A stretch of 64,000 bases of DNA from Buttiauxella agrestis (GTDB lineage Bacteria > Pseudomonadota > Gammaproteobacteria > Enterobacterales > Enterobacteriaceae). How positions within the stretch are numbered: the first letter of the stretch is position 1; the number at the start of each line of letters is the position of its first letter. The stretch is taken from assembly GCF_900446255.1 (NCBI RefSeq), contig NZ_UIGI01000001.1:2196763-2260762 (forward strand). The letters run 5' to 3'. Shown in pieces: positions 1 through 64,000 of this stretch. The position numbers and the translations under genes were made by a program. The notes under the pieces were generated by a model. It was not told the origin of the DNA. It ran no database searches and was given only the letters and a program-made list of their open reading frames with translations.

Positions 1-278
1 ACGCTGTTTTCTCGCCCTGGTTTGAGGGAGAAAAGCGGCGGTGTAGCGATAAACGGGGCAGGTTGTGTTGAAGGTGTCACCCCTTTCCATGTACCGCCAG
101 AACTCACGGTGGTATTGATAAGCCAGGCGCTCTGGCTGGTATTGCGAAGCTCAACTTTCACCCCTTTTGCCTGCTCGTGATAGATAAATCGAGTGCCGCC
201 AATGCTGACTCCCGCCATGCTTTGTGTGACGTGCCCAAAGAACACAATAGTGGCTGCTGCAATAAAAGTTTTATTCAT
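1..278 (-). CDS. Second periplasmic fimbrial chaperone (partial, N-terminal part)
   Basis: Reading leftward from an ATG at 276-278, the first 92 codons are present before the window edge. They encode a Sec signal peptide (MNKTFIAAATIVFFGHVTQS-like) followed by the first strands of a PapD-type chaperone: GVSIGGTRFIYHEQAKGVKV, then LINTTVSS and PPLFSLKPGREN. The start codon overlaps the stop of the upstream minor pilin (ATGAATAA), so translation is probably coupled. This is the second chaperone of the operon; the other is at 5011-5715. Chaperone-usher operons with two chaperones are known, and the second usually serves a tip or minor subunit. The C-terminal half lies outside the window. Confidence 0.9.
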   Translation of the reverse strand, partial: MNKTFIAAATIVFFGHVTQSMAGVSIGGTRFIYHEQAKGVKVELRNTSQSAWLINTTVSSGGTWKGVTPSTQPAPFIATPPLFSLKPGRENS

Positions 279-792
279 AAGTCAGTGTAAAAGTGATGGT
301 GGCATTGGCCGCGCCAGCGCTGACATTACTGCCGTCAGCCACATAGCGGGCAAAAAAAGGCAGCGTTACATTTGCCTGGCGCGATGTCAGTGCGGTTCCG
401 CCGCTTAGGTTATTAACCGGAACCAGCGTTTTATCGCTATCGTATAGCCCAATTCCTACGCCCTGAGCGCTTTGCGCTTGCGTTGTTACGGCGAGTAGCT
501 GCGAATTTACGGAGTTCGGTGTGCCAATAAACGTGATGCTGACGCGACTGGCGGCGGCATCGCAACGTTCCAGATGAATGGTAAACGGTTCATAACGCGT
601 GGCGGCACCCGCCCGGTAAAACTGCTTGCTGCTGACGTTTCCCATCTCCACCGTCAGGTTTTGTGAATCGGCGGAAACCACGCAGGTGTTGTCGGTTATC
701 GTGCCGGTGATATTCATGGTTCCGTCATGGGCAAGCGCTGCGAATATACCGCCTGCCGATAGCGCCACCGTGAGCAAAAAATGGAGTTTCAT
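271..792 (-). CDS. Fimbrial minor subunit (pilin family)
   Basis: This 173-aa exported protein has a signal peptide ending near ALAHDG. The rest looks like a type 1 pilin domain: an early Cys in TDNTCVVSADSQ, a second Cys in LERCDAAAS, and the alternating hydrophobic C-terminus ATITFTLTYE used in donor-strand interactions. An AAGG ribosome-binding site lies just upstream of the ATG, 9 bp after the stop of the preceding subunit gene. It is sixth in the minus-strand fimbrial operon and overlaps the next gene by 8 bp. It is probably a minor or tip-fibre subunit; which position it takes in the fibre cannot be told from sequence. Confidence 0.9.
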   Translation of the reverse strand: MKLHFLLTVALSAGGIFAALAHDGTMNITGTITDNTCVVSADSQNLTVEMGNVSSKQFYRAGAATRYEPFTIHLERCDAAASRVSITFIGTPNSVNSQLLAVTTQAQSAQGVGIGLYDSDKTLVPVNNLSGGTALTSRQANVTLPFFARYVADGSNVSAGAANATITFTLTYE

Positions 793-801
793 GCGGCCAC
801 C

Positions 802-1341
802 TTATTGATACTGCAAATCAAAATACATGACGGAGGAGGCATCCCCGGCCGTCACCACATTTTGCGTGGCTTTATAGCGCAGATAAAACGGCAGAGAATT
901 GCTCCCCGGCGAGAGTTCGTAAACGGCGGATGACAGGGTGTTAATCGCCAGCGGCTGTTGGTTGCTATCGAGGATTTCTATCCCAACACCGGTTGCCATA
1001 GCCCCCGTGCTTCCCGTGTCTGAAAGCGCGAGTAATGCCGGGTTGTCGCTGTCGTTCGTGCCAGAAAATGTCAGCTTAGTGCCGGTCGCGGCGGAGCCAC
1101 AATTGACCAAATCAATGGTGAACCGTTTGGCGGCCGTCGTGTCGCCTGCGGCGGCAAAGTGACTTACGGAAAACTGGCCGATGTTCACCGTCTGGCTTTG
1201 GCTACTGCTGACATCACAGGTGCGCGACAAAATCGTGCCGGTCATTTGCAAGTTGTAGGCATCCGCGGCGGCATACGGGGCAACCAGCAGGAAGAGTGCG
1301 GTGGATAATTCCTTCAGAGGGGGCTGTTTTATTTTCATCAT
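802..1341 (-). CDS. Fimbrial minor subunit (pilin family)
   Basis: This 179-aa pilin-like protein begins with a hydrophobic signal segment (ALFLLVAPYAAA). The pilin core has Cys in SRTCDVSSSQ and in LVNCGSAAT and ends in VMYFDLQYQ. The second methionine (position 1338) is better spaced from the AGGAG site, so the true start may be one codon later. It shares layout with the 271-792 product (VGIEILDSNQQPL against VGIGLYDSDKTLV), so the two minor subunits are paralogues. It starts 6 bp after the adhesin stop in the same operon. Confidence 0.9.
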   Translation of the reverse strand: MMKIKQPPLKELSTALFLLVAPYAAADAYNLQMTGTILSRTCDVSSSQSQTVNIGQFSVSHFAAAGDTTAAKRFTIDLVNCGSAATGTKLTFSGTNDSDNPALLALSDTGSTGAMATGVGIEILDSNQQPLAINTLSSAVYELSPGSNSLPFYLRYKATQNVVTAGDASSVMYFDLQYQ

Positions 1342-1347
1342 AACTCC

Positions 1348-2379
1348 TCAGGAAAAATCCACGCGCAAGACGGCGAGGGCGGTAAAAGTGCCCTCGGCAG
1401 GAGCGTTGCCAGTGGTACTGACCGGATAAGCGCTAAGCATCACATTGGTCGAAAAGGTTTCGGTATTTATCTGATCGAGTGCCAGAGGAATGGAACTGGA
1501 GTCGTCATTAGGGCGCAGCAGGGCGCTATTCTGGTCGGTTATCGCCACGCCAACGTCCGGATTATCAGACTGGATGGCATCGCCGTTGGCGGTAGCAGTG
1601 CCTTTCAACGAAAGTGAGAGGTTTGCCAGAGACGCGCCGTAGTTGCACTCAACCGGCACGCTGAAAGTTTGCGGGGTAACGTTGTCTGCTTTCTGCCCCG
1701 CGGCGGTAAAATCGGTGTTGTACATCGTACCAAAATCAACATGTATGACCGCACCGGCATTCACGCTGCAATTTTGCGGGACGGAAATAACGCCATTGAG
1801 GAACACCTGCGCGATGGGTTCCGGGCTATACACGCCACTTTGCTTAGACAGGAAAATATCGGCCACATGGATGTTGTCAAATGAGGTGGTGCCGACGAAG
1901 GGTTTAATGATTTTTAAGTCCAGAAAGCCGGTGGTCCCTGCTGGCATGCTCGTCTGGCCTGCTGAGTCGTTGGCACCGCCTCCTCGTATATTTTTGAAAG
2001 GGACATAGCGGTTGCCCTGAACCGCAACGTTAATCGTTGTATCGAGGTATTCGTTCACATTGAACCATTGTGTGGTGCCTTCCAGAGTGGTCGGAACCAG
2101 GGGGGAAGTTGCAGTGAAGCGCCGGGAACGAGTCCCGGAAGGTTCATCGCAGCGTACTTGAATTCGCCCACCGGTGTTCCACGATGCCGCATGATCAAAG
2201 ACTTGCCCGACCACATTCAAGGTGGTGTCAGAAATCGTCACCGTCCCGAAGCTTCCGGAGATATTGGTTGGATGTCCACTTTTCCCTTTGCAGGTATAGG
2301 TGTACGCGTGTGCGGTACTCAGTGACGCACACAACACCACCATGACCTGGAGTAATGTTTTTTCTAACGTGATTTTCAT
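1348..2379 (-). CDS. Fimbrial tip adhesin (two-domain, FimH-like layout)
   Basis: This 343-aa exported protein has a signal peptide ending at STAHA. It is about twice the length of a pilin and shows the two-domain layout of fimbrial tip adhesins. The N-terminal domain of roughly residues 26-190 contains YTYTCKGKSG and VRCDEPSG. A C-terminal pilin domain follows from about residue 200 (VPQNCSVNAGAVIHVDFG, VPVECNYGAS) and ends ALAVLRVDFS. The ATG overlaps the usher stop by 4 bp (ATGA), so the two are translationally coupled. The receptor it binds cannot be predicted. Confidence 0.85.
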   Translation of the reverse strand: MKITLEKTLLQVMVVLCASLSTAHAYTYTCKGKSGHPTNISGSFGTVTISDTTLNVVGQVFDHAASWNTGGRIQVRCDEPSGTRSRRFTATSPLVPTTLEGTTQWFNVNEYLDTTINVAVQGNRYVPFKNIRGGGANDSAGQTSMPAGTTGFLDLKIIKPFVGTTSFDNIHVADIFLSKQSGVYSPEPIAQVFLNGVISVPQNCSVNAGAVIHVDFGTMYNTDFTAAGQKADNVTPQTFSVPVECNYGASLANLSLSLKGTATANGDAIQSDNPDVGVAITDQNSALLRPNDDSSSIPLALDQINTETFSTNVMLSAYPVSTTGNAPAEGTFTALAVLRVDFS

Positions 2380-4961
2380 GACTTACATTCTCTTGTCAGG
2401 GTGTTAATCGGTTTTGTTTCGGCATCGTCCGGCAGGGTGTAATCGACGGTACAGGTACGCGTGGCACCGTCTCCCCATTTCACCGTCAGCGAGCCTTCGG
2501 GTTTGAGACCGGAAAGATAAACTTGCCCGTCATCACCCACGATACTGCTGTTATCAGCACTTGAAACCATGGCGCCAAAGGGAACGGGTTTCCCCTGGTG
2601 GGTCAGGTTTATCAGCACCCTGGCACCGATCTGAGTATCGAAACTTGCGCGTACCAGCGCGCCACGGGTGGGCACCACGCTTACCACGCTGTCGACCATG
2701 TCGACGTTATCGGGCATGGAGGTGGTATCCAGTGCCATTTTGTTGCGGCGATAAGTGGTGGCATACGGCACCACGGCGTAACCGCGCCAGTCAGTTTTTA
2801 ACCCTGATACATCTTCAACTTTCACATTTCGCGCACCGGGTGCGGCAATCAATACATTGGTCTGGCCGAGCGGCTGACTGAGGGTAATGCCCTGGTCATG
2901 TATCACTACGCCGCCACTTAGCCCGTAATTCACCTGCTGATAATTGCCGTTGTCGCTGTAGTTGTACCCACCGTTAACATTGCCCCATGAACTGGCATAA
3001 TCCGCAGAAACGGAACCGTTGGCACTGCTGTTTTGGTTTTGATAACCCTGCTGGACGCTGTAATTAAGGTTATTGTCTTCAAGCAACGTGCCATTAATCC
3101 CGGCACTTTGCGTGGTGTGCCCGTGCATATCGTTGCTGGCGCTGTAGCTTGCGTAGGTCGAGTTGTTTCGTTGCAAGGCATCATTGCCCTGAGAAAACCA
3201 CAGACTGAGTGGGACAGAAACACTCATCGCGATGCGGTTATCAGCGTGCGCAAGACCTGGCATCTTGTTGTAGCTGTAGTTCAGGTTCCACGACACGCCG
3301 AGAACATTTCCGCTGTAACCGGTCTGTAAAAGCATGCTGGCTTTATTGGTGTTCCAATAGCTCTGGCGGCTGCCGCTGAGGTAAAGCGAGCCGATAGCCC
3401 CCAGTTGTTGAGATATGTTGACCTGGAATTTGTCGCGCTTGTTGTTGTAAAGGTTATAAGCACTGATGTAGTCAGGTTTTGCCGTGCCATCGTTAATCGT
3501 TTCGTCGCTAACGTAACCGGACATGTTGTTCCAGGTGGTCTCTTCCAGGGTGTAGAAGCCCTGTGTGGAGTAGCGATAGCCCAGCAGCTGGAAGTTGGTG
3601 CCGAGTGCGCCGAGGGATTTTGCATACAGGAAGCGTAGAGATGAACCAACGTGCTTTGTGCCATCAACCAGTTCGCTATCAGCGCCGGTGACATCCATCG
3701 AAACGGCACCAAACCGGCCGATATTTAGCCCTAAACCGAGCACCGCCGCTTTGTAGCGGTTGGCAAATTGCCCGCCGCCGTAGGCCGTGAAACCCTTTGG
3801 TAAACCCCAGATAACCGTAGATTGCGCGAATCCAGGATTATCTTGCTGATCATTGTTACTGCGAAAAGTCCCGGCGGTGGCAGAGTATTTAATGCGACCT
3901 TCGCGCTGTAAAATAGGCACCGTGGAATACGGCTCGCGGTAAATATTCACGCTGCCATCGGACTCTTTAACTTCAACAACCAGGTCGCCACTCGAAGAAG
4001 TAGGGAACAGATCTTTAATTTCAAACGCACCCGGGGAAACGTAGGTCTGATAGATGATGTAACCGTTTTGTCTGACCGTGACCTGCGCGTGGCTTTTGGC
4101 AATGCCGCGCACCGTAGGGGCAAAACCGCGCAGGCTGTCCGGCAGCATATTGTCATCAGAAGCAATCTGAATACCGCGAAAACTAATGCTGTCGAACACT
4201 TCGGAAGGTGTGCTGCTGTCGCCAATGGTCAGCTCGCTTTTCAGCGGAATAATGGCCCGCTCAAGATAGGTATTGATGTGGTTCCACTGGCTGTTTTGAC
4301 GGCGCTGCCCGCTGCTATAGCTCCAGGTCGAATAATCACGCAAGCGCCATGGCCCAAGGTTAAAACCGCTGTTAAGGCCTAAAAAGTAGGTATTACTGGC
4401 ACTGTCATTTTCGCGGTCACTGCTGTTAGCACCGGAAAAATTATAATTAAATAACAAGGCATTAATGCCTTCATCCCATTGTGCTGGAGGGATATAGCCA
4501 CGTGCAGTGGTACTCATCATGGCCTGTGGCACGCTGAGATCCAGGCGTTGCTGGTCGAAATCAAACTGCGTCATCGCCCCTTCAATGGCGGAAGCGAGAT
4601 GGACACAGGTGTCGGGTGCGGTTGCAGCAAGATCGGGCTTCGCGGTGGTATTCACGCCAAAAACACCTAACGTTTTGACGGTCAGGCAAGGTTCAAGTCC
4701 CGTGTCATCATTGCTTTGCGCATCGCTCTTTGCGCTAATAAACTGAATGTCTTTTGTGGTGATGAATTCTTCATTCACCCAGACATCGACACGATAAATG
4801 CCTGGAGCCTGGCCTCCCTCATCAAAATGGGATAGATCGGCTACAGCAGAAGGATCGTCAGATAAAAATGCAGGGTTAAAGACATTTTCCGCGTAGCAAT
4901 GTATTGACCCCATAGCGATATATATCGCCAGCGGGGCTAATTTGTATTTTAAACGAGGCAT
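2376..4961 (-). CDS. Fimbrial outer-membrane usher
   Basis: This 861-aa protein is normal in length for the FimD/PapC family. Recognisable usher segments in order are the N-terminal domain NVFNPAFLSDD with FDEGGQAPGIYRVDVWVN; the conserved RGYIPPAQWDEGI; the barrel strand region with LGPWRLRDYSTW; the plug-region signature FRGIQIASDDNMLPDS; RGIAKSHAQVTVRQNGY; SPGAFEIKDLFPTSSSGDL; and a C-terminal domain with SGLKTDWRGYAVVPY and FGAMVSS. It forms the pore that accepts chaperone-subunit complexes and assembles the fibre. A signal peptide is present (cleavage near CYAEN). The start has AAGGAA about 11 bp upstream. It is the third gene of the operon. Confidence 0.95.
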   Translation of the reverse strand: MPRLKYKLAPLAIYIAMGSIHCYAENVFNPAFLSDDPSAVADLSHFDEGGQAPGIYRVDVWVNEEFITTKDIQFISAKSDAQSNDDTGLEPCLTVKTLGVFGVNTTAKPDLAATAPDTCVHLASAIEGAMTQFDFDQQRLDLSVPQAMMSTTARGYIPPAQWDEGINALLFNYNFSGANSSDRENDSASNTYFLGLNSGFNLGPWRLRDYSTWSYSSGQRRQNSQWNHINTYLERAIIPLKSELTIGDSSTPSEVFDSISFRGIQIASDDNMLPDSLRGFAPTVRGIAKSHAQVTVRQNGYIIYQTYVSPGAFEIKDLFPTSSSGDLVVEVKESDGSVNIYREPYSTVPILQREGRIKYSATAGTFRSNNDQQDNPGFAQSTVIWGLPKGFTAYGGGQFANRYKAAVLGLGLNIGRFGAVSMDVTGADSELVDGTKHVGSSLRFLYAKSLGALGTNFQLLGYRYSTQGFYTLEETTWNNMSGYVSDETINDGTAKPDYISAYNLYNNKRDKFQVNISQQLGAIGSLYLSGSRQSYWNTNKASMLLQTGYSGNVLGVSWNLNYSYNKMPGLAHADNRIAMSVSVPLSLWFSQGNDALQRNNSTYASYSASNDMHGHTTQSAGINGTLLEDNNLNYSVQQGYQNQNSSANGSVSADYASSWGNVNGGYNYSDNGNYQQVNYGLSGGVVIHDQGITLSQPLGQTNVLIAAPGARNVKVEDVSGLKTDWRGYAVVPYATTYRRNKMALDTTSMPDNVDMVDSVVSVVPTRGALVRASFDTQIGARVLINLTHQGKPVPFGAMVSSADNSSIVGDDGQVYLSGLKPEGSLTVKWGDGATRTCTVDYTLPDDAETKPINTLTRECKS

Positions 4962-5010
4962 TGTCTTATTGTTCCTTTACCGACCCAAAAATCCTTAATA
5001 AACGTGTCGG

Positions 5011-5715
5011 CTAACCCGTACAGTGTTGCTCAGCGCTATTCGCGCCAAAATCATTTATTGACTGGAAATAGACACTGCCCGAAGCATGGCCCGGAATAGT
5101 TGCGGTTAAGGTCGACTTTGGTGCCACCATGTTATTTTTTAGCTTCTGGTTTCCTACGCGAAATTGCACCAGTGTGACGTAATAGGGCGACGGGTTTTTA
5201 ACCATAACCTGGCCGTTTGCAACATGGCAGGTCAGAGATTTAGGAGCATCAGCAGGGTTCGATTCCAACCCTTGTGGGCGCATAAATAGTTTGATGACGC
5301 TCTGGGTCGCAATTTGTAAGGTATTGCCTTTCAATGACTCTTTGGGCACTGAAGGAATCGCTTTGCTATTGATATAAAATACGCTTTCGCGATCTTGTGG
5401 CAGCATTGGGCCGTTATAAATAATACGCAGCCGGTTCTCTTTTTTGGGGCCAAGAGCAAATAAAGGCGGAGTAATGATAAAGTTATCGACTTTATTATTA
5501 CTGCCATCAGACACCCAAGACTGAATTAAAAAACGGGTGGTTTCTGATGTGTTCAGAATCGGTAAAACCGTGTTTTTTTCGTTGGTATGATAAATAACCC
5601 GTGTGGCCCCCAAAGCAATTCCTCCGGCGTAAGCCGCGGTTGCAGATGTCAGTATCAGAGAACTGGCAAGAAGAGATTTTTGGAGAATATGCATAGATGT
5701 TTTGCGCTCTGACAT
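5011..5715 (-). CDS. Periplasmic fimbrial chaperone (PapD/FimC family)
   Basis: This 234-aa protein is a typical periplasmic pilus chaperone with a signal peptide ending at AAYAGG. Family features are GGIALGATRVIYHTN at the mature N-terminus, the F/YLIQSWV strand, ITPPLFAL, the subunit-anchoring basic residue in KKENRLRIIYNG, FYINSKAIP, and the second domain LVQFRVGNQKL. It folds and delivers pilin subunits to the usher at 2376-4961. An internal Met at 5694 gives a more usual signal peptide length; neither start has a strong ribosome-binding site. It follows the major pilin gene across a hairpin at 5722-5749. Confidence 0.93.
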   Translation of the reverse strand: MSERKTSMHILQKSLLASSLILTSATAAYAGGIALGATRVIYHTNEKNTVLPILNTSETTRFLIQSWVSDGSNNKVDNFIITPPLFALGPKKENRLRIIYNGPMLPQDRESVFYINSKAIPSVPKESLKGNTLQIATQSVIKLFMRPQGLESNPADAPKSLTCHVANGQVMVKNPSPYYVTLVQFRVGNQKLKNNMVAPKSTLTATIPGHASGSVYFQSINDFGANSAEQHCTG

Positions 5716-5721
5716 AAATTT

Positions 5722-5749
5722 AAAAAGTCCCCCGCAATGAAGCGGGGGA
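5722..5749 (-). terminator. Hairpin with T-run between major pilin and chaperone genes
   Basis: Read on the minus strand, TCCCCCGC and GCGGGGGA pair around a 6-base loop, and the hairpin is followed by CTTTTTAAATTT. This is an intrinsic terminator placed directly after the major pilin gene. Partial read-through would give excess pilin over chaperone and usher, as other chaperone-usher operons need. Fimbrial operon 2 has the same arrangement at 46991-47015. Confidence 0.85.
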
Positions 5750-5759
5750 AGACAGCAAA

Positions 5760-6296
5760 TCAGGAGAAGGTCGTGCTAAATGTTGCAACGGCGGAGACAT
5801 TACCCGCGGTTGCCGCAGCGCCTGTTGCGATGTAATCAACACTGAATGGCAGAATATTTTCGCCATCAATCAGCGTGGTTGTGGATGACGTTGTGCCCAG
5901 TGGCAGCACGGCACCGTCTGCGCCATACAGTTGCAGGGCAACGTTAGTTGCCGCACCCGCACCGGCGGTATTCGCCAGAGCGCCCGAAGTAACGGCATCG
6001 GATTGGCCGATAAAGGTTACCGATGCATTCTGGCTTGCTGTGGTGTCGCAGTCTTCGAGTTTGATATTGAATGACTTCTGCTGGCCTGCTGCTGTACCCG
6101 CGGTCGCAAGTTTAGAAGCGGTCACCTGATCGAGCGTTACGGTTTGATCCATGGAATCAGCAAATACAGAACAAGCCGCATCAACAACCTGACCTTCGAA
6201 TTTAATTGTGCCGCCTGCAACCGTCGTATCTGCGTGCGCAGCAACAGAGAAAAGGCCAGCAGCCACTAAGGAAAGAACAGCGGAATTGAATTTCAT
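5760..6296 (-). CDS. Major fimbrial subunit (FimA-like pilin)
   Basis: This 178-aa precursor has a signal peptide ending at AHADTTV and a mature domain of about 155 residues. The pilin Cys pair is seen in VDAACSVFADSMDQ and LEDCDTTASQ, the spacing typical of type 1 pilins, and the C-terminus is AVATFSTTFS. It is rich in Ala, Thr and Gly, as major pilins are. It is the promoter-proximal gene of fimbrial operon 1 and is followed by a terminator-like hairpin, which supports its role as the abundant shaft subunit. It is similar in plan to the pilin at 46441-46971. Confidence 0.92.
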   Translation of the reverse strand: MKFNSAVLSLVAAGLFSVAAHADTTVAGGTIKFEGQVVDAACSVFADSMDQTVTLDQVTASKLATAGTAAGQQKSFNIKLEDCDTTASQNASVTFIGQSDAVTSGALANTAGAGAATNVALQLYGADGAVLPLGTTSSTTTLIDGENILPFSVDYIATGAAATAGNVSAVATFSTTFS

Positions 6297-6745
6297 CGAA
6301 ATACCCTTTAATCAATATATTGGATTAGAAATGAAGCCGGAAAACTTCACTTTCTTAATTATTAAAATCCTACTCAAAGGGAAAACAGAACCTTAATGTG
6401 TTCCATTATCTTTAACAGGAAAACAAGCCATTAATTCTCTGTGCTCCCCTTTGGTTAATAACGATACTGAATGTGAGGAATTTAAATCAATTGATTTGGT
6501 GAATTGCTGACCATCAAGCGCAGGAGGATTGAAAAAAGTGAGAGCGCGGTGATATATCTCTTGTGATAAGTGATTTTAAAGCATTAAGTACTGCTATTAC
6601 GTAATTAATTATGAAATATAAGAATATTTATCTATCAAAAAACATACGATTCAACCCGCTAGTACAAGCGAGCGCGCCAGTAACTCGTTGAACTTATTTA
6701 ATAAAATCGATGATTTCAAATCATTAAAAAACCAAATTCGAAATG
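6297..6745. promoter_or_regulatory. AT-rich intergenic region, promoter region of fimbrial operon 1
   Basis: These 449 bases lie between the major pilin start and the stop of the first LysR-type gene. They are AT-rich and must hold the operon promoter. I see no convincing gene in them. I looked for invertible-switch repeats like those of fimS and did not find a matching pair. Confidence 0.5.
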
Positions 6746-7639
6746 CTAACTTTGTAGGAATGTTTGCAATCTGATTAAAAGCTGCTGGAAATAATGATCG
6801 CTGGAAAATGAATGGTGATAATGAAGATAACCTTCATAGCGCATTTGCAGTTCTGGTGGGGCGTCGAGTAACTGAACGGGAAGAATATTGAGCGTCTTTT
6901 TCCCAATAGTGGTGGGGACTAATATAACCAAATTGCTGAAGGCGCAAAGTGTAATCAGATTTAGTGAGCTGCTTGCCACAAAGGCAATATCCTGCTTTTC
7001 AAACAATGCCCGGAAATGCTGGGTTTGTGCAATATCATCACTAATAAAGTGCATCCCGCGAGACCATATGGCATGGCGATTTTGATGCCAGTCATCAAGA
7101 GTGAAGGGGGGGGTAATCGTGGTATGCCCCTTTCTGACCAGAATGCCAACGTCACAGGAGAAGAGTTTGAGTTGAATAATCGAGTTGTCTACGGGCAGAC
7201 GTGAGCCAATATCAATATCAATTTCTTTATTGCGCAGGCGGGCCAGGCGTTCTGAATCGGTATCTGACGGTCTGCAAAAGGCCAGTTGGGTCTGTTCATT
7301 TTCGTTATTCAGCAGCGTAATCGTCAGCAAAAGCTCCAGTATTGAAGGGGTGCTTAACACAATTGCGCGGCCGCCAGGCGAAAAAGCTGAACCATCCACA
7401 TTGTAGTCCTGGTTGATGCTTTGATAGCGCTGACTGAGTTCGAGTGCCAGTGTATTGGGCTTCATCCCGCTACGGGTTCGGAAAAACAGGGCAGAACCGG
7501 TGCTTTTTCTGGCCTTATTAATCAAATAACTCACGGCGCCGGGCGTGACTTGCAGGATTTCAGCCGCTTTAGTCACACTTCCCGAGGTGCTAAGGATATG
7601 AATGGCTCTAAGAACTTTCATATCGAGTTGATTATCCAT
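6746..7639 (-). CDS. LysR-type transcriptional regulator (paralogue 1 of 3)
   Basis: This 297-aa protein has an N-terminal winged helix-turn-helix (GSVTKAAEILQVTPGAVSY, FFRTRSGMKPNTLALELS) and a weakly conserved effector domain. I start it at the ATG at 7639, which has AGGAG 11 bp upstream and lines up with the starts of its two paralogues; upstream in-frame Met codons lack a suitably spaced site. It shares with the genes at 8094 and 9032 the segment RL..L.N.E.DIDIG.RLP. It lies between fimbrial operon 1 and two divergent paralogues, so fimbrial regulation is a reasonable but unproven role. Confidence 0.85.
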   Translation of the reverse strand: MDNQLDMKVLRAIHILSTSGSVTKAAEILQVTPGAVSYLINKARKSTGSALFFRTRSGMKPNTLALELSQRYQSINQDYNVDGSAFSPGGRAIVLSTPSILELLLTITLLNNENEQTQLAFCRPSDTDSERLARLRNKEIDIDIGSRLPVDNSIIQLKLFSCDVGILVRKGHTTITPPFTLDDWHQNRHAIWSRGMHFISDDIAQTQHFRALFEKQDIAFVASSSLNLITLCAFSNLVILVPTTIGKKTLNILPVQLLDAPPELQMRYEGYLHYHHSFSSDHYFQQLLIRLQTFLQS

Positions 7640-8093
7640 GGTCAACATCACTCCTTTTATTGCGCCAGGAACAGTCCAGCATCCCGTTCCCCATCTGACT
7701 CGTTTGTTGAAATATCCCAAACTCACTGGAGTATAGACCAGCGCAGTGGTTCCGATACGATAATATTTCGCGGGGTAAATCCAACCCCGAGGGTTAAATA
7801 TAATTGCGCTTATAAACCGCGCTTTAAATATTTATATTTAACTTTTTAATGAATTTAAAAGTAAACTAAAAAAACAATAAATACAAGGTGTTGGATCTGG
7901 ATAAATTCAACGTGTAGGGCGAGAATCGTTTTGTTGCTGACTATGTTTATTGTTATGTACTGCAATTGATATTATATTTTCAGTAGCCAACACCAGCTTC
8001 ATTCATAAGAAATTCAGTTTATCTGATGTTAATTTTAAACTGTTATAAATAAGTCAAGGGAATTGACATAATAATATATTCCGGAATTTTTTT
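7640..8093. promoter_or_regulatory. Divergent promoter region between two LysR paralogues
   Basis: These 454 AT-rich bases separate the divergently read regulators at 6746-7639 and 8094-9011. Divergent LysR genes often share operators, but no clear T-N11-A palindrome could be picked out with confidence. No gene is seen. Confidence 0.4.
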
Positions 8094-9011
8094 ATGCAGA
8101 GCAAAATCGACCTAAAATTATTAAAGATAATTAATGTGCTAGTGGTGAGTGGGAGCGTGACTAAAGCTGCACAGTTGCTCAATTTAAGCCCTGGAGCCGT
8201 CAGCTACTCACTAAAAAAACTCAGAAGCCTCACCGGGGAACATCTGTTTATCAGAACCAAAGCGGGCATGAAACCTGATGCCACCGCTCTTGAACTCAGC
8301 CAGCGCTACCAAAAATTTTGCTCATTAGCGCATGAGAATAACGCTGACACTATTGAGGTAAGCCGAGAAAAACTGACCGTGATGACATTTTCTCCGATGG
8401 AAATGTTACTGGCAGAGTCCATATTTAATTTACCCACGGATTCATCGTTGTATCGCTATGTGTTTTTACCCTACACCGCGAGTATTGATGAAAGAGCGGA
8501 CAAGCTAAAAAACGGTATTGTCGATGTGGATATTGGCGGGAAACTCCCGGCCGATAAGCTTATTAGCAAAGTTAAGATCTTATCGTGTGATGTAGTGGCG
8601 CTATCAGGGGTGCAAAATAAAGCTTTGCCAACACAATTGTCGGTGGATGATCTATACCGCGCCAGACATGCGATATGGAATGTGATGATTGACTATTATT
8701 GTCACAGCATACGAAACGCGCAAAAGGTCGGTAAATACATTCAGAGTAGAGATGTCGGGCTGATTTCCAGCAGCATTATTAATATGGTGACATTCTGTGC
8801 GCACAGTGACTCAATTATGCTTATCCCCGAAATGTTTGTGCCAATGCTCGCCAAAAAATTCCCGGTGCAATGTCATAAACTACCCGCTGAATTCGATATG
8901 AAATATGACTGCTACATGCATTTTAATACTCAAATCACTGAAGATGAGCAGGCGATGAAATTTGTCGATAACGTCATAAGCAACGTAAGAGATCTGTGTT
9001 TGAGTCCGTGA
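8094..9011 (+). CDS. LysR-type transcriptional regulator (paralogue 2 of 3)
   Basis: This 305-aa protein has the same plan as the 6746-7639 product: helix-turn-helix GSVTKAAQLLNLSPGAVSYSLKK, wing FIRTKAGMKPDATALELSQRYQ, then the effector domain with ERADKLKNGIVDVDIGGKLP. The shared phrase GMKP..ALELSQRYQ with paralogue 1 shows recent common ancestry. It is divergent from paralogue 1 and 20 bp upstream of paralogue 3 in the same direction, so 2 and 3 are probably cotranscribed. The target is unknown. Confidence 0.85.
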   Translation: MQSKIDLKLLKIINVLVVSGSVTKAAQLLNLSPGAVSYSLKKLRSLTGEHLFIRTKAGMKPDATALELSQRYQKFCSLAHENNADTIEVSREKLTVMTFSPMEMLLAESIFNLPTDSSLYRYVFLPYTASIDERADKLKNGIVDVDIGGKLPADKLISKVKILSCDVVALSGVQNKALPTQLSVDDLYRARHAIWNVMIDYYCHSIRNAQKVGKYIQSRDVGLISSSIINMVTFCAHSDSIMLIPEMFVPMLAKKFPVQCHKLPAEFDMKYDCYMHFNTQITEDEQAMKFVDNVISNVRDLCLSP

Positions 9012-9031
9012 TATTTTATCCAGGAATAGCA

Positions 9032-9892
9032 ATGAAAGAGATTAGCTTAAAAAAATTAAAAGTTGTTAATACTCTGATTGAGTGTGGTAGTGCGGCGAAA
9101 GCGGCAAAAGTGCTGGGGATATCGCCTTCAGCGATCAGTTACACCTTAAAGCAGCTTACGGCTCATCTTGGTGTGAGTCCATTTATCAGAAAAAACAATG
9201 GATTAAAACCTAATGAACATGCTCTTGCTTTGCAGGAAAAATATCACGAGATAGGGGCGTTAAATACCACACGCAAAAAATTTATTATTTCCACTTATTC
9301 GTTAATTGAGTTTTATCTTGCTGACTATATCAATTCAATGATTGATGGCACCTTGCTGCACTTTATCACCATGGATACCAGCGAAAATGAACGATTGCGC
9401 AAGCTACAACACAGAGAAGTGGACATTGATATCGGCGGAAGATTACCAAAAGATGTATCGATAGTCTCAAAGCGATATCTGTATTCTAAAATGTGTATTA
9501 TGGCCAGCGATAACCATCCAACCATAAATGAGACGTTCACGCTGGATGACTGGCAAAAGAACAAACACCTGCGTTGGCAGCGAGATTCAGGCAGCATCTC
9601 CAGCATGGTCAACAACATGAATTTCCACACGCCTTTATTCCGCGAGCGGGAAATTTCATGGGAAAGCCCGAACCTGCTCACACTGGCTTATTTATGCTCC
9701 AGTAGCGATAACATTATTATGATCCCTGAAGTGTTTGTTGAATCGCTCAAAGGGATGTTTCCGTTGAAATCATTCCGATCGCCGGAAGCGTTAGACATGA
9801 AATTTGAGTGTTATATTCATTATCATCGTGCTTTAGAAAGCAAAGTTAATTCACTAGACCTGCATAATATTTTTGATCCGAAGCCAAGATAA
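9032..9892 (+). CDS. LysR-type transcriptional regulator (paralogue 3 of 3)
   Basis: This 286-aa protein starts at the ATG at 9032, with AGGAA upstream; an earlier in-frame start would overlap the preceding gene and lacks a ribosome-binding site. The helix-turn-helix is GSAAKAAKVLGISPSAISYTLKQ and the effector domain carries ERLRKLQHREVDIDIGGRLP. It is the most divergent of the three: it has GLKPNEHALALQEKY where the others have GMKP..ALELSQRY. It lies 20 bp downstream of paralogue 2 and is likely translated from the same message. Confidence 0.85.
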   Translation: MKEISLKKLKVVNTLIECGSAAKAAKVLGISPSAISYTLKQLTAHLGVSPFIRKNNGLKPNEHALALQEKYHEIGALNTTRKKFIISTYSLIEFYLADYINSMIDGTLLHFITMDTSENERLRKLQHREVDIDIGGRLPKDVSIVSKRYLYSKMCIMASDNHPTINETFTLDDWQKNKHLRWQRDSGSISSMVNNMNFHTPLFREREISWESPNLLTLAYLCSSSDNIIMIPEVFVESLKGMFPLKSFRSPEALDMKFECYIHYHRALESKVNSLDLHNIFDPKPR

Positions 9893-9950
9893 TATTCACA
9901 CCGCTATTCATAACAACATTAAAAACAGAGAGCTTAAAGTCTGTGATTAA

Positions 9951-9967
9951 GGGCTGTTAAACAGCCC
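9951..9967. terminator. Hairpin between convergent genes
   Basis: GGGCTG and CAGCCC pair around TTAAA, in the gap between the third LysR gene (plus) and the DUF883-like gene (minus). The flanks are AT-rich but without a clean T-run, so termination is probable rather than certain. Confidence 0.5.
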
Positions 9968-9999
9968 AATATCTTATTTATTAATTCAATTTGCAGGCT

Positions 10000-10248
10000 T
10001 TATTTCCGGCCCAACAGGAAACCAAACACCACGCCCACAGCGGCGGCAATGGCTAAACCGGCGATAGGGTTGGTTGAAACCTGGTCACGTACGTTATCGG
10101 TCGCATCTCTTACCGCGTAACTGGCCTGAGAAGCATATTTACGTGCCGCGCCTTTAAACTGGTCATCCGGGTTATGCGCATGCTTACCGTACAATTCTCG
10201 CGCTGTGCCTGCTGCTTCGTTGATTTTGTCTGTGGCTTTATCAAACAT
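10000..10248 (-). CDS. Small CsbD-like/DUF883 tail-anchored protein (ElaB/YqjD type)
   Basis: This 82-aa protein starts at 10248, 6 bp after an AAGGAG site. The N-terminal half, FDKATDKINEAAGTARELYGK, resembles CsbD stress proteins. The C-terminus, NPIAGLAIAAAVGVVFGFLLGRK, is the glycine-zipper membrane segment with a final Arg-Lys seen in ElaB, YqjD and YgaM. Members of that family are stationary-phase inner-membrane proteins that bind ribosomes; the same role here is inferred. It is monocistronic, with the aldehyde oxidoreductase operon ending 93 bp upstream on the same strand. Confidence 0.8.
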   Translation of the reverse strand: MFDKATDKINEAAGTARELYGKHAHNPDDQFKGAARKYASQASYAVRDATDNVRDQVSTNPIAGLAIAAAVGVVFGFLLGRK

Positions 10249-10341
10249 ACCGAACTCCTTAAAGGACAATGAATGGTTAAGTATAGTTGGCCTGAGCGCA
10301 ACGCCGGGGAATTAGGATAATGTGAAGTCGCGCAGCCTGAA

Positions 10342-12540
10342 TCAACTCGGTTCGGGCAAGTGTTTGAGCAATTTATCCAGCGTAATGGGGTAGTTGCGCA
10401 CCCGCACGCCCGTGGCGTTATAGACCGCATTGGCGATAGCCGCACTCACCCCGCATAGCCCCAATTCCCCCACGCCTTTGGCTTTCATCGGGGATGAAAC
10501 CGGGTCGGTGTCATCGAGGAAAATCACCTCCTGGGCGGGGATATCGGCGTGAACCGGGACTTCGTATGCCGCAAGGTCGTGATTAACGAAATACCCCAGG
10601 CGCGTATCGACGGCTAACTCTTCCATTAACGCGGCCCCCACGCCCATGGTCATCGCGCCGATCACCTGGCTGCGTGCCGTTTTAGGGTTGAGGATCCGGC
10701 CCGCCGCGCAGACAGCCAGCATACGGCGCACACGGGTTTCGCCCGTGGCAACGTCGACGCCGACTTCGACAAAATGCCCCGCGAAGGTGGATTGCTGGAA
10801 TGTCTTTTCCAGGTCGCCAAATTCAATACTGTCTTCGACACTCAGTTTTCCCCCGCAGGCCGCATCGCTAAGTTGAGCGGTACGGGCGCCGAATGTGATT
10901 TGCCCGTCGGCAAACACCGCCGTGTTCGCGTCAAACCCAAGCGTGTTGGCGATGGCCTCACGTAATTTCACGCAGGCGGCATAGACCCCCGCCGTCGAAC
11001 TGTTCGCTCCCCATTGCCCGCCTGAACCCGCAGACACCGGGAAATCAGAATCCCCCAGGCGCACCATGACGCTTTCCAGCGGCACGCCCAGCATTTCTGC
11101 TGCCGTCTGGGCGATGATGGTGTAACTGCCCGTCCCGATATCCGTCATATCCGTTTCAACGGTGATGATGCCTTGCGCATCAAGGTGAATCCGTGCACCG
11201 GATTTCATCACCATGTTATTGCGAAAACCTGCCGCCACACCGATACCGACCAGCCAGCGCCCGTCACGCACTTGCGCCGGTTTGGGGTTGCGGTGCTGCC
11301 AGCCAAAATGTTCAGCCCCGGTCCGCAGACATTCCACTAACTGGCGGCGCGAGAAAAAGCGCTCAGGATTTGCAGGGTCCACCTGGGTGTCGTTGATCAC
11401 ACGAAATTCGATGGGGTCCACGCCAGCTTTTTCGGCCATTTCGTCGATAGCGATTTCCAGCGCCATTAATCCAGGCGCTTCTCCGGGCGCGCGCATGGCG
11501 TTGCCTTCGGGTAAATCGAGTTCCGCCAGCCGTAATCCGGTGTGGCGATGGGCTCCCGCATAAAGCAATTCGCTTTGCTGGACGGCGGTTTCCGGCGGGC
11601 CACCCGCAACATTACCTGACCAGCTTTCGTGCGAGATGGCGCTAATGCGCCCGGTGTTATCGGTGCCGATTTGAATATGCTGGATGGTGGCCGGGCGGTG
11701 CGTGGTGTTGTTAGGGATAAGCGACCTTTGCAGCGCGATTTTAACCGGACGTTTAGCCGCGCGAGCGCCGAGTGCCGCCAGCAGCGCATCGCTACGCACG
11801 AATAGCTTGCCGCCAAAGCCACCGCCGATATATGGCGATATCACCCGGACATTTTCCTTCGGCAGTTTCAGCGTCAGGCTCAAATCGCTGCGACACCAGT
11901 CAACCATCTGATTAGAGGTCCAGACCGTGAGTTTATCGCCATTCCACGCAGCCATTGAGGCATGAGGTTCCATCGCCATATGGCTTTGATCCGGCGTGGT
12001 GTAGGTGGCATCGAGCTGTACGGCGGCAGCGGCAAAGGCACTGGCAAAATCACCGACGGATTTGTCCGGTTCATCTTCGGGTGGCGTGGAAACAGACGGC
12101 TTTTCACAGGCTAAATCGTAACGACCGCGCTCGCGATGGTAATCCACGCTAATAAGTTCGGCTGCCGCACGCGCCTGCTCGAAAGTTTGTGCGACTACGA
12201 CGGCAATGGCCTGATGGTAATGGTCAATTTCCGGGCCACCGAGCAGTTTGGCCGGGTTTTTCTCGCCTTTACCCAAAGGCCCGGCGTTTGCGGCGGTGAC
12301 AATCGTAATGACGCCTGGGGCTTTTTCGGCGGCAGAAAGATCAATCGATTGAATGTGGCCTTTGGCAATCGCCGCGCCAACTACATAGCCATACGCCGCA
12401 TCGGGCTGTTCGTCATGCCACTCGTAGGCATAATGCGCGGTGCCGGTGGTTTTCAACGGGCCGTCGATACGGTCGAGCGGCTTACCGACCACGTTAAGCT
12501 GGTCGATAGGGTTCTCTTTGGCAGGATTTTCAAATTTCAT
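10342..12540 (-). CDS. paoC: Aldehyde oxidoreductase, molybdenum-binding subunit (PaoC-like)
   Basis: This 732-aa protein is the large subunit of a xanthine dehydrogenase-family enzyme; E. coli PaoC has the same length. Visible features are the entry domain VGKPLDRIDGPLKTTGTAHYAYEW, the cofactor-contacting loop YIGGGFGGKLFVRSDA, and GVGELGLCGVSAAIANA, whose Glu is the catalytic base of the family. It binds the molybdopterin cytosine dinucleotide cofactor and oxidises aldehydes to acids. It is third in the minus-strand order A-B-C and starts 4 bp after paoB. No PaoD/XdhC-type cofactor-insertion gene follows; the next gene downstream is the DUF883-like protein. Confidence 0.9.
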   Translation of the reverse strand: MKFENPAKENPIDQLNVVGKPLDRIDGPLKTTGTAHYAYEWHDEQPDAAYGYVVGAAIAKGHIQSIDLSAAEKAPGVITIVTAANAGPLGKGEKNPAKLLGGPEIDHYHQAIAVVVAQTFEQARAAAELISVDYHRERGRYDLACEKPSVSTPPEDEPDKSVGDFASAFAAAAVQLDATYTTPDQSHMAMEPHASMAAWNGDKLTVWTSNQMVDWCRSDLSLTLKLPKENVRVISPYIGGGFGGKLFVRSDALLAALGARAAKRPVKIALQRSLIPNNTTHRPATIQHIQIGTDNTGRISAISHESWSGNVAGGPPETAVQQSELLYAGAHRHTGLRLAELDLPEGNAMRAPGEAPGLMALEIAIDEMAEKAGVDPIEFRVINDTQVDPANPERFFSRRQLVECLRTGAEHFGWQHRNPKPAQVRDGRWLVGIGVAAGFRNNMVMKSGARIHLDAQGIITVETDMTDIGTGSYTIIAQTAAEMLGVPLESVMVRLGDSDFPVSAGSGGQWGANSSTAGVYAACVKLREAIANTLGFDANTAVFADGQITFGARTAQLSDAACGGKLSVEDSIEFGDLEKTFQQSTFAGHFVEVGVDVATGETRVRRMLAVCAAGRILNPKTARSQVIGAMTMGVGAALMEELAVDTRLGYFVNHDLAAYEVPVHADIPAQEVIFLDDTDPVSSPMKAKGVGELGLCGVSAAIANAVYNATGVRVRNYPITLDKLLKHLPEPS

Positions 12541-12544
12541 CGGC

Positions 12545-13495
12545 TTATCCCCTCGCTTCCGTCAGTACCGAGGCGAGCGTGCGCTTCGCCAGCAGCAACT
12601 TGAATTCGTTTTCGGGCGTCGGATGGGCGCTTGCGAATAACCGCTCGTAGACGCTTTGGCTGCCGTTGGGCAGTTGCGCGTCCGCTTCTTCAAGCCGCCA
12701 GGGTTTGTGTGCCACTCCACCCAGCGCCACGCGGCCCGAACCATCTTTTTGCACAACCGCGGCGACGGAAACCAGGGCAAAAGCGTATGACGCGCGGTCA
12801 CGGACTTTACGATAAATATGGGTGCCGCCGAGCGGTGCCGGGAGGGTGACGGCGGTGATTAGTTCTCCCGCATTTAACACGGTTTCTTGATGGGGCGTGT
12901 TGCCCGGCGCGCGCCAGAAATCCGCAACCGGGATTTTGCGCTCGCAGCCATCGGGATTCACGGTTTCAATAACGGCATCCAGTAGGCGCATTGCCACCGC
13001 CATATCGCTCGGATGGGTGGCGATGCAGCTTTGACTGCCGCCCACCACGGCATGCTGACGGCTGAAACCGTTAAGTGCCGCGCAACCGCTGCCGGGAAGC
13101 CGCTTGTTGCAGGGTTGATGGGTATCATAAAAGTAGGGGCAGCGCGTGCGCTGAAGCAAATTCCCGGCGGTGGTCGCCTGGTTGCGAAGCTGGCCCGATG
13201 CGCCTGCAAGTAGCGCTCTGGAAAGCACCGCGTAATCCCGCCGCACCCGCACGTCTGCGGCAAGATCGGTGTTACGCACCAGGGCGCCAATCCGCAGCCC
13301 ACCCTCGGGCGTCGGCTCAATTTTATCCAGCGCGAGGCCGTTGACATCAATCAGATGCGTGGGCGTTTCAATCTCAAGCTTCATTAAATCCAGTAGGTTG
13401 GTGCCGCCAGCAATAAATTTAGCACCGGGTTTTTTCTCAGCGCGGGTGGCGGCCTCAGCGGGGGTTTTCACGCGTTCATAAGTAAAAGCCTTCAT
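12545..13495 (-). CDS. paoB: Aldehyde oxidoreductase, FAD-binding subunit (PaoB-like)
   Basis: This 316-aa protein starts [16 protein letters not shown] at 13495, overlapping the paoA stop by 4 bp (ATGA). It has the FAD-binding loop [14 protein letters not shown] and [16 protein letters not shown]. The Cys-rich insert [21 protein letters not shown], with a further Cys in [14 protein letters not shown], matches the extra 4Fe-4S site described for E. coli PaoB. It passes electrons from the 2Fe-2S subunit to FAD. An open frame continues upstream of this start but only as an out-of-frame overlap with paoA. Confidence 0.9.
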
Positions 13496-14019
13496 GATTT
13501 CTGCCCTCCGGCCACATCTTCGATGGCGGCAAGAATGTTGGCATAAGCGCCGCAGCGGCAGATATTCCCGCTCATCCGTTCGCGTATTTCGTCGCTGGTG
13601 GCCTGCGGCGCTGAGACTAAATCGAGGGTCACGTGGCTGGGAATTCCCTGCTCGATTTCGCTGAGAACCGCCAGCGAGGAGCAAATTTGCCCTGGCGTGC
13701 AGTAACCGCACTGGTAGCCATCATGTTTGATGAACGCGGCCTGCATCGGGTGCAGATTATCCGGCGTGCCTAATCCTTCGATGGTGGTGATGTCTGCACC
13801 TTCCTGCATCACCGCAAGGGTCAGGCAAGCGTTTATCCGACGCCCGTCCGCCAGTACCGTACATGCGCCGCACTGGCCGTGGTCACAGCCTTTTTTGGTG
13901 CCGGTAAGATGCAGGTTTTCGCGCAGTGCATCCAGCAAAGTGGTGCGCGTATCAACCTCCAGCCGCCGGGTTTCGCCGTTGATTTTTAGGGTTACGTTTG
14001 CCATTTCAGGGTTGCTCAT
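13492..14019 (-). CDS. paoA: Aldehyde oxidoreductase, 2Fe-2S subunit (PaoA-like, no Tat signal)
   Basis: This 175-aa protein carries both iron-sulfur motifs of the family: plant-type ferredoxin Cys45, Cys50, Cys53 and Cys65, and the second cluster at Cys104, Cys107, Cys154 and Cys156. A strong CAGGAGG site sits 5 bp before the ATG, which fixes the start. E. coli PaoA is about 50 residues longer because it begins with a twin-arginine signal peptide that exports the whole PaoABC complex. This protein begins directly with [16 protein letters not shown] and has no twin-Arg motif. The complex is therefore probably cytoplasmic, unlike the E. coli one. Confidence 0.9.
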
Positions 14020-14164
14020 GCCGCCTCCTGTATTCTGAACTATTAAGCATAGTCGGCACTGGCGGTGGGATTATTCCTGAAAGCGCATCAGGCTGTTGAG
14101 CCACTCCAGACAAACTCAAAGCACCATCTGACCCCGCGTTTTTCATCCATTCAATCATTTACAC

Positions 14165-14202
14165 TTGATTACAAAACGCTAATGCGTATAGTTCTCATTC
14201 TC
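14165..14202 (+). promoter_or_regulatory. Sigma70-type promoter with overlapping Fur box
   Basis: A -35 TTGATT at 14165-14170 and -10 TATAGT at 14187-14192 are 16 bp apart. Over the -10, the minus strand of 14184-14202 reads GAGAATGAGAACTATACGC, which matches the 19-bp Fur consensus at about 12 positions and has two adjacent GAGAAT-like hexamers. The next genes are a lipoprotein and a TonB-dependent receptor, which fits iron control. The site is inferred from sequence only. Confidence 0.6.
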
Positions 14203-14236
14203 TTTTTTATTGACAGATCTGACAGGGATTTTCCTG

Positions 14237-15310
14237 ATGAAAATAAAATTCTCCGCCGTTGCACTGTTTTTGACAGTGGCACTGAGCGGTTGCGCAACTC
14301 AGCAAACCTCGCAAACCACGCCTCCCGCCACGCAAAAAGCCGTCGTCACCGATACCACTCAGCGCGATTTAGCCGCCGGACTTTACGAAATGGCGCTCGG
14401 CCCGAAGGGCGACGTGCTGTATGTCGCCAGCGCGGAAGGATTTAAAGATGTGCAGGGTGGGGTGATTTACAAGCTGGATGCCACTACGCTGAAAACCGTT
14501 GGTTCGAGCCACACTGACCTGAAAAACTTCGGGATGGCTCTCTCCCCGGATGGGCAGATTGTGTATGTGACTAACTCTCTGGATGGCGGCCTGAGTGCGG
14601 TGAGCACCGTAGATGGCAAAGTGAAATCACGTATTTTATTTAGCGAGCGCAACAAAGAGGGCTTCCCTTACGGTGCTCGTGAAGTGTTGCTGCATAACGG
14701 CTTGCTTTACATCGGTGCGGTTGCTGACCCGGCGCAAATCTGGGTGGTGGATGCCGAAACTCTGAAGCTTAAAACGCGCATCAAAAATACCGGCAAATGG
14801 ATGACCGGCCTGCATTATTCCCAAACCACCGATCGCATTTACGCCGCCAATGGCAGCGGTGAGATTCTGGTCATTAACCCGAAAACAAACCGCGTCGAAA
14901 AACGCTGGAAACCGCTGGGCGATAAACCGGCGTTGCTGCTCAATATGGCAGAAGACAGCGCGACGGGGCGTCTGTTTGTCACGGATAACTCGAAAGCGAA
15001 AACCACGCTGGTGCTGAATATCCGTACCAGAGAGGTGATTAAGCAGCTGGCGGTGGGCGATTCGCTGGCGGTGAAATTCAACGCCAAACGCAATGAGATT
15101 TACATCACTCAGCGCGAGTCCGGCAAGCTACTGAGCCTCGATGGAACCACTTATGCGGTGAAGAAATCGTGGGATTTAAAGCCCAACCCAAACAGCCTGC
15201 TGCTCTCTGACGACGGGCAAATTTTGTATGTCACCGTCAAGCAAGCCTTTAACAAAGATCATTCCACGAATGGCCCGGACAGCATCGTGAGAATCGACCT
15301 CAAAAAATAA
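14237..15310 (+). CDS. YncE-like beta-propeller lipoprotein
   Basis: This 357-aa protein starts at 14237 (MKIKFSAVALFLTVALSGC). It has a lipobox LSGC with the acylated Cys at residue 19, followed by Ala-Thr, so outer-membrane sorting is expected. The rest is built of repeated blades: GDVLYVASAEGF, GQIVYVTNSLDGG, GLLYIGAVADPAQIWVVDAETL, DRIYAANGSGEILVINPKTN, RLFVTDNS and NEIYITQRESG. These resemble the YVTN beta-propeller of E. coli YncE, an iron-regulated periplasmic protein encoded next to the TonB receptor yncD. Here a TonB receptor gene follows in the same direction. A lipid anchor is not found in E. coli YncE. Function is unknown; a role near the receptor is inferred. Confidence 0.8.
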   Translation: MKIKFSAVALFLTVALSGCATQQTSQTTPPATQKAVVTDTTQRDLAAGLYEMALGPKGDVLYVASAEGFKDVQGGVIYKLDATTLKTVGSSHTDLKNFGMALSPDGQIVYVTNSLDGGLSAVSTVDGKVKSRILFSERNKEGFPYGAREVLLHNGLLYIGAVADPAQIWVVDAETLKLKTRIKNTGKWMTGLHYSQTTDRIYAANGSGEILVINPKTNRVEKRWKPLGDKPALLLNMAEDSATGRLFVTDNSKAKTTLVLNIRTREVIKQLAVGDSLAVKFNAKRNEIYITQRESGKLLSLDGTTYAVKKSWDLKPNPNSLLLSDDGQILYVTVKQAFNKDHSTNGPDSIVRIDLKK

Positions 15311-15316
15311 GCACCA

Positions 15317-15346
15317 GGCCCGGTTGCGGGCCATTTTGTTTTATTT
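15317..15346 (+). terminator. Terminator between lipoprotein and TonB receptor genes
   Basis: GGCCCG and CGGGCC pair around GTTG and are followed by ATTTTGTTTTATTT. Because the TonB receptor gene begins only 22 bp later without an obvious separate promoter, this may act as a partial terminator that lowers receptor expression. Confidence 0.8.
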
Positions 15347-15367
15347 GGATTTTTTGGCGAGAAAATT

Positions 15368-17569
15368 ATGCACAACACCCTGGGTAAAACCCGTTTATTA
15401 CGTAAGTCTCTGATTGCGATGGCAATGGGAGCGATCACTCAAACCACTCACGCAGCCAGCAACGACGCGTCCACACAGCAGAATCAAGAGGAGTCGATTG
15501 TCGTGCAGGGCAATGCCGATAGCGCATTTAAACCCGGCGGCAACGAACTGGTTCCAGCATACATGGACGGGCAAATCGCACACGGCGGGCGTTTGGGCAT
15601 GTTAGGCGAACAAAAAGCGATGGACGTCCCGTTCAACGTGATCGGCTATACCGCCAAACTGGTTCAGGACCAGCAGGCTAAAACCATTGGCGATGTTGTC
15701 AGCAATGATGCGGGCGTGCAGGCGGTGCAGGGTTACGGCAACTTCTCCGAAACCTATCGTATTCGTGGCTTCAAACTCGATGGCGACGATATGACGATGG
15801 GTGGCCTGTCGGGCGTGGTACCGCGCCAGGTGATGGACACGCAAATGCTCGAACGTGTCGAAGTTTTTAAAGGCGCGAATGCTTTACTCAATGGCGCGGC
15901 GGGCAGCGGCGTTGGCGGCATGATTAACCTCGAGCCAAAACGTGCCGAGGCGTTACCGACCACCCAGATTGGCGTCGATTACACATCAGATTCCCAGGTA
16001 GGCGGTTCGCTGGATGTCGGACGCCGTTTCGGCGATAACGAACAGTTTGGTGCGCGAGTGAATCTGGTGCACCGCGAAGGGGAAGCGGCGGTCGATGATG
16101 ACAAACGCCGCACCACGCTTGCCTCTATTGGCCTGGACTACAAAACCGATCGCTCGCGTTCATCCCTGGATTTTGGCTATCAGAAGAAAACGTTCCATGG
16201 CGGCACCATGGGCATCAATATCAGCGGCGTTGATTTCATTCCTGACGTGCCGGGCAGCACCAAAAACTACAGCCAGAAATGGGGCTACAGCGATATCGAA
16301 AACGAATTCGGCATGGCAAAAACCGAGTTTGATTTGACCGATAGCTGGACGACCTACGCGGCATTAGGCGCACAACACGCTCACGAAACCGGCACTTATA
16401 GCGCCCCTAAACTGCTCAATGAAAACGGCGATGCTACCGTCGGCCGTCTGGATACCAATCGTATTATTGACGCCTTCAGCGGGATGGCGGGGATGCGCGG
16501 TGATTTCGATACCGGCGCGATTTCTCATAAAGTGAACGTGGGCTATTCCGCGCAAATCAAACGCGACGCTACCGCGTGGCGCATGTCTGCCAAAAATCCA
16601 ACCACGAATATTTATGATAATCATGCCGTGCCAGAACCGACGAATGCGTACTTTGGCGGCGACTATTTTGACCCGCTGACCACGGCGCGTAACCGCACGC
16701 AGGGCTGGCTGCTGAGTGACACGTTTGGCTTCCTGGATGACAGCGTGCTGTTTACCGCCGCCGCCCGTCATCAAAAAGTGGTGGTGCGTAACTACAGCAA
16801 CAAAACTGGCCTCGAAGACACTTCCGCGCGGTATACGCAAAGCCGCTGGATGCCAACCTTCGGGCTGGTGTACAAGCCGTGGAATGAAATCTCTCTCTAT
16901 GCGAACCATACCGAAGCCTTGCAGCCGGGAAGCAATGCGCCAAAAGGGGCGGCCAACTACGGGCAAAGCACCGGCATCGCGCACTCTAAGCAAGATGAAG
17001 CCGGGGTGAAAATTGATTACGAGCGTGTTGGCGGTTCGCTTGCGCTTTTCGAGATCAAAAAACCTTCTGCCGTTCTGAATGCCAGTAATTATTACGCGCT
17101 TGATGGCGAGCAGCGCAACCGGGGAGTGGAGCTGAACGTGTTTGGCGAGCCAATGCTGGGCTTGCGCTTAAACGGTAGCACGATGTGGCTGGATCCGGAG
17201 CAGACCCACACCGCAGGCGGCAAAACTGACGGCAAAGACGCCATTGGTGTCTCCCGTTTCTACATGGTGGTGGGCGCGGAATACGACATCAAGCCGGTTG
17301 ACGGACTGACGGCGACGGCGAAAGTGAACCACACCGGTTCGCAATATGCCGATGCGGCGAATACCAAAAAACTCGACAGTTACACCACGCTTGATCTCGG
17401 TGTTCGCTATCGGATGAACCTGAATGCCGATCGCAATGAAATGGTGGTGCGGGCGGGCGTTGATAACGTCACCAACGAGAAATACTGGTCTGGCGTAGAA
17501 GATTTAGGCACCTATATCTTCCAGGGCGAGCCGCGCACGCTGAAAGTGTCGATGACCTATGATTTCTGA
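15368..17569 (+). CDS. TonB-dependent siderophore receptor
   Basis: This 733-aa outer-membrane receptor has a signal peptide (IAMAMGAITQTTHAA). A TonB-box-like EESIVVQ lies near residues 42-48. The plug domain is AKTIGDVVSNDAGVQAVQGYG with SETYRIRGF, VERVEVFKGANALLNGAAGSGVGG and MINLEPKRA. The long beta-barrel ends in the classical terminal strand LKVSMTYDF. Plug and barrel are those of the TonB-dependent siderophore receptor family. The ligand cannot be read from sequence; ferric siderophores of the hydroxamate type are one possibility. It lies downstream of a Fur-box promoter and the YncE-like lipoprotein. Confidence 0.92.
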   Translation: MHNTLGKTRLLRKSLIAMAMGAITQTTHAASNDASTQQNQEESIVVQGNADSAFKPGGNELVPAYMDGQIAHGGRLGMLGEQKAMDVPFNVIGYTAKLVQDQQAKTIGDVVSNDAGVQAVQGYGNFSETYRIRGFKLDGDDMTMGGLSGVVPRQVMDTQMLERVEVFKGANALLNGAAGSGVGGMINLEPKRAEALPTTQIGVDYTSDSQVGGSLDVGRRFGDNEQFGARVNLVHREGEAAVDDDKRRTTLASIGLDYKTDRSRSSLDFGYQKKTFHGGTMGINISGVDFIPDVPGSTKNYSQKWGYSDIENEFGMAKTEFDLTDSWTTYAALGAQHAHETGTYSAPKLLNENGDATVGRLDTNRIIDAFSGMAGMRGDFDTGAISHKVNVGYSAQIKRDATAWRMSAKNPTTNIYDNHAVPEPTNAYFGGDYFDPLTTARNRTQGWLLSDTFGFLDDSVLFTAAARHQKVVVRNYSNKTGLEDTSARYTQSRWMPTFGLVYKPWNEISLYANHTEALQPGSNAPKGAANYGQSTGIAHSKQDEAGVKIDYERVGGSLALFEIKKPSAVLNASNYYALDGEQRNRGVELNVFGEPMLGLRLNGSTMWLDPEQTHTAGGKTDGKDAIGVSRFYMVVGAEYDIKPVDGLTATAKVNHTGSQYADAANTKKLDSYTTLDLGVRYRMNLNADRNEMVVRAGVDNVTNEKYWSGVEDLGTYIFQGEPRTLKVSMTYDF

Positions 17570-17628
17570 TTAGCGTGTTGTCGGATGATGCTGCTGTACG
17601 ACCTGGGAAGAATCTTGTTCTCAGCTTT

Positions 17629-17652
17629 AAGGCCACCTCGGTGGCCTTTTGT
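17629..17652 (+). terminator. Rho-independent terminator after the TonB receptor
   Basis: GGCCACC/GGTGGCC pair around a short loop and are followed by TTTTGTT. It separates the receptor gene from the SDR gene. Confidence 0.85.
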
Positions 17653-17695
17653 TCTATGCTTTCTGTTCTGCGAATGAAAATCACAGGAGCTGAAT

Positions 17696-18604
17696 ATGCA
17701 AAGCAAGAATGGGATCCCCGATTCACGTAATAAAACCCACTCCGATGCTTATCCATCGCCACCATTTGAACATCAGAAGCAGCCATTTCCGGGGCTTGCC
17801 AAAAACATGATCCCCGTCCCCGATCACGGTGAAACATCCTATAAAGGCAGCGACAGACTTATTGGGCGCAAGGCGTTAATCACCGGCGGAGATTCGGGTA
17901 TCGGGCGGGCCGTAGCCATTGCCTTTGCTCGTGAAGGGGCCGATGTAGCGATTAATTATCTGCCTGAGGAAGAGGAAGATGCCGTTGAAGTGATTGCGCT
18001 GATTCGCGCCGAGGGATGTAAGGCCGTCGCCATTCCGGGCGATATCCGCAACGAAGCGTTTTGCCAGCAACTGGTGACGCAGGCCGCGCAGGAACTGGGC
18101 GGATTAGATTTGCTGATTAACAACGCAGGTCGTCAACAGTTCTGTGAATCCATCAAAGACCTCACGACTGAAGCGTTTGATGCCACCTTCAAAACCAATG
18201 TGTACGCCATGTTCTGGATAACCAAAGCGGCGCTGAGCTATCTGCCACGCGGTGCGGCAATCATTAATACCGCGTCCGTGCAGGCTTATCTACCCAGTGA
18301 TAATTTGCTTGATTACTCTCAGACCAAGGCCGCGATTGTGGCATTCACCAAATCCCTCGCGAAGCAGCTCGCACCCGAGGGGATTCGGGTCAATGCTGTT
18401 GCACCAGGCCCGTACTGGACGGTTTTACAGTGCAGTGGCGGACAGCCGCAGGAAAAAATTGAAAAGTTTGGCGCTTCCGCACCGCTTGGGCGCCCAGGCC
18501 AACCGGCGGAAATTGCGTCACTTTATGTGACGTTTGCTTCGCCGGAATCCAGCTTTACCTCAGGGCAGGTCTGGTGTTCAGATGGTGGGACTGGCACGCT
18601 GTAA
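17696..18604 (+). CDS. SDR family oxidoreductase (YghA-like)
   Basis: This 302-aa protein is a short-chain dehydrogenase with an N-terminal extension of about 50 residues, as in E. coli YghA and the Bacillus general stress protein 39 group. The cofactor motif GGDSGIG is at residues 64-70, NNAG at 142-145, catalytic Ser194 and the Y207-x3-K211 pair. The N-terminal extension carries FPGLAKNMIPVPDHGE, typical of this subgroup. AGGAG lies 6 bp before the ATG. It has its own terminators on both sides, so it is monocistronic. The substrate is unknown. Confidence 0.88.
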   Translation: MQSKNGIPDSRNKTHSDAYPSPPFEHQKQPFPGLAKNMIPVPDHGETSYKGSDRLIGRKALITGGDSGIGRAVAIAFAREGADVAINYLPEEEEDAVEVIALIRAEGCKAVAIPGDIRNEAFCQQLVTQAAQELGGLDLLINNAGRQQFCESIKDLTTEAFDATFKTNVYAMFWITKAALSYLPRGAAIINTASVQAYLPSDNLLDYSQTKAAIVAFTKSLAKQLAPEGIRVNAVAPGPYWTVLQCSGGQPQEKIEKFGASAPLGRPGQPAEIASLYVTFASPESSFTSGQVWCSDGGTGTL

Positions 18605-18634
18605 TGCGTGAATGAGCAAAGCGTTAAATGTTTC

Positions 18635-18662
18635 GAGGCACCCCATGGGGTGCCTCTTTTAT
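18635..18662. terminator. Bidirectional terminator between convergent genes
   Basis: GAGGCACCCC and GGGGTGCCTC form a perfect 10-bp stem around AT and are followed by TTTTAT. It lies between the SDR gene (plus) and yicL (minus). Confidence 0.88.
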
Positions 18663-18673
18663 ATGTGTGTTTT

Positions 18674-19582
18674 TTACGCCTGATGGGTGATGACGCGACG
18701 GCGTGAGTCGAGGGAAATCAGAATAACTGAAGATAAAATCATCAGGGTGCCCAGCCAGTCGGAAACCGTAAAAGTAATGCCCAGCAATAATAGCGAAAGG
18801 AACGTGCTGCTTAACGGTTCGGTGCAACTCAAAATGCTGGCCTTCGGCCCGCCAATAAGCTGAGCACCTTTTAAATAGAGGCTGAAAGTGAGTGACGTTC
18901 CGATAACCACCAGATAGAAAAAGGCCAACAGCACATTTCCGGTTATCACAAAGTCGCCGCCCTGGCCGGCATAAAATGGCAGGAGCATCGCGCCGCCGAT
19001 TAACATACTCCAGCCGACAATCGGCAGGGTGCCGTACCGGGCGATTAAACGCGAAGGCCAGGTGGTGTAAAACGCGGCGGCGAAAGCTGAGGCAATCCCC
19101 CAGAATAATGCGCCACCGGAAATCGTGAGCGACGTCGGGTCGCCATGGGTCACTAATAAAAAGGTGCCCAGCAATGAGGTGCCAATTGCCGCAAAAACCA
19201 ATATGCCGGGGCGAGATTTTCGCACCAGCGAGAACCAGGCCACGATAATGGTAGGGGATAAAAACTGGAGTACAGTGGCGGTAGCCGCGTTGGATTTTTC
19301 AATGGTCATCAGGAAGGTGAGTTGCACGGCCAGCGCACCCACCAGGGAGAACACCAGCAGGCTGATGGCATCCTGGCGGTTTTTGAAAATGCGGAAAATC
19401 GTCTCGCCCTGAATAAAGGACAGCGTCAGCAAAATTAACCCGGCAAACAACAGGCGCGTCATCGTTAAAAACTGCGATGACATCTGGCTCTGCTCCATAA
19501 TGTATTGCGCGCAAACCCCAGAACTTCCCCACAAAATCGCTGCCGTTAAGACGTTCAGCGCACCTCTTTTACTCGAACCCAC
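18674..19582 (-). CDS. yicL: EamA/DMT family inner-membrane transporter (YicL)
   Basis: This 302-aa protein has about ten hydrophobic segments in two EamA repeats: [20 protein letters not shown] at the start of the first and [21 protein letters not shown] at the start of the second. [21 protein letters not shown] and [25 protein letters not shown] are close to E. coli YicL. It belongs to the drug/metabolite transporter superfamily; the exported compound is unknown. It is convergent with the SDR gene and lies downstream of eptA on the same strand. Confidence 0.9.
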
Positions 19583-19653
19583 TTGATTTACCCATGCTAT
19601 TTTTTGCCGAAATCATAGCATGAGTCATAAAAAAGCTTTTCAGTGATTGTGCA

Positions 19654-21273
19654 TTAACTCCGGCATCCGCGGAATATATCCTGGTCGGGTTTATAAACGC
19701 TGGTGCTAATATCCCAAAGCCCCAGTACCGACGAGAACAAATTGTCGTGGGAATAAGCATTCTTGAGCGCGTTATTTTGCAGGCACGTCATATTGATGTG
19801 CTTCTGGGCAATAAAGCCGGGGGACATCCACACTTGCATTGGAATATGCGTTTGTTCCTCAGGCGCAATTTTGTACGGGGTGCCGTGCAGGTATAAACCT
19901 TTTTCGCCTAATGATTCGCCGTGGTCGGAAACGTAAATCAGCACGGTGTTGTAGCGGTCGCTGTATTGTTTGAGCTTTTCAATCATTTGGGCCATCACAC
20001 GGTCGGTATTACGGATGGTGTTGTCGTAGGAATTGACGAGCTGTTCCTGGGTGCAGTTTTCAATATCGCTGCGTGCACATTCCGGCATGTAATGGCGTTG
20101 ATCCGCAGGATAACGCTGGAAATAGGTTGGGCCGTGACTGCCAATTAAGTGGAATGTCAGCATTTTATCGCCTGCCATTTTAGAAATATCCTGATCGATA
20201 TTGTCCAGCAGCACTTCGTCATAGCAGGTTTGCCCATCACAAAGTTTTGGGTCGGCAGTCGGCTTAATCTCGATAGTCGGGATGCGCGTGCACGCCCCTT
20301 TACAGCCACCGTCATTATCCTTCCAGAGCATTGAAACGCCCGTTTTGCGCACCACATCGAGAAGACCTTCGCTGTTGGCGGCTCTTTTGTGGGAGTACTC
20401 GGTGCGATTCATATCTGAGAACATGCACGGCACAGAGACTGCGGTGGCGGTGCCACAAGAATGTACATTGGCAAAGGAAATAACGCCGCCAATCTGGCTT
20501 GTGAAGGCGTTGGTATCACGTGAATAGCCATTCATGGAGAAGTTTTTGCTGCGCGCCGTTTCCCCAATCACCAGGAACATCAGCGTCGGTTTATCTGCAC
20601 TGGCTACACGTTTGGCGTCATCACCCAGCGTCTGGAACGGTTCTTTGGTCGTAAAGTACGTGTCTTTCACATAGCCAAAGGTGCTGTAAACGTAGTTGGT
20701 CGGGATAATTTCTTTGTTTAACGTGGAGTTATTGCGGCCCACGGAAGCGTAATCCTGGTAATAGAGCGCGGCCACACCGGCGATAAGCGCCAGTGACGCC
20801 ACCATCGACAGGGCGCGCCAGGCCACACCTTTATACCATTTCGATGGGTACTCAATTTTTATCAAAAACAGCAAGACAGCCGGAAGAACCCCAGTCAGTA
20901 ACAACCACAAAATGATCGAGCCGTTCAGGTAGGAATGGGCTTCTTGCGGGTTGGTTTCAACGATGTTCTGGATCATCGATTGATCAAACATCACTTTATA
21001 CTTAAGCGTCGAATAACTGACCATCGACCCGGTAATCAGCAGCACCGCAAAGAACGGTTTGAGCAGATAACGGATAGAGAAGGGCATAAAGACGAAGTTG
21101 AGCGCGGCTACCAGGACAAACGGGATGGAGATAACAAAACCCGCTTTATCATGCTCAAGATGCGACAAAATATCGTAAAAATGCAGCAGCACGGGCCAGT
21201 TGAGTAAGAAGGCAAAAACCATCGCCAATAGTAAAACCAGTGGGATAACTTTCATCCTGAAAAGTACAGGCAT
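19654..21273 (-). CDS. eptA: Lipid A phosphoethanolamine transferase EptA
   Basis: This 539-aa inner-membrane enzyme transfers phosphoethanolamine to lipid A phosphates, lowering surface charge and polymyxin binding. Five N-terminal membrane segments are followed by a periplasmic sulfatase-fold domain. The zinc ligand Glu238 is in VIGETARSKN; the nucleophile Thr277 is in SCGTATAVSVPC between two Cys; the metal-binding Asp-His lies in SDHGESLGEKGLYLHGTP. All expected catalytic residues are present. In E. coli eptA lies with basRS, but here it is divergent from arnB and shares one PmrA-box region. A GGAG site precedes the first ATG. Confidence 0.95.
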   Translation of the reverse strand: MPVLFRMKVIPLVLLLAMVFAFLLNWPVLLHFYDILSHLEHDKAGFVISIPFVLVAALNFVFMPFSIRYLLKPFFAVLLITGSMVSYSTLKYKVMFDQSMIQNIVETNPQEAHSYLNGSIILWLLLTGVLPAVLLFLIKIEYPSKWYKGVAWRALSMVASLALIAGVAALYYQDYASVGRNNSTLNKEIIPTNYVYSTFGYVKDTYFTTKEPFQTLGDDAKRVASADKPTLMFLVIGETARSKNFSMNGYSRDTNAFTSQIGGVISFANVHSCGTATAVSVPCMFSDMNRTEYSHKRAANSEGLLDVVRKTGVSMLWKDNDGGCKGACTRIPTIEIKPTADPKLCDGQTCYDEVLLDNIDQDISKMAGDKMLTFHLIGSHGPTYFQRYPADQRHYMPECARSDIENCTQEQLVNSYDNTIRNTDRVMAQMIEKLKQYSDRYNTVLIYVSDHGESLGEKGLYLHGTPYKIAPEEQTHIPMQVWMSPGFIAQKHINMTCLQNNALKNAYSHDNLFSSVLGLWDISTSVYKPDQDIFRGCRS

Positions 21274-21391
21274 TTACATCTCCAACGATATTGTTTTTTA
21301 GCTAAAAAAAGGAATTAACAAATTTGCAAACAAGTTTTTTGACGTGACTATTTGCGCCTGCAAATTACGAAAGGAATTATTTACCCCGAAC

Positions 21392-21408
21392 CTTAATTTA
21401 ACCTTAAT
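21392..21408. promoter_or_regulatory. PmrA (BasR) box between eptA and arnB
   Basis: CTTAAT-TTAAC-CTTAAT matches the PmrA direct-repeat consensus (two CTTAAT half-sites separated by 5 bp) exactly when read toward arnB. Read toward eptA it gives ATTAAG-N5-ATTAAG, a weaker match. It lies 119 bp from eptA and 311 bp from arnB. Control by the PmrAB two-component system is the established mode for both genes in related bacteria. Confidence 0.88.
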
Positions 21409-21571
21409 GTTGCCCTTCTAAATTTTCACTGTGATTCCGTCCATCTTAATATTGAGCTAAGGAATCTCTGCCATGATGGTTTTGTTTTAATCCGGTTTAA
21501 TTTGGCGCGCAGTAACGCAATCGTGTTGCGCTTTCATTTAATTAACCTGGCTCATGATTAAAAAAACCATA

Positions 21572-21698
21572 TATACCCGTCATACTTCAAGTTGCATGTG
21601 CGTTGGCTTTCCTCGCTCACCCCAGTCACTTACTTAAGTAAGCTCCCGGGGATTCACTGCGTCGCCGCCTTCCTGCAACTCGAATTATTTTGGGTATA
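21572..21698. repeat. ERIC element (127 bp) in the arn operon leader
   Basis: The 127-bp imperfect palindrome begins TATACCC and ends GGGTATA and contains both conserved ERIC core segments: CGCTCACCCCAGTCACTTAC and AAGCTCCCGGGGATTCAC. The length equals that of a full ERIC unit. It ends 20 bp before the arnB ATG and lies downstream of the PmrA box, so it should be transcribed as part of the arn leader RNA and can fold into a long hairpin. Confidence 0.95.
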
Positions 21699-21718
21699 GA
21701 TAATTACAGGGATATCCA

Positions 21719-22858
21719 ATGAGTGAATTTCTGCCTTTCTCACGTCCTGCGATGGGACCAGAAGAAATCAACGCAGTGAGTGAAGTTTTGCAGTCTGGTT
21801 GGATAACAACTGGCCCTAAAAATCAGGCACTTGAACAGGCATTTTGCGAGTTAACCGGCAATAAGCATGCGATTGCGGTGAGCTCTGCAACGGCGGGTAT
21901 GCATGTCGCATTGATGGCGCTGGGCATTGGGGCGGGCGATGAAGTGATCACGCCGTCGCTGACCTGGGTTTCCACCCTGAATATGATTGTATTGCTTGGT
22001 GGCGAACCGGTGATGATTGATGTTGACCGCGATACGTTGATGGTCACGGCGCAGGCGATTGAAGCCGCGATTACTCCCCGCACCCGCGCCATTATCCCGG
22101 TTCATTACGCCGGGGCGCCGGTGGATATCGACGCCATCCGTGCGGTGGGCGAACGCCACGGGATCCCTGTGATTGAAGATGCTGCGCACGCTGCGGGAAC
22201 TCACTACAAAGGCAAACATGTTGGCGACAAGGGAACGGCGATTTTCTCCTTCCACGCCATCAAAAACATAACCTGCGCAGAAGGCGGGTTGATTGTTACC
22301 GATGATGAGCAACTGGCGAATAAAATGCGCAGCCTGAAGTTCCACGGCCTGGGCGTTGATGCGTTCGACCGCCAGACGCTGGGGCGTGCACCGCAGGCGG
22401 AAGTTATCTCGCCGGGCTACAAATACAACCTCGCGGATATTAATGCGGCCATTGCGTTGGTGCAGTTAAAAAAACTCGAACAAAACAACGCGCGCCGTAC
22501 TGAAATAGCTGAACGTTATTTAAGTGAATTAGTGAATATGCCTTATTTACCGCTTATTCACCCGAGTTGGGCACATAAACATGCCTGGCATCTTTTTATT
22601 CTGCGCATAGATGAAACTCGCTGTGGAATTTCCCGTAATGAATTCATGGATGCTTTAAAAGCAAAAGGGATGGGGACAGGACTGCATTTCAGAGCCGCGC
22701 ACACACAAAAATATTACCGCGAGCGTTATTCCACTCTTTCGTTGCCCGATACCGAATGGAATAGCGAACGTATTTGTTCCATTCCGTTATTCCCAACGAT
22801 GACCGATGACGATGTGACTCGCGTAATTACCGCCTTACGTGAAGTAGCAGGAAAATAA
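21719..22858 (+). CDS. arnB: UDP-4-amino-4-deoxy-L-arabinose aminotransferase ArnB
   Basis: This 379-aa PLP-dependent enzyme of the DegT/DnrJ/EryC1 family makes UDP-L-Ara4N from the 4-keto sugar, with glutamate as donor. The PLP lysine is Lys182 in [15 protein letters not shown]. Other family motifs are [11 protein letters not shown] at the N-terminus, [11 protein letters not shown], the [10 protein letters not shown] aspartate, and [18 protein letters not shown]. It opens the seven-gene arn operon, has AGGGA upstream of its ATG, and starts 20 bp after the ERIC element. Confidence 0.96.
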
Positions 22859-22859
22859 T

Positions 22860-23843
22860 ATGACCAAACCAGAAGTAATCCGCAAAGTTTCTGTCGTGAT
22901 CCCGGTTTATAACGAGCAGGAAAGTTTGCCCGAGCTTATCAGACGAACCACGGCTGCCTGCGAAACCCTGGGTAAAGATTACGAAATTCTGCTGGTGGAT
23001 GACGGCAGCACGGATAACTCGGCAGAGATGTTGAGCGATGCTGCTGAAGCACCCGGCAGCCATGTTGTCGCGGTTTTACTCAACCGAAATTACGGCCAGC
23101 ACAACGCCATTATGGCCGGTTTTAGCCATGTCACCGGGGATTTAATTGTCACCCTTGATGCGGATCTGCAAAACCCGCCGGAAGAGATCCCGCGCCTGGT
23201 CGCCAAAGCCGATGAAGGGTACGACGTGGTCGGCACCGTGCGCCAGAACCGCCAGGACACCTGGTTTCGCAAGCGCGCATCGCGTGTGATTAACCGTCTG
23301 ATTCAAAGCACCACCGGTAAAGCGATGGGCGATTATGGCTGCATGTTGCGTGCTTATCGCCGCCACATTATCGACGCCATGCTGCATTGCCACGAACGCA
23401 GCACTTTTATTCCCATTCTCGCCAATACCTTCGCGCGTAAAGCGGTTGAGATCCCTGTGCATCACGCCGAGCGTGAGTTTGGTGAATCGAAATACAGCTT
23501 TATGCGCCTGATTAATTTGATGTACGACCTGGTCACCTGCCTGACGACCACGCCGCTGCGCATGCTCAGCGTGTTCGGCAGCATCATTGCGGTGCTGGGT
23601 TTTGCGCTTTCGGTATTGCTGGTGGTGTTACGTCTTGCCTTCGGGCCGCAATGGGCGGCGGAAGGGGTCTTCATGCTGTTTGCGGTGCTGTTTATGTTTA
23701 TCGGTGCGCAGTTTGTCGGCATGGGCCTGTTAGGGGAATACATCGGCCGAATATATACCGATGTCCGTGCTCGCCCCCGTTACTTTATTCAGCGCGTCGT
23801 TAGCCGCGACTGTGTTTCAACTTCAGAGGAAAATCAGCAATGA
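22860..23843 (+). CDS. arnC: Undecaprenyl-phosphate 4-deoxy-4-formamido-L-arabinose transferase ArnC
   Basis: This 327-aa family-2 glycosyltransferase moves the formylated sugar from UDP to undecaprenyl phosphate on the cytoplasmic face of the inner membrane. The catalytic domain shows [16 protein letters not shown], the nucleotide-binding VDDGSTDNS and the metal-binding [13 protein letters not shown]. Two C-terminal transmembrane segments lie at about residues 235-295. It starts 1 bp after the arnB stop and its stop overlaps arnA by 4 bp. Confidence 0.96.
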
Positions 23844-25822
23844 AAGCTGTCGTATTTGCTTATCACGATATGGGGTGCGCCGGTGTTAATGCCCTGGTTG
23901 CTGCCGGTTATGACATCACGGCGATTTATACCCATCCAGACTCACCTGCTGAAAATCATTTCTTTGGCTCAGTGGCGCGAACGGCAGCGGAGCACGGTAT
24001 TCCGGTTTACGCACCTGACGATGTGAATCACCCGCTGTGGGTGGATCGTATCAAGTCGGCGCAACCGGATGTGATTTTCTCTTTCTATTACCGCAACTTG
24101 CTAAACGATGAAATTTTAAATAGCGCCTCCGTTGGCGCATTTAACCTGCATGGCTCATTGTTACCTGCGTACCGTGGCCGCGCGCCGCTGAACTGGGCGC
24201 TAGTCAATGGTGAAACTGAAACAGGCGTCACGCTGCATCGTATGGTCAGCCGTGCTGATGCCGGAGCGATTGTGGCGCAGCATCCCGTAGCGATTGCGGC
24301 GACGGATACGGCGTTAACGCTGCACCATAAATTGACGGAAGCGGCGTCTGACCTGTTGGACGATATGCTGCCGGTTATCAAAACCGGGCATTTCCCGCAG
24401 GTTGAACAAGACCACAGCAAAGCGACGGTTTTTGGCCGCCGCACGCCACAGGACGGTTGCATTAACTGGCAATCGACCGCTCGCGAAATCAATAACCTGG
24501 TACGTGCGGTGACCGATCCATGGCCGGGTGCTTTTGGCTACGTGGGTGGCAGCAAGTTTATTGTCTGGAAATCGCGTGTGCTGGAAGGTTTGCAGGCAGC
24601 GAAAGCGGGAACCGTGTTATCAACCAGCCCATTGGTGATTGCGACCGGCGGCGGGGCGCTGGAAATCGTGACCGGGCAAACTGAAAACGGCGTCTACATG
24701 CAGGGCTCGCAACTGGCTCAAAGTCTCGGTTTAGTCGCCGGGGCATTGCTGTGCAGCAAGCCGGTGTCGGCTATTAAACGCCGCACGCGCGTGTTGATTC
24801 TTGGGGTGAACGGTTTTATCGGCAACCACCTGACCGAGCGTCTGTTGCAGGACGATAACTTCGAAGTGTATGGCCTGGATATCGGCTCTGATGCTATTAG
24901 CCGTTTCCTCGGTAATGAGCGTTTCCACTTTGTGGAAGGTGACATCAGTATTCATTCCGAGTGGATTGAATATCATATTAAAAAATGTGATGTGGTTCTG
25001 CCGCTGGTGGCGATTGCCACGCCGATTGAATACACCCGTAACCCTTTGCGCGTATTTGAGCTGGATTTTGAAGAGAACCTGAAAATTATTCGTGACTGTG
25101 TGAAATACCAGAAGCGCATTATTTTCCCGTCCACTTCAGAAGTGTATGGCATGTGCAGCGACAAAATGTTCGATGAAGATAACTCGAACCTGATCGTTGG
25201 CCCGATTAACAAACAGCGCTGGATTTACTCGGTATCCAAGCAATTGCTCGACCGTGTGATCTGGGCTTATGGCGAGAAAGAAGGTTTACGTTTCACGCTG
25301 TTCCGTCCGTTTAACTGGATGGGACCGCGCCTGGATAACCTGAATGCCGCCCGTATCGGCAGCTCGCGCGCGATTACTCAACTGATCCTTAACCTGGTGG
25401 AAGGTTCGCCGATTAAGCTGATTGATGGTGGGCGTCAAAAGCGTTGTTTCACCGATATTAGCGACGGTATCGAAGCGTTGTTCCGCATTATTGAGAACAA
25501 AGACGCTAACTGCGACGGGCAAATCATCAATATTGGCAACCCGGATAACGAAGCGAGCATTAAAGAATTGGCTGAAATGCTGCTGGTGAGTTTTGAAAAA
25601 CATCCGCTGCGTAACCATTTCCCTCCGTTTGCCGGTTTCCGCGAAGTGGAAAGCAGCACCTATTATGGTAAAGGTTATCAGGACGTGGAGCACCGCAAGC
25701 CGAGCATTCGTAATGCGCATCGCTTACTGAACTGGACGCCAACGGTGGAGATGGAAAAAACCGTTGACGAGACCCTGGATTTCTTCCTTAAAACTGTTGA
25801 ACTGACGGAACCTCAGGCATGA
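23840..25822 (+). CDS. arnA: Bifunctional UDP-L-Ara4N formyltransferase / UDP-glucuronate decarboxylase ArnA
   Basis: This 660-aa protein has the same length as E. coli ArnA. The N-terminal formyltransferase domain (about 1-300) has catalytic Asn102, His104 and Asp140, with [20 protein letters not shown]. The C-terminal dehydrogenase/decarboxylase domain (about 315-660) starts with the NAD motif [10 protein letters not shown] and carries the catalytic STSEVYG and YSVSKQLLD segments. It both starts the pathway (oxidative decarboxylation of UDP-glucuronate) and formylates UDP-L-Ara4N. It overlaps arnC and arnD by 4 bp each (ATGA). Confidence 0.96.
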
Positions 25823-26721
25823 GAAAAGTTGGCCTGCGCATTGATGTAGATACATGGCGGGGCACCCAACAAGGGGTTCCTCATCTTCTCGAAATCTTAA
25901 GTTTGCACGGTATTCAGGCCACATTTTTCTTCAGTGTTGGGCCGGATAACATGGGCCGCCATTTGTGGCGGCTGGTGAAACCGCAATTCCTGTGGAAGAT
26001 GCTGCGCTCCAAAGCGGCATCGCTCTATGGTTGGGATATTTTATTGGCGGGAACCGCATGGCCGGGCCGGAAAATCGGCGAAGGCAATGCGGAGATCATT
26101 TCCGCTGCGGCGGATCATCATGAAGTCGGCCTGCACGCGTGGGATCACTTCGCCTGGCAAACCTGGGCAGGTGTCTGGGACCACAACCATCTCGATAAGC
26201 AAATTCGGCTTGGGATGGAGGCGTTGAGCCAGATTATCGAACAACCGGTGGCTTGCTCTGCGGTTGCGGGCTGGCGTGCTGACCAGCGTGTGGTACGGGC
26301 AAAAGAGTCTTTCGGTTTTAGCTATAACAGTGACTGCCGTGGCACCACGCCGTTTCGTCCGCTGTTACCCGATGGCAGCAGCGGGACGGTACAAATTCCG
26401 GTGACGCTCCCCACCTGGGATGAAGTGATTGGGAAAGGCGTCAGTCGCGAAGGGTATAACCGTTTTATTCTTGACCGCATCAAACAAGACGCCGGGACGC
26501 CGGTGTACACCATCCACGCTGAGGTGGAAGGGATCGTGATGCAAAACGATTTTAACGAATTGCTGGCCATGGCGGCGCTTGAAGGGATTGAATTTTGCCC
26601 ATTGAGCGAGCTGTTACCGCAGGATTTAACCACGCTGCCGTTGGGTAAAATCGTACGTGGTGTTATCCCCGGGCGGGAGGGGTGGTTGGGGTGCCAGCAA
26701 ATTATTTTGGGTATGAACTGA
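25819..26721 (+). CDS. arnD: 4-deoxy-4-formamido-L-arabinose-phosphoundecaprenol deformylase ArnD
   Basis: This 300-aa polysaccharide-deacetylase-family enzyme removes the formyl group from the undecaprenyl-linked sugar. Motif 1 is [12 protein letters not shown] with the catalytic and metal-binding Asp residues, and the metal-binding His segment is [16 protein letters not shown]. It overlaps the arnA stop by 4 bp, and its TGA shares one base with the arnT start. Confidence 0.95.
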
Positions 26722-28382
26722 TGAAGTCAGCAAAACCTGTATTTATCCTGGCGGTGTTTTTTGCTCTGTTTTACCTGTTACCCATCGAGTTCCGTGCCCT
26801 CTGGCAACCGGATGAAACGCGTTATGCGGAAATCAGTCGCGAAATGCTGGCGGCGGGTAACTGGATAATCCCGCATTTTCTGGATGTGCGTTATTTCGAA
26901 AAACCGGTCGCCGGGTACTGGATCAATAACCTCAGCCAGTTGATCTTCGGCCATACCAACTTTGCGGTGCGGTTTGGTTCGGTGTTTTCGGTAACGCTCA
27001 GTGCGTTGTTGGTTTCCTGGCTGGCGTTTCGCTTGTGGCTTGATACACGTGTCGCGGTGCTCTCAGGTGTGATTTTTCTGACCTGCCTGCTGGTTTACGG
27101 CGTCGGCACTTACGCCGTTCTCGACCCGATGATCACCCTGTGGCTGGTGGCGGCCATGTGCAGCTTCTGGCTGGCGGCCAATGCACAAACCACGGCGGGT
27201 AAGGTGGGCGGTTATCTGCTGCTGGGTGTTGCTTGCGGCATGGGCGTCATGACCAAAGGTTTTCTGGCGCTAGCGGTGCCGGTGCTGGGCGTGTTGCCGT
27301 GGGTGATTGCGCAAAAACGCTGGAAAGAAGTGTTGTTGTTTGGGCCGCTGGCCATCATCAGCGCCACGCTGATAACGTTGCCGTGGGCGCTGGCTATCGC
27401 TAAAGCGGAGCCGACTTTCTGGCACTACTTCTTTTGGGTTGAGCACATTCAGCGTTTCGCTGAAAAAGACGCCCAGCATAAAGCCCCATTCTGGTATTAC
27501 ATTCCCTTCCTGATTGCCGGATGTTTGCCGTGGGTGGCGTTATTACCGGGCGCTTTAAAACGCAGTTGGCAGGTGCGCAAACGTGAAAGCGGCTCGATCT
27601 ATTTGCTGGGCTGGGTCGTGATGCCTTTACTGTTTTTCAGTATCGCAAAAGGCAAATTACCGACCTACATTCTGCCGTGTTTTGCCCCGCTGGCGATTCT
27701 TTTGGCCCGTCATGCTACGCAATTACTGGCGACATCTCGCACGCTGAAAATTAACGGTTGGATTAACGTCATTTTTGGCACCCTATGTAGCCTCGTCGTG
27801 CTGGTGGTGTTGGCTCCGTGGGGGGGGGCAAAACATCCCGTGTATGCCAGCCAGGAAGTGTTGAAAGTGGTTCAGGCTACGGTGGCATTTGCGGTGTGGG
27901 CGTTGGTGGGGTTCATCACCACACGCAATAACGCCCGGCACTGGCAGTGGGCGGCAATTTGCCCGCTGGGTATTGCGTTGTTAGTCGGCGGTGTTATTCC
28001 CGCTAAGGTTATCGACTCCAAGCACCCGCAGGCATTTATCAATGTGGTTCGCCCGCAGCTGGAGAGCAGCCGTTATATTCTTGCCGACAGCGTAGGCGTT
28101 GGTGCAGGTGTTGCCTGGGAGTTAAAACGTGATGATATTACGCTTTATGCCAAACCCGGCGAGCTGGATTATGGCCTGAAGAATTTTGCTGATGCGAAAG
28201 ATAACTTTGTCTCGCGTGAAGATTTTGCGCACTGGCTCGCGGTTCATCGTAAAGAAGGGAATGTGTCGCTGGTGATGCTGATGTCCAAAGACACATTGCC
28301 TGAAGACCATGACGTCCCCACGCCGGATAACCTTTATCGCAAAGGGCGCTTTGTGCTCTTCTTCTACGAAAAAACGCCATGA
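26721..28382 (+). CDS. arnT: Undecaprenyl phosphate-alpha-L-Ara4N transferase ArnT
   Basis: This 553-aa inner-membrane glycosyltransferase (GT83) transfers L-Ara4N to lipid A on the periplasmic side. The N-terminal loop [20 protein letters not shown] carries the acidic catalytic residues of the family, followed by FEKPVAGYW and about a dozen membrane segments. I start it at the ATG overlapping the arnD stop (TGATG) rather than an upstream in-frame Met inside arnD, because that gives the family N-terminus MKSAKPVF. It overlaps arnE by 4 bp. Confidence 0.95.
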
Positions 28383-28702
28383 GTTATCTGCTAATCGTAT
28401 TGGCCAGTTTATTGAGTTGTGGTGGTCAGCTTTGCCAGAAACAGGCCACCTGGCGGCCTGGTCGTCGCCACTTGCTCTGCTGGCTGGCATTGAGCGTTTT
28501 ACTGCTCGGCTGCGCGATGTTGCTGTGGTTGTTAGTGTTACAACGCATTCCGGTCAGCGTGGCTTACCCGATGTTGAGCCTGAATTTTATCTTTATTACC
28601 TTTGCCGCACGTTTCATCTGGCATGAGCCTGTTTCAGTGCGCCACTGGCTCGGTGTAGTGCTGATTATTGCAGGTATTTCTATTCTCGGGGGTGCCACCT
28701 GA
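28379..28702 (+). CDS. arnE: Undecaprenyl-phosphate-L-Ara4N flippase subunit ArnE
   Basis: This 107-aa small multidrug resistance-type protein has four hydrophobic segments, starting [22 protein letters not shown] and with [20 protein letters not shown]. With ArnF it flips the lipid-linked aminoarabinose across the inner membrane. Its start overlaps arnT by 4 bp and its stop shares one base with the arnF start. Confidence 0.93.
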
Positions 28703-29082
28703 TGGGCTACTTCTGGGCAATGATGAGCGTGCTGTTAGTCAGTTGTGCGCAGCTGATCATGAAATGGGCGATGGTGGAACTGCCTCTGGTTAACCAGCCG
28801 CATGAGCTAGTCACAGCCGTTTTGTCGCTCACCCCTGGGGCTGTGGCGCTGTTAACAGGATTGTGCGCTTACGCCTGTTCGATGGGATGCTGGTTTTTGG
28901 CGCTGCGCAAAATTGCGCTGAGTAAAGCCTATCCGCTGCTGAGTTTAAGCTATGTGCTGGTGTGGGCTGCCGCTATCTGGCTGCCGTGGCTGCATGAAGG
29001 TTTTAGCGTCGGGAAATTGGCCGGGGTGGGGGTGATTTTTATTGGCTTGTTGTTGGTGTGTATTCCCGACAGGAAACGTTAA
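28702..29082 (+). CDS. arnF: Undecaprenyl-phosphate-L-Ara4N flippase subunit ArnF
   Basis: This 126-aa four-helix membrane protein is the partner of ArnE: MMSVLLVSCAQLIMKWAMVELP, then KIALSKAYPLLSLSYVLVWAAA. It ends the arn operon, which therefore contains all seven genes in the canonical order arnBCADTEF, with every junction overlapping or nearly so. Confidence 0.93.
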   Translation: MGYFWAMMSVLLVSCAQLIMKWAMVELPLVNQPHELVTAVLSLTPGAVALLTGLCAYACSMGCWFLALRKIALSKAYPLLSLSYVLVWAAAIWLPWLHEGFSVGKLAGVGVIFIGLLLVCIPDRKR

Positions 29083-29136
29083 ATTTACTGCTATCCCCCA
29101 CACTCCCGTCATTAAGAACAGCAGGGTTAAAGATAA

Positions 29137-29170
29137 ACGCAGAGGCCGGTCGAAAGACCGGCCTCTGCGT
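29137..29170. terminator. Strong shared hairpin between convergent arn and POT genes
   Basis: ACGCAGAGGCCGGTC and GACCGGCCTCTGCGT form a perfect 15-bp stem capped by a GAAA tetraloop. On the minus strand it is followed by TTTATCTTT; on the plus strand there is no T-run. It lies between the arnF stop (29082) and the transporter stop (29206), and probably ends both transcripts. Confidence 0.82.
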
Positions 29171-29205
29171 ATGGGCAAAATTAATCACCCAGCCTGCGAG
29201 TTTAA

Positions 29206-30759
29206 TCAGGCACTGGTGGCGGGTTTCTGCTCTGTTTTAACCTGAGCGTTTGCCAGCATTCTGCGCACCGGAATAATCAAAATGAACAGCACCGCGGCGC
29301 AAATCAGAAGCGCAATGGAACAACGTGCGAACAGGTTCGGCAGCATATCCAACTGGTCGGCTTTAACGTGCCCGCCAATCAGACCCGCAGCCAGGTTGCC
29401 CAGCGCACTGGCGCAGAACCAAAGTCCCATCATTTGGCCACGCATTCTTTCCGGTGCCAGCAGCGTCATGGTTGCCAGACCAATCGGGCTGAGGCACAAC
29501 TCGCCCAGTGTCAGCATCAGGATGCTTCCCACCAGCCACAAAGGTGATACGCCCGCGCCGCCGTTATTGAGCACATCTTGCGCGGCCAACATCATGATGC
29601 CGAAGCCTGCCGCCGCACACAGAATACCGATAACAAATTTGGTGATGCTACCCGGACGCACATTGTTGCGTGCCAGCGCGGGCCATGCCCAGCTAAACAC
29701 CGGTGCCAGTATAATGATAAACAACGCGTTGATTGACTGGAACCACACGGCGGGGATCTCAAAGTCGCCAATCATGCGGTTGGTATAGTCATTTGCGAAG
29801 AGGTTAAACGAAGTCGGTTTTTGCTCAAACGCTGACCAGAAGAAGGCGGCGGAAACCAGCAAAATAAAGCAAACCAGCAGTCGGGCACGCTCTTTTCTGT
29901 TCAGGCCAGCAAAGACGAAAAGATAGATAAAGTAGAGCGCAACCGAGGCGGCAATCACATACACCAGCATGCTGGCAACGGCGACAGGATTAATCACGAT
30001 AACACCCTGTGCAATCAGCGTAACGAGAATCGCCACACCCACCGCCAGCACCAGCAACCAGGCTCCGACACCGTTTTTCTTCGCCACCGGATTGTTCCAG
30101 GTTGAGTCCAGGCCCACTTCGCTGTCGTGACGTTTCATCGCCGGAACGGCATACAGGCGGAAAATAATCAGCGCCACCAACATACCGATACCGCCAATAC
30201 CAAAGCCCCAATGCCAGCCGTGCGTTTTTATCAGCCAGCCGGAAATCAGCGGGGCGATAAACGAACCCATGTTAATGCCCATGTAAAACAGTGAAAAACC
30301 ACCGTCACGACGCGCATCGCCTTTCTTATAAAGCGTACCCACCATCACCGAGATACAGGTCTTAAACAGGCCAGAACCCAGCACGATAAACATCAGGCCG
30401 ATGAAGAACAGGTTGTTGCCCATAAATGCAGACAAGGCAATCGACAAATGTCCGAGGGCGATGAGAATCGAGCCATACCAGACGGCTCTTTGTTGCCCAA
30501 GCCAGTTATCCGCAAGCCACCCACCCGGCAATGCGGCGAGGTACATGCAACCGGCAAAGATGCCGACGATGGCCGAGGCGTTTTCGCGTGCCAGCCCCAT
30601 GCCACCGTCATAAACCGTTGCCGCCATAAACAAAATCAGTAACGGGCGGATGCCGTAAAACGAAAAGCGTTCCCACATTTCTGTGAAGAATAATGAGCCT
30701 AGCGGATAAGGATGGCCGAAAAACGTTCGGCTCTCGTTTTGGTTTGCAGAGGAATGCAT
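29206..30759 (-). CDS. POT family proton-dependent oligopeptide transporter (DtpT-like)
   Basis: This 517-aa membrane protein has about 14 hydrophobic segments. The start is set at 30759, where GGAG lies 5 bp upstream; earlier in-frame Met codons have no such site. Family signatures are GSLFFTEMWERFSFYGIRPLL (proton-coupling ExxER motif as EMWER), ALPGGWLADNWLGQQRAVWYG and FSLFYMGINMGSFIAPLISG. It takes up di- or tripeptides with protons. It is clearly POT but is not close to E. coli DtpA/B; the N-terminal FGHPYPLG is of the DtpT type found in many other bacteria. Confidence 0.9.
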   Translation of the reverse strand: MHSSANQNESRTFFGHPYPLGSLFFTEMWERFSFYGIRPLLILFMAATVYDGGMGLARENASAIVGIFAGCMYLAALPGGWLADNWLGQQRAVWYGSILIALGHLSIALSAFMGNNLFFIGLMFIVLGSGLFKTCISVMVGTLYKKGDARRDGGFSLFYMGINMGSFIAPLISGWLIKTHGWHWGFGIGGIGMLVALIIFRLYAVPAMKRHDSEVGLDSTWNNPVAKKNGVGAWLLVLAVGVAILVTLIAQGVIVINPVAVASMLVYVIAASVALYFIYLFVFAGLNRKERARLLVCFILLVSAAFFWSAFEQKPTSFNLFANDYTNRMIGDFEIPAVWFQSINALFIIILAPVFSWAWPALARNNVRPGSITKFVIGILCAAAGFGIMMLAAQDVLNNGGAGVSPLWLVGSILMLTLGELCLSPIGLATMTLLAPERMRGQMMGLWFCASALGNLAAGLIGGHVKADQLDMLPNLFARCSIALLICAAVLFILIIPVRRMLANAQVKTEQKPATSA

Positions 30760-31024
30760 AAAATCTCCAGAAAAGGTCTGTAATACATACTTGTGAAGAC
30801 CGAAATGGCGACGGCTATCTGGCAGGCCGCTCTTTAACATTTCATCAACAATATTGGGTCACCGGATACTAGTGTTGTCTGGTGCGAAGTGCAGGACTTT
30901 AAGATGAAAAGTCGACAATTGTCTACTTTTACAGATTTTCTGGCGTTACGAAGCGCACAACAATTGACATTAATGCGACGAGATCATCTTAGTGCGGAGG
31001 ATGTCTCTGTATTCACCAGAAATA
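30760..31024. other. Intergenic region upstream of the POT transporter
   Basis: The minus strand should carry the transporter promoter here. A plus-strand open frame of about 66 codons (from 30889) runs through the terminator at 31025-31055 into arsC antisense and resembles nothing I recognise, so I do not call it a gene. Confidence 0.4.
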
Positions 31025-31055
31025 AAAAAGATCGCCTGAAGAGGCGATCTTTTTT
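31025..31055. terminator. Bidirectional terminator after arsC
   Basis: AGATCGCC and GGCGATCT pair around a short loop, with A6 before and T6 after the stem, so it works on both strands. It begins 2 bp past the shortened arsC stop on the minus strand, so the 3' end of arsC seems to have been replaced up to this structure. Confidence 0.88.
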
Positions 31056-31056
31056 G

Positions 31057-31413
31057 CTAATTGGGCAAAATGTCCAGGACTGTTTCTGAGGGGCGACATA
31101 GCCGGGTTGCTATGGGAGTGACAACAATCGGGCGGTTAATCAGAATCGGATGCTGCAACATGAAGTCAATGATCTGATCGTCGGTGAATGATCCTTCCGC
31201 CAGTTTTAATTGCTCATAAGGCTCTACATTTTTGCGTAACAGCGCCTGCACTGTGATGCCCATATCCGCGATCAATTTGACCAGTTCCTCGCGTGAAGGG
31301 GGTGTTTCCAGATACAAAATAACGTTGGGTTCAGTGCCCGTGTTGCGAATGAACTCCAGCACGTTGCGCGAGGTTCCACATGCCGGGTTGTGATAGATAG
31401 TGATATTGCTCAT
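31057..31413 (-). CDS. arsC: Arsenate reductase ArsC, C-terminally shortened
   Basis: This 118-aa protein is closely similar to the glutaredoxin-dependent arsenate reductase of the E. coli arsRBC/R773 type, which has 141 residues. The catalytic Cys12 (HNPACGTSR) and the arginines Arg60, Arg94 and Arg107 are all present. The family C-terminus is missing: after VLDIL the frame reads Pro-Asn-stop and runs straight into the terminator. About 23 residues are lost, so activity is uncertain. Upstream on the same strand is a gutted arsB, and no arsR is present, so this is a decayed ars operon. Confidence 0.85.
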   Translation of the reverse strand: MSNITIYHNPACGTSRNVLEFIRNTGTEPNVILYLETPPSREELVKLIADMGITVQALLRKNVEPYEQLKLAEGSFTDDQIIDFMLQHPILINRPIVVTPIATRLCRPSETVLDILPN

Positions 31414-31425
31414 TGTAGATTCTCA

Positions 31426-31543
31426 TTAGAGGGTGAAAGTCAGGCGCAGTGCCAGGGCGAATACCTAATCCTCTGGGTTGCCAGACTCTCAGAAAGAGAG
31501 TGAGCAAGAAAAAAGCGCCAGCCAGTAACATCATAAACTCCAT
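31426..31543 (-). pseudogene. arsB: arsB remnant with large internal deletion
   Basis: The minus strand begins with the ArsB N-terminus (MLLAGAFFLLTLFLRVWQPRGLGI, about 24 residues). Then, within a few bases and one frame over, it reads ALALRLTFTL-stop, the ArsB C-terminus. The remaining roughly 390 codons, including nearly all membrane segments, are gone, and the junction is out of frame. The normal short spacing to arsC is kept. The arsenite efflux pump is therefore lost. Confidence 0.82.
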
Positions 31544-31690
31544 TCATATTTGTTCAGCTGAATGTGTTCTGTTGTTTTTAAACATGATGTTACTGACGCG
31601 CGGCGCAGTTTGCTATGGGTAATGTCAGGTCAGTCGAACACGCCATTGATAATGGATGTCACGATGGCGGGAAAAGCGTAATAAGCAACA

Positions 31691-31712
31691 AACCGCCCTT
31701 AGGCGGTTTGGA
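31691..31712 (-). terminator. Terminator of the small acidic-protein gene
   Basis: AAACCGCC and GGCGGTTT pair around a 4-base loop, and on the minus strand are followed by GTTGCTTATT. It lies 15 bp after the stop of the 44-codon gene at 31727-31861. Confidence 0.7.
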
Positions 31713-31726
31713 TTGTACTCCTGCAA

Positions 31727-31861
31727 TTACCTTACTGGATCTATGACCTCTGGGTCTTCAGGGTCAAGAGGATCGATAACATCCGGGATATCGGGAATGG
31801 TGTCTCCAGGCAGGGGTTCATCAACCGGAACGGGATCGACCAAATCAGGACGTTCAGACAT
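31727..31861 (-). CDS. Small acidic proline-rich protein (44 aa)
   Basis: A short gene with a near-ideal ribosome-binding site (GGAGG, 5 bp before ATG) and a terminator just after the stop. The product begins MSERPDLVDPVPVDEPLPG and continues with repeated Asp-Pro and Glu-Pro pairs (PDIPDVIDPLDPEDPEVIDP). It has no signal peptide or membrane segment and is strongly acidic, with about 12 Asp/Glu in 44 residues and a near-regular spacing of prolines. It is probably disordered. I do not recognise the family. It lies between a decayed ars operon and a stress-gene block. Confidence 0.72.
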   Translation of the reverse strand: MSERPDLVDPVPVDEPLPGDTIPDIPDVIDPLDPEDPEVIDPVR

Positions 31862-31906
31862 ATGACCTCCAACGACGAAATAAGAAGCTAACAAATCAAA
31901 CCAGAA

Positions 31907-32005
31907 TTATTTTTGGTTTTGTTTAGGCTTTTTCTCGTCATTTTTAGGAGCTTTATCTGGGTTTTTTGGCTGATCTTTAGAGACGTTCATTATTAAAAAT
32001 TTCAT
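31907..32005 (-). CDS. Small basic lysine-rich protein (32 aa)
   Basis: A short open frame with GGAG 6 bp before its ATG encodes MKFLIMNVSKDQPKNPDKAP, then NDEKKPKQNQK. An internal Met at codon 6 could also start a 27-aa product. The body is highly polar (Lys, Pro, Asn, Asp, Gln) and likely unstructured. It lies 45 bp upstream of the 44-aa acidic protein on the same strand, so the two may be cotranscribed. Function unknown; the composition is like small stress proteins of enterobacteria. Confidence 0.6.
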   Translation of the reverse strand: MKFLIMNVSKDQPKNPDKAPKNDEKKPKQNQK

Positions 32006-32309
32006 TAGTCACTCCGGTTCTGGTAAACAGCGTATTGCTGTTATTACAGTATAGTTTTGTTTAATGTTAATGCGAGCGAGGCGGTATTTATATTCAATGT
32101 GTTTTCCTTGATTTTACTTTCATTTCAACAAACTAAAAACTTTAAAAAAATCAATTTATTTTTTATTGAGAATATTCCATTCTTGAATTTTAAGGTATGA
32201 CATTTTATGTCGATTGCACAAAGAGAAAATAGTAGAGGTGGATATTATTTGGTCATAGAAATAGTTTGACTCAAATAACAAATTATTTATCCTTGTGTTT
32301 TGTCATAAA
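32006..32309. other. AT-rich gap between small genes and yciF
   Basis: These 304 bases are strongly AT-rich. A 20-codon plus-strand frame at 32207-32269 (starting MSIAQRENSRGG) has an AAGG 11 bp upstream but no other support. Otherwise I see only probable promoter sequence for the small minus-strand genes. Confidence 0.35.
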
Positions 32310-32816
32310 TTAGCGTCCTGAATTATTATCTGCATCTGGATTAACGGTGGACTCGGCGATAGTGCTTAATTTACTGTCTGCGGCTTTCTCTTCTTCAAGC
32401 GTTTCGCCCAATAATTGTTTTGCTGCGCTATAACCCAATTGGTGAGCAAGAGTACACAACGTGCCGTAAGCTGCGATTTCATAATGTTCAACTTTTTGAG
32501 CCGCAGCAATCAGTCCTGCATCCCGGACCGGCCCTTCATTTATGCTTTCTATGATCTCAGCGCCTTCCTCAACGAGTCCTTCCATAGCCACGCATTTGAT
32601 CCGTGCAAGCTTAAGACCTTCAATACTTTCCACGACTGCATCGATGCGTTCTATCTGGCCGCGCGTCTCCTCAAGATGGCTGCGGAATGCCTCTTCAAGA
32701 GAGGGATCGTGTGCCGCTCGGGCAAGTTTCGGTAATGCACGAATGAGTTGCTTTTCAGCACTATAAGTATCTGACAGCAAATGTTTAAATAATTCTTCAA
32801 GCGTTTTGATTTGCAT
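32310..32816 (-). CDS. yciF: YciF-like ferritin-like stress protein (DUF892)
   Basis: This 168-aa protein starts MQIKTLEELFKHLLSDTYSAEKQ at 32816; the open frame extends upstream but without family similarity. It matches E. coli YciF over its length: HLEETRGQIERIDAVVES, IKCVAMEGLVEEGAEIIES, AAQKVEHYEIAAYGTL, LLGETLEEEKAADSKL. The Glu and His residues in the helices are those that bind two metals in the ferritin-like fold. YciF belongs to an RpoS-dependent stress regulon in E. coli. It lies 85 bp downstream of a large membrane-protein gene on the same strand. Confidence 0.88.
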   Translation of the reverse strand: MQIKTLEELFKHLLSDTYSAEKQLIRALPKLARAAHDPSLEEAFRSHLEETRGQIERIDAVVESIEGLKLARIKCVAMEGLVEEGAEIIESINEGPVRDAGLIAAAQKVEHYEIAAYGTLCTLAHQLGYSAAKQLLGETLEEEKAADSKLSTIAESTVNPDADNNSGR

Positions 32817-32901
32817 AGCTATTGTTCCGTAGTCGACTTGAGTGGGGCCTGTCAGACCGTTATTGCGGCGACAGGCCAGGAAGGTAAGTAGGGACTGGTT
32901 C

Positions 32902-33897
32902 TTAAAGTGGTCGTTCATCGGCCAGAACTTTGCGCGGTTGATGCCTGTAACCCAGCATCCCCATAGCACCCGCAAGTACAGCCTCGACAATCAACATGAA
33001 AAAGCTAAACCAGCTGGCTTTAGCAGTGGCGGCTGCGGCTTTTTCGCCAGCCTCACGGGCTTTTTGTTCAGCCTGTTTTTTCAGCTCTTCATATTTAGCA
33101 CGTGCAGCCTGATAATTTTTCTCTGCCTGAGCGACGATTTGCTCGGCTTCTGCGTCACTTTTACCGGTTCGCGCGACGATAATATTTTTCAGCGCATCAC
33201 GGTCGGCGGCTTCAAACGTTGCGCTGTTTCTCTCTGCAAGTCCTTTCAGGAATTGGGTGATGTCACCGCCCTGAGCCATCTGACTCTGCGCATTATTGCC
33301 CTCGGTTGCTGCCTGTTGTTGTAACGCGCCAGGCTGTAACTCGGGTTTGTTGGTCTGGCGTAGGGTTGTTTCCAGTTGGTTCTGTAAATCACCAAGCTTG
33401 AGACCACTGTCGCTGAGTTTCTCTTTCGCCACCTGCGTGATTGAAGGGGCGACGGCGGAAACTCCGCTCCCCAGTGCTTGCAAGCCAGTACCGGCCGCAC
33501 TCATAGCTCCCGTCACCGCACTGTTTGCGATCATCATTAAAAAAGCAGTGCAGATCAGCGTGTTAACACCAAACATTAATACGCCATGCACGGCTCCATC
33601 ACGAAAAGCGTAACGACCGCTCGCATAACCGCCAGCAGCAATCGCGATAAGCATGCTCAGGCCGGTCCAGATTGCGGCACCGGTTGCAATACCCTCCAGA
33701 GGGTCTTGTTCTTTAAGGGGATCGATAGTGCTGGCACCAATGGCGGTACCAAGAATGGCCAGTAATAAATAAACCACCATTGAAATAACCACACCGGCAA
33801 AAATAGCACTCCAGGAAATACGTTTTAAAGGTAAGTCATTAACTTTTCTGTAGGTTGAGTCGTAATGCCGTTCTTCAGGAACGTGGTAATTTGTCAT
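32902..33897 (-). CDS. Membrane protein with periplasmic or cytoplasmic coiled-coil insert, unknown function
   Basis: This 331-aa protein has four N-terminal hydrophobic segments (residues about 28-60, 78-95, 105-128) and one at the C-terminus (about 293-315, SWFSFFMLIVEAVLAGAMGMLGY). Between them lies a long hydrophilic, Gln/Ala/Glu-rich helical region (KNYQAARAKYEELKKQAEQKA) likely to form a coiled coil. Gly-rich segments such as GAAIWTGLSMLIAIAAGGYASGRYA recall other stress-associated membrane proteins. I do not recognise a named family. It lies upstream of yciF on the same strand and downstream of ycgZ-ymgA-ariR, suggesting a general stress role. Confidence 0.75.
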   Translation of the reverse strand: MTNYHVPEERHYDSTYRKVNDLPLKRISWSAIFAGVVISMVVYLLLAILGTAIGASTIDPLKEQDPLEGIATGAAIWTGLSMLIAIAAGGYASGRYAFRDGAVHGVLMFGVNTLICTAFLMMIANSAVTGAMSAAGTGLQALGSGVSAVAPSITQVAKEKLSDSGLKLGDLQNQLETTLRQTNKPELQPGALQQQAATEGNNAQSQMAQGGDITQFLKGLAERNSATFEAADRDALKNIIVARTGKSDAEAEQIVAQAEKNYQAARAKYEELKKQAEQKAREAGEKAAAATAKASWFSFFMLIVEAVLAGAMGMLGYRHQPRKVLADERPL

Positions 33898-34207
33898 TTT
33901 AACTCTCCAACGTTTTCAGAGAAATAAAGGATACTCAAGGTTAAATAATGGTTTTCACAACCTAAACGTAAGTCTTAAGAATAGTCTGCGAATGAAGTGA
34001 GGTGTTTAAATATTTCCAGTTATGACTTTAAAATATCTAAAAAAGAGAGGGGGGAGATGATGCTAAGTGTCGCTTTTAAATAATTATGGCTATGAATCAA
34101 CACTTCACTGATTAAGCGAAGCGTTAATTCATAGCCTGAGAAAATAAAAAACAGGCTAAATGGAAACGAGGTTGTGAGAAAGAAGAATGCGAAATTATAA
34201 CCCCCTG
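33898..34207. other. Intergenic region with long hairpin (34088-34136)
   Basis: These 310 bases separate ariR from the membrane-protein gene on the same strand. They contain GGCTATGAAT/ATTCATAGCC as outer arms and a second pairing AAC-CTTC/GAAG-GTT inside, together a stem of about 17 pairs with two interruptions and an 11-base loop. On the minus strand it follows the ycgZ-ymgA-ariR operon and is followed by ATAATTATTT. It is probably the operon terminator, though the T-run is weak. No gene seen. Confidence 0.6.
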
Positions 34208-34486
34208 TTAAATATCGTCCGTTGTATGGTCAACAACGATTTCCAGGGTCTTACGTACGATATCAATGGTCACGACATCATCCGTGGATTCAATGGCCTC
34301 AATTAACCGTTGAATAATGGCTTTATTAGTAAGATGTCCATCAGTAGCAAGAATACTGCGTATTACCGCTCCGAGTAATACAGCCTCATCAGCCAGCATG
34401 TCGCCAGCATTACGGAAATATGCAGTCAGTGCAGTGTTTGGCAGCGTGGCATAAATTTCTGATTTATGAAGCGTTATCTGGGTCAT
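34208..34486 (-). CDS. ariR: AriR/YmgB biofilm and acid-resistance regulator
   Basis: This 92-aa protein aligns with E. coli AriR (YmgB) along its full length: ALTAYFRNAGDMLADEAVLLGAVI, NKAIIQRLIEAIESTDDVV, IVRKTLEIVVDHTTDDI. AriR is a small helical dimer that reduces biofilm formation and helps acid resistance through the Rcs phosphorelay. It is third in the ycgZ-ymgA-ariR operon, under blue-light control by BluR/BluF in E. coli. ymgC, which follows in E. coli, is absent here. Confidence 0.9.
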   Translation of the reverse strand: MTQITLHKSEIYATLPNTALTAYFRNAGDMLADEAVLLGAVIRSILATDGHLTNKAIIQRLIEAIESTDDVVTIDIVRKTLEIVVDHTTDDI

Positions 34487-34525
34487 TTACTTCACCATTA
34501 TTAGGTTATGAGTTAATAAAGGCAG

Positions 34526-34849
34526 TCAGTGTTTTTTACTGCTACCAGGTACCGGACTTTTGTCAAACAACGAATAGATATTGTTACTTTGCTCAATCTG
34601 GCCGTCCCTGTCCCCATCGTTTTGCGCAGGAATCAAAGCACGTCGCGAGAGACCCAGGCGGTGGTTGCTGATATCTGCAATCACATCGGCTATGACATCA
34701 CGTCGTTGATCATCTCTTTCTGTCGCTTCCATTATTTGCAGCCTTTCTACTAACGATCGGGTGCTTATGGCTCCGTTATCGTAAAGGATTGATAAAACTG
34801 CTTCTCCGATCAGCTGATCGGTTAATTTCTCTCTTTTACTTCTATTCAT
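34526..34849 (-). CDS. ymgA: YmgA-like connector protein
   Basis: This 107-aa protein is homologous to E. coli YmgA (90 aa): EKLTDQLIGEAVLSILYDNG, SLVERLQIMEATERDDQRRDVI, IADISNHRLG. Similarity is limited to the helical N-terminal two thirds; the C-terminal tail (from about residue 70) is polar and not conserved. It lies between ycgZ and ariR. In E. coli these small proteins feed the BluF signal to the Rcs system, raising colanic acid and lowering curli. Confidence 0.82.
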   Translation of the reverse strand: MNRSKREKLTDQLIGEAVLSILYDNGAISTRSLVERLQIMEATERDDQRRDVIADVIADISNHRLGLSRRALIPAQNDGDRDGQIEQSNNIYSLFDKSPVPGSSKKH

Positions 34850-35020
34850 AACTGCGTCTCTGCTTGCCAGCGTGGTTCGTTTCCGAAACGTGGCATGAAA
34901 TCAGCTATCTCATGCAGGAGGTGAGCTGAAGGTTGCCAGGCTTTCCGATATAGCCTGAAATAATACTCCCGAAAATGTTTACTTATAAACCCGTAATTTG
35001 TGCTTGTTTACCGTTTGAAC

Positions 35021-35260
35021 CTAACGATCAAAAAGCAGGCCAATTAACGTGTGGTAGTGGCTCTCTTCTTCCGGACCTGACGCGTGTTCAACTCGACGCA
35101 ACAATTTTGTACAGATTGATTTGCGATTCAAACTGCGCCCGTCACTGAGGATTTCAACGACTATTTGCCCCAGAGTTTCTTGTTGGGAAGGCAAAGCTGC
35201 CTTTGAGAAATAGCGTGTGATGGCGTTAGCCGCATCGGGAACGGTGTTGTTCTGTTGCAT
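35021..35260 (-). CDS. ycgZ: YcgZ-like connector protein
   Basis: This 79-aa protein is close to E. coli YcgZ (78 aa): AITRYFSKAALPSQQETLGQIVVEILSDGR, LNRKSICTKLLRRVEHASG, HYHTLIGLLF. AGGAG lies upstream of the ATG. It is first in its operon and divergent from bluF, with BluR-type TGTACA motifs in the shared promoter region. A 171-bp gap separates it from ymgA. Confidence 0.9.
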   Translation of the reverse strand: MQQNNTVPDAANAITRYFSKAALPSQQETLGQIVVEILSDGRSLNRKSICTKLLRRVEHASGPEEESHYHTLIGLLFDR

Positions 35261-35606
35261 TAGTCACTCCTGTAAACATGCAGTCATCAGTAAATGTACA
35301 AATAAAGTTATACAAATATTAAAAATCTGTACATAGAAAAACGTAAAGAATTGTCTTAAATTCTTAAACATTAAATGCTATATGTTTAATTTCAGTTGCT
35401 TAGGCTGCTAATTTTTTTATGGAGTTAGAAAATTATGTACAGATATAGTGTTTTTTGCACATAGTCACGATGCGAAATCGGTTTGCATGGCTGTACGAGT
35501 GTTTGTTTTTTGTTAATAAGTTATTAATATTAATGTATTTTTAGTGTGGGATTTGGTTATTCATCTGCTACTGTAAACACTTAAATCGCCTCCAATTGGA
35601 CACTGA
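35261..35606. promoter_or_regulatory. Divergent ycgZ/bluF promoter region with repeated TGTACA motifs
   Basis: Within 346 AT-rich bases, TGTACA occurs at 35295-35300, 35328-35333 and 35436-35441, and the near copy TATACA at 35309-35314. Similar TTGTACAA sites lie upstream of bluR. MlrA, a MerR-type relative of BluR, binds TTGTACA/TGTACAA in other enterobacterial promoters, so these are candidate BluR operators controlling ycgZ. No gene seen. Confidence 0.6.
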
Positions 35607-36842
35607 ATGCTCACTACCATCATTTACCGCAGTCATATCTGTAAGAACGTACCCTTTACCTCGGTCATGGATATGGTTGCCGTCGCCAATGTTAAAAATG
35701 CACAGGCCGATGTGACAGGCATACTGCTGTTTAACGGCACACACTTCTTTCAGCTGATTGAAGGCCCGGAAGCGAGTGTTTTGAACATCTACCAGCATAT
35801 TTGTCAGGACGAGCGCCACCACAACATCGTGGAGCTGCTGTGTGACTACGCCCCAGCGCGACGGTTTGGCAAAACCGGTATGGAACTCTTTGATTTAAGA
35901 GAATATGAAGGGCATGAAGTCCTGCAAGCGGTACTCGATAAAGGGACAACCAAGTATCAGCTTATTTATAACGATCGGGCGCTTAAATTTTTGCGTACAT
36001 TCGTTGAGGCGACTGAAAAAGAAAACTATTTTGAAATTCCGCCAGCGGACTCCTGGGTCTTTGTTACGGATGACAAAAAACTCAGCCACACGAGCGTTCA
36101 TTCAGGGGCTGTGGTTCCTGAAAACGCCGCAGATTGTCGCTTCGCATTCCAGCCAATGGTTGACCCTTTTGCCCAGAAAATTTTGTCTACTGAAGCTTTG
36201 CTACGCACTCCCGGCGGCGATTCTCCAGCCAGCTATTTTGCCGGGCTTACCGGTAACGCGCTGTACGAAGCCGACCTGAATAGCAAAAAAGTGGCCTTTG
36301 CGATGGCGAGTGCGCTCAAGCTTGGCGAGCACTCTGTTTCGGTTAACCTGTTCCCCATGACACTGGTGATGGTCCCCGATGCAGTAGATTTTTTGCTCAG
36401 GGAAATTCAGCTAAATGGACTGGTCCCGGAACAGGTAACGGTAGAGTTCACTGAGAGCGAGGTGATTTCGCGCATTGATGAATTTACCGGTGCCATCAGG
36501 CAACTGAAAGCTGCGGGAATTAGCGTCGCAATAGACCATTTTGGGGCCGGTTTTGGCGGCCTTTTGTTACTGGCTCAGTTTCAGCCAGACAGAATTAAAA
36601 TTAACCGCGAACTGATTAAGAATGTTCATAAAAGTGGCCCGCGTCAGGCCATCATTCAGGCGATTATTAAGTGCTGTGCCTCGCTGGAAATCTCCATTTC
36701 AGCGGTGGGAGTGGAGAAGGCCGAGGAGTGGATGTGGCTGGAATCAGCCGGAATCACGCAGTTCCAGGGGAACTTATTTGCCAGCGCTTGTCTGAACGGA
36801 ATATCCGCTGTGGCCTGGCCTGAAAGGAAAGCAGATCTCTGA
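35607..36842 (+). CDS. bluF: BluF blue-light sensor with degenerate EAL domain
   Basis: This 411-aa protein has an N-terminal BLUF domain (1-95) with the flavin-site Tyr7, Asn31 and Gln49, and a C-terminal EAL domain (about 155-405). It matches E. coli BluF throughout, for example VELLCDYAPARRFGKTGMEL. The EAL domain has TEALLR and VEFTESEV but the DDFG motif is IDHFGAG, so key metal ligands are missing, as in E. coli BluF, which has no phosphodiesterase activity. It binds BluR under blue light and releases it from DNA. The next gene is bluR, in the same direction. Confidence 0.95.
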   Translation: MLTTIIYRSHICKNVPFTSVMDMVAVANVKNAQADVTGILLFNGTHFFQLIEGPEASVLNIYQHICQDERHHNIVELLCDYAPARRFGKTGMELFDLREYEGHEVLQAVLDKGTTKYQLIYNDRALKFLRTFVEATEKENYFEIPPADSWVFVTDDKKLSHTSVHSGAVVPENAADCRFAFQPMVDPFAQKILSTEALLRTPGGDSPASYFAGLTGNALYEADLNSKKVAFAMASALKLGEHSVSVNLFPMTLVMVPDAVDFLLREIQLNGLVPEQVTVEFTESEVISRIDEFTGAIRQLKAAGISVAIDHFGAGFGGLLLLAQFQPDRIKINRELIKNVHKSGPRQAIIQAIIKCCASLEISISAVGVEKAEEWMWLESAGITQFQGNLFASACLNGISAVAWPERKADL

Positions 36843-36848
36843 ATCAGG

Positions 36849-36877
36849 TTGTACAATGAAAAAAATAAGTTGTACAA
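36849..36877. promoter_or_regulatory. Pair of TTGTACAA palindromes upstream of bluR
   Basis: Two identical palindromic octamers TTGTACAA lie at 36849-36856 and 36870-36877. Their starts are 21 bp apart, two turns of the helix, so they face the same side. They begin 7 bp after the bluF stop and end 57 bp before the bluR ATG. Autoregulation by BluR is the likely reading, inferred from the MerR/MlrA-type recognition sequence. Confidence 0.68.
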
Positions 36878-36934
36878 GCCGCACGGAGTCGTTAGTTTCG
36901 ACATGGAAGTGTTAAGTTTACAACGAGGGAATGA

Positions 36935-37672
36935 ATGACCTTATACAGTATCGGTGAAGTCGCCGAACGATGTGCAATCAACCCCGTCACGCTGCGCGCG
37001 TGGCAGCGCCGCTACGGTCTCTTTAAACCGCAGAGGAGCGAGGGCGGGCATCGGCAGTTTGATGACGAAGATATCCTGCGTATCGAAGAGATTAAACGCC
37101 TGATTAAGAGCGGTGTGTCCGTAGGCAAGGTTAAAGCTTTACTTGAAGCAAACCAGATTACGGCTCACGACCATGATGCCTGGCGGTTACAGCAAGAAGA
37201 GGTGATGACCGTTTTGCGTTTTGTCCAACCGGCGAAACTGCGTGCAAAAATCGCGTCCATGGGGCGTGAAATCCCGGTTGATACCCTGATTGACCATGTT
37301 TTTATCCCGGTTCGTCAATGCCTTAGCCTCGATAAATATACCTCCAGAGCAATGATAAGCCTGCTTGATGGGTTGCTGATTGACTATGTTGTCCAGCGCC
37401 TTGCTGAATCACGCAACACTGAAGGTCAAGACACATTAATGATTGGCTGGGAAAGTGATGACCGTACCCGCCTGTGGCTCGAGGCCTGGCGTCTGTCACA
37501 ACATGGCTGGCGTCCTGATGTGCTGGCCGATCCGCTAGACTCTCCCCGTCCGGAATTATTCCCAGGCCAACATGTTTTTGTCTGGACAGGAAAGGCATTA
37601 ACTCTGCGCCAACAAGAACAACTGGAACACTGGCAAAAACAAGGGTTTGCCATCAAATTTCACGCGGGTTAA
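36935..37672 (+). CDS. bluR: BluR MerR-type repressor
   Basis: This 245-aa protein has an N-terminal MerR winged helix ([44 protein letters not shown]) followed by a larger effector-binding region. Length and sequence match E. coli BluR (YcgE). It represses ycgZ-ymgA-ariR and is antagonised by light-activated BluF. The 92-bp gap from bluF carries two TTGTACAA sites. No B12-binding motif (DxHxxG) is seen in the C-terminal domain, in line with E. coli BluR. Confidence 0.93.
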
Positions 37673-37977
37673 GGATGACCTGGCTGACTCCTCATCGTAT
37701 TGATACTGCCGTTTTAATTTTGTACGAATCGTACAGAACGGACCGCGCCACTCCGTACTAAAATTACACAACCCATATAAAAAACATATAACAAAGCCCT
37801 GTGTCATATCATTGCTCGTGCTTTTGGGGAGATATATAGTCTGCGTCACAGTTTGACGATGTAATAAAATTACGAATTCAGTTTTATTACCCAGATTTCT
37901 CTCTATCAGGTTGCAGTGAAAATTTCAGGCATCCTGATACGCTTTAATGAATCGCTATCAGACAGGCACGTAAGCAA
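37673..37977. promoter_or_regulatory. Intergenic region with two perfect inverted repeats
   Basis: Between bluR and the LysR gene there are two perfect inverted repeats. TGTACG-AAT-CGTACA is at 37721-37735 and contains the TGTAC core of the BluR-like sites. GTAATAAAA and TTTTATTAC are at 37861-37869 and 37882-37890, about 88 bp before the LysR start, a position suited to an operator. Neither is followed by a T-run. No gene is seen in the 305 bases. Confidence 0.5.
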
Positions 37978-38889
37978 ATGGAGTTAAGACACATCCGTTA
38001 TTTTTTGGCCGTTGCCGATGCCAAAAGCTTTACCTATGCAGCAGAAAAATTGGGTATTGGTCAACCTCCACTGAGCATACAGATCCGTGATCTGGAGAAC
38101 GAAGTTGGCACCAAACTTTTCCATCGAATTGCCCGGGGTATCGAATTAACTGCTGCGGGCATTGCATTTTATAATGCGGTAAAAGTGCTACCGGGTTTGG
38201 TTGAAGAGGCAAAGTTATCAGCACTTTTAGCTTCGCGTGGCGAATTGGGTGTCCTGCAAGTCGGTTTCACCTCGTCGTCGGCATTTAATTCAGTCGTAAC
38301 CCGCAGTATTAAAAAATTCAATAACGACTACAAAAACGTCAGTCTGCAATTAGACGAAGCGCATACCGACAATCTGATTAAAGCGGTAGAAAACGGCACC
38401 ATTGATGTCGCTTTTGTGCGCACCGATCATCTTTATAGCGATTCGCTGGAGCTGAAATTACTGTTGCAGGAGCCTTTGACCATCGTGCTCCCGGAGCATC
38501 ATGCCTATATCGCGCAAAGCCATATCACACTGAATCAACTGGCAAATGAAGAGATGATTTTGTGTCCGCGTAATTACAGTGTCCAGTTACATGACACGAT
38601 TTACGCTCTCTTTGAACGAGCAGGATGCACGCCAACCGTGAAGCAAACTGCGCCACAATTATCCTCGATAATTAATCTGGTTTCGGCGGGTATAGGTGTT
38701 TCGATTGTGCCGTCATCCATGAAGACAATGAGCCATTCTTCATCCGGTGTTGCATTTTATGACATCGTGGAAGAGGGGGCTTATATTCCATTGTCGGTAG
38801 TCAGCCGAATTCATGATTCATCACCTATTGTGAAAAACTTTATTAATAACGTGCTGGCGACGCACGCGGAAATGTTATCAGACCAATAG
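37978..38889 (+). CDS. LysR-type transcriptional regulator next to yeeA-like gene
   Basis: This 303-aa protein is a standard LysR regulator: helix-turn-helix RYFLAVADAKSFTYAAEKLGI with IQIRDLENEVGTKLFHR, and a periplasmic-binding-protein-like effector domain (VLQVGFTSSSAFNSVV, VENGTIDVAFVR, LVSAGIGVSIVP). It lies 37 bp upstream of the FUSC-family gene in the same direction, so the two form a likely operon and it probably regulates it. The effector is unknown. Confidence 0.9.
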   Translation: MELRHIRYFLAVADAKSFTYAAEKLGIGQPPLSIQIRDLENEVGTKLFHRIARGIELTAAGIAFYNAVKVLPGLVEEAKLSALLASRGELGVLQVGFTSSSAFNSVVTRSIKKFNNDYKNVSLQLDEAHTDNLIKAVENGTIDVAFVRTDHLYSDSLELKLLLQEPLTIVLPEHHAYIAQSHITLNQLANEEMILCPRNYSVQLHDTIYALFERAGCTPTVKQTAPQLSSIINLVSAGIGVSIVPSSMKTMSHSSSGVAFYDIVEEGAYIPLSVVSRIHDSSPIVKNFINNVLATHAEMLSDQ

Positions 38890-38926
38890 TTGCCCCGAAA
38901 TATTCTTGATTCATTGTGACGAGTAA

Positions 38927-40021
38927 ATGAAAAAATCTATTTTTGCGGTTCGTCGTGACAAAGCCTTAACGCCTGTGGAGTTATATGCTCATCAGCGCTA
39001 CCGCATTATTCATGGCATTCGCATCGCCGTGGCATTTGTCCTGACATTTCTGATTATCAGAATGGCTAATTTACCCGATCATTCCTGGCCGCTGATTACC
39101 TTAGTGGTGGTGATGGGACCCATCAGTTTTTGGGGCAATGTCATTCCGCGCGCCTTTGAGCGTATGGCGGGGACGGTCACGGGGGCGATTTTAGGCATCA
39201 TCGCCTTACATATCGAAATGTATTCTCTGCCATTAATGCTGGTGTGGTGCGGCTGTGCGGCCTTTCTTTGCGGTTATTTGACCATGAGTAAGCGCCCGTA
39301 TGCCGCACTGCTAATTGGGATCACACTGGCGGTGGTGAGCAGTGCCCCTGCGGGGGATATTCAGACCGCATTATGGCGTAGTACAAATATCATTCTGGGC
39401 TGTATTCTGGCGATGTTTTTCACCAGTATATATCCGCAGCGGGCTTTTATTCACTGGCGCATTCAGCTGGCTACATTCCTGAATGATTTTGCAAAAGTCA
39501 GCGCCAGCGGATTTTCGTGGAATATTTTGAGCCGTCCGAATCTCACCAAACTTAATTCACGTATTCTGGGGAATGTCGTGAAAATGCGTAGCCTGATTAT
39601 GCCGGTCAGTAAAGAAACGGGGATTTCAAAAAATTATCTGGATGAGATTCAGTCTATTTCCAGGGATATGATTGCCACGCAGCAATTACAAGTTGAGGCG
39701 CATTGGGCATCTCGCGGGAGTCGTTTTCTGATTCTGAATTCGCGCTCACTCGCCGAAGTGCAAAAAATGACGCAACAAACATTACAGGTGTTAGCTCACG
39801 CCTTATATGAAGGCAACCCTTCTCCAGCGGCGGCGAATAGCGAACGACTCAATGACATCACTACTGAATTACATGAATTGTTATTGGCGCATTCGGGGGA
39901 TGAAGTGGTGGAGAGCGCCGTCCATGGCTACGTCTGGTTGAGTATTCAACTGGCTATCAAACTTGAACGATTATCGACGATCATCACCGAGGCTCTGACG
40001 GAGCAAAAATGCGCCGCCTGA
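38927..40021 (+). CDS. yeeA: FUSC family inner-membrane protein (YeeA-like)
   Basis: This 364-aa protein has six N-terminal hydrophobic segments and a C-terminal cytoplasmic half. RYRIIHGIRIAVAFVLTFLIIR, MGPISFWGNVIPRAFERMAGT and IYPQRAFIHWRIQLA match E. coli YeeA (352 aa). Members resemble half of the AaeB aromatic acid efflux proteins; transport of such compounds is inferred only. It follows a LysR regulator in an apparent operon and is convergent with the OYE reductase gene, 14 bp away. Confidence 0.88.
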   Translation: MKKSIFAVRRDKALTPVELYAHQRYRIIHGIRIAVAFVLTFLIIRMANLPDHSWPLITLVVVMGPISFWGNVIPRAFERMAGTVTGAILGIIALHIEMYSLPLMLVWCGCAAFLCGYLTMSKRPYAALLIGITLAVVSSAPAGDIQTALWRSTNIILGCILAMFFTSIYPQRAFIHWRIQLATFLNDFAKVSASGFSWNILSRPNLTKLNSRILGNVVKMRSLIMPVSKETGISKNYLDEIQSISRDMIATQQLQVEAHWASRGSRFLILNSRSLAEVQKMTQQTLQVLAHALYEGNPSPAAANSERLNDITTELHELLLAHSGDEVVESAVHGYVWLSIQLAIKLERLSTIITEALTEQKCAA

Positions 40022-40035
40022 GCTTCAGCATCGCC

Positions 40036-41142
40036 TCAGGCCTCAGCCGTCAGCAAGGGATAATCGGTATAACCGACTTCGGTGCCACCAAATAGGGTTG
40101 CCGGATTGCCAATATCTGCCAAAGGAAGATTGCCTTTCAGACGACGCGGGAAATCCGGGTTGGCGATAAACGGGCGACCAAAAGCCACCAGGTCCACCAC
40201 TCCTGCTGCCAGCAGTTTATCGGCTTTTTCACGCGTGTAATTTCCCGCGACGATGATCGCCCCGCTGAACGTCGCCCGCAGAGTTTCTCTGAACTCATAT
40301 GGTATCTGCGGCGCATCATCCCAGTCTGCTTCGGCCAGGTGAATAAAGGCAATGCCTTTGGTTTCACACCAGGCGGCCAGGGCCAGAATGGCTTCACTGG
40401 TCTGCGAGTCGTCCATCCCGCGCTGGGTAATAAACGGTGCAAGGCGAATGCCGGTGCGGTCAGCGCCAATGGCATTGCTGATGGCTTCCAGCACTTCCTG
40501 CGCAAAACGCACCCGGTTTGCCAGACTGCCGCCATATTCATCGGTACGTTTATTCGAGGTGCGTCGCAAAAATTGGTCAATCAGATAACCGTTTCCACCG
40601 TGGATTTCCACGCCGTCAAACCCGGCAGCCATGGCATTAATGGCCGCCTGGCGGTAATCCGCAATCACCTGTTGAATATCATCATGAGTCAGTTCACGTG
40701 GCACCGGGCAGGCGACCATTTCCCCGACGCCATGGCTGTTCACTACCCACACCTGCGCGTCTGGCGACAACGCGGAAGGGGCAACAGGCTTGCCGTCGGG
40801 ATGAAAACTTTCGTGAGACATACGGCCCACGTGCCATAGCTGAGAGAATATTTTGCCATCGACTTTATGGACTGCGTCCGTCACCAACCGCCAACCCGCG
40901 ACCTGTTCCGCAGAATGAATACCCGGCGTCCAGGAATATCCCTGACCCTGGGGAGAAATTTGCGTGGCTTCGGTGATGATAAGCCCGGCCCCGGCTCGCT
41001 GCTGGTAATACTCTGCCATCAACGCCGTGGGGATATTGCCCGGTTGTGCGGCGCGGGCGCGGGTCATCGGGGCCATCACGATTCGGCTTTTCAGTTCGAC
41101 AGCGCCAACTTGCGTGTTCTCAAACAGGGTACGTTGCTTCAT
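40036..41142 (-). CDS. Old yellow enzyme-family alkene reductase (NemA-like)
   Basis: This 368-aa FMN enzyme is about the length of NemA (365 aa). The substrate-binding pair His181 and Asn184 with proton donor Tyr186 is in GVEIHGGNGYLIDQF. FMN-contacting parts are RIVMAPMTRARA, TEATQIS, RLAPFITQ and VDLVAFGRPFIANPDF. It reduces activated C=C bonds with NAD(P)H, and relatives also act on nitro compounds. It is divergent from a LysR gene 102 bp away, the usual layout for a regulated OYE. Confidence 0.9.
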   Translation of the reverse strand: MKQRTLFENTQVGAVELKSRIVMAPMTRARAAQPGNIPTALMAEYYQQRAGAGLIITEATQISPQGQGYSWTPGIHSAEQVAGWRLVTDAVHKVDGKIFSQLWHVGRMSHESFHPDGKPVAPSALSPDAQVWVVNSHGVGEMVACPVPRELTHDDIQQVIADYRQAAINAMAAGFDGVEIHGGNGYLIDQFLRRTSNKRTDEYGGSLANRVRFAQEVLEAISNAIGADRTGIRLAPFITQRGMDDSQTSEAILALAAWCETKGIAFIHLAEADWDDAPQIPYEFRETLRATFSGAIIVAGNYTREKADKLLAAGVVDLVAFGRPFIANPDFPRRLKGNLPLADIGNPATLFGGTEVGYTDYPLLTAEA

Positions 41143-41244
41143 GTTTTATTCTCCTGGGAGGTCAGTTATGGCTTGACTTTACGCCCTGCGAATCGCTTTG
41201 ATAATGGCAGCGAAAACTGATTCTCTATTCAGGAAAACCAAATA

Positions 41245-42156
41245 ATGGGCAAACTCGAAGATATTACGTTGCTGGTGGAAGTGGTTGAGGCGGGTGGGCT
41301 GGCTGCCGCCGGACGCCGGATGAACCTTTCTCCCGCCACCATGACGGCCAGGTTGAAAGCGCTGGAGGAGCGTTATCAGACCCGATTTTTTAACCGCTCC
41401 ACGCGCGCCATCGCCCTGACTCGAGCCGGGGAGGAGTTTTATCACGCCGCGCTGCGCGTGCTGGAAGAAATGGCGCAGGCCGAATCGAAACTGACGCAAA
41501 AAGAGGGTGTGCTGAGTGGCAGCCTGAGGATCTCTGCATCGTCAGATTTTGGCCGCCAGTATCTGTCGCCTGCGTTGCTCGATTTTTCCCGCCTTCATCC
41601 TGAGGTCAGAAGCTCGGTGTATCTTAGCGAGAATGTGGTGGATTTGATTGCCAACCGTCTGGACATGAGCGTGCGCTTCGGTAACCTTCCGGACAGCAAT
41701 CTGGTGACTAAATTTATTCGCCCCAACCACCGTGTGCTCGTGGCGGCGAAAAGTTACCTTGAAACACACGGCATTCCTCAGCATCCCGATGAGTTGCACG
41801 GGCATCGCTGCCTGGTGATGGAGCAACGCGGCACGCTGATGAACGAGTGGCGCTTTGAAGAAAAGGGCGAATCATCGTTGGTTCGGGTCACGCCAGCGAT
41901 GGTGTGTGATGACGGCGCACTACTGCGCCAGTGGGTGCTGGCCGGAGCGGGTATCGCCAGTAAATCCTGGTGGGACGTTAAGCGCGATGTGGAGCAGGGG
42001 CGGCTGGCGGTTCTGTTTGCGGAGTGTTTTATCGGTTTCAGCCGCCATGACAAAAAACAGGTCGGCCTCCAGTTTGTCTACCCGCAACGGCGTTTCCAGC
42101 CTTTGCAGGTGACCGCTTTCAGCGAGTTTTTCATTCACTGGCTGGATAATGAATAA
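41245..42156 (+). CDS. LysR-type regulator divergent from the OYE gene
   Basis: This 303-aa protein has helix-turn-helix LVEVVEAGGLAAAGRRMNLSPATMTARLKALEERY and the LysR effector domain of the CrgA/DsdC-like type (GSLRISASSDFGRQYLSPALLDFSRLHPEV, NRLDMSVRFGNLPDSN). Its start is 102 bp from the divergent OYE reductase gene, so it probably controls that gene. Confidence 0.9.
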   Translation: MGKLEDITLLVEVVEAGGLAAAGRRMNLSPATMTARLKALEERYQTRFFNRSTRAIALTRAGEEFYHAALRVLEEMAQAESKLTQKEGVLSGSLRISASSDFGRQYLSPALLDFSRLHPEVRSSVYLSENVVDLIANRLDMSVRFGNLPDSNLVTKFIRPNHRVLVAAKSYLETHGIPQHPDELHGHRCLVMEQRGTLMNEWRFEEKGESSLVRVTPAMVCDDGALLRQWVLAGAGIASKSWWDVKRDVEQGRLAVLFAECFIGFSRHDKKQVGLQFVYPQRRFQPLQVTAFSEFFIHWLDNE

Positions 42157-42188
42157 TTCAGCCTTGATGGATTTACTCCAGGTGCCTG

Positions 42189-42222
42189 TTGTTATAAATC
42201 TGTAACAAATCCTTCTTACACT
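42189..42222 (+). promoter_or_regulatory. PHO box and -10 upstream of phoX
   Basis: TTGTTATAAATCTGTAAC at 42189-42206 matches the PhoB-binding consensus (two CTGTCAT-type repeats around an AT-rich centre) at 16 of 18 positions. Ten bases later TACACT (42217-42222) stands as the -10. That is the usual geometry, with the PHO box in place of the -35. Together with the phosphatase gene it indicates phosphate-starvation induction by PhoBR. Confidence 0.87.
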
Positions 42223-42255
42223 GCTCACTTCTGATAACAATATCGAAAGGAAGCC

Positions 42256-44223
42256 ATGATGAGCAGACCTCTTAAGCCGCTGTTTAAACAAGAACACAGC
42301 AACGAAATCAGCAATTGCAGCGCTAACCCCGTTTTCTCAGATGTTGCCAGTGCTTTTGTCAGCCGCCGCCGTTTCCTGCAACTGGGTATGCTCGCCGGCA
42401 CGGCGGTGACATTCCCGGCACTGCTGAAATCGCCTGCTGCATGGGCGGTCGAGACTGCCATGGTGCGGCCTTCTTCACTCGGTTTTAACAGCATCGCCGT
42501 TTCGACCGACGACACCGTCCGCGTGCCAGAAGGTTACGTGGCGCGACCGTTTTACCGCTGGGGCGACGCGGTGGGTTTAAAAGGCAATCTGCCAGAGTTT
42601 AAGAAAGATGGCAGCAACACGACCGATGAGCAGGCGGCTCAGGCGGGAATGCACCATGACGGGATGGCGTGGTTTGGTCTGCCGCAGGGCAGTGATGACT
42701 CGCATCACGGATTGCTGGCGATGAACCATGAGTACATCGACAATGGTTTGCTGTTTAAAGATGGTGTGGCGAACTGGAGTCTGGACAAAGTCCGCAAGGG
42801 ACAGAATGCGATGGGGGTTTCGGTTATCGAGGTGAAAAAAGAGGGGGAAAACTGGGCAGTGGTTCGCCCCTCTGAGTTTGCACGTCGCATCACCGTGAAC
42901 ACTCCAATGACTTTAACCGGGCCTGCGAAACATCATGCCCTGATGAAAACCGCAGCCGACCCGCAGGGTGAAACAGTGCTGGGCACCATGCAAAATTGCG
43001 CCAACGGGCATACGCCATGGGGAACTTATCTGACGTGTGAAGAGAACTGGTCGGATATTTTCGTTAAGAAAGCCGCGCCGAATGCACTCGAAAAACGCTA
43101 TGGCATCAGCGACAGCGATGACTCCTACCGCTGGAGTGAAGTTGACCCGCGCTTTAGCGTGGACGCCACACCGAATGAACCCAATCGCTTCGGCTGGGTG
43201 GTGGAAATTGACCCGTATAATCCGACATCAACCCCGCGTAAACATACCGCGCTCGGGCGTTTTAAACATGAAGGGGCGGCGGTGACGCTGGCTGCGGATA
43301 ACCGCGTTGTTGCCTATATGGGCGATGACCAGAAATTCGAGTACATCTATAAATTTGTTTCGGCGGGCATTTACGATGCCAGCAATCGCGAATCGGCGAT
43401 GAACCTGCTTTCTGAAGGCACGCTGTATGTGGCGAAATTTAATGACGATGGTAGCGGCCAATGGTTGCCGCTGGTTTATGGGCAATCAGGACTTGATCAC
43501 AGTAACGGTTTTGCAAGCCAGGGCGAGTTGCTGATCAAAACCCGTCTTGCCGCCGATGTGGTTGGCGCAACGAAAATGGACCGACCGGAGTGGATTGCGG
43601 TCGATACCCATACCGCGGGGAGCGTGTATTGCACGTTGACCAATAACAGCGATCGCGGCAAAGAAGGCAAAGCCCCGGTAGATGCCGCTAACCCGCGTGC
43701 TAACAATGTTTACGGGCACATCATGCACTGGAGCGAGGAGAACAGCGACCCGGCATCAACCACCTTTAAGTGGGATATTCTGGTGTTGGGCGGCAAGCCC
43801 GATAGCGTGGATGAAAAAACCAAAGGCTCAATGACCGGGGCTGAATTTGGTAGTGCGGATGGTTTGTCGTTTGACCCTCGCGGCGTGCTATGGATTCAGA
43901 CGGATGTTTCGTCCAGCACCATCAACAAAAAAGCCTACGAGGGCATGGGCAATAACCAGATGCTCGCCACCGTCCCTGGCTCCAACGAATATCGCCGTTT
44001 CCTCACCGGCCCACGCGGCTGTGAGATAACCGGCATCGCCTTTACCCCGGACAACCGTACACTGTTTATTAATATCCAGCACCCCGGCGAACCTGGCGAT
44101 GATATCAGCGACCCGGCGAATCCTACTGCCGTTTCCACCTGGCCAGATGGCGATAAAACTAGTCGCCCGCGTTCTTCCACGGTGGTGATCGTGAAAGCAG
44201 ATGGCGGAGTCATCGGCAGCTAA
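42256..44223 (+). CDS. phoX: PhoX-family alkaline phosphatase, Tat-exported
   Basis: This 655-aa protein begins with a twin-arginine signal (SRRRFLQLGMLAGTAVTF, residues 36-53) preceded by an unusually long n-region, and cleaved near AAWAVE. The body is the PhoX/DUF839 beta-propeller: GMAWFGLPQGSDDSHHGLLAMNHEY, CANGHTPWGTYLTCEENW, ADGLSFDPRGVLWIQTDVSSS, GPRGCEITGIAFTPDNRTLF. The Cys, Glu and Asp residues in these segments are those that hold the Fe-Ca cofactor. It releases phosphate from phosphomonoesters. AAGGAAG precedes the double ATG start. Confidence 0.92.
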   Translation: MMSRPLKPLFKQEHSNEISNCSANPVFSDVASAFVSRRRFLQLGMLAGTAVTFPALLKSPAAWAVETAMVRPSSLGFNSIAVSTDDTVRVPEGYVARPFYRWGDAVGLKGNLPEFKKDGSNTTDEQAAQAGMHHDGMAWFGLPQGSDDSHHGLLAMNHEYIDNGLLFKDGVANWSLDKVRKGQNAMGVSVIEVKKEGENWAVVRPSEFARRITVNTPMTLTGPAKHHALMKTAADPQGETVLGTMQNCANGHTPWGTYLTCEENWSDIFVKKAAPNALEKRYGISDSDDSYRWSEVDPRFSVDATPNEPNRFGWVVEIDPYNPTSTPRKHTALGRFKHEGAAVTLAADNRVVAYMGDDQKFEYIYKFVSAGIYDASNRESAMNLLSEGTLYVAKFNDDGSGQWLPLVYGQSGLDHSNGFASQGELLIKTRLAADVVGATKMDRPEWIAVDTHTAGSVYCTLTNNSDRGKEGKAPVDAANPRANNVYGHIMHWSEENSDPASTTFKWDILVLGGKPDSVDEKTKGSMTGAEFGSADGLSFDPRGVLWIQTDVSSSTINKKAYEGMGNNQMLATVPGSNEYRRFLTGPRGCEITGIAFTPDNRTLFINIQHPGEPGDDISDPANPTAVSTWPDGDKTSRPRSSTVVIVKADGGVIGS

Positions 44224-44229
44224 TCAGTA

Positions 44230-44255
44230 ACGGCCTCTGTGAAGAGGCCGTATTT
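44230..44255 (+). terminator. Terminator after phoX
   Basis: ACGGCCTC and GAGGCCGT form an 8-bp stem with loop TGTGAA, followed by ATTTCC. It lies 7 bp past the phoX stop. The T-run is short. Confidence 0.75.
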
Positions 44256-44268
44256 CCACAGACAATGA

Positions 44269-44376
44269 GGTGATACTGGAATCATTTCCTTTAACGGCCC
44301 GTTATTATCAGACCAAAACTTCGGTTACACCGGGCACGGCGATGCCTCAGCAACGCTGGTTTTGACATATCAATAA
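44269..44376 (+). pseudogene. Remnant of a fimbrial subunit gene (C-terminal end)
   Basis: In the frame ending at TAA 44374-44376, the DNA reads IISFNGPLLSDQNFGYTGHG and then DASATLVLTYQ-stop. This has the polar stretch and final alternating strand typical of pilin-family C-termini; the window's own subunits end in ATLNLTYQ, FDLQYQ and FTLTYE. The frame is closed upstream by TGA at 44266 and no start or signal peptide is present. It is probably the tail of a lost fimbrial subunit or adhesin gene. Confidence 0.55.
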
Positions 44377-44491
44377 TTCGACTGAGCTGAAGAGGCAATA
44401 AAATTAAATTTATTGCCCTTTTCGTGAAGGCCATACTATCTGTAACGGAAGGTAGAGGATTAATCAGGCAGCCCTGGCTCGAAAGTTCGGG

Positions 44492-45133
44492 TCAGTATTT
44501 TTTTGGCAAGGAATTTATCTTTAACAATTTCCCTCTATCCAACTCTATATGGCCACCGGTTCGCAGCGACAAAAGAATCTTCATAATCCCGCTACGTGAA
44601 AGATTGGACTTGCTGCGGATATAGCTTTCAATCGTTGTGTTGTTTCTGAGATCCTCATCCTCGCAAATGTACTCTAATATTTGCGCTCGAATAATATCGT
44701 AGGTGCGGGGCGCCGAAATTTGTTGCCCAAAGGTATAAAGTTTCGTCGTGACGACTAATAGATGTTGAGCCAGTGTTTTCCATAAATCGTGTTTTTCAAT
44801 CTGCTCAAGCGCATCGCTGGTCGTCATAATCCCAATCTCACAAGCCGAAACGGTTTTAAGATAGGTACCGAAATTCATACTGGTGAAGTTTCCTAAGCCA
44901 AAAACGGAAGGCGTTTTTCCGTAAACCATTACGATGTCGTCTTCTTTTCTGTGTAACTCAAACTTGCCTTTAGCAATCAGATAGCACAAAGGAGCATCCT
45001 GGCTGGCAATACTTATTTTTCGGCGTGGGGGGTAGGTTTTGACGACGGCGAAGGGCAAAAGGGCATTGACCAGTTCGGCTGAATAGGGAGATGGAACGGA
45101 AAGTAGCGTGGGAAGTTCATTTTCAACGCTCAT
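44492..45133 (-). CDS. IprA/YaiV-like winged-helix regulator (paralogue A)
   Basis: This 213-aa protein has a cyclic-nucleotide-binding-like N-terminal domain (LCYLIAKGKFELHRKEDDIVMVYGKTPSVFG) and a C-terminal winged helix (SYIRSKSNLSRSGIMKILLSLRTGGHIELDRGKLLKIN). This layout is that of IprA (YaiV) of enterobacteria. The conserved cNMP-binding phosphate loop is not evident, so it may not bind a nucleotide. I use the Met at 45133, with AAGGG 8 bp upstream. It is 109 bp downstream of its paralogue and in the same direction, so they are likely cotranscribed. Confidence 0.85.
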   Translation of the reverse strand: MSVENELPTLLSVPSPYSAELVNALLPFAVVKTYPPRRKISIASQDAPLCYLIAKGKFELHRKEDDIVMVYGKTPSVFGLGNFTSMNFGTYLKTVSACEIGIMTTSDALEQIEKHDLWKTLAQHLLVVTTKLYTFGQQISAPRTYDIIRAQILEYICEDEDLRNNTTIESYIRSKSNLSRSGIMKILLSLRTGGHIELDRGKLLKINSLPKKY

Positions 45134-45242
45134 TGCAGTGCCCTTAATCAAAACTATTCCGAGGTTTTAATATCAATTATAGGGGCACTTACAATGTTAA
45201 GAGCAAAAATTTATTGGCGCAAAAGTGGCTAACTTGCTCAAT

Positions 45243-45908
45243 TCAAGAGCATTTTACGGGTAGGTTACTTACGCCAAGCAGCACTCCACGCTGTAATTCA
45301 ATATGCCCATCTTCACGCAGCCGGGAAAGAATACGCATAATGCCACTACGTGAGAGATAGGTTCTGTCTTGAATGTAATTGGCTGCGGTCACATTCATAC
45401 GAAAACGCTCCGACTCCTGCATTAACTCCAGCAACTGGATTCTGATTATCTCGTAGGAAGAGAGTTGCGATATGACAGTGCAATGCTCATAAATTCTTGA
45501 AGCTGTGTAAATAATCAGATGGCATAGGCTTTCCCATAGCTGCTCCTTTTCAATAACCAGGCTGATTCGCTCAGCTGAAATACGGCTTATCTTCACATTT
45601 TCAGATGCACGCACATATAGATGAGGGTGTTGCGTCTGTAAATTACTCACCCCAAGCAAGAATGGCCCTTTCTCCGAGTTAAGAATCATCCCGTCCCCAC
45701 GACGATGTAACGTGACGTTTCCTTCATGTAATAAGTAGCACACCCTCTTATTATTGTAGATGTAGCGCAGGGCCTCACCTCTGGATGGGGTAAATATCTC
45801 TGCGTATGGGCTGATGCAATCCATCAATTTTTGAATATGCACGAGAGGCTTTGCTGTCGAAACAGGTACAGATTGAGTAATATTTTCGACAAAGATTTTC
45901 GACTTCAT
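45243..45908 (-). CDS. IprA/YaiV-like winged-helix regulator (paralogue B)
   Basis: This 221-aa protein is a clear paralogue of the 44492-45133 product: RVCYLLHEGNVTLHRRGDGMILNSEKGPFLLG in the sensor-like domain and YIQDRTYLSRSGIMRILSRLREDGHIELQRG in the winged helix, where SRSGIM(K/R)IL is identical in both. It is divergent from the major pilin of fimbrial operon 2 across a 532-bp region, so fimbrial control is likely. A copy of the 18-bp motif shared with two other promoters lies 87 bp upstream. Confidence 0.85.
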   Translation of the reverse strand: MKSKIFVENITQSVPVSTAKPLVHIQKLMDCISPYAEIFTPSRGEALRYIYNNKRVCYLLHEGNVTLHRRGDGMILNSEKGPFLLGVSNLQTQHPHLYVRASENVKISRISAERISLVIEKEQLWESLCHLIIYTASRIYEHCTVISQLSSYEIIRIQLLELMQESERFRMNVTAANYIQDRTYLSRSGIMRILSRLREDGHIELQRGVLLGVSNLPVKCS

Positions 45909-45994
45909 GTATCAGAGTCCATAAGTTTTCACCTACGAGTGCGTTATTGGGTTTCAATTATCATTGCGATGATGTCTTTATTAAATGAATATAT

Positions 45995-46012
45995 GATCTA
46001 AAAATAGACTGA
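45995..46012. promoter_or_regulatory. Shared 18-bp motif, copy C
   Basis: GATCTAAAAATAGACTGA matches copy A (53674-53691) at 14 of 18 positions, including the half-site TAGACTGA exactly. It begins 87 bp upstream of the IprA-like paralogue B start. Confidence 0.5.
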
Positions 46013-46175
46013 GAATATAACAATTATTTAATAACTACAGTTTAAAAGAATTTAAGAGGTGATCATTTTTAGGTTTTTTACAATTAATGTTGTTTGGTTT
46101 GTATCGCATAATTCATTGATATGTATGGTTGCTGCGCTTGCGGGTAATGTGTTTTTAATAAATTGTTAATAAATC

Positions 46176-46193
46176 AGTCTACATTTAGATAAG
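46176..46193. promoter_or_regulatory. Shared 18-bp motif, copy B
   Basis: AGTCTACATTTAGATAAG matches copy A (53674-53691) at 13 of 18 positions, with the first 8 identical. It ends 247 bp before the major pilin start. Confidence 0.5.
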
Positions 46194-46440
46194 AATAAAA
46201 TTGTCACAATAAAATAGTTGGATTAAATTTATCTCCAGCAAGACAACATCACCTGTAAGAACAGTTTGCTATTTGGTTTATAGATTTAAATCAAGGGCGA
46301 AAATTGGATATTGGTATTTTAGTACATATGTACAAAAAAGATGGATGTCTGCGCTTCTGAATAAGAAGTATAGAAACCTGCTATCGCAACATATAAATGT
46401 TATGCGATTTGCTGGCACAACACTCTCAAGGAAAATTTAA

Positions 46441-46971
46441 ATGAAAAAGAATCTGATCGCTGTTGCTTTTGCTGCTGTTGCCGCTGTTTCTGCATCTAAT
46501 GCATTTGCACTTTCTGGCACCGTTAACTTCACCGGTGAAATTCTGGACGCCGCTTGTACTGTTGATGTCGCTTCTCAGAACCAGACTGTTGCACTGGGTG
46601 CATATAACAAGTCTGAATTCCCCAATTTTGGTGATGTTACAGCAGCTAAACGATTCTCTATAGTTCTGAAAGACTGCCCGGCAACAGTAACTGCTGCGCA
46701 CGTACGTTTTGATGGTACACCAGAAGCATCTAACCCAGACCTATTAGCAATTAACAGTACTGTTGCGGGTGCAGCAACTGGCGTGGCAATTAACCTGATG
46801 TCTGCTGATATGGCTCAATTGCCACTGCACGGTGAGAATACATACCGTTACAATCTGAGCAGCACTGAAGACAACACTTTGAATTTCTACGCTCAGTATA
46901 AAGCAACAGCTATTCCAGTTACTGCTGGTCCAGCAAACTCTGTAGCTAACTTCTCTGTTATCTATAACTAA
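46441..46971 (+). CDS. Major fimbrial subunit of operon 2 (FimA-like pilin)
   Basis: This 176-aa precursor has a signal peptide (LIAVAFAAVAAVSASNAFA) and a pilin domain with Cys in LDAACTVDVASQ and LKDCPATVT, ending VANFSVIYN. It shares plan and several phrases with the pilin at 5760-6296. AAGG lies upstream of the ATG after a 250-bp leader. It is promoter-proximal and followed by a terminator hairpin, so it should be the abundant shaft subunit. Confidence 0.92.
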   Translation: MKKNLIAVAFAAVAAVSASNAFALSGTVNFTGEILDAACTVDVASQNQTVALGAYNKSEFPNFGDVTAAKRFSIVLKDCPATVTAAHVRFDGTPEASNPDLLAINSTVAGAATGVAINLMSADMAQLPLHGENTYRYNLSSTEDNTLNFYAQYKATAIPVTAGPANSVANFSVIYN

Positions 46972-46990
46972 TCTGCACCAGTAATAACAG

Positions 46991-47015
46991 GGGCCGGATA
47001 ACCCGGCCCTTTTTT
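46991..47015 (+). terminator. Hairpin with T-run between major pilin and chaperone genes of operon 2
   Basis: GGGCCGG and CCGGCCC pair around a 5-base loop and are followed by TTTTTT. It lies 19 bp after the pilin stop and 13 bp before the chaperone start, the same position as the hairpin at 5722-5749 in operon 1, so it should act as an attenuator rather than an operon end. Confidence 0.88.
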
Positions 47016-47028
47016 ATAGAGGTATAAA

Positions 47029-47706
47029 ATGAACTTTTTTAGCAAAACTTTAATTGCCCTGGCAATCGCCAGCACGGGTATTTCTGCGGCCAATGCGGGT
47101 GTTATTATTGGCGGCACTCGTGTCATTTATGACGGTAATAAAAAGGAAGCATCTATTAGTGTTAACAACCCGGATGGAACGCCTTATTTGATTCAGTCCT
47201 GGATTGAGACGCAAAATGGTGGCGCCGAGAAAGCTCCTTTTGTTATCACACCTCCTTTATATCGTCTGGATAGCAATCAGCAAAACGTTGAACGAATTAT
47301 TCTGGCCGGTTCTGTTGCACAAGATAAAGAAAGTTTGTACTGGCTGAATATTAAAGCAATTCCAGCAGCACCTAAAAAAGATAATACATTACAAATCGCG
47401 GTGAAAACACGCTTCAAACTAATTTACCGCCCGGCAGATCTAAAAGGTACGACCCCTGAAGAGAAGGCTGAATCCCTGACCTGGTCTGTTGCCGGTAATC
47501 AACTACAGGTCACCAACCCAAGTTCGTATGTTATTAATTTTAATGAAATCAAAGTTGGCGGAAAAAAACTTGACGACGTGTCTTATGTGCTGCCAGGCGC
47601 AACTGCACGCTTCACTCTGCCAAAGGGTGTGAGCGGTGGGAATATGACCTTTACCGTAATTAATGATTACGGTGGTCCAGGTCCTGTACACAGCAAAAGC
47701 CTTTAA
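47029..47706 (+). CDS. Periplasmic fimbrial chaperone of operon 2
   Basis: This 225-aa PapD-like chaperone has a signal peptide ending at SAANAG and the family segments GVIIGGTRVIYDGNKKEASI, YLIQSWIE, FVITPPLYRLDSNQQN with a following Arg, LYWLNIKAIPA, and the C-terminal domain with VINFNEIKVGGK. It begins 13 bp after a T-run and continues into the usher gene after 37 bp. Confidence 0.94.
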   Translation: MNFFSKTLIALAIASTGISAANAGVIIGGTRVIYDGNKKEASISVNNPDGTPYLIQSWIETQNGGAEKAPFVITPPLYRLDSNQQNVERIILAGSVAQDKESLYWLNIKAIPAAPKKDNTLQIAVKTRFKLIYRPADLKGTTPEEKAESLTWSVAGNQLQVTNPSSYVINFNEIKVGGKKLDDVSYVLPGATARFTLPKGVSGGNMTFTVINDYGGPGPVHSKSL

Positions 47707-47743
47707 CACTCCGACCGCGAAATAAAACGGGACAAAATTAATT

Positions 47744-50266
47744 ATGCAAAAAGAAACTAATCTTTTTAAACCGGCCAGGCTGGCAATATATATCGCGGTC
47801 GCGTTGAGTGCATTAAGCCATACAGCAAGTGCTCGGGACGTATTCAACCCAGAATTACTCGAGTTAGGTAACCCAGGGGCAAGTAAAACCGACCTTTCAT
47901 CTTTTGAGTCTGGTTCGCAGGCCCCGGGTACTTATCATGTCGATATTGTTCTCGATGATCAGACGATTGACACACGTGATATTGAATTTAAAGCCGTGAC
48001 AGATAAAAACGGTGATAGCGACTTACAGCCATGTATCAGCGTTGAAACCCTGAAAAGCTGGGGAGTAAAAACAGAGTTATTCCCTGAACTGTCAAAAGAT
48101 GGAACATGTGCCAATTTTGGCGCTATTCCACAGGCATCGGCAACGCTTCAATTTAGCACCCAGCGACTGTTAATTAGTATTCCGCAGGCGGCTTTGTCTC
48201 CGCAAGCTCGCGGCTATGTGCCACCCGAGCAGTGGGACGAAGGTATTACTGCGGCAATGCTTAACTACAGCATGAGCGGGGCGAATAACTGGTCACGAAA
48301 TAAGAATGGGTCTGACGGTAATTCCCAGTATGCCAACCTGCGTCCAGGTTTCAATATCGGCCCATGGCGTTTGCGTAACTACACCACATGGAACCGTGAC
48401 AGCAACGGGCAGGATAGGTGGGATACGGTTTATACCTACGCCCAGCGCGACATCATTCCGTTAAAAGCGCAGTTAACGGCGGGTGACAGCACTGCACCTT
48501 CAGAAATTTTCGACAGTATGCCGTTCCGTGGGGCGCAACTGGCCTCGGATGACGATATGTTGCCCGATTCAATGAAGGGCTATGCGCCGGTGGTGCGTGG
48601 TATTGCCAGAAGCAACGCGCAAATTATGATTCGCCAGAATGGTTACGTGATTTACCAGAGTTACGTCGCACCGGGTGCATTTGAAATTACGGATATGTAC
48701 CCAACCGGCGGCGCGGGTGATTTAGATGTCACGGTTAAGGAAGCGGATGGCAGTGAACAGCATTTCACTGTGCCATTTGCTTCTTTACCGTTGTTGCAAC
48801 GTGAAGGGCGACTGAAGTATGCCGTCACGGGTGGCCAGTACCGTTCTTATGACAACAGTGTTGAGAAAACCCCGTTTGCCCAGATGACGGCCATCTACGG
48901 TTTGCCTAAAGGTTTTACCATTTATGGCGGTATGCAGGAATCAAGTAAGTATCAGTCACTGGCGTCCGGTATTGGCAAAAACATGGGGGACTTCGGGGCT
49001 GTTTCTGCAGACGTGACTCAGGCCTGGTCCCAACCTAAGAACGAAGTGAAAAGTAACGGCCAGTCATGGCGCGCACGCTACAGTAAAAACTTCGTCGAAA
49101 CGGGAACCAACTTTGCTATTGCGGGTTATCGCTATTCAACCAGTGGTTACTACGGCATGCAGGACGTGCTCGATTCCTACAGCAATAACAATATTATTGC
49201 CGAGCGCCGCCGCAACCGTATGGAAGTGACCATGAACCAGTCGCTGGGTGCCGATTTGGGTTCTGTGATGCTGGGCGCGGTACGGGAAGATTACTGGAGT
49301 AACGGTAAAACGATGCAGTCTATCACCGCGGGGTATAACAACTCCTGGCGCGCGATTAACTACGGCATTACCTATACCTATAGCAAAAATGGTACTTCAG
49401 ACGGATACAGCCAGGCCGCCCGCTACGACAAAGACCAGCAGATTGCACTGAATATCAGCATTCCGCTTGACCGATTCCTGCCGAGCACATGGGCTAACTA
49501 CTCCATGAATGCCAGCCAAAAAACCGGCACTACGCATACGGTGGGTCTTAACGGTGTCGCAATGGAAAACAATTCCCTCAACTGGAACGTGCAGGAAGGG
49601 TATGGCACCAATGACGTCGGTAATACGGGTACCGCGAATGCTGATTACCGAGGGACTTACGGTGAAGTGACGGCGGGTTATAGCTATGACCAGAACAGCG
49701 ATCGCCTGAATTATGGTCTGCAGGGTGGGGTCATTGCTCACGCAGATGGTATTACGCTTTCACAACCGCTGGGCGAAACCAACGTCCTGATAAAAGCGCC
49801 AGGCGCTAAGGGCGTGAGCGTACAAAACCAGACCGGGGTTAAAACAGACTTCCGTGGTTATACGGTGGCAAGTAGCGTAACACCATTCCGTAAAAATGAT
49901 ATTACGCTCGACCCGCAAACCCTGGCGAACAATGCTGAGCTTGACTTAACCACCAGTACGGTCATTCCAACTCGTGGAGCTGTAGTCCGGGCTGAATATA
50001 TTGCCAACCTGGGGATGCGCGTATTAATGACGTTAACCCAGAAGAATGGGAAATCTGTTCCATTCGGCGCAATGGTGAGCATCCCTGGACAGCAAGGGCG
50101 CAGCTTTATTGTCGGGGATGCAGGCCAGGTCTATTTAACTGGTGTTAATCCTGAGGGGACATTGACGGTGCAATGGGGGCAGGGATCTGATGAGAAATGC
50201 CAGGTGACCTATAAATTACCTGAGACTGAAAAAGGGATTGTTAACTTGTCCAGGCAGTGTCAATAA
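47744..50266 (+). CDS. Fimbrial outer-membrane usher of operon 2
   Basis: This 840-aa usher has N-terminal DVFNPELLELGNPG, FESGSQAPGTYHVDIVLD, then RGYVPPEQWDEGITAAMLNY, FRGAQLASDDDMLPDSMKGYAPVVRGIARSNAQ, APGAFEITDMYPTGGAGDLDVTV, and C-terminal TGVKTDFRGYTV and FGAMVSIPGQ. It is homologous to the usher at 2376-4961 along the whole length but clearly diverged. It assembles the operon 2 fibre. Confidence 0.95.
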   Translation: MQKETNLFKPARLAIYIAVALSALSHTASARDVFNPELLELGNPGASKTDLSSFESGSQAPGTYHVDIVLDDQTIDTRDIEFKAVTDKNGDSDLQPCISVETLKSWGVKTELFPELSKDGTCANFGAIPQASATLQFSTQRLLISIPQAALSPQARGYVPPEQWDEGITAAMLNYSMSGANNWSRNKNGSDGNSQYANLRPGFNIGPWRLRNYTTWNRDSNGQDRWDTVYTYAQRDIIPLKAQLTAGDSTAPSEIFDSMPFRGAQLASDDDMLPDSMKGYAPVVRGIARSNAQIMIRQNGYVIYQSYVAPGAFEITDMYPTGGAGDLDVTVKEADGSEQHFTVPFASLPLLQREGRLKYAVTGGQYRSYDNSVEKTPFAQMTAIYGLPKGFTIYGGMQESSKYQSLASGIGKNMGDFGAVSADVTQAWSQPKNEVKSNGQSWRARYSKNFVETGTNFAIAGYRYSTSGYYGMQDVLDSYSNNNIIAERRRNRMEVTMNQSLGADLGSVMLGAVREDYWSNGKTMQSITAGYNNSWRAINYGITYTYSKNGTSDGYSQAARYDKDQQIALNISIPLDRFLPSTWANYSMNASQKTGTTHTVGLNGVAMENNSLNWNVQEGYGTNDVGNTGTANADYRGTYGEVTAGYSYDQNSDRLNYGLQGGVIAHADGITLSQPLGETNVLIKAPGAKGVSVQNQTGVKTDFRGYTVASSVTPFRKNDITLDPQTLANNAELDLTTSTVIPTRGAVVRAEYIANLGMRVLMTLTQKNGKSVPFGAMVSIPGQQGRSFIVGDAGQVYLTGVNPEGTLTVQWGQGSDEKCQVTYKLPETEKGIVNLSRQCQ

Positions 50267-50404
50267 ATAACGTCTCAGATAATGGTGTAAACCTCCGTTT
50301 AACAGTGCGCTGCGCACTATGATTTGCTAAACACCACAGAAGTGGGCGTTCAGAAAATATATGTGCAGTGTCATTAACTTAGTCACGAATTTCTGGTAAT
50401 TAAT

Positions 50405-51358
50405 ATGAACAAATTAATATTAAATTATATTTTATTAATGACCGCATTGCTCTCGAGTGGATCGGTTTTGGCAGGGTGTGCTACAAATAGGTCAGGAGCG
50501 AATCAACAAACCCTAACAATCACAGTACCTGATTTTAGTGTACAAAGAGATGTGCCTAATGGGACCATAATTGCTACAGCTAACAGTGTTGCGTCTGATG
50601 TTGTGTTTAGTTGTACCGCAGGAGGCGGCGGATGGTATTCAATAATGAGTTTATTTACCACCCCTAGTGGCATTGCTCATTTTTATAAAACGAATATAGA
50701 TGGTGTCGGCGTCTCAATAGGGGGGGCGACAACCAATTTTGAAAATCCTCCAATTTATGCTTCTACTAATATTAATGAAGCAATATGGATTTCCGCAAAA
50801 ACGGTAAAATTTATCAAAACCGGTCCAATAACTTCAGGTACGATAACATCTGGCGTGTTGGGATATATGTGGGGAAATGATGACGGACCTTCTGTCCCGG
50901 CCTTACAATATTTTGTGAATGGACCAAAGATAACAGTATTAGCCTGTCAAATTAAAACGCAAAATCTGATGTTTCCTATTGGGGATATACCGGCGTCAGC
51001 TTTTGGCTCGTCGGTGGGCGCTACACCAGCAGTGGCGCAAAATACACAAAACTTAGGTTTAGACTGTGATCCTCAGGCTAATATAAACGTTTCGCTTTCA
51101 GGTACGCAAAACCCGGATGTTGGCACAACAAGCGTATTAGCGTTATCCGGCCAGGGGAGTGCGGGTGTTGCAAAAGGTGTGGGTGTACAGATTGTCTATA
51201 ACGGATCGCCGCTAATTTTAAATAACAATATAGTTTTAAAACGCTCAATGGGTGGTATAGAAACATTCCCATTGGTTGCCCGTTATTACCAAACCAAAAC
51301 AGTAGTAGCAACAGGCACGGCCAATGCAAACGCCACGCTTAATTTAACCTATCAATAA
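50405..51358 (+). CDS. Fimbrial tip adhesin of operon 2
   Basis: This 317-aa exported protein has a signal peptide ending SVLAGC; the Cys there is the first of the adhesin domain rather than a clear lipobox. A unique N-terminal domain runs to about residue 180. A pilin domain follows (ITVLACQIKTQNLMFPIGDIP, LGLDCDPQANINVSLSG) and ends ANATLNLTYQ. The DNA is notably more AT-rich than the usher gene and is preceded by a 138-bp gap, so this gene may have been exchanged separately, as often seen in tip adhesins. Confidence 0.82.
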   Translation: MNKLILNYILLMTALLSSGSVLAGCATNRSGANQQTLTITVPDFSVQRDVPNGTIIATANSVASDVVFSCTAGGGGWYSIMSLFTTPSGIAHFYKTNIDGVGVSIGGATTNFENPPIYASTNINEAIWISAKTVKFIKTGPITSGTITSGVLGYMWGNDDGPSVPALQYFVNGPKITVLACQIKTQNLMFPIGDIPASAFGSSVGATPAVAQNTQNLGLDCDPQANINVSLSGTQNPDVGTTSVLALSGQGSAGVAKGVGVQIVYNGSPLILNNNIVLKRSMGGIETFPLVARYYQTKTVVATGTANANATLNLTYQ

Positions 51359-51376
51359 AATGGGGAGATACACGAA

Positions 51377-51880
51377 ATGAAAAAATTAATTGGAATGAGT
51401 TTTTTAGTAGCGAGTGCATCATTATTTGCAGCAGACCCGGTGACTCTTAATATTACCGGTAATATCGTGGCAACGCCGTGCCAGGTAAGCAGTGATAGCG
51501 TTACGATAGGGGTGGATTTGGGCCAGAATATTCAGGCTTCAGATATGCAGACAGCTGGCGCTGCCGCAGGATGGAAACCGATTAATATCAAACTGGTTTC
51601 TTGCCCGGCAGGGACATCTTCCGTAATAATGACCATGCATGGTACAGCAGACCCAGTACAGCCAGCCGATTTGTATTTGAACAACGGTGCAGCACAGAAC
51701 GTTTCTGTTCAGTTGCAAAGTACAGGTGGAACGGTATTAGGTGATGGTAAAACAATTACCGGAAACATTAGCAGTGGTGCATATACCTTCCCGTTACAGG
51801 CTCGCGCATATACCAAAGATGGCGGTGCTACACCGGGTACAATTGCTGCAACGGTAACCGCGTCTTTTGTTTATAATTAA
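51377..51880 (+). CDS. Fimbrial minor subunit of operon 2
   Basis: This 167-aa pilin-family protein has a signal peptide (IGMSFLVASASLFAAD), Cys in VATPCQVSSDS and LVSCPAGTSS, and the C-terminal strand TVTASFVYN. It starts 18 bp after the adhesin and closes the operon. Operon 2 has one minor subunit and one chaperone where operon 1 has two of each. Confidence 0.9.
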   Translation: MKKLIGMSFLVASASLFAADPVTLNITGNIVATPCQVSSDSVTIGVDLGQNIQASDMQTAGAAAGWKPINIKLVSCPAGTSSVIMTMHGTADPVQPADLYLNNGAAQNVSVQLQSTGGTVLGDGKTITGNISSGAYTFPLQARAYTKDGGATPGTIAATVTASFVYN

Positions 51881-51913
51881 TTATTAGAAATTTAATAAAT
51901 GAGTTCCCTATCT

Positions 51914-51944
51914 GATGCTGCATATTCTTAGATTATGCAGCATC
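51914..51944. terminator. Long hairpin after fimbrial operon 2
   Basis: GATGCTGCATA and TATGCAGCATC form an 11-bp perfect stem with a 9-base loop. It is followed by GGATTCTCTC rather than a T-run, so it is likely an mRNA-stabilising 3' end or a weak terminator. Confidence 0.6.
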
Positions 51945-52084
51945 GGATTCTCTCACAAGTAATAACATACAAAACCATTGTAGCTTGTTAGGGCATTGCG
52001 TCCGTCCCACCAGTTTGTTTAAACCATCAGATAATTTCACATTACGTGCACCCATTAAATAGCATTGTAATGGGAGGGTGTATA

Positions 52085-52735
52085 TTGAAAGTTGTTATTG
52101 AAGAATCAGATGCTTTGTATCGTCATGGCATGGAACAATTGTTAAAGAAAATTTTTGCTAGTCAGGGGAATGAAACTGTTGAAATTGAAAAGCTAACCCC
52201 AACCAATTTATTGAGTGCGGATATCATTGTGAAGCGTTACGATGCCGGCATTAAGTATATTTGCCAGCCGCTAATACGTAAAAGAAAAGCTTACAGTTTG
52301 ATTATTGGCGTTTATGAAGGGAATAGGGATGATATTAATTCAGGCCTTCCGCTTTGTATCTCTAATATTGTTTTTATAAATAGAAGAGAGTCAGTCGTTA
52401 AGGCGAAAGACATCATCATGCAGGGGTGGGAAGAATGTCACTCCAGACCTCGCAGCTATAATCACTTGATGTGTGTTTCATGCAAACACCGAACGTTGAC
52501 TTCACAACAAGTGTTGGTGGCCGCGCATTTTTATCGTGGCTATAGTCCGCAAAAAACAGCTGAAATATTAAATATCAACTATAAAACAGTTGGGGCGCAT
52601 AAGCGCATGATAATGACTAAATTCGATCTCGAGACTGATTATGACTTGTTGAATTTTATTAATATTCTTTTAAAGAATAATTATGCGTCAGAGCGATTTA
52701 AAAATATTTTAAATTCGCGGCTAGAGCATCTTTAA
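52085..52735 (+). CDS. LuxR-type regulator with atypical receiver domain (paralogue 1), TTG start
   Basis: This 216-aa protein lies just after fimbrial operon 2. I start it at TTG 52085, which has GGGAGGG 6 bp upstream and aligns exactly with the start of its paralogue at 53430; upstream ATGs have no such site. The N-terminal part looks like a receiver domain (VVIEESDALYRHGMEQLL) but where the phosphoacceptor Asp should be it has Arg51 (ADIIVKRY). A Cys pair (C130-x2-C133) leads into a LuxR helix-turn-helix, RTLTSQQVLVAAHFYRGYSP with INYKTVGAHKRMIMTKF. It probably regulates fimbriae. Confidence 0.82.
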   Translation: MKVVIEESDALYRHGMEQLLKKIFASQGNETVEIEKLTPTNLLSADIIVKRYDAGIKYICQPLIRKRKAYSLIIGVYEGNRDDINSGLPLCISNIVFINRRESVVKAKDIIMQGWEECHSRPRSYNHLMCVSCKHRTLTSQQVLVAAHFYRGYSPQKTAEILNINYKTVGAHKRMIMTKFDLETDYDLLNFINILLKNNYASERFKNILNSRLEHL

Positions 52736-52803
52736 GAGCGAGCATGGGGGAGAGATAAGAACTTTATGATAATTTCATCAGCTGATGATTTTTAATTTTT
52801 TTT

Positions 52804-53430
52804 CTATTCTTTCAGCAAATAGGCAGGCTGATTTTTATCTTTTAAAGTTCTTAAAAAATGCAATAGCTCGCAATCATTTTTGAGATTAAATTTGGACATC
52901 AGGTGTCGTTTATGGGCACTAACCGTTTTTACATTGATGCCTAGCTGCTGAGAGATTTTAAGAATGTCATTGCCGTGCAGTAATGATTTCGCAATCATAA
53001 TCTGTTGAGGTGTGAGAGTGCGGTACTTACACTGCAAACATTTGTTGCAATGAGAACCCATGGGGTGAGCAATGGTATCGCGCCATGCAAGGCTCACTTT
53101 ATTGCGCGCACTGTGTACTGGCTCAGTGCGTGCAATAAAGATAATATTCTTAATGCAAAGCGGTAGCTCATCATGATGGAGATTTTCACCCCCTTCATAA
53201 ATACCAATAATTAGCCCCGGTTTACTGCGGAACTTGAGAATGGGCTGGCAGATAAACTGCGAACCGGCAATGAAATCTTTTACGATAATATCAGCGTGGA
53301 TCGCATTTATTTTTGTCAGATCGTGAAAATGCACCGACTCGTTATGAACGTTTTGTAAAACCTCCTCAAGAAATAATTCCAGCCCTTTCCTGAAGAGTGT
53401 ATTTGATTCATCAATGGCAATATTTAACAT
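52804..53430 (-). CDS. LuxR-type regulator with atypical receiver domain (paralogue 2)
   Basis: This 208-aa protein is a paralogue of the 52085-52735 product and is convergent with it. It shares IDESNTLFRKGLELFLEEVL, SQFICQPIL, LIIGIYEGG, LPLCIKNIIFIAR, and the helix-turn-helix IKTVSAHKRHLMSKFNLKND-like segment (here INVKTVSAHKRHLMSKF). It keeps Asp52 in ADIIVKDF at the phosphoacceptor position, unlike its partner. The linker has three Cys (128, 131, 134). AAGG lies 6 bp before the ATG. A copy of the shared 18-bp motif lies 244 bp upstream. Confidence 0.85.
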   Translation of the reverse strand: MLNIAIDESNTLFRKGLELFLEEVLQNVHNESVHFHDLTKINAIHADIIVKDFIAGSQFICQPILKFRSKPGLIIGIYEGGENLHHDELPLCIKNIIFIARTEPVHSARNKVSLAWRDTIAHPMGSHCNKCLQCKYRTLTPQQIMIAKSLLHGNDILKISQQLGINVKTVSAHKRHLMSKFNLKNDCELLHFLRTLKDKNQPAYLLKE

Positions 53431-53965
53431 GGTAGACCTTAAAATATGGGCAATAAAATATTAACATTTAAATAAAGAAGGGGAGTCTCCGCAATGATAT
53501 TAAAAAGAAAGTTGCCAGATTAAATATTAAGGGTGAAAGTAATCTTATACACTATGAATGCAGCGCTTTAATGGCTGATTTGTTGGTGCATATTAAGATG
53601 AGCACCATATAATTGGATTTTAACCGGTAGGGGTGATTTTCTACAAATTATGTAATTAGTTCAAGATATATTTAGTCTACAATTAGACTGACATAATTAA
53701 CCTGCTGAATTTCAAGTTCTTCAGGTGTAATAGGGTTCAATACCTACATATATTTTCTTAGTGCTATATCGCTAGCCTGGAACATTCATCCCTTCATGTT
53801 GACTGTTTAACATTTACAGGATTGAGAAGTGCCAAAGTTACCGATACGTATAGGGACGGGTATGAGGAAAGTACAGGTACGAAACGGTTTGCGGGCATAA
53901 AGCCAGAGTTACTATTGGTTTTCTTAAAGAAATTGAGGAGTTAATGCAGGAGAGATTTCTTAGAA
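53431..53965. promoter_or_regulatory. Intergenic region upstream of LuxR paralogue 2
   Basis: These 535 bases run from the LuxR gene start to the tRNA genes. They hold the third copy of the 18-bp motif (53674-53691) and AT-rich DNA suitable for a promoter. No gene or terminator with confidence; the last 100 bases should be the 3' flank of the tRNA transcript. Confidence 0.45.
53674..53691. promoter_or_regulatory. Shared 18-bp motif, copy A
   Basis: AGTCTACAATTAGACTGA contains a perfect inverted repeat (AGTCTA-N4-TAGACT). It begins 244 bp upstream of the LuxR paralogue 2 start codon. Copies B and C lie in the fimbrial operon 2 control region. Confidence 0.5.
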
Positions 53966-54042
53966 TGGTGCGTCCGAGTGGACTCGAACCACCGACCCCC
54001 ACCATGTCAAGGTGGTGCTCTAACCAACTGAGCTACGGACGC
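53966..54042 (-). tRNA. tRNA-Val (anticodon GAC)
   Basis: A 77-nt tRNA with encoded CCA: acceptor GCGTCCG pairs with CGGACGC, D-arm AGCTCAGTTGGTTAGAGC, anticodon loop CTTGACA with GAC, T-arm GTTCGAGTC. The anticodon stem is CACCACC/GGTGGGG-type. It corresponds to valV/valW of E. coli, which also lie beside mdtK. Confidence 0.97.
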
Positions 54043-54083
54043 ACTGTTTGTTGCGGTACTGCTGATTGCGGTAAAACGTTAAA

Positions 54084-54160
54084 TGGTGCGTCCGAGTGGA
54101 CTCGAACCACCGACCCCTACCATGTCAAGGTAGTGCTCTAACCAACTGAGCTACGGACGC
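54084..54160 (-). tRNA. tRNA-Val (anticodon GAC), first of the pair
   Basis: A second 77-nt tRNA-Val(GAC) with encoded CCA, nearest the promoter. It differs from the other copy by a compensating pair in the anticodon stem (CTACC/GGTAG against CCACC/GGTGG), so the structure is kept. The two are 41 bp apart and form one transcript. Confidence 0.97.
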
Positions 54161-54188
54161 ACTGTGTTGTCTGTGACAACGGGGACGA

Positions 54189-54217
54189 ATATTAGCGGCA
54201 GCACCCGAGCCTTGCAA
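54189..54217 (-). promoter_or_regulatory. tRNA-Val operon promoter
   Basis: On the minus strand TTGCAA (-35) and TAATAT (-10) are 17 bp apart, followed by a GC-rich discriminator TCGTCCCC, the arrangement of stringently controlled stable-RNA promoters. The first tRNA begins 28 bp after the -10. Confidence 0.8.
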
Positions 54218-54280
54218 GCGCTAAACAGCAAATTTCTTCCATATTTCACTCGTTTGCTGCGCATCTGCGCAACTCGGTGT

Positions 54281-54307
54281 AAAAATAGCCGCCAAAAAGG
54301 CGGCTAT
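54281..54307 (-). terminator. Terminator after mdtK
   Basis: ATAGCCGCC and GGCGGCTAT form a 9-bp stem, followed by TTTTT on the minus strand. It begins 6 bp past the mdtK stop. Confidence 0.88.
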
Positions 54308-54313
54308 GAACAT

Positions 54314-55696
54314 TTACCGTGCAGCGCGTTGCAAAATCGTGATTGAAGGTTGGCGCTGTAACCAACGCATCCGCAGCATCATCATGATGGCCGCAGACGT
54401 CAGGCCGATGATAAATCCAATCCAGAAACCAGCCGGGCCCATCGGTTCAACCACCCAATTGGTCAGCGCCAGAATGTAACCGCTTGGCAATCCCAACACC
54501 CAGTAGGCGATAAACGTGATAAAGAAAATCGAGCGCGTATCTTTATAGCCACGCAGCACACCGCTGCCGATCACCTGCACAGAATCAGAAAGCTGATATA
54601 CCGCCGCCAACAGCATTAAGTGCGCCGCCAGCGCGACAACTTCAGGATTGCTGTTATAGAGCAGGGCGATGTGTTCGCGCATCACTACCGTGAAAATCGC
54701 AGTCAGCATCGCCATGCACATTCCCACGCCGATACCGGTCCAGGCCGCCGTTTGCGCATCGAGCGTTGAACCCTGGCCCAGACGGAACCCTACGCGGATC
54801 GTGACCGCAGCAGAAAGGGACATCGGCAGGACAAACATCAGCGAGCTGAAGTTAAGGGCAATCTGGTGCCCAGCCACGTCGATAATCCCCAGCGGCGCAA
54901 CCAGTAGCGCGACCACGGCGAACAGCGTCACTTCAAAGAACAGCGCCAGTGCAATCGGCAGCCCGAGTTGGGTTAAGCGATACATCACTTTCCAGTCGGG
55001 TTTGATGAAGCCTTTTGGCAGCTTCAAATCGCGCATCGAGCGGGCTTTCTTCACATAGGAAATCATGCTGAAGAACATCACCCAATATACGGCAGCCGTT
55101 GCGACACCGCAGCCTACGCCACCGAGTTCGGGCATGCCAAAGTGACCATAAATAAAGATGTAGTTAACCGGAATGTTGACCAGCAAACCGATAAAACCCA
55201 TCACCATGCCGGGTTTGGTTTTCGCCAGGCCTTCACACTGGTTACGCGCCACCTGGAAGAATAAATATCCCGGGACGCCCCACAGCAATGCGCGCAAGTA
55301 GCCGACGGCTTTATCGGCCAGTTGTGGGTCGATATTTTTCATCGCATAGATGATATAACCCGCGTTCCACAGCACTATCATGATGAGCGCCGAGACAATG
55401 CCCGCCAGCCAGAAACCCTGGCGAATCTGGTGCGCGATACGCTCACGGCGACCAGACCCGTTGAGTTGTGCCACGGTGGGCGTCAGCGCCATTAACAAAC
55501 CATGGCCGAACAGAATGGCGGGTAGCCAGATAGAGGTACCGATTGCCACAGCGGCCATATCGGTTGCGCTGTAGCCACCGGCCATCACGGTATCGACAAA
55601 GCCCATTGAGGTTTGTGCGATTTGCGCGAGGATGACAGGTATCGCCAGCGCAAGGAGCTGGCGGGCTTCAACTATGTACTTCTGCATTTTTAACAC
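54314..55696 (-). CDS. mdtK: MATE multidrug efflux transporter MdtK
   Basis: This 460-aa inner-membrane protein has 12 hydrophobic segments and MATE signatures: [39 protein letters not shown] and [26 protein letters not shown]. It matches E. coli MdtK (457 aa). It exports cationic drugs and fluoroquinolones using sodium or proton gradient. It is divergent from ribE, as in E. coli. Confidence 0.95.
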
Positions 55697-55914
55697 CTGA
55701 TTATTATTAGTTATTAGAAAGACAACAAGACCGCCAGAAATGGCAGAAAAATAGGAATTGCAGGGGAATTAGCCTGACTATTGTAGCGGCAGAAAACGAA
55801 TACGCCAGCCAAATAATGGTGGGGTAGTGCGGATAGCTGGCAAGCTGTTTTTCCAACTGTTAAAGTGCTGCATTACGAATTATCAGCAGCCGAATAATTA
55901 CCAGGAGTTTGACG

Positions 55915-56556
55915 ATGTTTACAGGTATTGTGCAGGGTACTGCGACCCTGGTCTCCATTGATGAGAAACCCAATTTCCGTACCCACGTAATTGAAATGCC
56001 AGATGAGATGTTACCTGGCCTTGAAACAGGCGCGTCGGTGGCACACAACGGCTGTTGCCTGACCGTCACTGAAATCAATGGCAACCACGTCAGCTTTGAT
56101 TTAATGAAAGAGACGCTGCGTATTACCAATCTCGGCGAGTTAGTTGTGGGTGATAGTGTTAACGTCGAACGCGCGGCTAAATTTAATGATGAAATCGGCG
56201 GGCATCTTATGTCCGGTCATATTATGACGACCGCTGAAGTCGCAAAGATTCTGACCTCAGAAAATAACCGCCAGATCTGGTTTAAAATGCGCGATAAAAC
56301 CTTGATGAAATATATTCTGCATAAAGGATATATCGGCATTGATGGTATTAGCCTGACGGTCGGTGAAGTCACGGCTTCGCGTTTCTGCGTACATTTAATT
56401 CCGGAAACGCTTGAGCGCACCACGCTCGGCAGTAAGAAACTGGGGAATCGTATTAATATCGAAATCGACCCGCAAACCCAGGCGATAGTAGACACCGTTG
56501 AACGTGTGCTGGCACAGCGCGAAGCGACATTGGATGCGTTGCTACCGAAGGCGTGA
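55915..56556 (+). CDS. ribE: Riboflavin synthase alpha chain
   Basis: This 213-aa enzyme has two lumazine-binding repeats, each starting similarly ([15 protein letters not shown] and [16 protein letters not shown]), with [12 protein letters not shown] and [13 protein letters not shown] as matching segments. It forms riboflavin from two molecules of dimethylribityllumazine. I start at the ATG at 55915, with AGGAG 7 bp upstream; a TTG six bases earlier is in frame but less likely. It is divergent from mdtK and has no riboswitch that I can see. Confidence 0.95.
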
Positions 56557-56612
56557 TGTTGAAACGGTGGATGATGCCTACGGCTTATCCACCCTGTAGT
56601 TTCGAGCGTTAG

Positions 56613-56639
56613 GTCGGATTAGCGTAAGCGACATCCGAC
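56613..56639. repeat. REP-like palindromic repeat
   Basis: GTCGGAT and ATCCGAC enclose TAGCGTAAGCGAC, the pattern of enterobacterial REP units, in the gap between the convergent ribE and LacI-family genes. A second, weaker palindromic stretch (CGGCTTATCCACC) lies just before it. Confidence 0.65.
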
Positions 56640-56643
56640 TGTA

Positions 56644-57567
56644 TTAAGCAATCAACAAACTTCCGCGCACCAAATCACTGGTATGCCGATCCCCAAGCAG
56701 TAATTCCACCGCCCGACGCGCAATACTTTCCAGCGGATATTTAATCGCCGGAATGGCGTTTGCTCCCGGCATTCGGGTTGAACCATCCAGACTGAAAACC
56801 ATCACTTGTTCAGGCACTTGTAACTGGTACTGATTGAGCATCATCACGGCTTCCTGCGCCTGCGTGTCGTCCGTCACTAACAAGGCAGAAAACTTCACAC
56901 CGCGATTGATCAGCCGTTGCAGCGCGATGCGCACCGAGGATTCATCTTCAATCACCAACTGGCGGTTAAAAGGCACCACGTGGTTGTGCAGCGCCTGGTG
57001 ATAACCTTCAAGAGTTTGGGCTGCCGCTTCACCGCTGGCAAAGTTTATCAGGGCGATTTGCCGCCGTTTCTGGTTACACAAATAGTGCACGGCGGTTTCT
57101 GCCGCGAAAACGTGATCGCATTGAATACTCAGCGCATTCGAACCGCTCAGGCAATCAATCAGCATAATATCGTCGTCGAGCGGAGGGAGTGAGAAACGCG
57201 CCCCCACAACCAGCAACGCATCACATAAGCCGTTTGAAAGTTCCTGAGCAGCCTGCGCCACGCTGTCGTGGTCATTGGCGAAGCGTAACAGCAGGTGTTT
57301 ATGATGCTGGTTAAGCTGTTTCTCAAGCGCTTGCAGGTAGCCTGTGGACTGCTGAATATGTTCGGTGGCACAGATTACGCCAATGCAATGGGTTGATTGG
57401 GAACTCAAAGATTGAGCAATTGCATTGGGTTTGTAGTTAAGTATTTCTGCCGCGCGCAAAACGGCCTGGCGACTCTCTTCTTTCACGCCGCGACTGCCGC
57501 TTAAAACACGCGAAACGGTGGCTTTAGAAACCTGTGCAAGGCGTGCTACATCATTAATATTCGACAT
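56644..57567 (-). CDS. LacI-family repressor of the beta-glucoside operon
   Basis: This 307-aa protein has the LacI helix-turn-helix NINDVARLAQVSKATVSRVLSG with hinge NYKPNAIAQSL and the sugar-binding domain (HCIGVICATEHIQQSTGYLQALEKQL, LLVVGARF, FSALLVTDDTQAQEAVMM). It is closest in type to AscG-like repressors. It is third in the EIIC-glycosidase-repressor operon, 56 bp after the glycosidase. Its likely operator is the palindrome at 60442-60455 upstream of the operon. Confidence 0.9.
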   Translation of the reverse strand: MSNINDVARLAQVSKATVSRVLSGSRGVKEESRQAVLRAAEILNYKPNAIAQSLSSQSTHCIGVICATEHIQQSTGYLQALEKQLNQHHKHLLLRFANDHDSVAQAAQELSNGLCDALLVVGARFSLPPLDDDIMLIDCLSGSNALSIQCDHVFAAETAVHYLCNQKRRQIALINFASGEAAAQTLEGYHQALHNHVVPFNRQLVIEDESSVRIALQRLINRGVKFSALLVTDDTQAQEAVMMLNQYQLQVPEQVMVFSLDGSTRMPGANAIPAIKYPLESIARRAVELLLGDRHTSDLVRGSLLIA

Positions 57568-57597
57568 GGTGTGAGTTTCCCGCGTCTCAGCCAGAAA

Positions 57598-57613
57598 CGG
57601 GCCTTGCGGCCCG
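57598..57613 (-). terminator. Hairpin between glycosidase and repressor genes
   Basis: CGGGCC and GGCCCG pair around a 4-base loop, followed by only TTT on the minus strand. It may reduce repressor expression relative to the upstream genes. Confidence 0.55.
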
Positions 57614-57623
57614 AATGCTGAGA

Positions 57624-59015
57624 TTACGTACGATCGTTAAAGCCATTTTCTGCGGAAGTCGTTTTGTACCACTCGCCGCTTTTCTTAATGGTGCGTTGCT
57701 GAGTTTCCAGATTTAACGAGACAAAACCGTAACGGTTTTTGTATGCATTGCACCAGGACCAGTTATCAATAAACGTCCACATGTGATAACCCAGGCAATT
57801 GCTGCCTTCGCTAATGCCTTTATGCAGCCATTTCAGGTGGTCGCGCACGAAATCAATGCGGTAGTCATCCTGAATCTGGCCGTTTTCATCGAAACGATGT
57901 TCGTTTTCAACGCCCATGCCGTTCTCAGAAATATAGCAATTTGGGTTGCCATAATTTTCACGCAGGTTGGTGAGAATATCGTAAATCCCTTGCTCGTAAA
58001 TTTCCCAGCCGCGATACGGGTTCATTTTGCGGCCCGGCATTTCGTAGGCTTCGAAGAACCATTCCGGCATAAACGGGCTGTCCGGGTTAACCAGTGAGTC
58101 GCGGCATTTGATGCGGCGCGGCTGGTAGTAGTTGATACCCAGTAAATCGACGACACCCGCTGCAAGCAGCTCTTTGTCACCCGCCTGGCACTCAGGCAGT
58201 TGACCATGTTCTTTCAGCAGCGCAACCAGTTCTTGCGGATATTCACCACGCAATGCTGGGTCGAGGAAGCTGCGGTTGAACATCAGGTCAGCGATGTTTG
58301 CCGCTTTGACATCCGCAGGGTTTTGCGAACGCGGATAAGAAGGGGTGAGGTTGAGAATAATACCAATTTCGCCGCCGTCGTTACGCTCGTGGTAAGCCTT
58401 TACCGCCATGGAGTGGGCAATCATGGTGTGGTAGGCAACGGTTGCCGCACGTTTGAAATCCACCACGTTCGGGTAGTGGAAATCATACAGATAGCCGCCT
58501 TCGACAGGCACTACCGGCTCGTTGAAAGTGAACCAATGCTTCACGCGGTCGCCGAACAGCTCGAAACAAACGTTCGCAAATTCCGCGTAGGCCGTGACAA
58601 CGTCACGATTTTCCCAGCCGCCTTGCTGCTGCATAACCATCGGCATATCAAAGTGGAACAGGTTGATAAACGGTTTAATGCCCTGCGCTACCAGTTCGTC
58701 GATAACCTGATTGTAGAAGGTGACGGCTTCCTGGTTAACCGCGCCACGGCCTTCAGGAATCAGACGCGCCCAGGAAATTGAGGTGCGGAAGGTGTTGTGA
58801 TTCAGCTCTTTGAGCAGGGCGATATCTTGCTTCCAGTTTTTGTAGAACGTGGAAGTCTCTGCCGGGCCTACGCCGTTGTGGAAGCGGGTGGGTTGTTCCT
58901 TATACCATTGATCCCAGATAGTGGCGGACTTACCAAAAGAGAGGGTTTCGCCTTCGGTTTGCGGCGCTGAACTTGCGCTGCCCCACCAGAAATTTTCAGG
59001 AAATACGTATTTCAT
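57624..59015 (-). CDS. Family 1 6-phospho-beta-glucosidase
   Basis: This 463-aa GH1 enzyme starts at MKYVFPENFWWGSASSAPQTEG (59015), with GAGGAA upstream. The catalytic acid is Glu166 in FTFNEPV and the nucleophile is Glu364 in YISENGMG. Within a PTS operon it should cleave the phosphorylated disaccharide made on uptake. The phosphate-binding region of 6-phospho-glycosidases is consistent with the family, but I cannot fix the sugar; cellobiose, arbutin or salicin are candidates. It lies 55 bp after the EIIC gene. Confidence 0.9.
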   Translation of the reverse strand: MKYVFPENFWWGSASSAPQTEGETLSFGKSATIWDQWYKEQPTRFHNGVGPAETSTFYKNWKQDIALLKELNHNTFRTSISWARLIPEGRGAVNQEAVTFYNQVIDELVAQGIKPFINLFHFDMPMVMQQQGGWENRDVVTAYAEFANVCFELFGDRVKHWFTFNEPVVPVEGGYLYDFHYPNVVDFKRAATVAYHTMIAHSMAVKAYHERNDGGEIGIILNLTPSYPRSQNPADVKAANIADLMFNRSFLDPALRGEYPQELVALLKEHGQLPECQAGDKELLAAGVVDLLGINYYQPRRIKCRDSLVNPDSPFMPEWFFEAYEMPGRKMNPYRGWEIYEQGIYDILTNLRENYGNPNCYISENGMGVENEHRFDENGQIQDDYRIDFVRDHLKWLHKGISEGSNCLGYHMWTFIDNWSWCNAYKNRYGFVSLNLETQQRTIKKSGEWYKTTSAENGFNDRT

Positions 59016-59070
59016 TACAGTTCCTCTTGTGACGGACGAGCCTGCCAGACCGGCAGGCAAAAGTAGTTGT

Positions 59071-60390
59071 TTAGTTCACGGTAATCGGGTTTTCACTTTC
59101 CTGCGCGCTACGTTCTTCATCCTGTTTGATGAGAGTGCGTTCGTATGCTTTCAGGAATGGGTAATACATCACAGCCGACATGACCATACAAATTAGACAC
59201 ATAATTACGGGACTTACCGCCCAGTTTGCGGCCCAGGAGGCCCCAATCGGCGCAGGTGTTGTCCACGGAGTGAGCGATACCACTTGAGCGACCCAACCTA
59301 ATTTGGTCGCGATATAGGCAAGTGTTGCGTTAATCATCGGCACGAGCGTAAACGGCAGGAAGAACAGCGGGTTCATGATGATTGGCGTACCGAACAGAAT
59401 CGGTTCGTTGATGTTAAAGAAGCTCGGAACCACGCCCATTTTACCGATGGTGCGCAGGTGAATGGCACGACTGCGCAGCAATAAGAAGGCCAGCGGGAGC
59501 GTTGAACCTACGCCCCCAATCAGTAGGTAGTGATCCCAGAAACCTTGCAGATAGATATGCGGCAGAACATTGCCTGCGGCGAGCGCGGTCTGGTTAGCGG
59601 AAAGGTTCGCCATCCAGAACGGGTTCATAATCCCGGTGACGATTAACGCGCCGTGAATACCGGCAAACCACAGGATTTGGCAGATAAACACGGAAATCAG
59701 AATCGCAGGCAAGGAGTCTGATGCTGAAACCAGTGGCGCCAACAGGTGCATAATCGCTTCAGGAATAATCATGCCGGTGGTGGACTCGATGAACAGGTTC
59801 AGCGGGTGCAGCGTGGCGACAATTACGACCACCGGGATCAGGATTTCAAAGGAACGCGCCACGCCGGTGGGCACTTCTTTTGGCAGGCGAATGGTGATGT
59901 TGTGGCGCTTTAAGAACGCATACATTTCACTGGCGTAAATCGCCGTAATCAGCGCGGTAAAGATGCCCTGGCCCGAGAAATACTGCGTCGAAATTTGCCC
60001 GTCTTTATAGGGCGCGGCAACCAGCAAAAAGGCCATAAATGCTAACAGACCCGTCATGATAGGGTCGAGCTTGTAATGCTTGCCAAGACTTGCGCCGATA
60101 CCGACGGAGATAAAGAACGTCATCACGCCCATGCTGAGGTTAAACGGCAGCATGAGTTGTTCACGATAAGTGAGCGAGAAATTCAGCCACGAGCGGGCAA
60201 AACTCCAGGTGCTATCAGGCGAGAACGGCGGGAAAATAAACACTAACAAGAACGAACCGATAATCATGAACGGCAGAGCTGAGATAAAACCATCGCGGAT
60301 AGCGATGACATGGCGCTGAGAACCCATTGCTCCAGCCATGGGGGTGACTTTGTGCTCAATCACATTGACCATTTTTTGGTAGATGCTCAT
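59071..60390 (-). CDS. PTS beta-glucoside/cellobiose-type EIIC permease
   Basis: This 439-aa membrane protein begins MSIYQKMVNVIEHKVTPMAGAMGSQRHVIAIRDGF, with AAGGA upstream of its ATG at 60390. It belongs to the Lac/cellobiose EIIC family (CelB type): PFMIIGSFLLVF, LWFAGIHGALIVTGIMNPF, FFNINEPILFGTPIIMNPLFFLPF. The NEPILFG motif is the substrate-phosphorylation region of the family. No EIIA or EIIB gene is in the operon, so it must borrow those from elsewhere in the genome. Confidence 0.9.
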   Translation of the reverse strand: MSIYQKMVNVIEHKVTPMAGAMGSQRHVIAIRDGFISALPFMIIGSFLLVFIFPPFSPDSTWSFARSWLNFSLTYREQLMLPFNLSMGVMTFFISVGIGASLGKHYKLDPIMTGLLAFMAFLLVAAPYKDGQISTQYFSGQGIFTALITAIYASEMYAFLKRHNITIRLPKEVPTGVARSFEILIPVVVIVATLHPLNLFIESTTGMIIPEAIMHLLAPLVSASDSLPAILISVFICQILWFAGIHGALIVTGIMNPFWMANLSANQTALAAGNVLPHIYLQGFWDHYLLIGGVGSTLPLAFLLLRSRAIHLRTIGKMGVVPSFFNINEPILFGTPIIMNPLFFLPFTLVPMINATLAYIATKLGWVAQVVSLTPWTTPAPIGASWAANWAVSPVIMCLICMVMSAVMYYPFLKAYERTLIKQDEERSAQESENPITVN

Positions 60391-60441
60391 GGCGGTATCC
60401 TTGTTATTGTTTCGGGAAGTGCAGTTATTGTGAAACAAAAC

Positions 60442-60455
60442 GGAAACCGGTTTCC
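60442..60455. promoter_or_regulatory. LacI-type operator upstream of the PTS operon
   Basis: GGAAACCGGTTTCC is a perfect 14-bp palindrome of LacI/GalR type with central CCGG, 52 bp upstream of the EIIC start. It is the only such site seen in the operon's upstream region, and the repressor gene is in the same operon. Confidence 0.82.
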
Positions 60456-60597
60456 AACTGAGAAGCGAATAAATGTTAACGGGATCAAACTCGGGAAGAA
60501 AGGAGATATGGAAACGTGAGGAGGGTCACGCTTTGTTAAGAAAATGCTACGGAATTGCAGCGAATAGTGACCCCGGAGATACCGGGGCCATTATTCA

Positions 60598-61746
60598 TTA
60601 ATGTGGAACACGTAAGCCGTCTTCAATGCCGCGACTAAAGACAATTTGCCATAGCTGAATATCACGGGCGCGGAAGGCTCCGGCACAGGCATTCAGATAA
60701 TAACTAAACATGCGTTGAAAACGTTCGGAATAGTTATCGGCGATTTCAGGCCAGTGGTGCAGGAAACGCTCATTCCAGGCCATCAATGTTTTATCGTAAT
60801 CGGCACCAAAGTTATGCCAGTCTTCCATCACGAAATGCCCTTCGCTGGCTTGTGCAATCTGGCGCACCGATGGCAGACACCCATTCGGGAAGATATATTT
60901 ATCAATCCACGGATCCACGTTGTTATTGGTTTTATTAGAACCAATGGTGTGCAGGAGGAAAATCCCTTCCGGTTTCAGATTACGGTCGGCGACACTAAAA
61001 TAGGTGGCATAGTTTTTTGGCCCGACATGTTCAAACATACCGACGGAAACAATGCGGTCAAATTGCATATCCAGTTCGCGATAGTCTTGCAGCAAAATAG
61101 TCACATCAAGACCCGCACACCGTTCCTGCGCCATTTTTTGTTGTTCGGCAGAGATTGTGACACCGTGCACCGCGACGCCGTAATGTCGGGCCGCATATTG
61201 TGCAAGACCGCCCCAGCCGCAACCAATATCCAGCAGCGTCATTCCCGGTTCCAGTTGGAGTTTATCGCAGATCATTTTTAGTTTGGCATTCTGCGCGTCG
61301 CCGAGCGTGGTGGCTTCTTTCCAGTAACCACAGGAATATTGCATATGCTCATCAAGCATGCGGCTAAATAAATCATTGCCAAGATCGTAATGTTCTTTGC
61401 CAACAATCCAGGCGCGTTTTTTAGATTGCAGATTCATTATCCGGGCCGCGGCAATACGCAGTGTGTCTTTTAAATGGCGGGGAAGTTGATTCTCCAGTCC
61501 GGCACGAATGGTGTTATTGAAAAATATATCCAGACGCTCGCAGTCCCACCAACCGTCCATATAGCTTTCACCCAGCCCGAGTGTACCCTCTTGCAGGACG
61601 CGTTTAAAAAAATCGGGATGCTTAACCTGTATATCGAAAGGGCGCGGGCCGTTGATTTCCACACCGGCTTTAGCGAGCATTTCGTTAACAATTCGATACC
61701 ACGGGTTATTTCTTATGCTGACTTCTTCTATACACGATGAACTCAT
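60598..61746 (-). CDS. cfa: Cyclopropane-fatty-acyl-phospholipid synthase
   Basis: This 382-aa enzyme, the same length as E. coli Cfa, starts MSSSCIEEVSIRNNPWYRIV at 61746 with GGAGAA upstream. The SAM-binding motif LLDIGCGWGG is at residues 171-180 and the active-site Cys139 in QYSCGYW is present. It methylenates unsaturated phospholipid acyl chains at the membrane as cells enter stationary phase. It is 206 bp upstream of the PTS operon on this strand, with its own transcription. Confidence 0.96.
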   Translation of the reverse strand: MSSSCIEEVSIRNNPWYRIVNEMLAKAGVEINGPRPFDIQVKHPDFFKRVLQEGTLGLGESYMDGWWDCERLDIFFNNTIRAGLENQLPRHLKDTLRIAAARIMNLQSKKRAWIVGKEHYDLGNDLFSRMLDEHMQYSCGYWKEATTLGDAQNAKLKMICDKLQLEPGMTLLDIGCGWGGLAQYAARHYGVAVHGVTISAEQQKMAQERCAGLDVTILLQDYRELDMQFDRIVSVGMFEHVGPKNYATYFSVADRNLKPEGIFLLHTIGSNKTNNNVDPWIDKYIFPNGCLPSVRQIAQASEGHFVMEDWHNFGADYDKTLMAWNERFLHHWPEIADNYSERFQRMFSYYLNACAGAFRARDIQLWQIVFSRGIEDGLRVPH

Positions 61747-61900
61747 AGCTTCTCCATCACCATTGTGTGAGGAACCTTCAAACAGCGTAGACGCTATTTT
61801 GGGCATGTGAGAAATGTCACGGAAAAAACCGTGAGCCTGATATCCGACGTAGAACAGAGAAAGGGGCGAGTGCCCACAAAAAAAGCTCTCAAAACAACAA

Positions 61901-61922
61901 ACGGGAGCACAAAGGCTCCCGT
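61901..61922 (-). terminator. Terminator after punC
   Basis: ACGGGAGC and GCTCCCGT pair around a 6-base loop, followed on the minus strand by TTGTTGTTTT. A second hairpin (CGAGCC/GGCTCG, 61952-61976) lies between it and the punC stop. Confidence 0.78.
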
Positions 61923-62032
61923 CACGATTTCATTATAATTGTGCTGACAACCGAGCCGCTAATGAGTATAGGCTCGCCTGTTTAGTGATTCAATGAAATA
62001 TTGTTAGCACGCTAAGTTATTCACTCATATCA

Positions 62033-63226
62033 CTAATGCGCGTCGGATTCAGCAGCTTGCCAGACCTCGACATTTTTACGGCGCTGCATCAGATAACCTA
62101 ACATTGCCAGCGCAATGGTCACCAGCATCACGCTGGTGGTCGTCAGCAGCGGCGTTGCCACAAGCCAGGACACCATCAAACTTGCCAGGAAGCACAGGCC
62201 CAATTGCAGCGTGTTTTGCAGCGCAGCGGCTTTACCCGTGGCCTGCGGGAATGGCAGCAGTGCTGAAGCGACAACGATGGGGTAAATTGCACCGTTGGCG
62301 ATTGCCATGATACAGAATGGGATCAGCAGCAGCGTCAGGGTCGCGTGACCGCTTATCGAAACCGCCCAGGTGCCGAAAATACTCAGCGTATATAAAGCCA
62401 GCAGCCAGGGCAGCATTTGCTTACCGTTCCATTTTTGCAGCGCGCTGCGACAACCGTAACCGCCAATCAGGAAGGCAATGGTTTGTGGCACGTAGCTCAG
62501 GCCGATTGCCGCCGGGCTGTAACCCATATCGTTCAGGATGAATGGGGAACCGGTCAACCAGGCAAAGAAGCTTGCGGAACAAGCGGCATAAATCAATACG
62601 TTGCCGCTATATACGCGATTGCGCAGCAACGACATAAAGCTGACTTTATTGTCTTCCGTTTGCGGGTGATGCTGAGTGCGTGGCTTCAGGCGCAGCGTTG
62701 GGATCATCAGCACCAGGGTGATTCCAAACAGGGTGGCGAAGATCGCCTGCCAGTCGAAGTGCACCAAAATCCAGCTACCGAGCAGCGGTGCCAGTGCCGG
62801 AGACAAGCCAACCAGCGGCATAATCGTGGCGAAAATACGATTTGCGCGATTCGCCGGGTAATAATCCGTCACCAGTGCCTGCCAGCTCACCGCCGCAGAA
62901 CACACACCCACGGCCTGTACAAAGCGCAGGACCAACAGCGCGGTGGCGCTTTCGACCCACAACATGCCGATACAACCGACGGCAAACAGGCTCAACCCGG
63001 CCAGTAACACAGGTTTGCGGCCGAAATGGTCAGACAGCGGCCCCCACATTAACTGGGCGAACGCAAATCCGGCGAGGAACAAACTCAGGCTTGCGCTCAC
63101 CGCGGAAGCATCGGTCTGTAAATCTTGCTGAATAGCCGCGAAAGCTGGCAGATACATGTCTGTGGCGAGGAACCCCAGCACACTTAATCCGGCCAGCCAG
63201 ATAAGAAATCCTTTTGATGGTTGCAT
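62033..63226 (-). CDS. punC: Bcr/CflA-family purine nucleoside exporter PunC (YdhC)
   Basis: This 397-aa major facilitator with 12 hydrophobic segments has the family motifs [44 protein letters not shown] and [11 protein letters not shown]. It corresponds to E. coli YdhC, now called PunC. It is divergent from punR, whose product activates it. In E. coli it imports or exports purine ribonucleosides such as adenosine; the same role here is inferred from close similarity. Confidence 0.92.
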
Positions 63227-63341
63227 GTTTTTCTCTTGATTTATCTTGCAGGTTGATTGCCGCGAGAGTGTACGGAGTGCAATTACGCTTGTGAAACGCT
63301 AATATTTGTCTATTGCGTTCAAAAAATTTGTGAGCAGAAAA

Positions 63342-64000
63342 ATGTGGTCAGAATATTCGCTGGAAGTGATAGATGCGGTGGCGCGCAATGGCAGCTTCAG
63401 TGGTGCTGCACAGGAGTTGCACCGCGTTCCGTCTGCCATCAGCTATACGGTACGGCAACTGGAAGAGTGGTTAGCTGTGCCGCTGTTTGAACGCCGTCAC
63501 CGTGACGTGGAATTAACCCCCGCAGGCGTCTTTTTTTTGAAGGAAGGGCGCTCTGTTATCAAAAAAATGATGACGACACGGCAACAGTGCCAGCAGATCG
63601 CAAATGGATGGCGCGGACACCTGGCGATTGCGGTCGATAATATTGTAAAACCGGAGCGCACGCGCCAGCTGGTGTTGGATTTCTACCGTCATTTCCCGGA
63701 TATCGAGCTGCATATTTTTCAGGAAGTTTTTAACGGCGTGTGGGACGCACTGGCGGATGGGCGCGTTGAAGTTGCGATTGGCGCCACTCAGGCTATTCCT
63801 GTCGGTGGGCGTTTTGCCTTCCGGGACATGGGGACACTGAGCTGGCGTTGCGTGGTGGCAGCGAATCATCCCCTGGCGATACAAGGCGGCACATTGAGTG
63901 ATGACGACTTGCGAGCCTGGCCGTCGCTGGTTCTGGAAGATACTTCGCGTTCTTTACCCAAACGTATTACCTGGCTGCTGGATAACCAGCGGCGCGTAGT
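63342..64000 (+). CDS. punR: LysR-type regulator PunR (YdhB), C-terminus beyond the window
   Basis: From ATG 63342 the first 219 codons are present. MWSEYSLEVIDAVARNGSFS with LHRVPSAISYTVRQLEEWLAVPLFERRHRDVELTPAG is the helix-turn-helix and wing, nearly identical to E. coli YdhB; the effector domain (AVDNIVKPERTRQLVLDFYR, DALADGRVEVAIGAT) runs off the edge. It activates the divergent punC gene in response to purine nucleosides such as adenosine. Confidence 0.95.
   Translation, partial: MWSEYSLEVIDAVARNGSFSGAAQELHRVPSAISYTVRQLEEWLAVPLFERRHRDVELTPAGVFFLKEGRSVIKKMMTTRQQCQQIANGWRGHLAIAVDNIVKPERTRQLVLDFYRHFPDIELHIFQEVFNGVWDALADGRVEVAIGATQAIPVGGRFAFRDMGTLSWRCVVAANHPLAIQGGTLSDDDLRAWPSLVLEDTSRSLPKRITWLLDNQRRV

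Follow-up and report, generated by a model that had tools for sequence, protein, structure and literature searches.

We found that a chaperone-usher pilus operon of Buttiauxella agrestis lies on an island together with two paralogous CRP/FNR-fold genes, IprA1 and IprA2, and two LuxR-type genes, and that three promoters within this module carry the palindrome GTCTA-N4-TAGAC (fuller form AGTCTA-N4-TAGACT), each at nearly the same distance upstream of a predicted promoter. This combination of genes is found again in many enterobacteria, where the IprA-like proteins and the DNA signal seem, judging from sequence comparison, to have changed together. IprA1 and IprA2 probably read this operator, most plausibly as an oriented heterodimer, and activate the pilin promoter, their own promoter and that of LuxR2, with the LuxR-type proteins acting downstream. 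Computation directly shows the module and the operator, the nearly constant place of the operator and its clustering in these control regions, and a match between operator class and one recognition-helix residue in both paralogues; from these we infer that the IprA-like pair binds the operator, that it does so as a heterodimer, that it activates rather than represses, and that it may respond to a signal.

The analysed stretch of DNA, hereafter the window, comprises 64,000 nt (assembly GCF_900446255.1, contig NZ_UIGI01000001.1, positions 2,196,763-2,260,762 of the forward strand). In genome G001 (locus L142), the counterparts of window positions 42001-44252 (96.0% identity) and 53935-56000 (96.7%) are only 211 bp apart; the ~9.7-kb module is an island, missing at that place in B. 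agrestis, and the interval singled out in the initial annotation (44269..53691) nearly coincides with it. Pilin, PapD-type chaperone, usher and adhesin are all present according to Pfam, identifying the operon as a chaperone-usher pilus operon, while the FimG-like minor subunit has no Pfam match at 0.001 (Table 1). The annotated paralogues on both flanks were confirmed: the two IprA/YaiV-like proteins, 31% identical, both belong to HTH_46 (PF15977; 71.9 bits for IprA2 and 86.1 for IprA1, gathering score 29.3), and the two on the other side are GerE/LuxR-type proteins with 40% identity, the best NCBIfam matches of LuxR1 being BglJ and FimW, both below cut-off. The IprA-like pair has the predicted architecture of CRP/FNR proteins, with an effector-domain beta roll, a long dimer helix and a C-terminal winged helix-turn-helix (structure comparison re-examined within the 1000 top chains of Foldseek). 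The RSA stretch with which CRP contacts cAMP seems not to be kept in the alignment, as judged by eye.

Table 1. Features of the pilus module and its predicted control elements (positions in the window)
Feature	Positions	Strand	Remarks
Island with whole module	44253..53934		~9.7 kb; from flank comparison with G001 (L142)
IprA2, second IprA-like gene	44492..45151	-	helix LSRSGIMKIL; Pfam HTH_46, 71.9 bits
IprA1, IprA-like gene adjoining control region	45243..45908	-	helix LSRSGIMRIL; CRP/FNR fold predicted
Predicted -10 box GATAAT, IprA1 promoter	45957..45962	-	33 nt past operator C; place conserved in relatives
Operator C (candidate), toward IprA1: GTCTA-TTTT-TAGAT	45996..46009	-	annotated copy 45995-46012
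Operator B (candidate), toward pilin: GTCTA-CATT-TAGAT	46177..46190	+	annotated copy 46176-46193
Predicted pilin promoter	46201..46229	+	-35 TTGTCA, 17-nt spacer, -10 TAAATT; TTG at offset 10 past operator B
Major pilin-like subunit	46441..46971	+	Pfam Fimbrial
Periplasmic chaperone	47029..47706	+	Pfam PapD_N, PapD_C
Outer membrane usher	47744..50266	+	Pfam Usher, PapC_N, PapC_C
Adhesin-like subunit, MrkD-like receptor domain	50405..51358	+	Pfam MrkDrd, Fimbrial
FimG-like minor subunit	51377..51880	+	NCBIfam FimG 117 bits, below cut-off 220
LuxR1, GerE-type, 3' of pilus genes	52046..52735	+	Pfam GerE
LuxR2, GerE-type paralogue	52804..53430	-	Pfam GerE; probable operator A target
Predicted LuxR2 promoter	53636..53664	-	-35 TTGAAC, 17-nt spacer, weak -10 GAAAAT; TTG at offset 10 past operator A
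Operator A (candidate), facing LuxR2: perfect GTCTA-N4-TAGAC	53675..53688	-	annotated copy 53674-53691
Two tRNA-Val (GAC) genes	53966..54160	-	just beyond right edge of island

The three 18-bp copies from which the motif was originally recognized lie where they had been placed (Table 1), and the spacing of about 245 bp to the facing start codons also holds (245 bp from the core of A to LuxR2, 250 bp from that of B to the pilin gene). The reported agreement at 13-14 of 18 positions applies to A/B (13) and A/C (14), but B and C share only 9 of 18 in that register, because the motif is palindromic; once C is reverse-complemented and both copies read toward their own gene, they match at 16 of 20 positions. 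B and C each have one worn half. The TTG of the pilin -35 box occupies the same place relative to the operator in relatives; at operator C, on the IprA1 side, TTG is absent at the -35 place in the window. In first-order Markov resamples, two GTCTA-N4-TAGAC sites at ≤1 mismatch occurred together in none of 4000 versions of the IprA1-pilin gap, and the exact site arose in the gap upstream of LuxR2 at a rate of 0.00025. Both tests use a pattern suggested by the copies themselves; independent support comes from conservation at other loci. The gap ahead of the other pilus operon of the window, operon 1, holds no GTCTA- or GTGTA-type site at ≤1 mismatch. Two further one-mismatch matches in the window, at 7187 and 38342, were rejected as operators since both fall within genes that look LysR-type (Pfam HTH_1 for the former, judged from the translation for the latter).

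A scan of genome contigs with IprA1 alone recovered no relative; a scan with an alignment instead yielded 75 loci. After leaving out loci without a pilin in reach and dropping L095_10773, the second gene of a pair mistaken for IprA1, an operator was present in 55 of 62 modules (window included), in the classes GTCTA (31), GTGTA (21), hybrid (2) and GTCCA (1); the seven modules without one include L061 and L062, which stand near the window in the tree. Counting palindromes without reference to the window motif gave the same two leading half-sites, GTCTA in 26 of 80 rows and GTGTA in 22, the next reaching 5 (L073 being counted twice). Across 57 control regions, near-duplicates included, ATAAT follows the site at 33-42 nt toward IprA1 in 49 (shuffle mean 0.9, maximum 5), and in the opposite direction TTG follows it at 9-12 nt in 56 (shuffle mean 4.4, maximum 13). 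Where IprA2 lies between IprA1 and the pilin gene (G062, G020), there are two sites, one in each gap. LuxR-facing sites with TTG at offset 10-11 were found in the window, L082, L110 and L122 (which is L149 by its match); in L060, the site at 693 keeps the offset, yet lies 656 bp from the LuxR gene, and the site at 14482 does not keep it.

The initial annotation had named two outcomes that would contradict a common operator, chance frequency across the genome and lack of conservation at orthologous promoters. Neither occurred: besides the conservation just described, a search of 11 related genomes, the window's own assembly not among them, gave nine exact matches to RGTCTA-N4-TAGACY, all inside module control regions; five of the 11 genomes have none. 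The proposed local circuit with a common operator, binding to which we infer, is thus supported. The likely reader is the IprA-like pair, and its likely targets are the pilin gene, the IprA-like genes themselves and LuxR2; we found nothing to suggest that the LuxR-type proteins are readers. For the GTGTA type, 13 of 22 places genome-wide are in modules, all 13 with the spacer ATTT, and four of the nine unlinked places comprise three inside long open frames and one ahead of DUF1120 genes. This last place, in B. brennerae, is 205 bp upstream of the genes and keeps the promoter offset.

The residue of the recognition helix follows the operator class. In IprA1 it is Gly in 31/31 GTCTA modules and Ser or Thr in 21/21 GTGTA modules, and IprA2, where nearby, agrees in 28/28 and 17/17, respectively (one Ala); both window proteins have Gly. 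This single helix column is the only one that separates the two classes in both paralogues; three further columns separate them equally well in IprA1 alone and two in IprA2 alone. No class-separating column was found in the chaperone (0/222), usher (0/839), pilin (0/174) or LuxR (0/200, 36 proteins). IprA1 proteins with Ser or Thr all fall into one clade, so that much of this agreement may stem from a single event. In three genomes of one genus, IprA1 has Gly and IprA2 has Ser, and both promoters combine a GTGTA far half with a TAGAC, TAGAT or TGGAT near half; on the pilin side, TTG follows at offset 10, and then a -10 box. In the tree, the IprA2 of this hybrid genus, with its Gly-to-Ser change, is separate from the main branches that carry Ser. 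G333 also has a Gly/Ser pair, but with GTCTG-N4-TAGAC, that is, GTCTG instead of GTGTA and no hybrid site, at a locus without pilus genes.

In the arrangement we propose, IprA1 and IprA2, encoded divergently from the pilus operon, would bind GTCTA-N4-TAGAC, or GTGTA-N4-TACAC in the sister lineage, with IprA1 on the promoter-near half and IprA2 on the far half. The bound pair would sit just upstream of the -35 place, the operator centre ~53 bp before the predicted start, and would activate pilin through operator B, its own promoter through operator C, amounting to positive feedback, and LuxR2 through operator A, the LuxR-type proteins acting after it.

For the heterodimer itself we see about an even chance. 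The two proteins might instead bind only as homodimers that share or compete for the site, for example as activator and antagonist, which we consider somewhat unlikely. In its favour, most sites are symmetric, sites persist in modules with no IprA2 near IprA1 (three GTCTA, four GTGTA and the GTCCA module), and the Gly/Ser pair of G333 lacks a hybrid site; against it, the hybrid genus differs only in IprA2 and one half-site, which is oriented alike at the two promoters, and the GTGTA class shows joint change of both paralogues. Repression of pilin and of the pair itself is also unlikely. Autoregulatory sites are often repressor sites, and in Enterobacter several sites 65-73 bp apart could permit looping; against this, the operator is situated ahead of the -35 position, clear of the predicted promoters, and a spacing that hardly varies on either side is what contact with RNA polymerase would call for.

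The single Ser/Thr clade of IprA1 and the additional columns that separate the classes equally well would fit an agreement due to shared ancestry alone, with some outside global regulator reading the site. We judge this improbable, as none of the 1,435 columns of the four co-inherited proteins separates the classes, B. brennerae (L093) carries a Gly/GTCTA module next to a Ser/GTGTA module, the IprA2 change of the hybrid genus lies off the main Ser branches, and the GTCTA-type sites found in the 11 related genomes were in modules only. A module-encoded LuxR-type protein as reader of the operator, with the IprA-like genes as mere targets, appears very improbable. LuxR genes are present in many modules and sites precede some of them (window A, L082, L110, L122), but LuxR columns do not follow operator class, L074, L079 and L113 have exact sites with no LuxR match in the retrieved locus, and LuxR has no counterpart to the two IprA helix changes.

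With an activating IprA-like pair as the preferred reading, the module gives the impression of a control circuit that is self-contained and portable, since the same kit recurs in relatives with protein and signal apparently changed together. As a tentative generalization, pilus islands of Enterobacteriaceae may carry portable circuits run by an oriented CRP-like heterodimer with positive feedback, in which a one-residue change in both paralogues, together with a change of both half-sites, creates a new address, the half-changed state (Gly/Ser with a hybrid operator) being alive in one genus. Such a change would allow a single genome to house neighbouring modules that do not cross-talk, as in B. 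brennerae and in B. izardii, which has adjacent GTCTA and GTCCA modules. The result is a predicted regulator and operator, directly testable, for pilus clusters of Enterobacter, Citrobacter, Klebsiella, Kluyvera, Buttiauxella, Rahnella and others. Variants already present in nature, namely Gly/Gly, Ser/Ser, Gly/Ser and Cys proteins and the operators that go with them, provide a series, including an apparent intermediate, for studying joint change of duplicated regulators and their DNA sites, and also bear on how neighbouring copies of a circuit stay apart.

E. coli CRP and Pseudomonas aeruginosa Vfr recognize TGTGA-N6-TCACA, unlike the 5-N4-5 operator of the pilus module. The Herbaspirillum seropedicae Fnr1-Fnr3 pair combines CRP/FNR paralogues with a hybrid operator of two unlike half-sites, taken to indicate oriented heterodimers (PMC5934665), a possible parallel to the hybrid sites of the one genus described above; the Fnr proteins are oxygen-sensing global regulators, whereas the window pair is local, tied to a pilus operon and without a known signal. 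The Salmonella fim cluster likewise has several regulators beside the pilus operon, some LuxR-type (FimZ/FimY/FimW), and LuxR1 weakly matches the FimW model; its description in the available sections of a review (PMC6527747) includes no CRP-like pair, whereas here the operator evidence favours the IprA-like pair. Neither PF15977 nor the operator sequence was found in open-licence PMC papers, an absence that is weak evidence.

IprA (YaiV) of Salmonella and E. coli shares HTH_46 with the window pair, and deletion of iprA in S. Typhimurium lowered fim and changed other fimbrial genes, according to the same sections (PMC6527747). The window proteins, however, score 74.4 and 80.4 bits, far below the IprA equivalog cut-off of 359 (NF008810), and in E. 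coli IprA the helix reads ISRSVVAEVL, and its gene lies beside ampH rather than a pilus operon. Upstream of 19 housekeeping iprA genes there is no exact GTCTA- or GTGTA-type palindrome, and four of the 19 are preceded by GTCA[A/T]-N4-[T/A]TGAC.

All three motif copies placed by the initial annotation in the control regions of LuxR2 (copy A), the pilin (B) and IprA1 (C) were present where it had put them, and the gene content was as described, with two HTH_46 proteins (the IprA-like paralogues IprA1 and IprA2), a five-gene chaperone-usher operon and two GerE-type proteins (LuxR1 and LuxR2). The similarity of the copies is real and palindromic: in A the two inverted halves match perfectly (AGTCTA-CAAT-TAGACT), and B and C are the same palindrome, each with one worn half. 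C had, however, been wrongly oriented relative to B (9/18 match), and its reverse complement is identical to B at 16 of 20 positions.

Relatives of IprA1 (E <= 1e-30) occur in 30 of the 295 genomes of the family, and an alignment-based scan yielded 75 named loci, including ones from Enterobacter, Citrobacter, Klebsiella, Kluyvera, Lelliottia, Buttiauxella, Rahnella, Atlantibacter and Siccibacter, commonly with IprA1-IprA2 divergent from genes for pilin, chaperone, usher, adhesin and a FimG-like protein, and often with a LuxR gene after them. When all perfect 5-N4-5 palindromes lying before the first IprA-like gene were listed independently of the window motif, the half-site GTCTA was present in 26 and GTGTA in 22 of the 80 rows (locus L073 counted twice), and the next commonest in 5. 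A site was present in 55 of the 62 modules having IprA1 and a divergent pilin gene (31 GTCTA, with up to one mismatch allowed; 21 GTGTA, exact; 2 hybrid; 1 GTCCA; 7 without a site). Across 11 genomes, picked for having IprA1 relatives, RGTCTA-N4-TAGACY occurred at nine places, all in module control regions, and at none in five of the genomes, against 27 places for its backward-read control. RGTGTA-N4-TACACY occurred at 22 places (control, 16), 13 in modules, always with the spacer ATTT, and nine elsewhere with other spacers. This conservation and concentration support the local circuit proposed in the initial annotation. Two DUF1120 genes are a possible target outside the module: a GTGTA-type site unlinked to any module stands 205 bp before them, and TTGAAA-17-CAATAT follows that site at the customary promoter offset. 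Modules with different operators stand side by side in single genomes of B. brennerae (GTCTA and GTGTA; L093) and B. izardii (GTCTA and GTCCA; L095), the contig CACSKA010000002.1 (L090) carries an enterobacterial module, and in two relatives the usher is split into two or three open frames.

Judged from sequence covariation, the IprA-like pair is the most likely reader of the operator. IprA1 has a predicted CRP/FNR fold, and the variable residue x of its recognition helix, LSRSxIMKIL, corresponds in the alignment to the Thr (Thr182) in the SRET stretch of CRP. In IprA1 this residue is Gly in 31/31 GTCTA modules and Ser or Thr in 21/21 GTGTA modules; in nearby IprA2 it is Gly in 28/28 and Ser, Thr or Ala in 17/17, respectively. 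Columns separating the classes number 4/218 in IprA1 and 3/206 in IprA2, residue x being the only one common to both, and none was found in the chaperone (0/222), usher (0/839), pilin (0/174) or LuxR (0/200). A Cys is paired with GTCCA in B. izardii, and GTCCA is also found with Gly (L078). A tree built by a quick method places IprA1 and IprA2 in two main groups that branch in similar ways. The IprA1 proteins with Ser or Thr make up one branch (support 93), and residue x requires six changes of state over the tree as a whole. Among systems in which pilus control is encoded locally, that of the window is a new form, set within the CRP/FNR superfamily.

The two proteins may well act as a heterodimer. 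One genus (G208, locus L119; G282; G095, locus L120) retains Gly in IprA1 and has Ser in IprA2, the latter apart from the main Ser branches in the tree. Its site read toward IprA1 is GTGTA-ATTT-TAGAC (TAGAT in G282) and its second, read toward the pilin, GTGTA-ATT[T/C]-TGGAT; after the latter come TTG at offset 10 and, a further 17 nt on, TACAAT, TATAAT or TAAAAT. The far half is thus Ser-type and the near half Gly-type at both promoters, the arrangement that an oriented heterodimer would leave. Fnr1-Fnr3 of Herbaspirillum provides a precedent for such reading of a hybrid operator (PMC5934665). Counting against a heterodimer, genome G333 combines a Gly/Ser pair with GTCTG-TTTT-TAGAC; its locus has neighbours similar to those of its relatives, but no pilus genes. 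At one chromosomal place, two genomes (L119, L179) carry pilus genes and G333 (L178) the IprA-like pair alone.

Of 57 control regions, close relatives included, 49 have ATAAT 33-42 nt after the site on the IprA1 side (shuffle mean 0.9, maximum 5); NATAAT begins at 33-35 nt 47 times. On the opposite side, 56 have a TTG like that of a -35 box, beginning 9-12 nt after the site (shuffle mean 4.4, maximum 13). With positions nearly fixed relative to promoter elements on both sides, a single site can serve two divergent promoters. Where there are several sites, one adjoins each promoter; where IprA2 lies between IprA1 and the pilin gene (G062, G020), there are two, one per gap. Copies A and B of the window are each followed by TTG at offset 10; C lacks a TTG, but GATAAT follows it at offset 33. 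With transcription starting 7 nt after the -10 box, the operator centre would fall at about -53. This is roughly one helical turn farther upstream than the place of a class II activator (-41.5), which suits activation without proving it.

The nearest orthologue of the window module, in genome G301 (IprA1 64% identical), has sites at 101 and 290 bp, versus 98 and 279 bp in the window, with GTCCA on the far half and worn near halves; ATAAT follows at offset 33, TTG at offset 10. Two loci near the window in the tree (L061, L062) have control regions without a clear site. In G001, the nearest genome compared (PhoX 98% identical), the sequences flanking window positions 44252 (left) and 53935 (right) are only 211 bp apart, which defines the intervening module as an island. 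Two tRNA-Val genes mark its right edge, and in G303 the place after PhoX is taken by a different chaperone-usher operon; this position is possibly an insertion hotspot. Genes named by sequence as BLUF-domain and MerR-like lie upstream of the island, and counterparts 87-88% identical adjoin the module in B. noackiae (G020). Elsewhere in the window, three consecutive LysR-type (HTH_1) genes come after pilus operon 1 (pilin, chaperone, usher, adhesin), a further case of a pilus operon whose regulators are multiplied, here from a different family.

Coordinates of the features discussed
Feature	Sequence	Position
Pilus operon 1 and LysR-type genes	window	271-9892
BLUF-domain and MerR-like genes	window	35607-37672
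Island	window	44253-53934
BLUF-domain and MerR-like counterparts	L058 (B. noackiae)	11475-13555
Split usher	L119	5594-8132
Split usher	L067	5808-8329
IprA-like module with Cys at residue x	L095 (B. izardii)	18106
Different chaperone-usher operon	L145 (G303)	3494-7150
Unlinked GTGTA-type site with DUF1120 genes	L152 (G166:C15)	8730-10366
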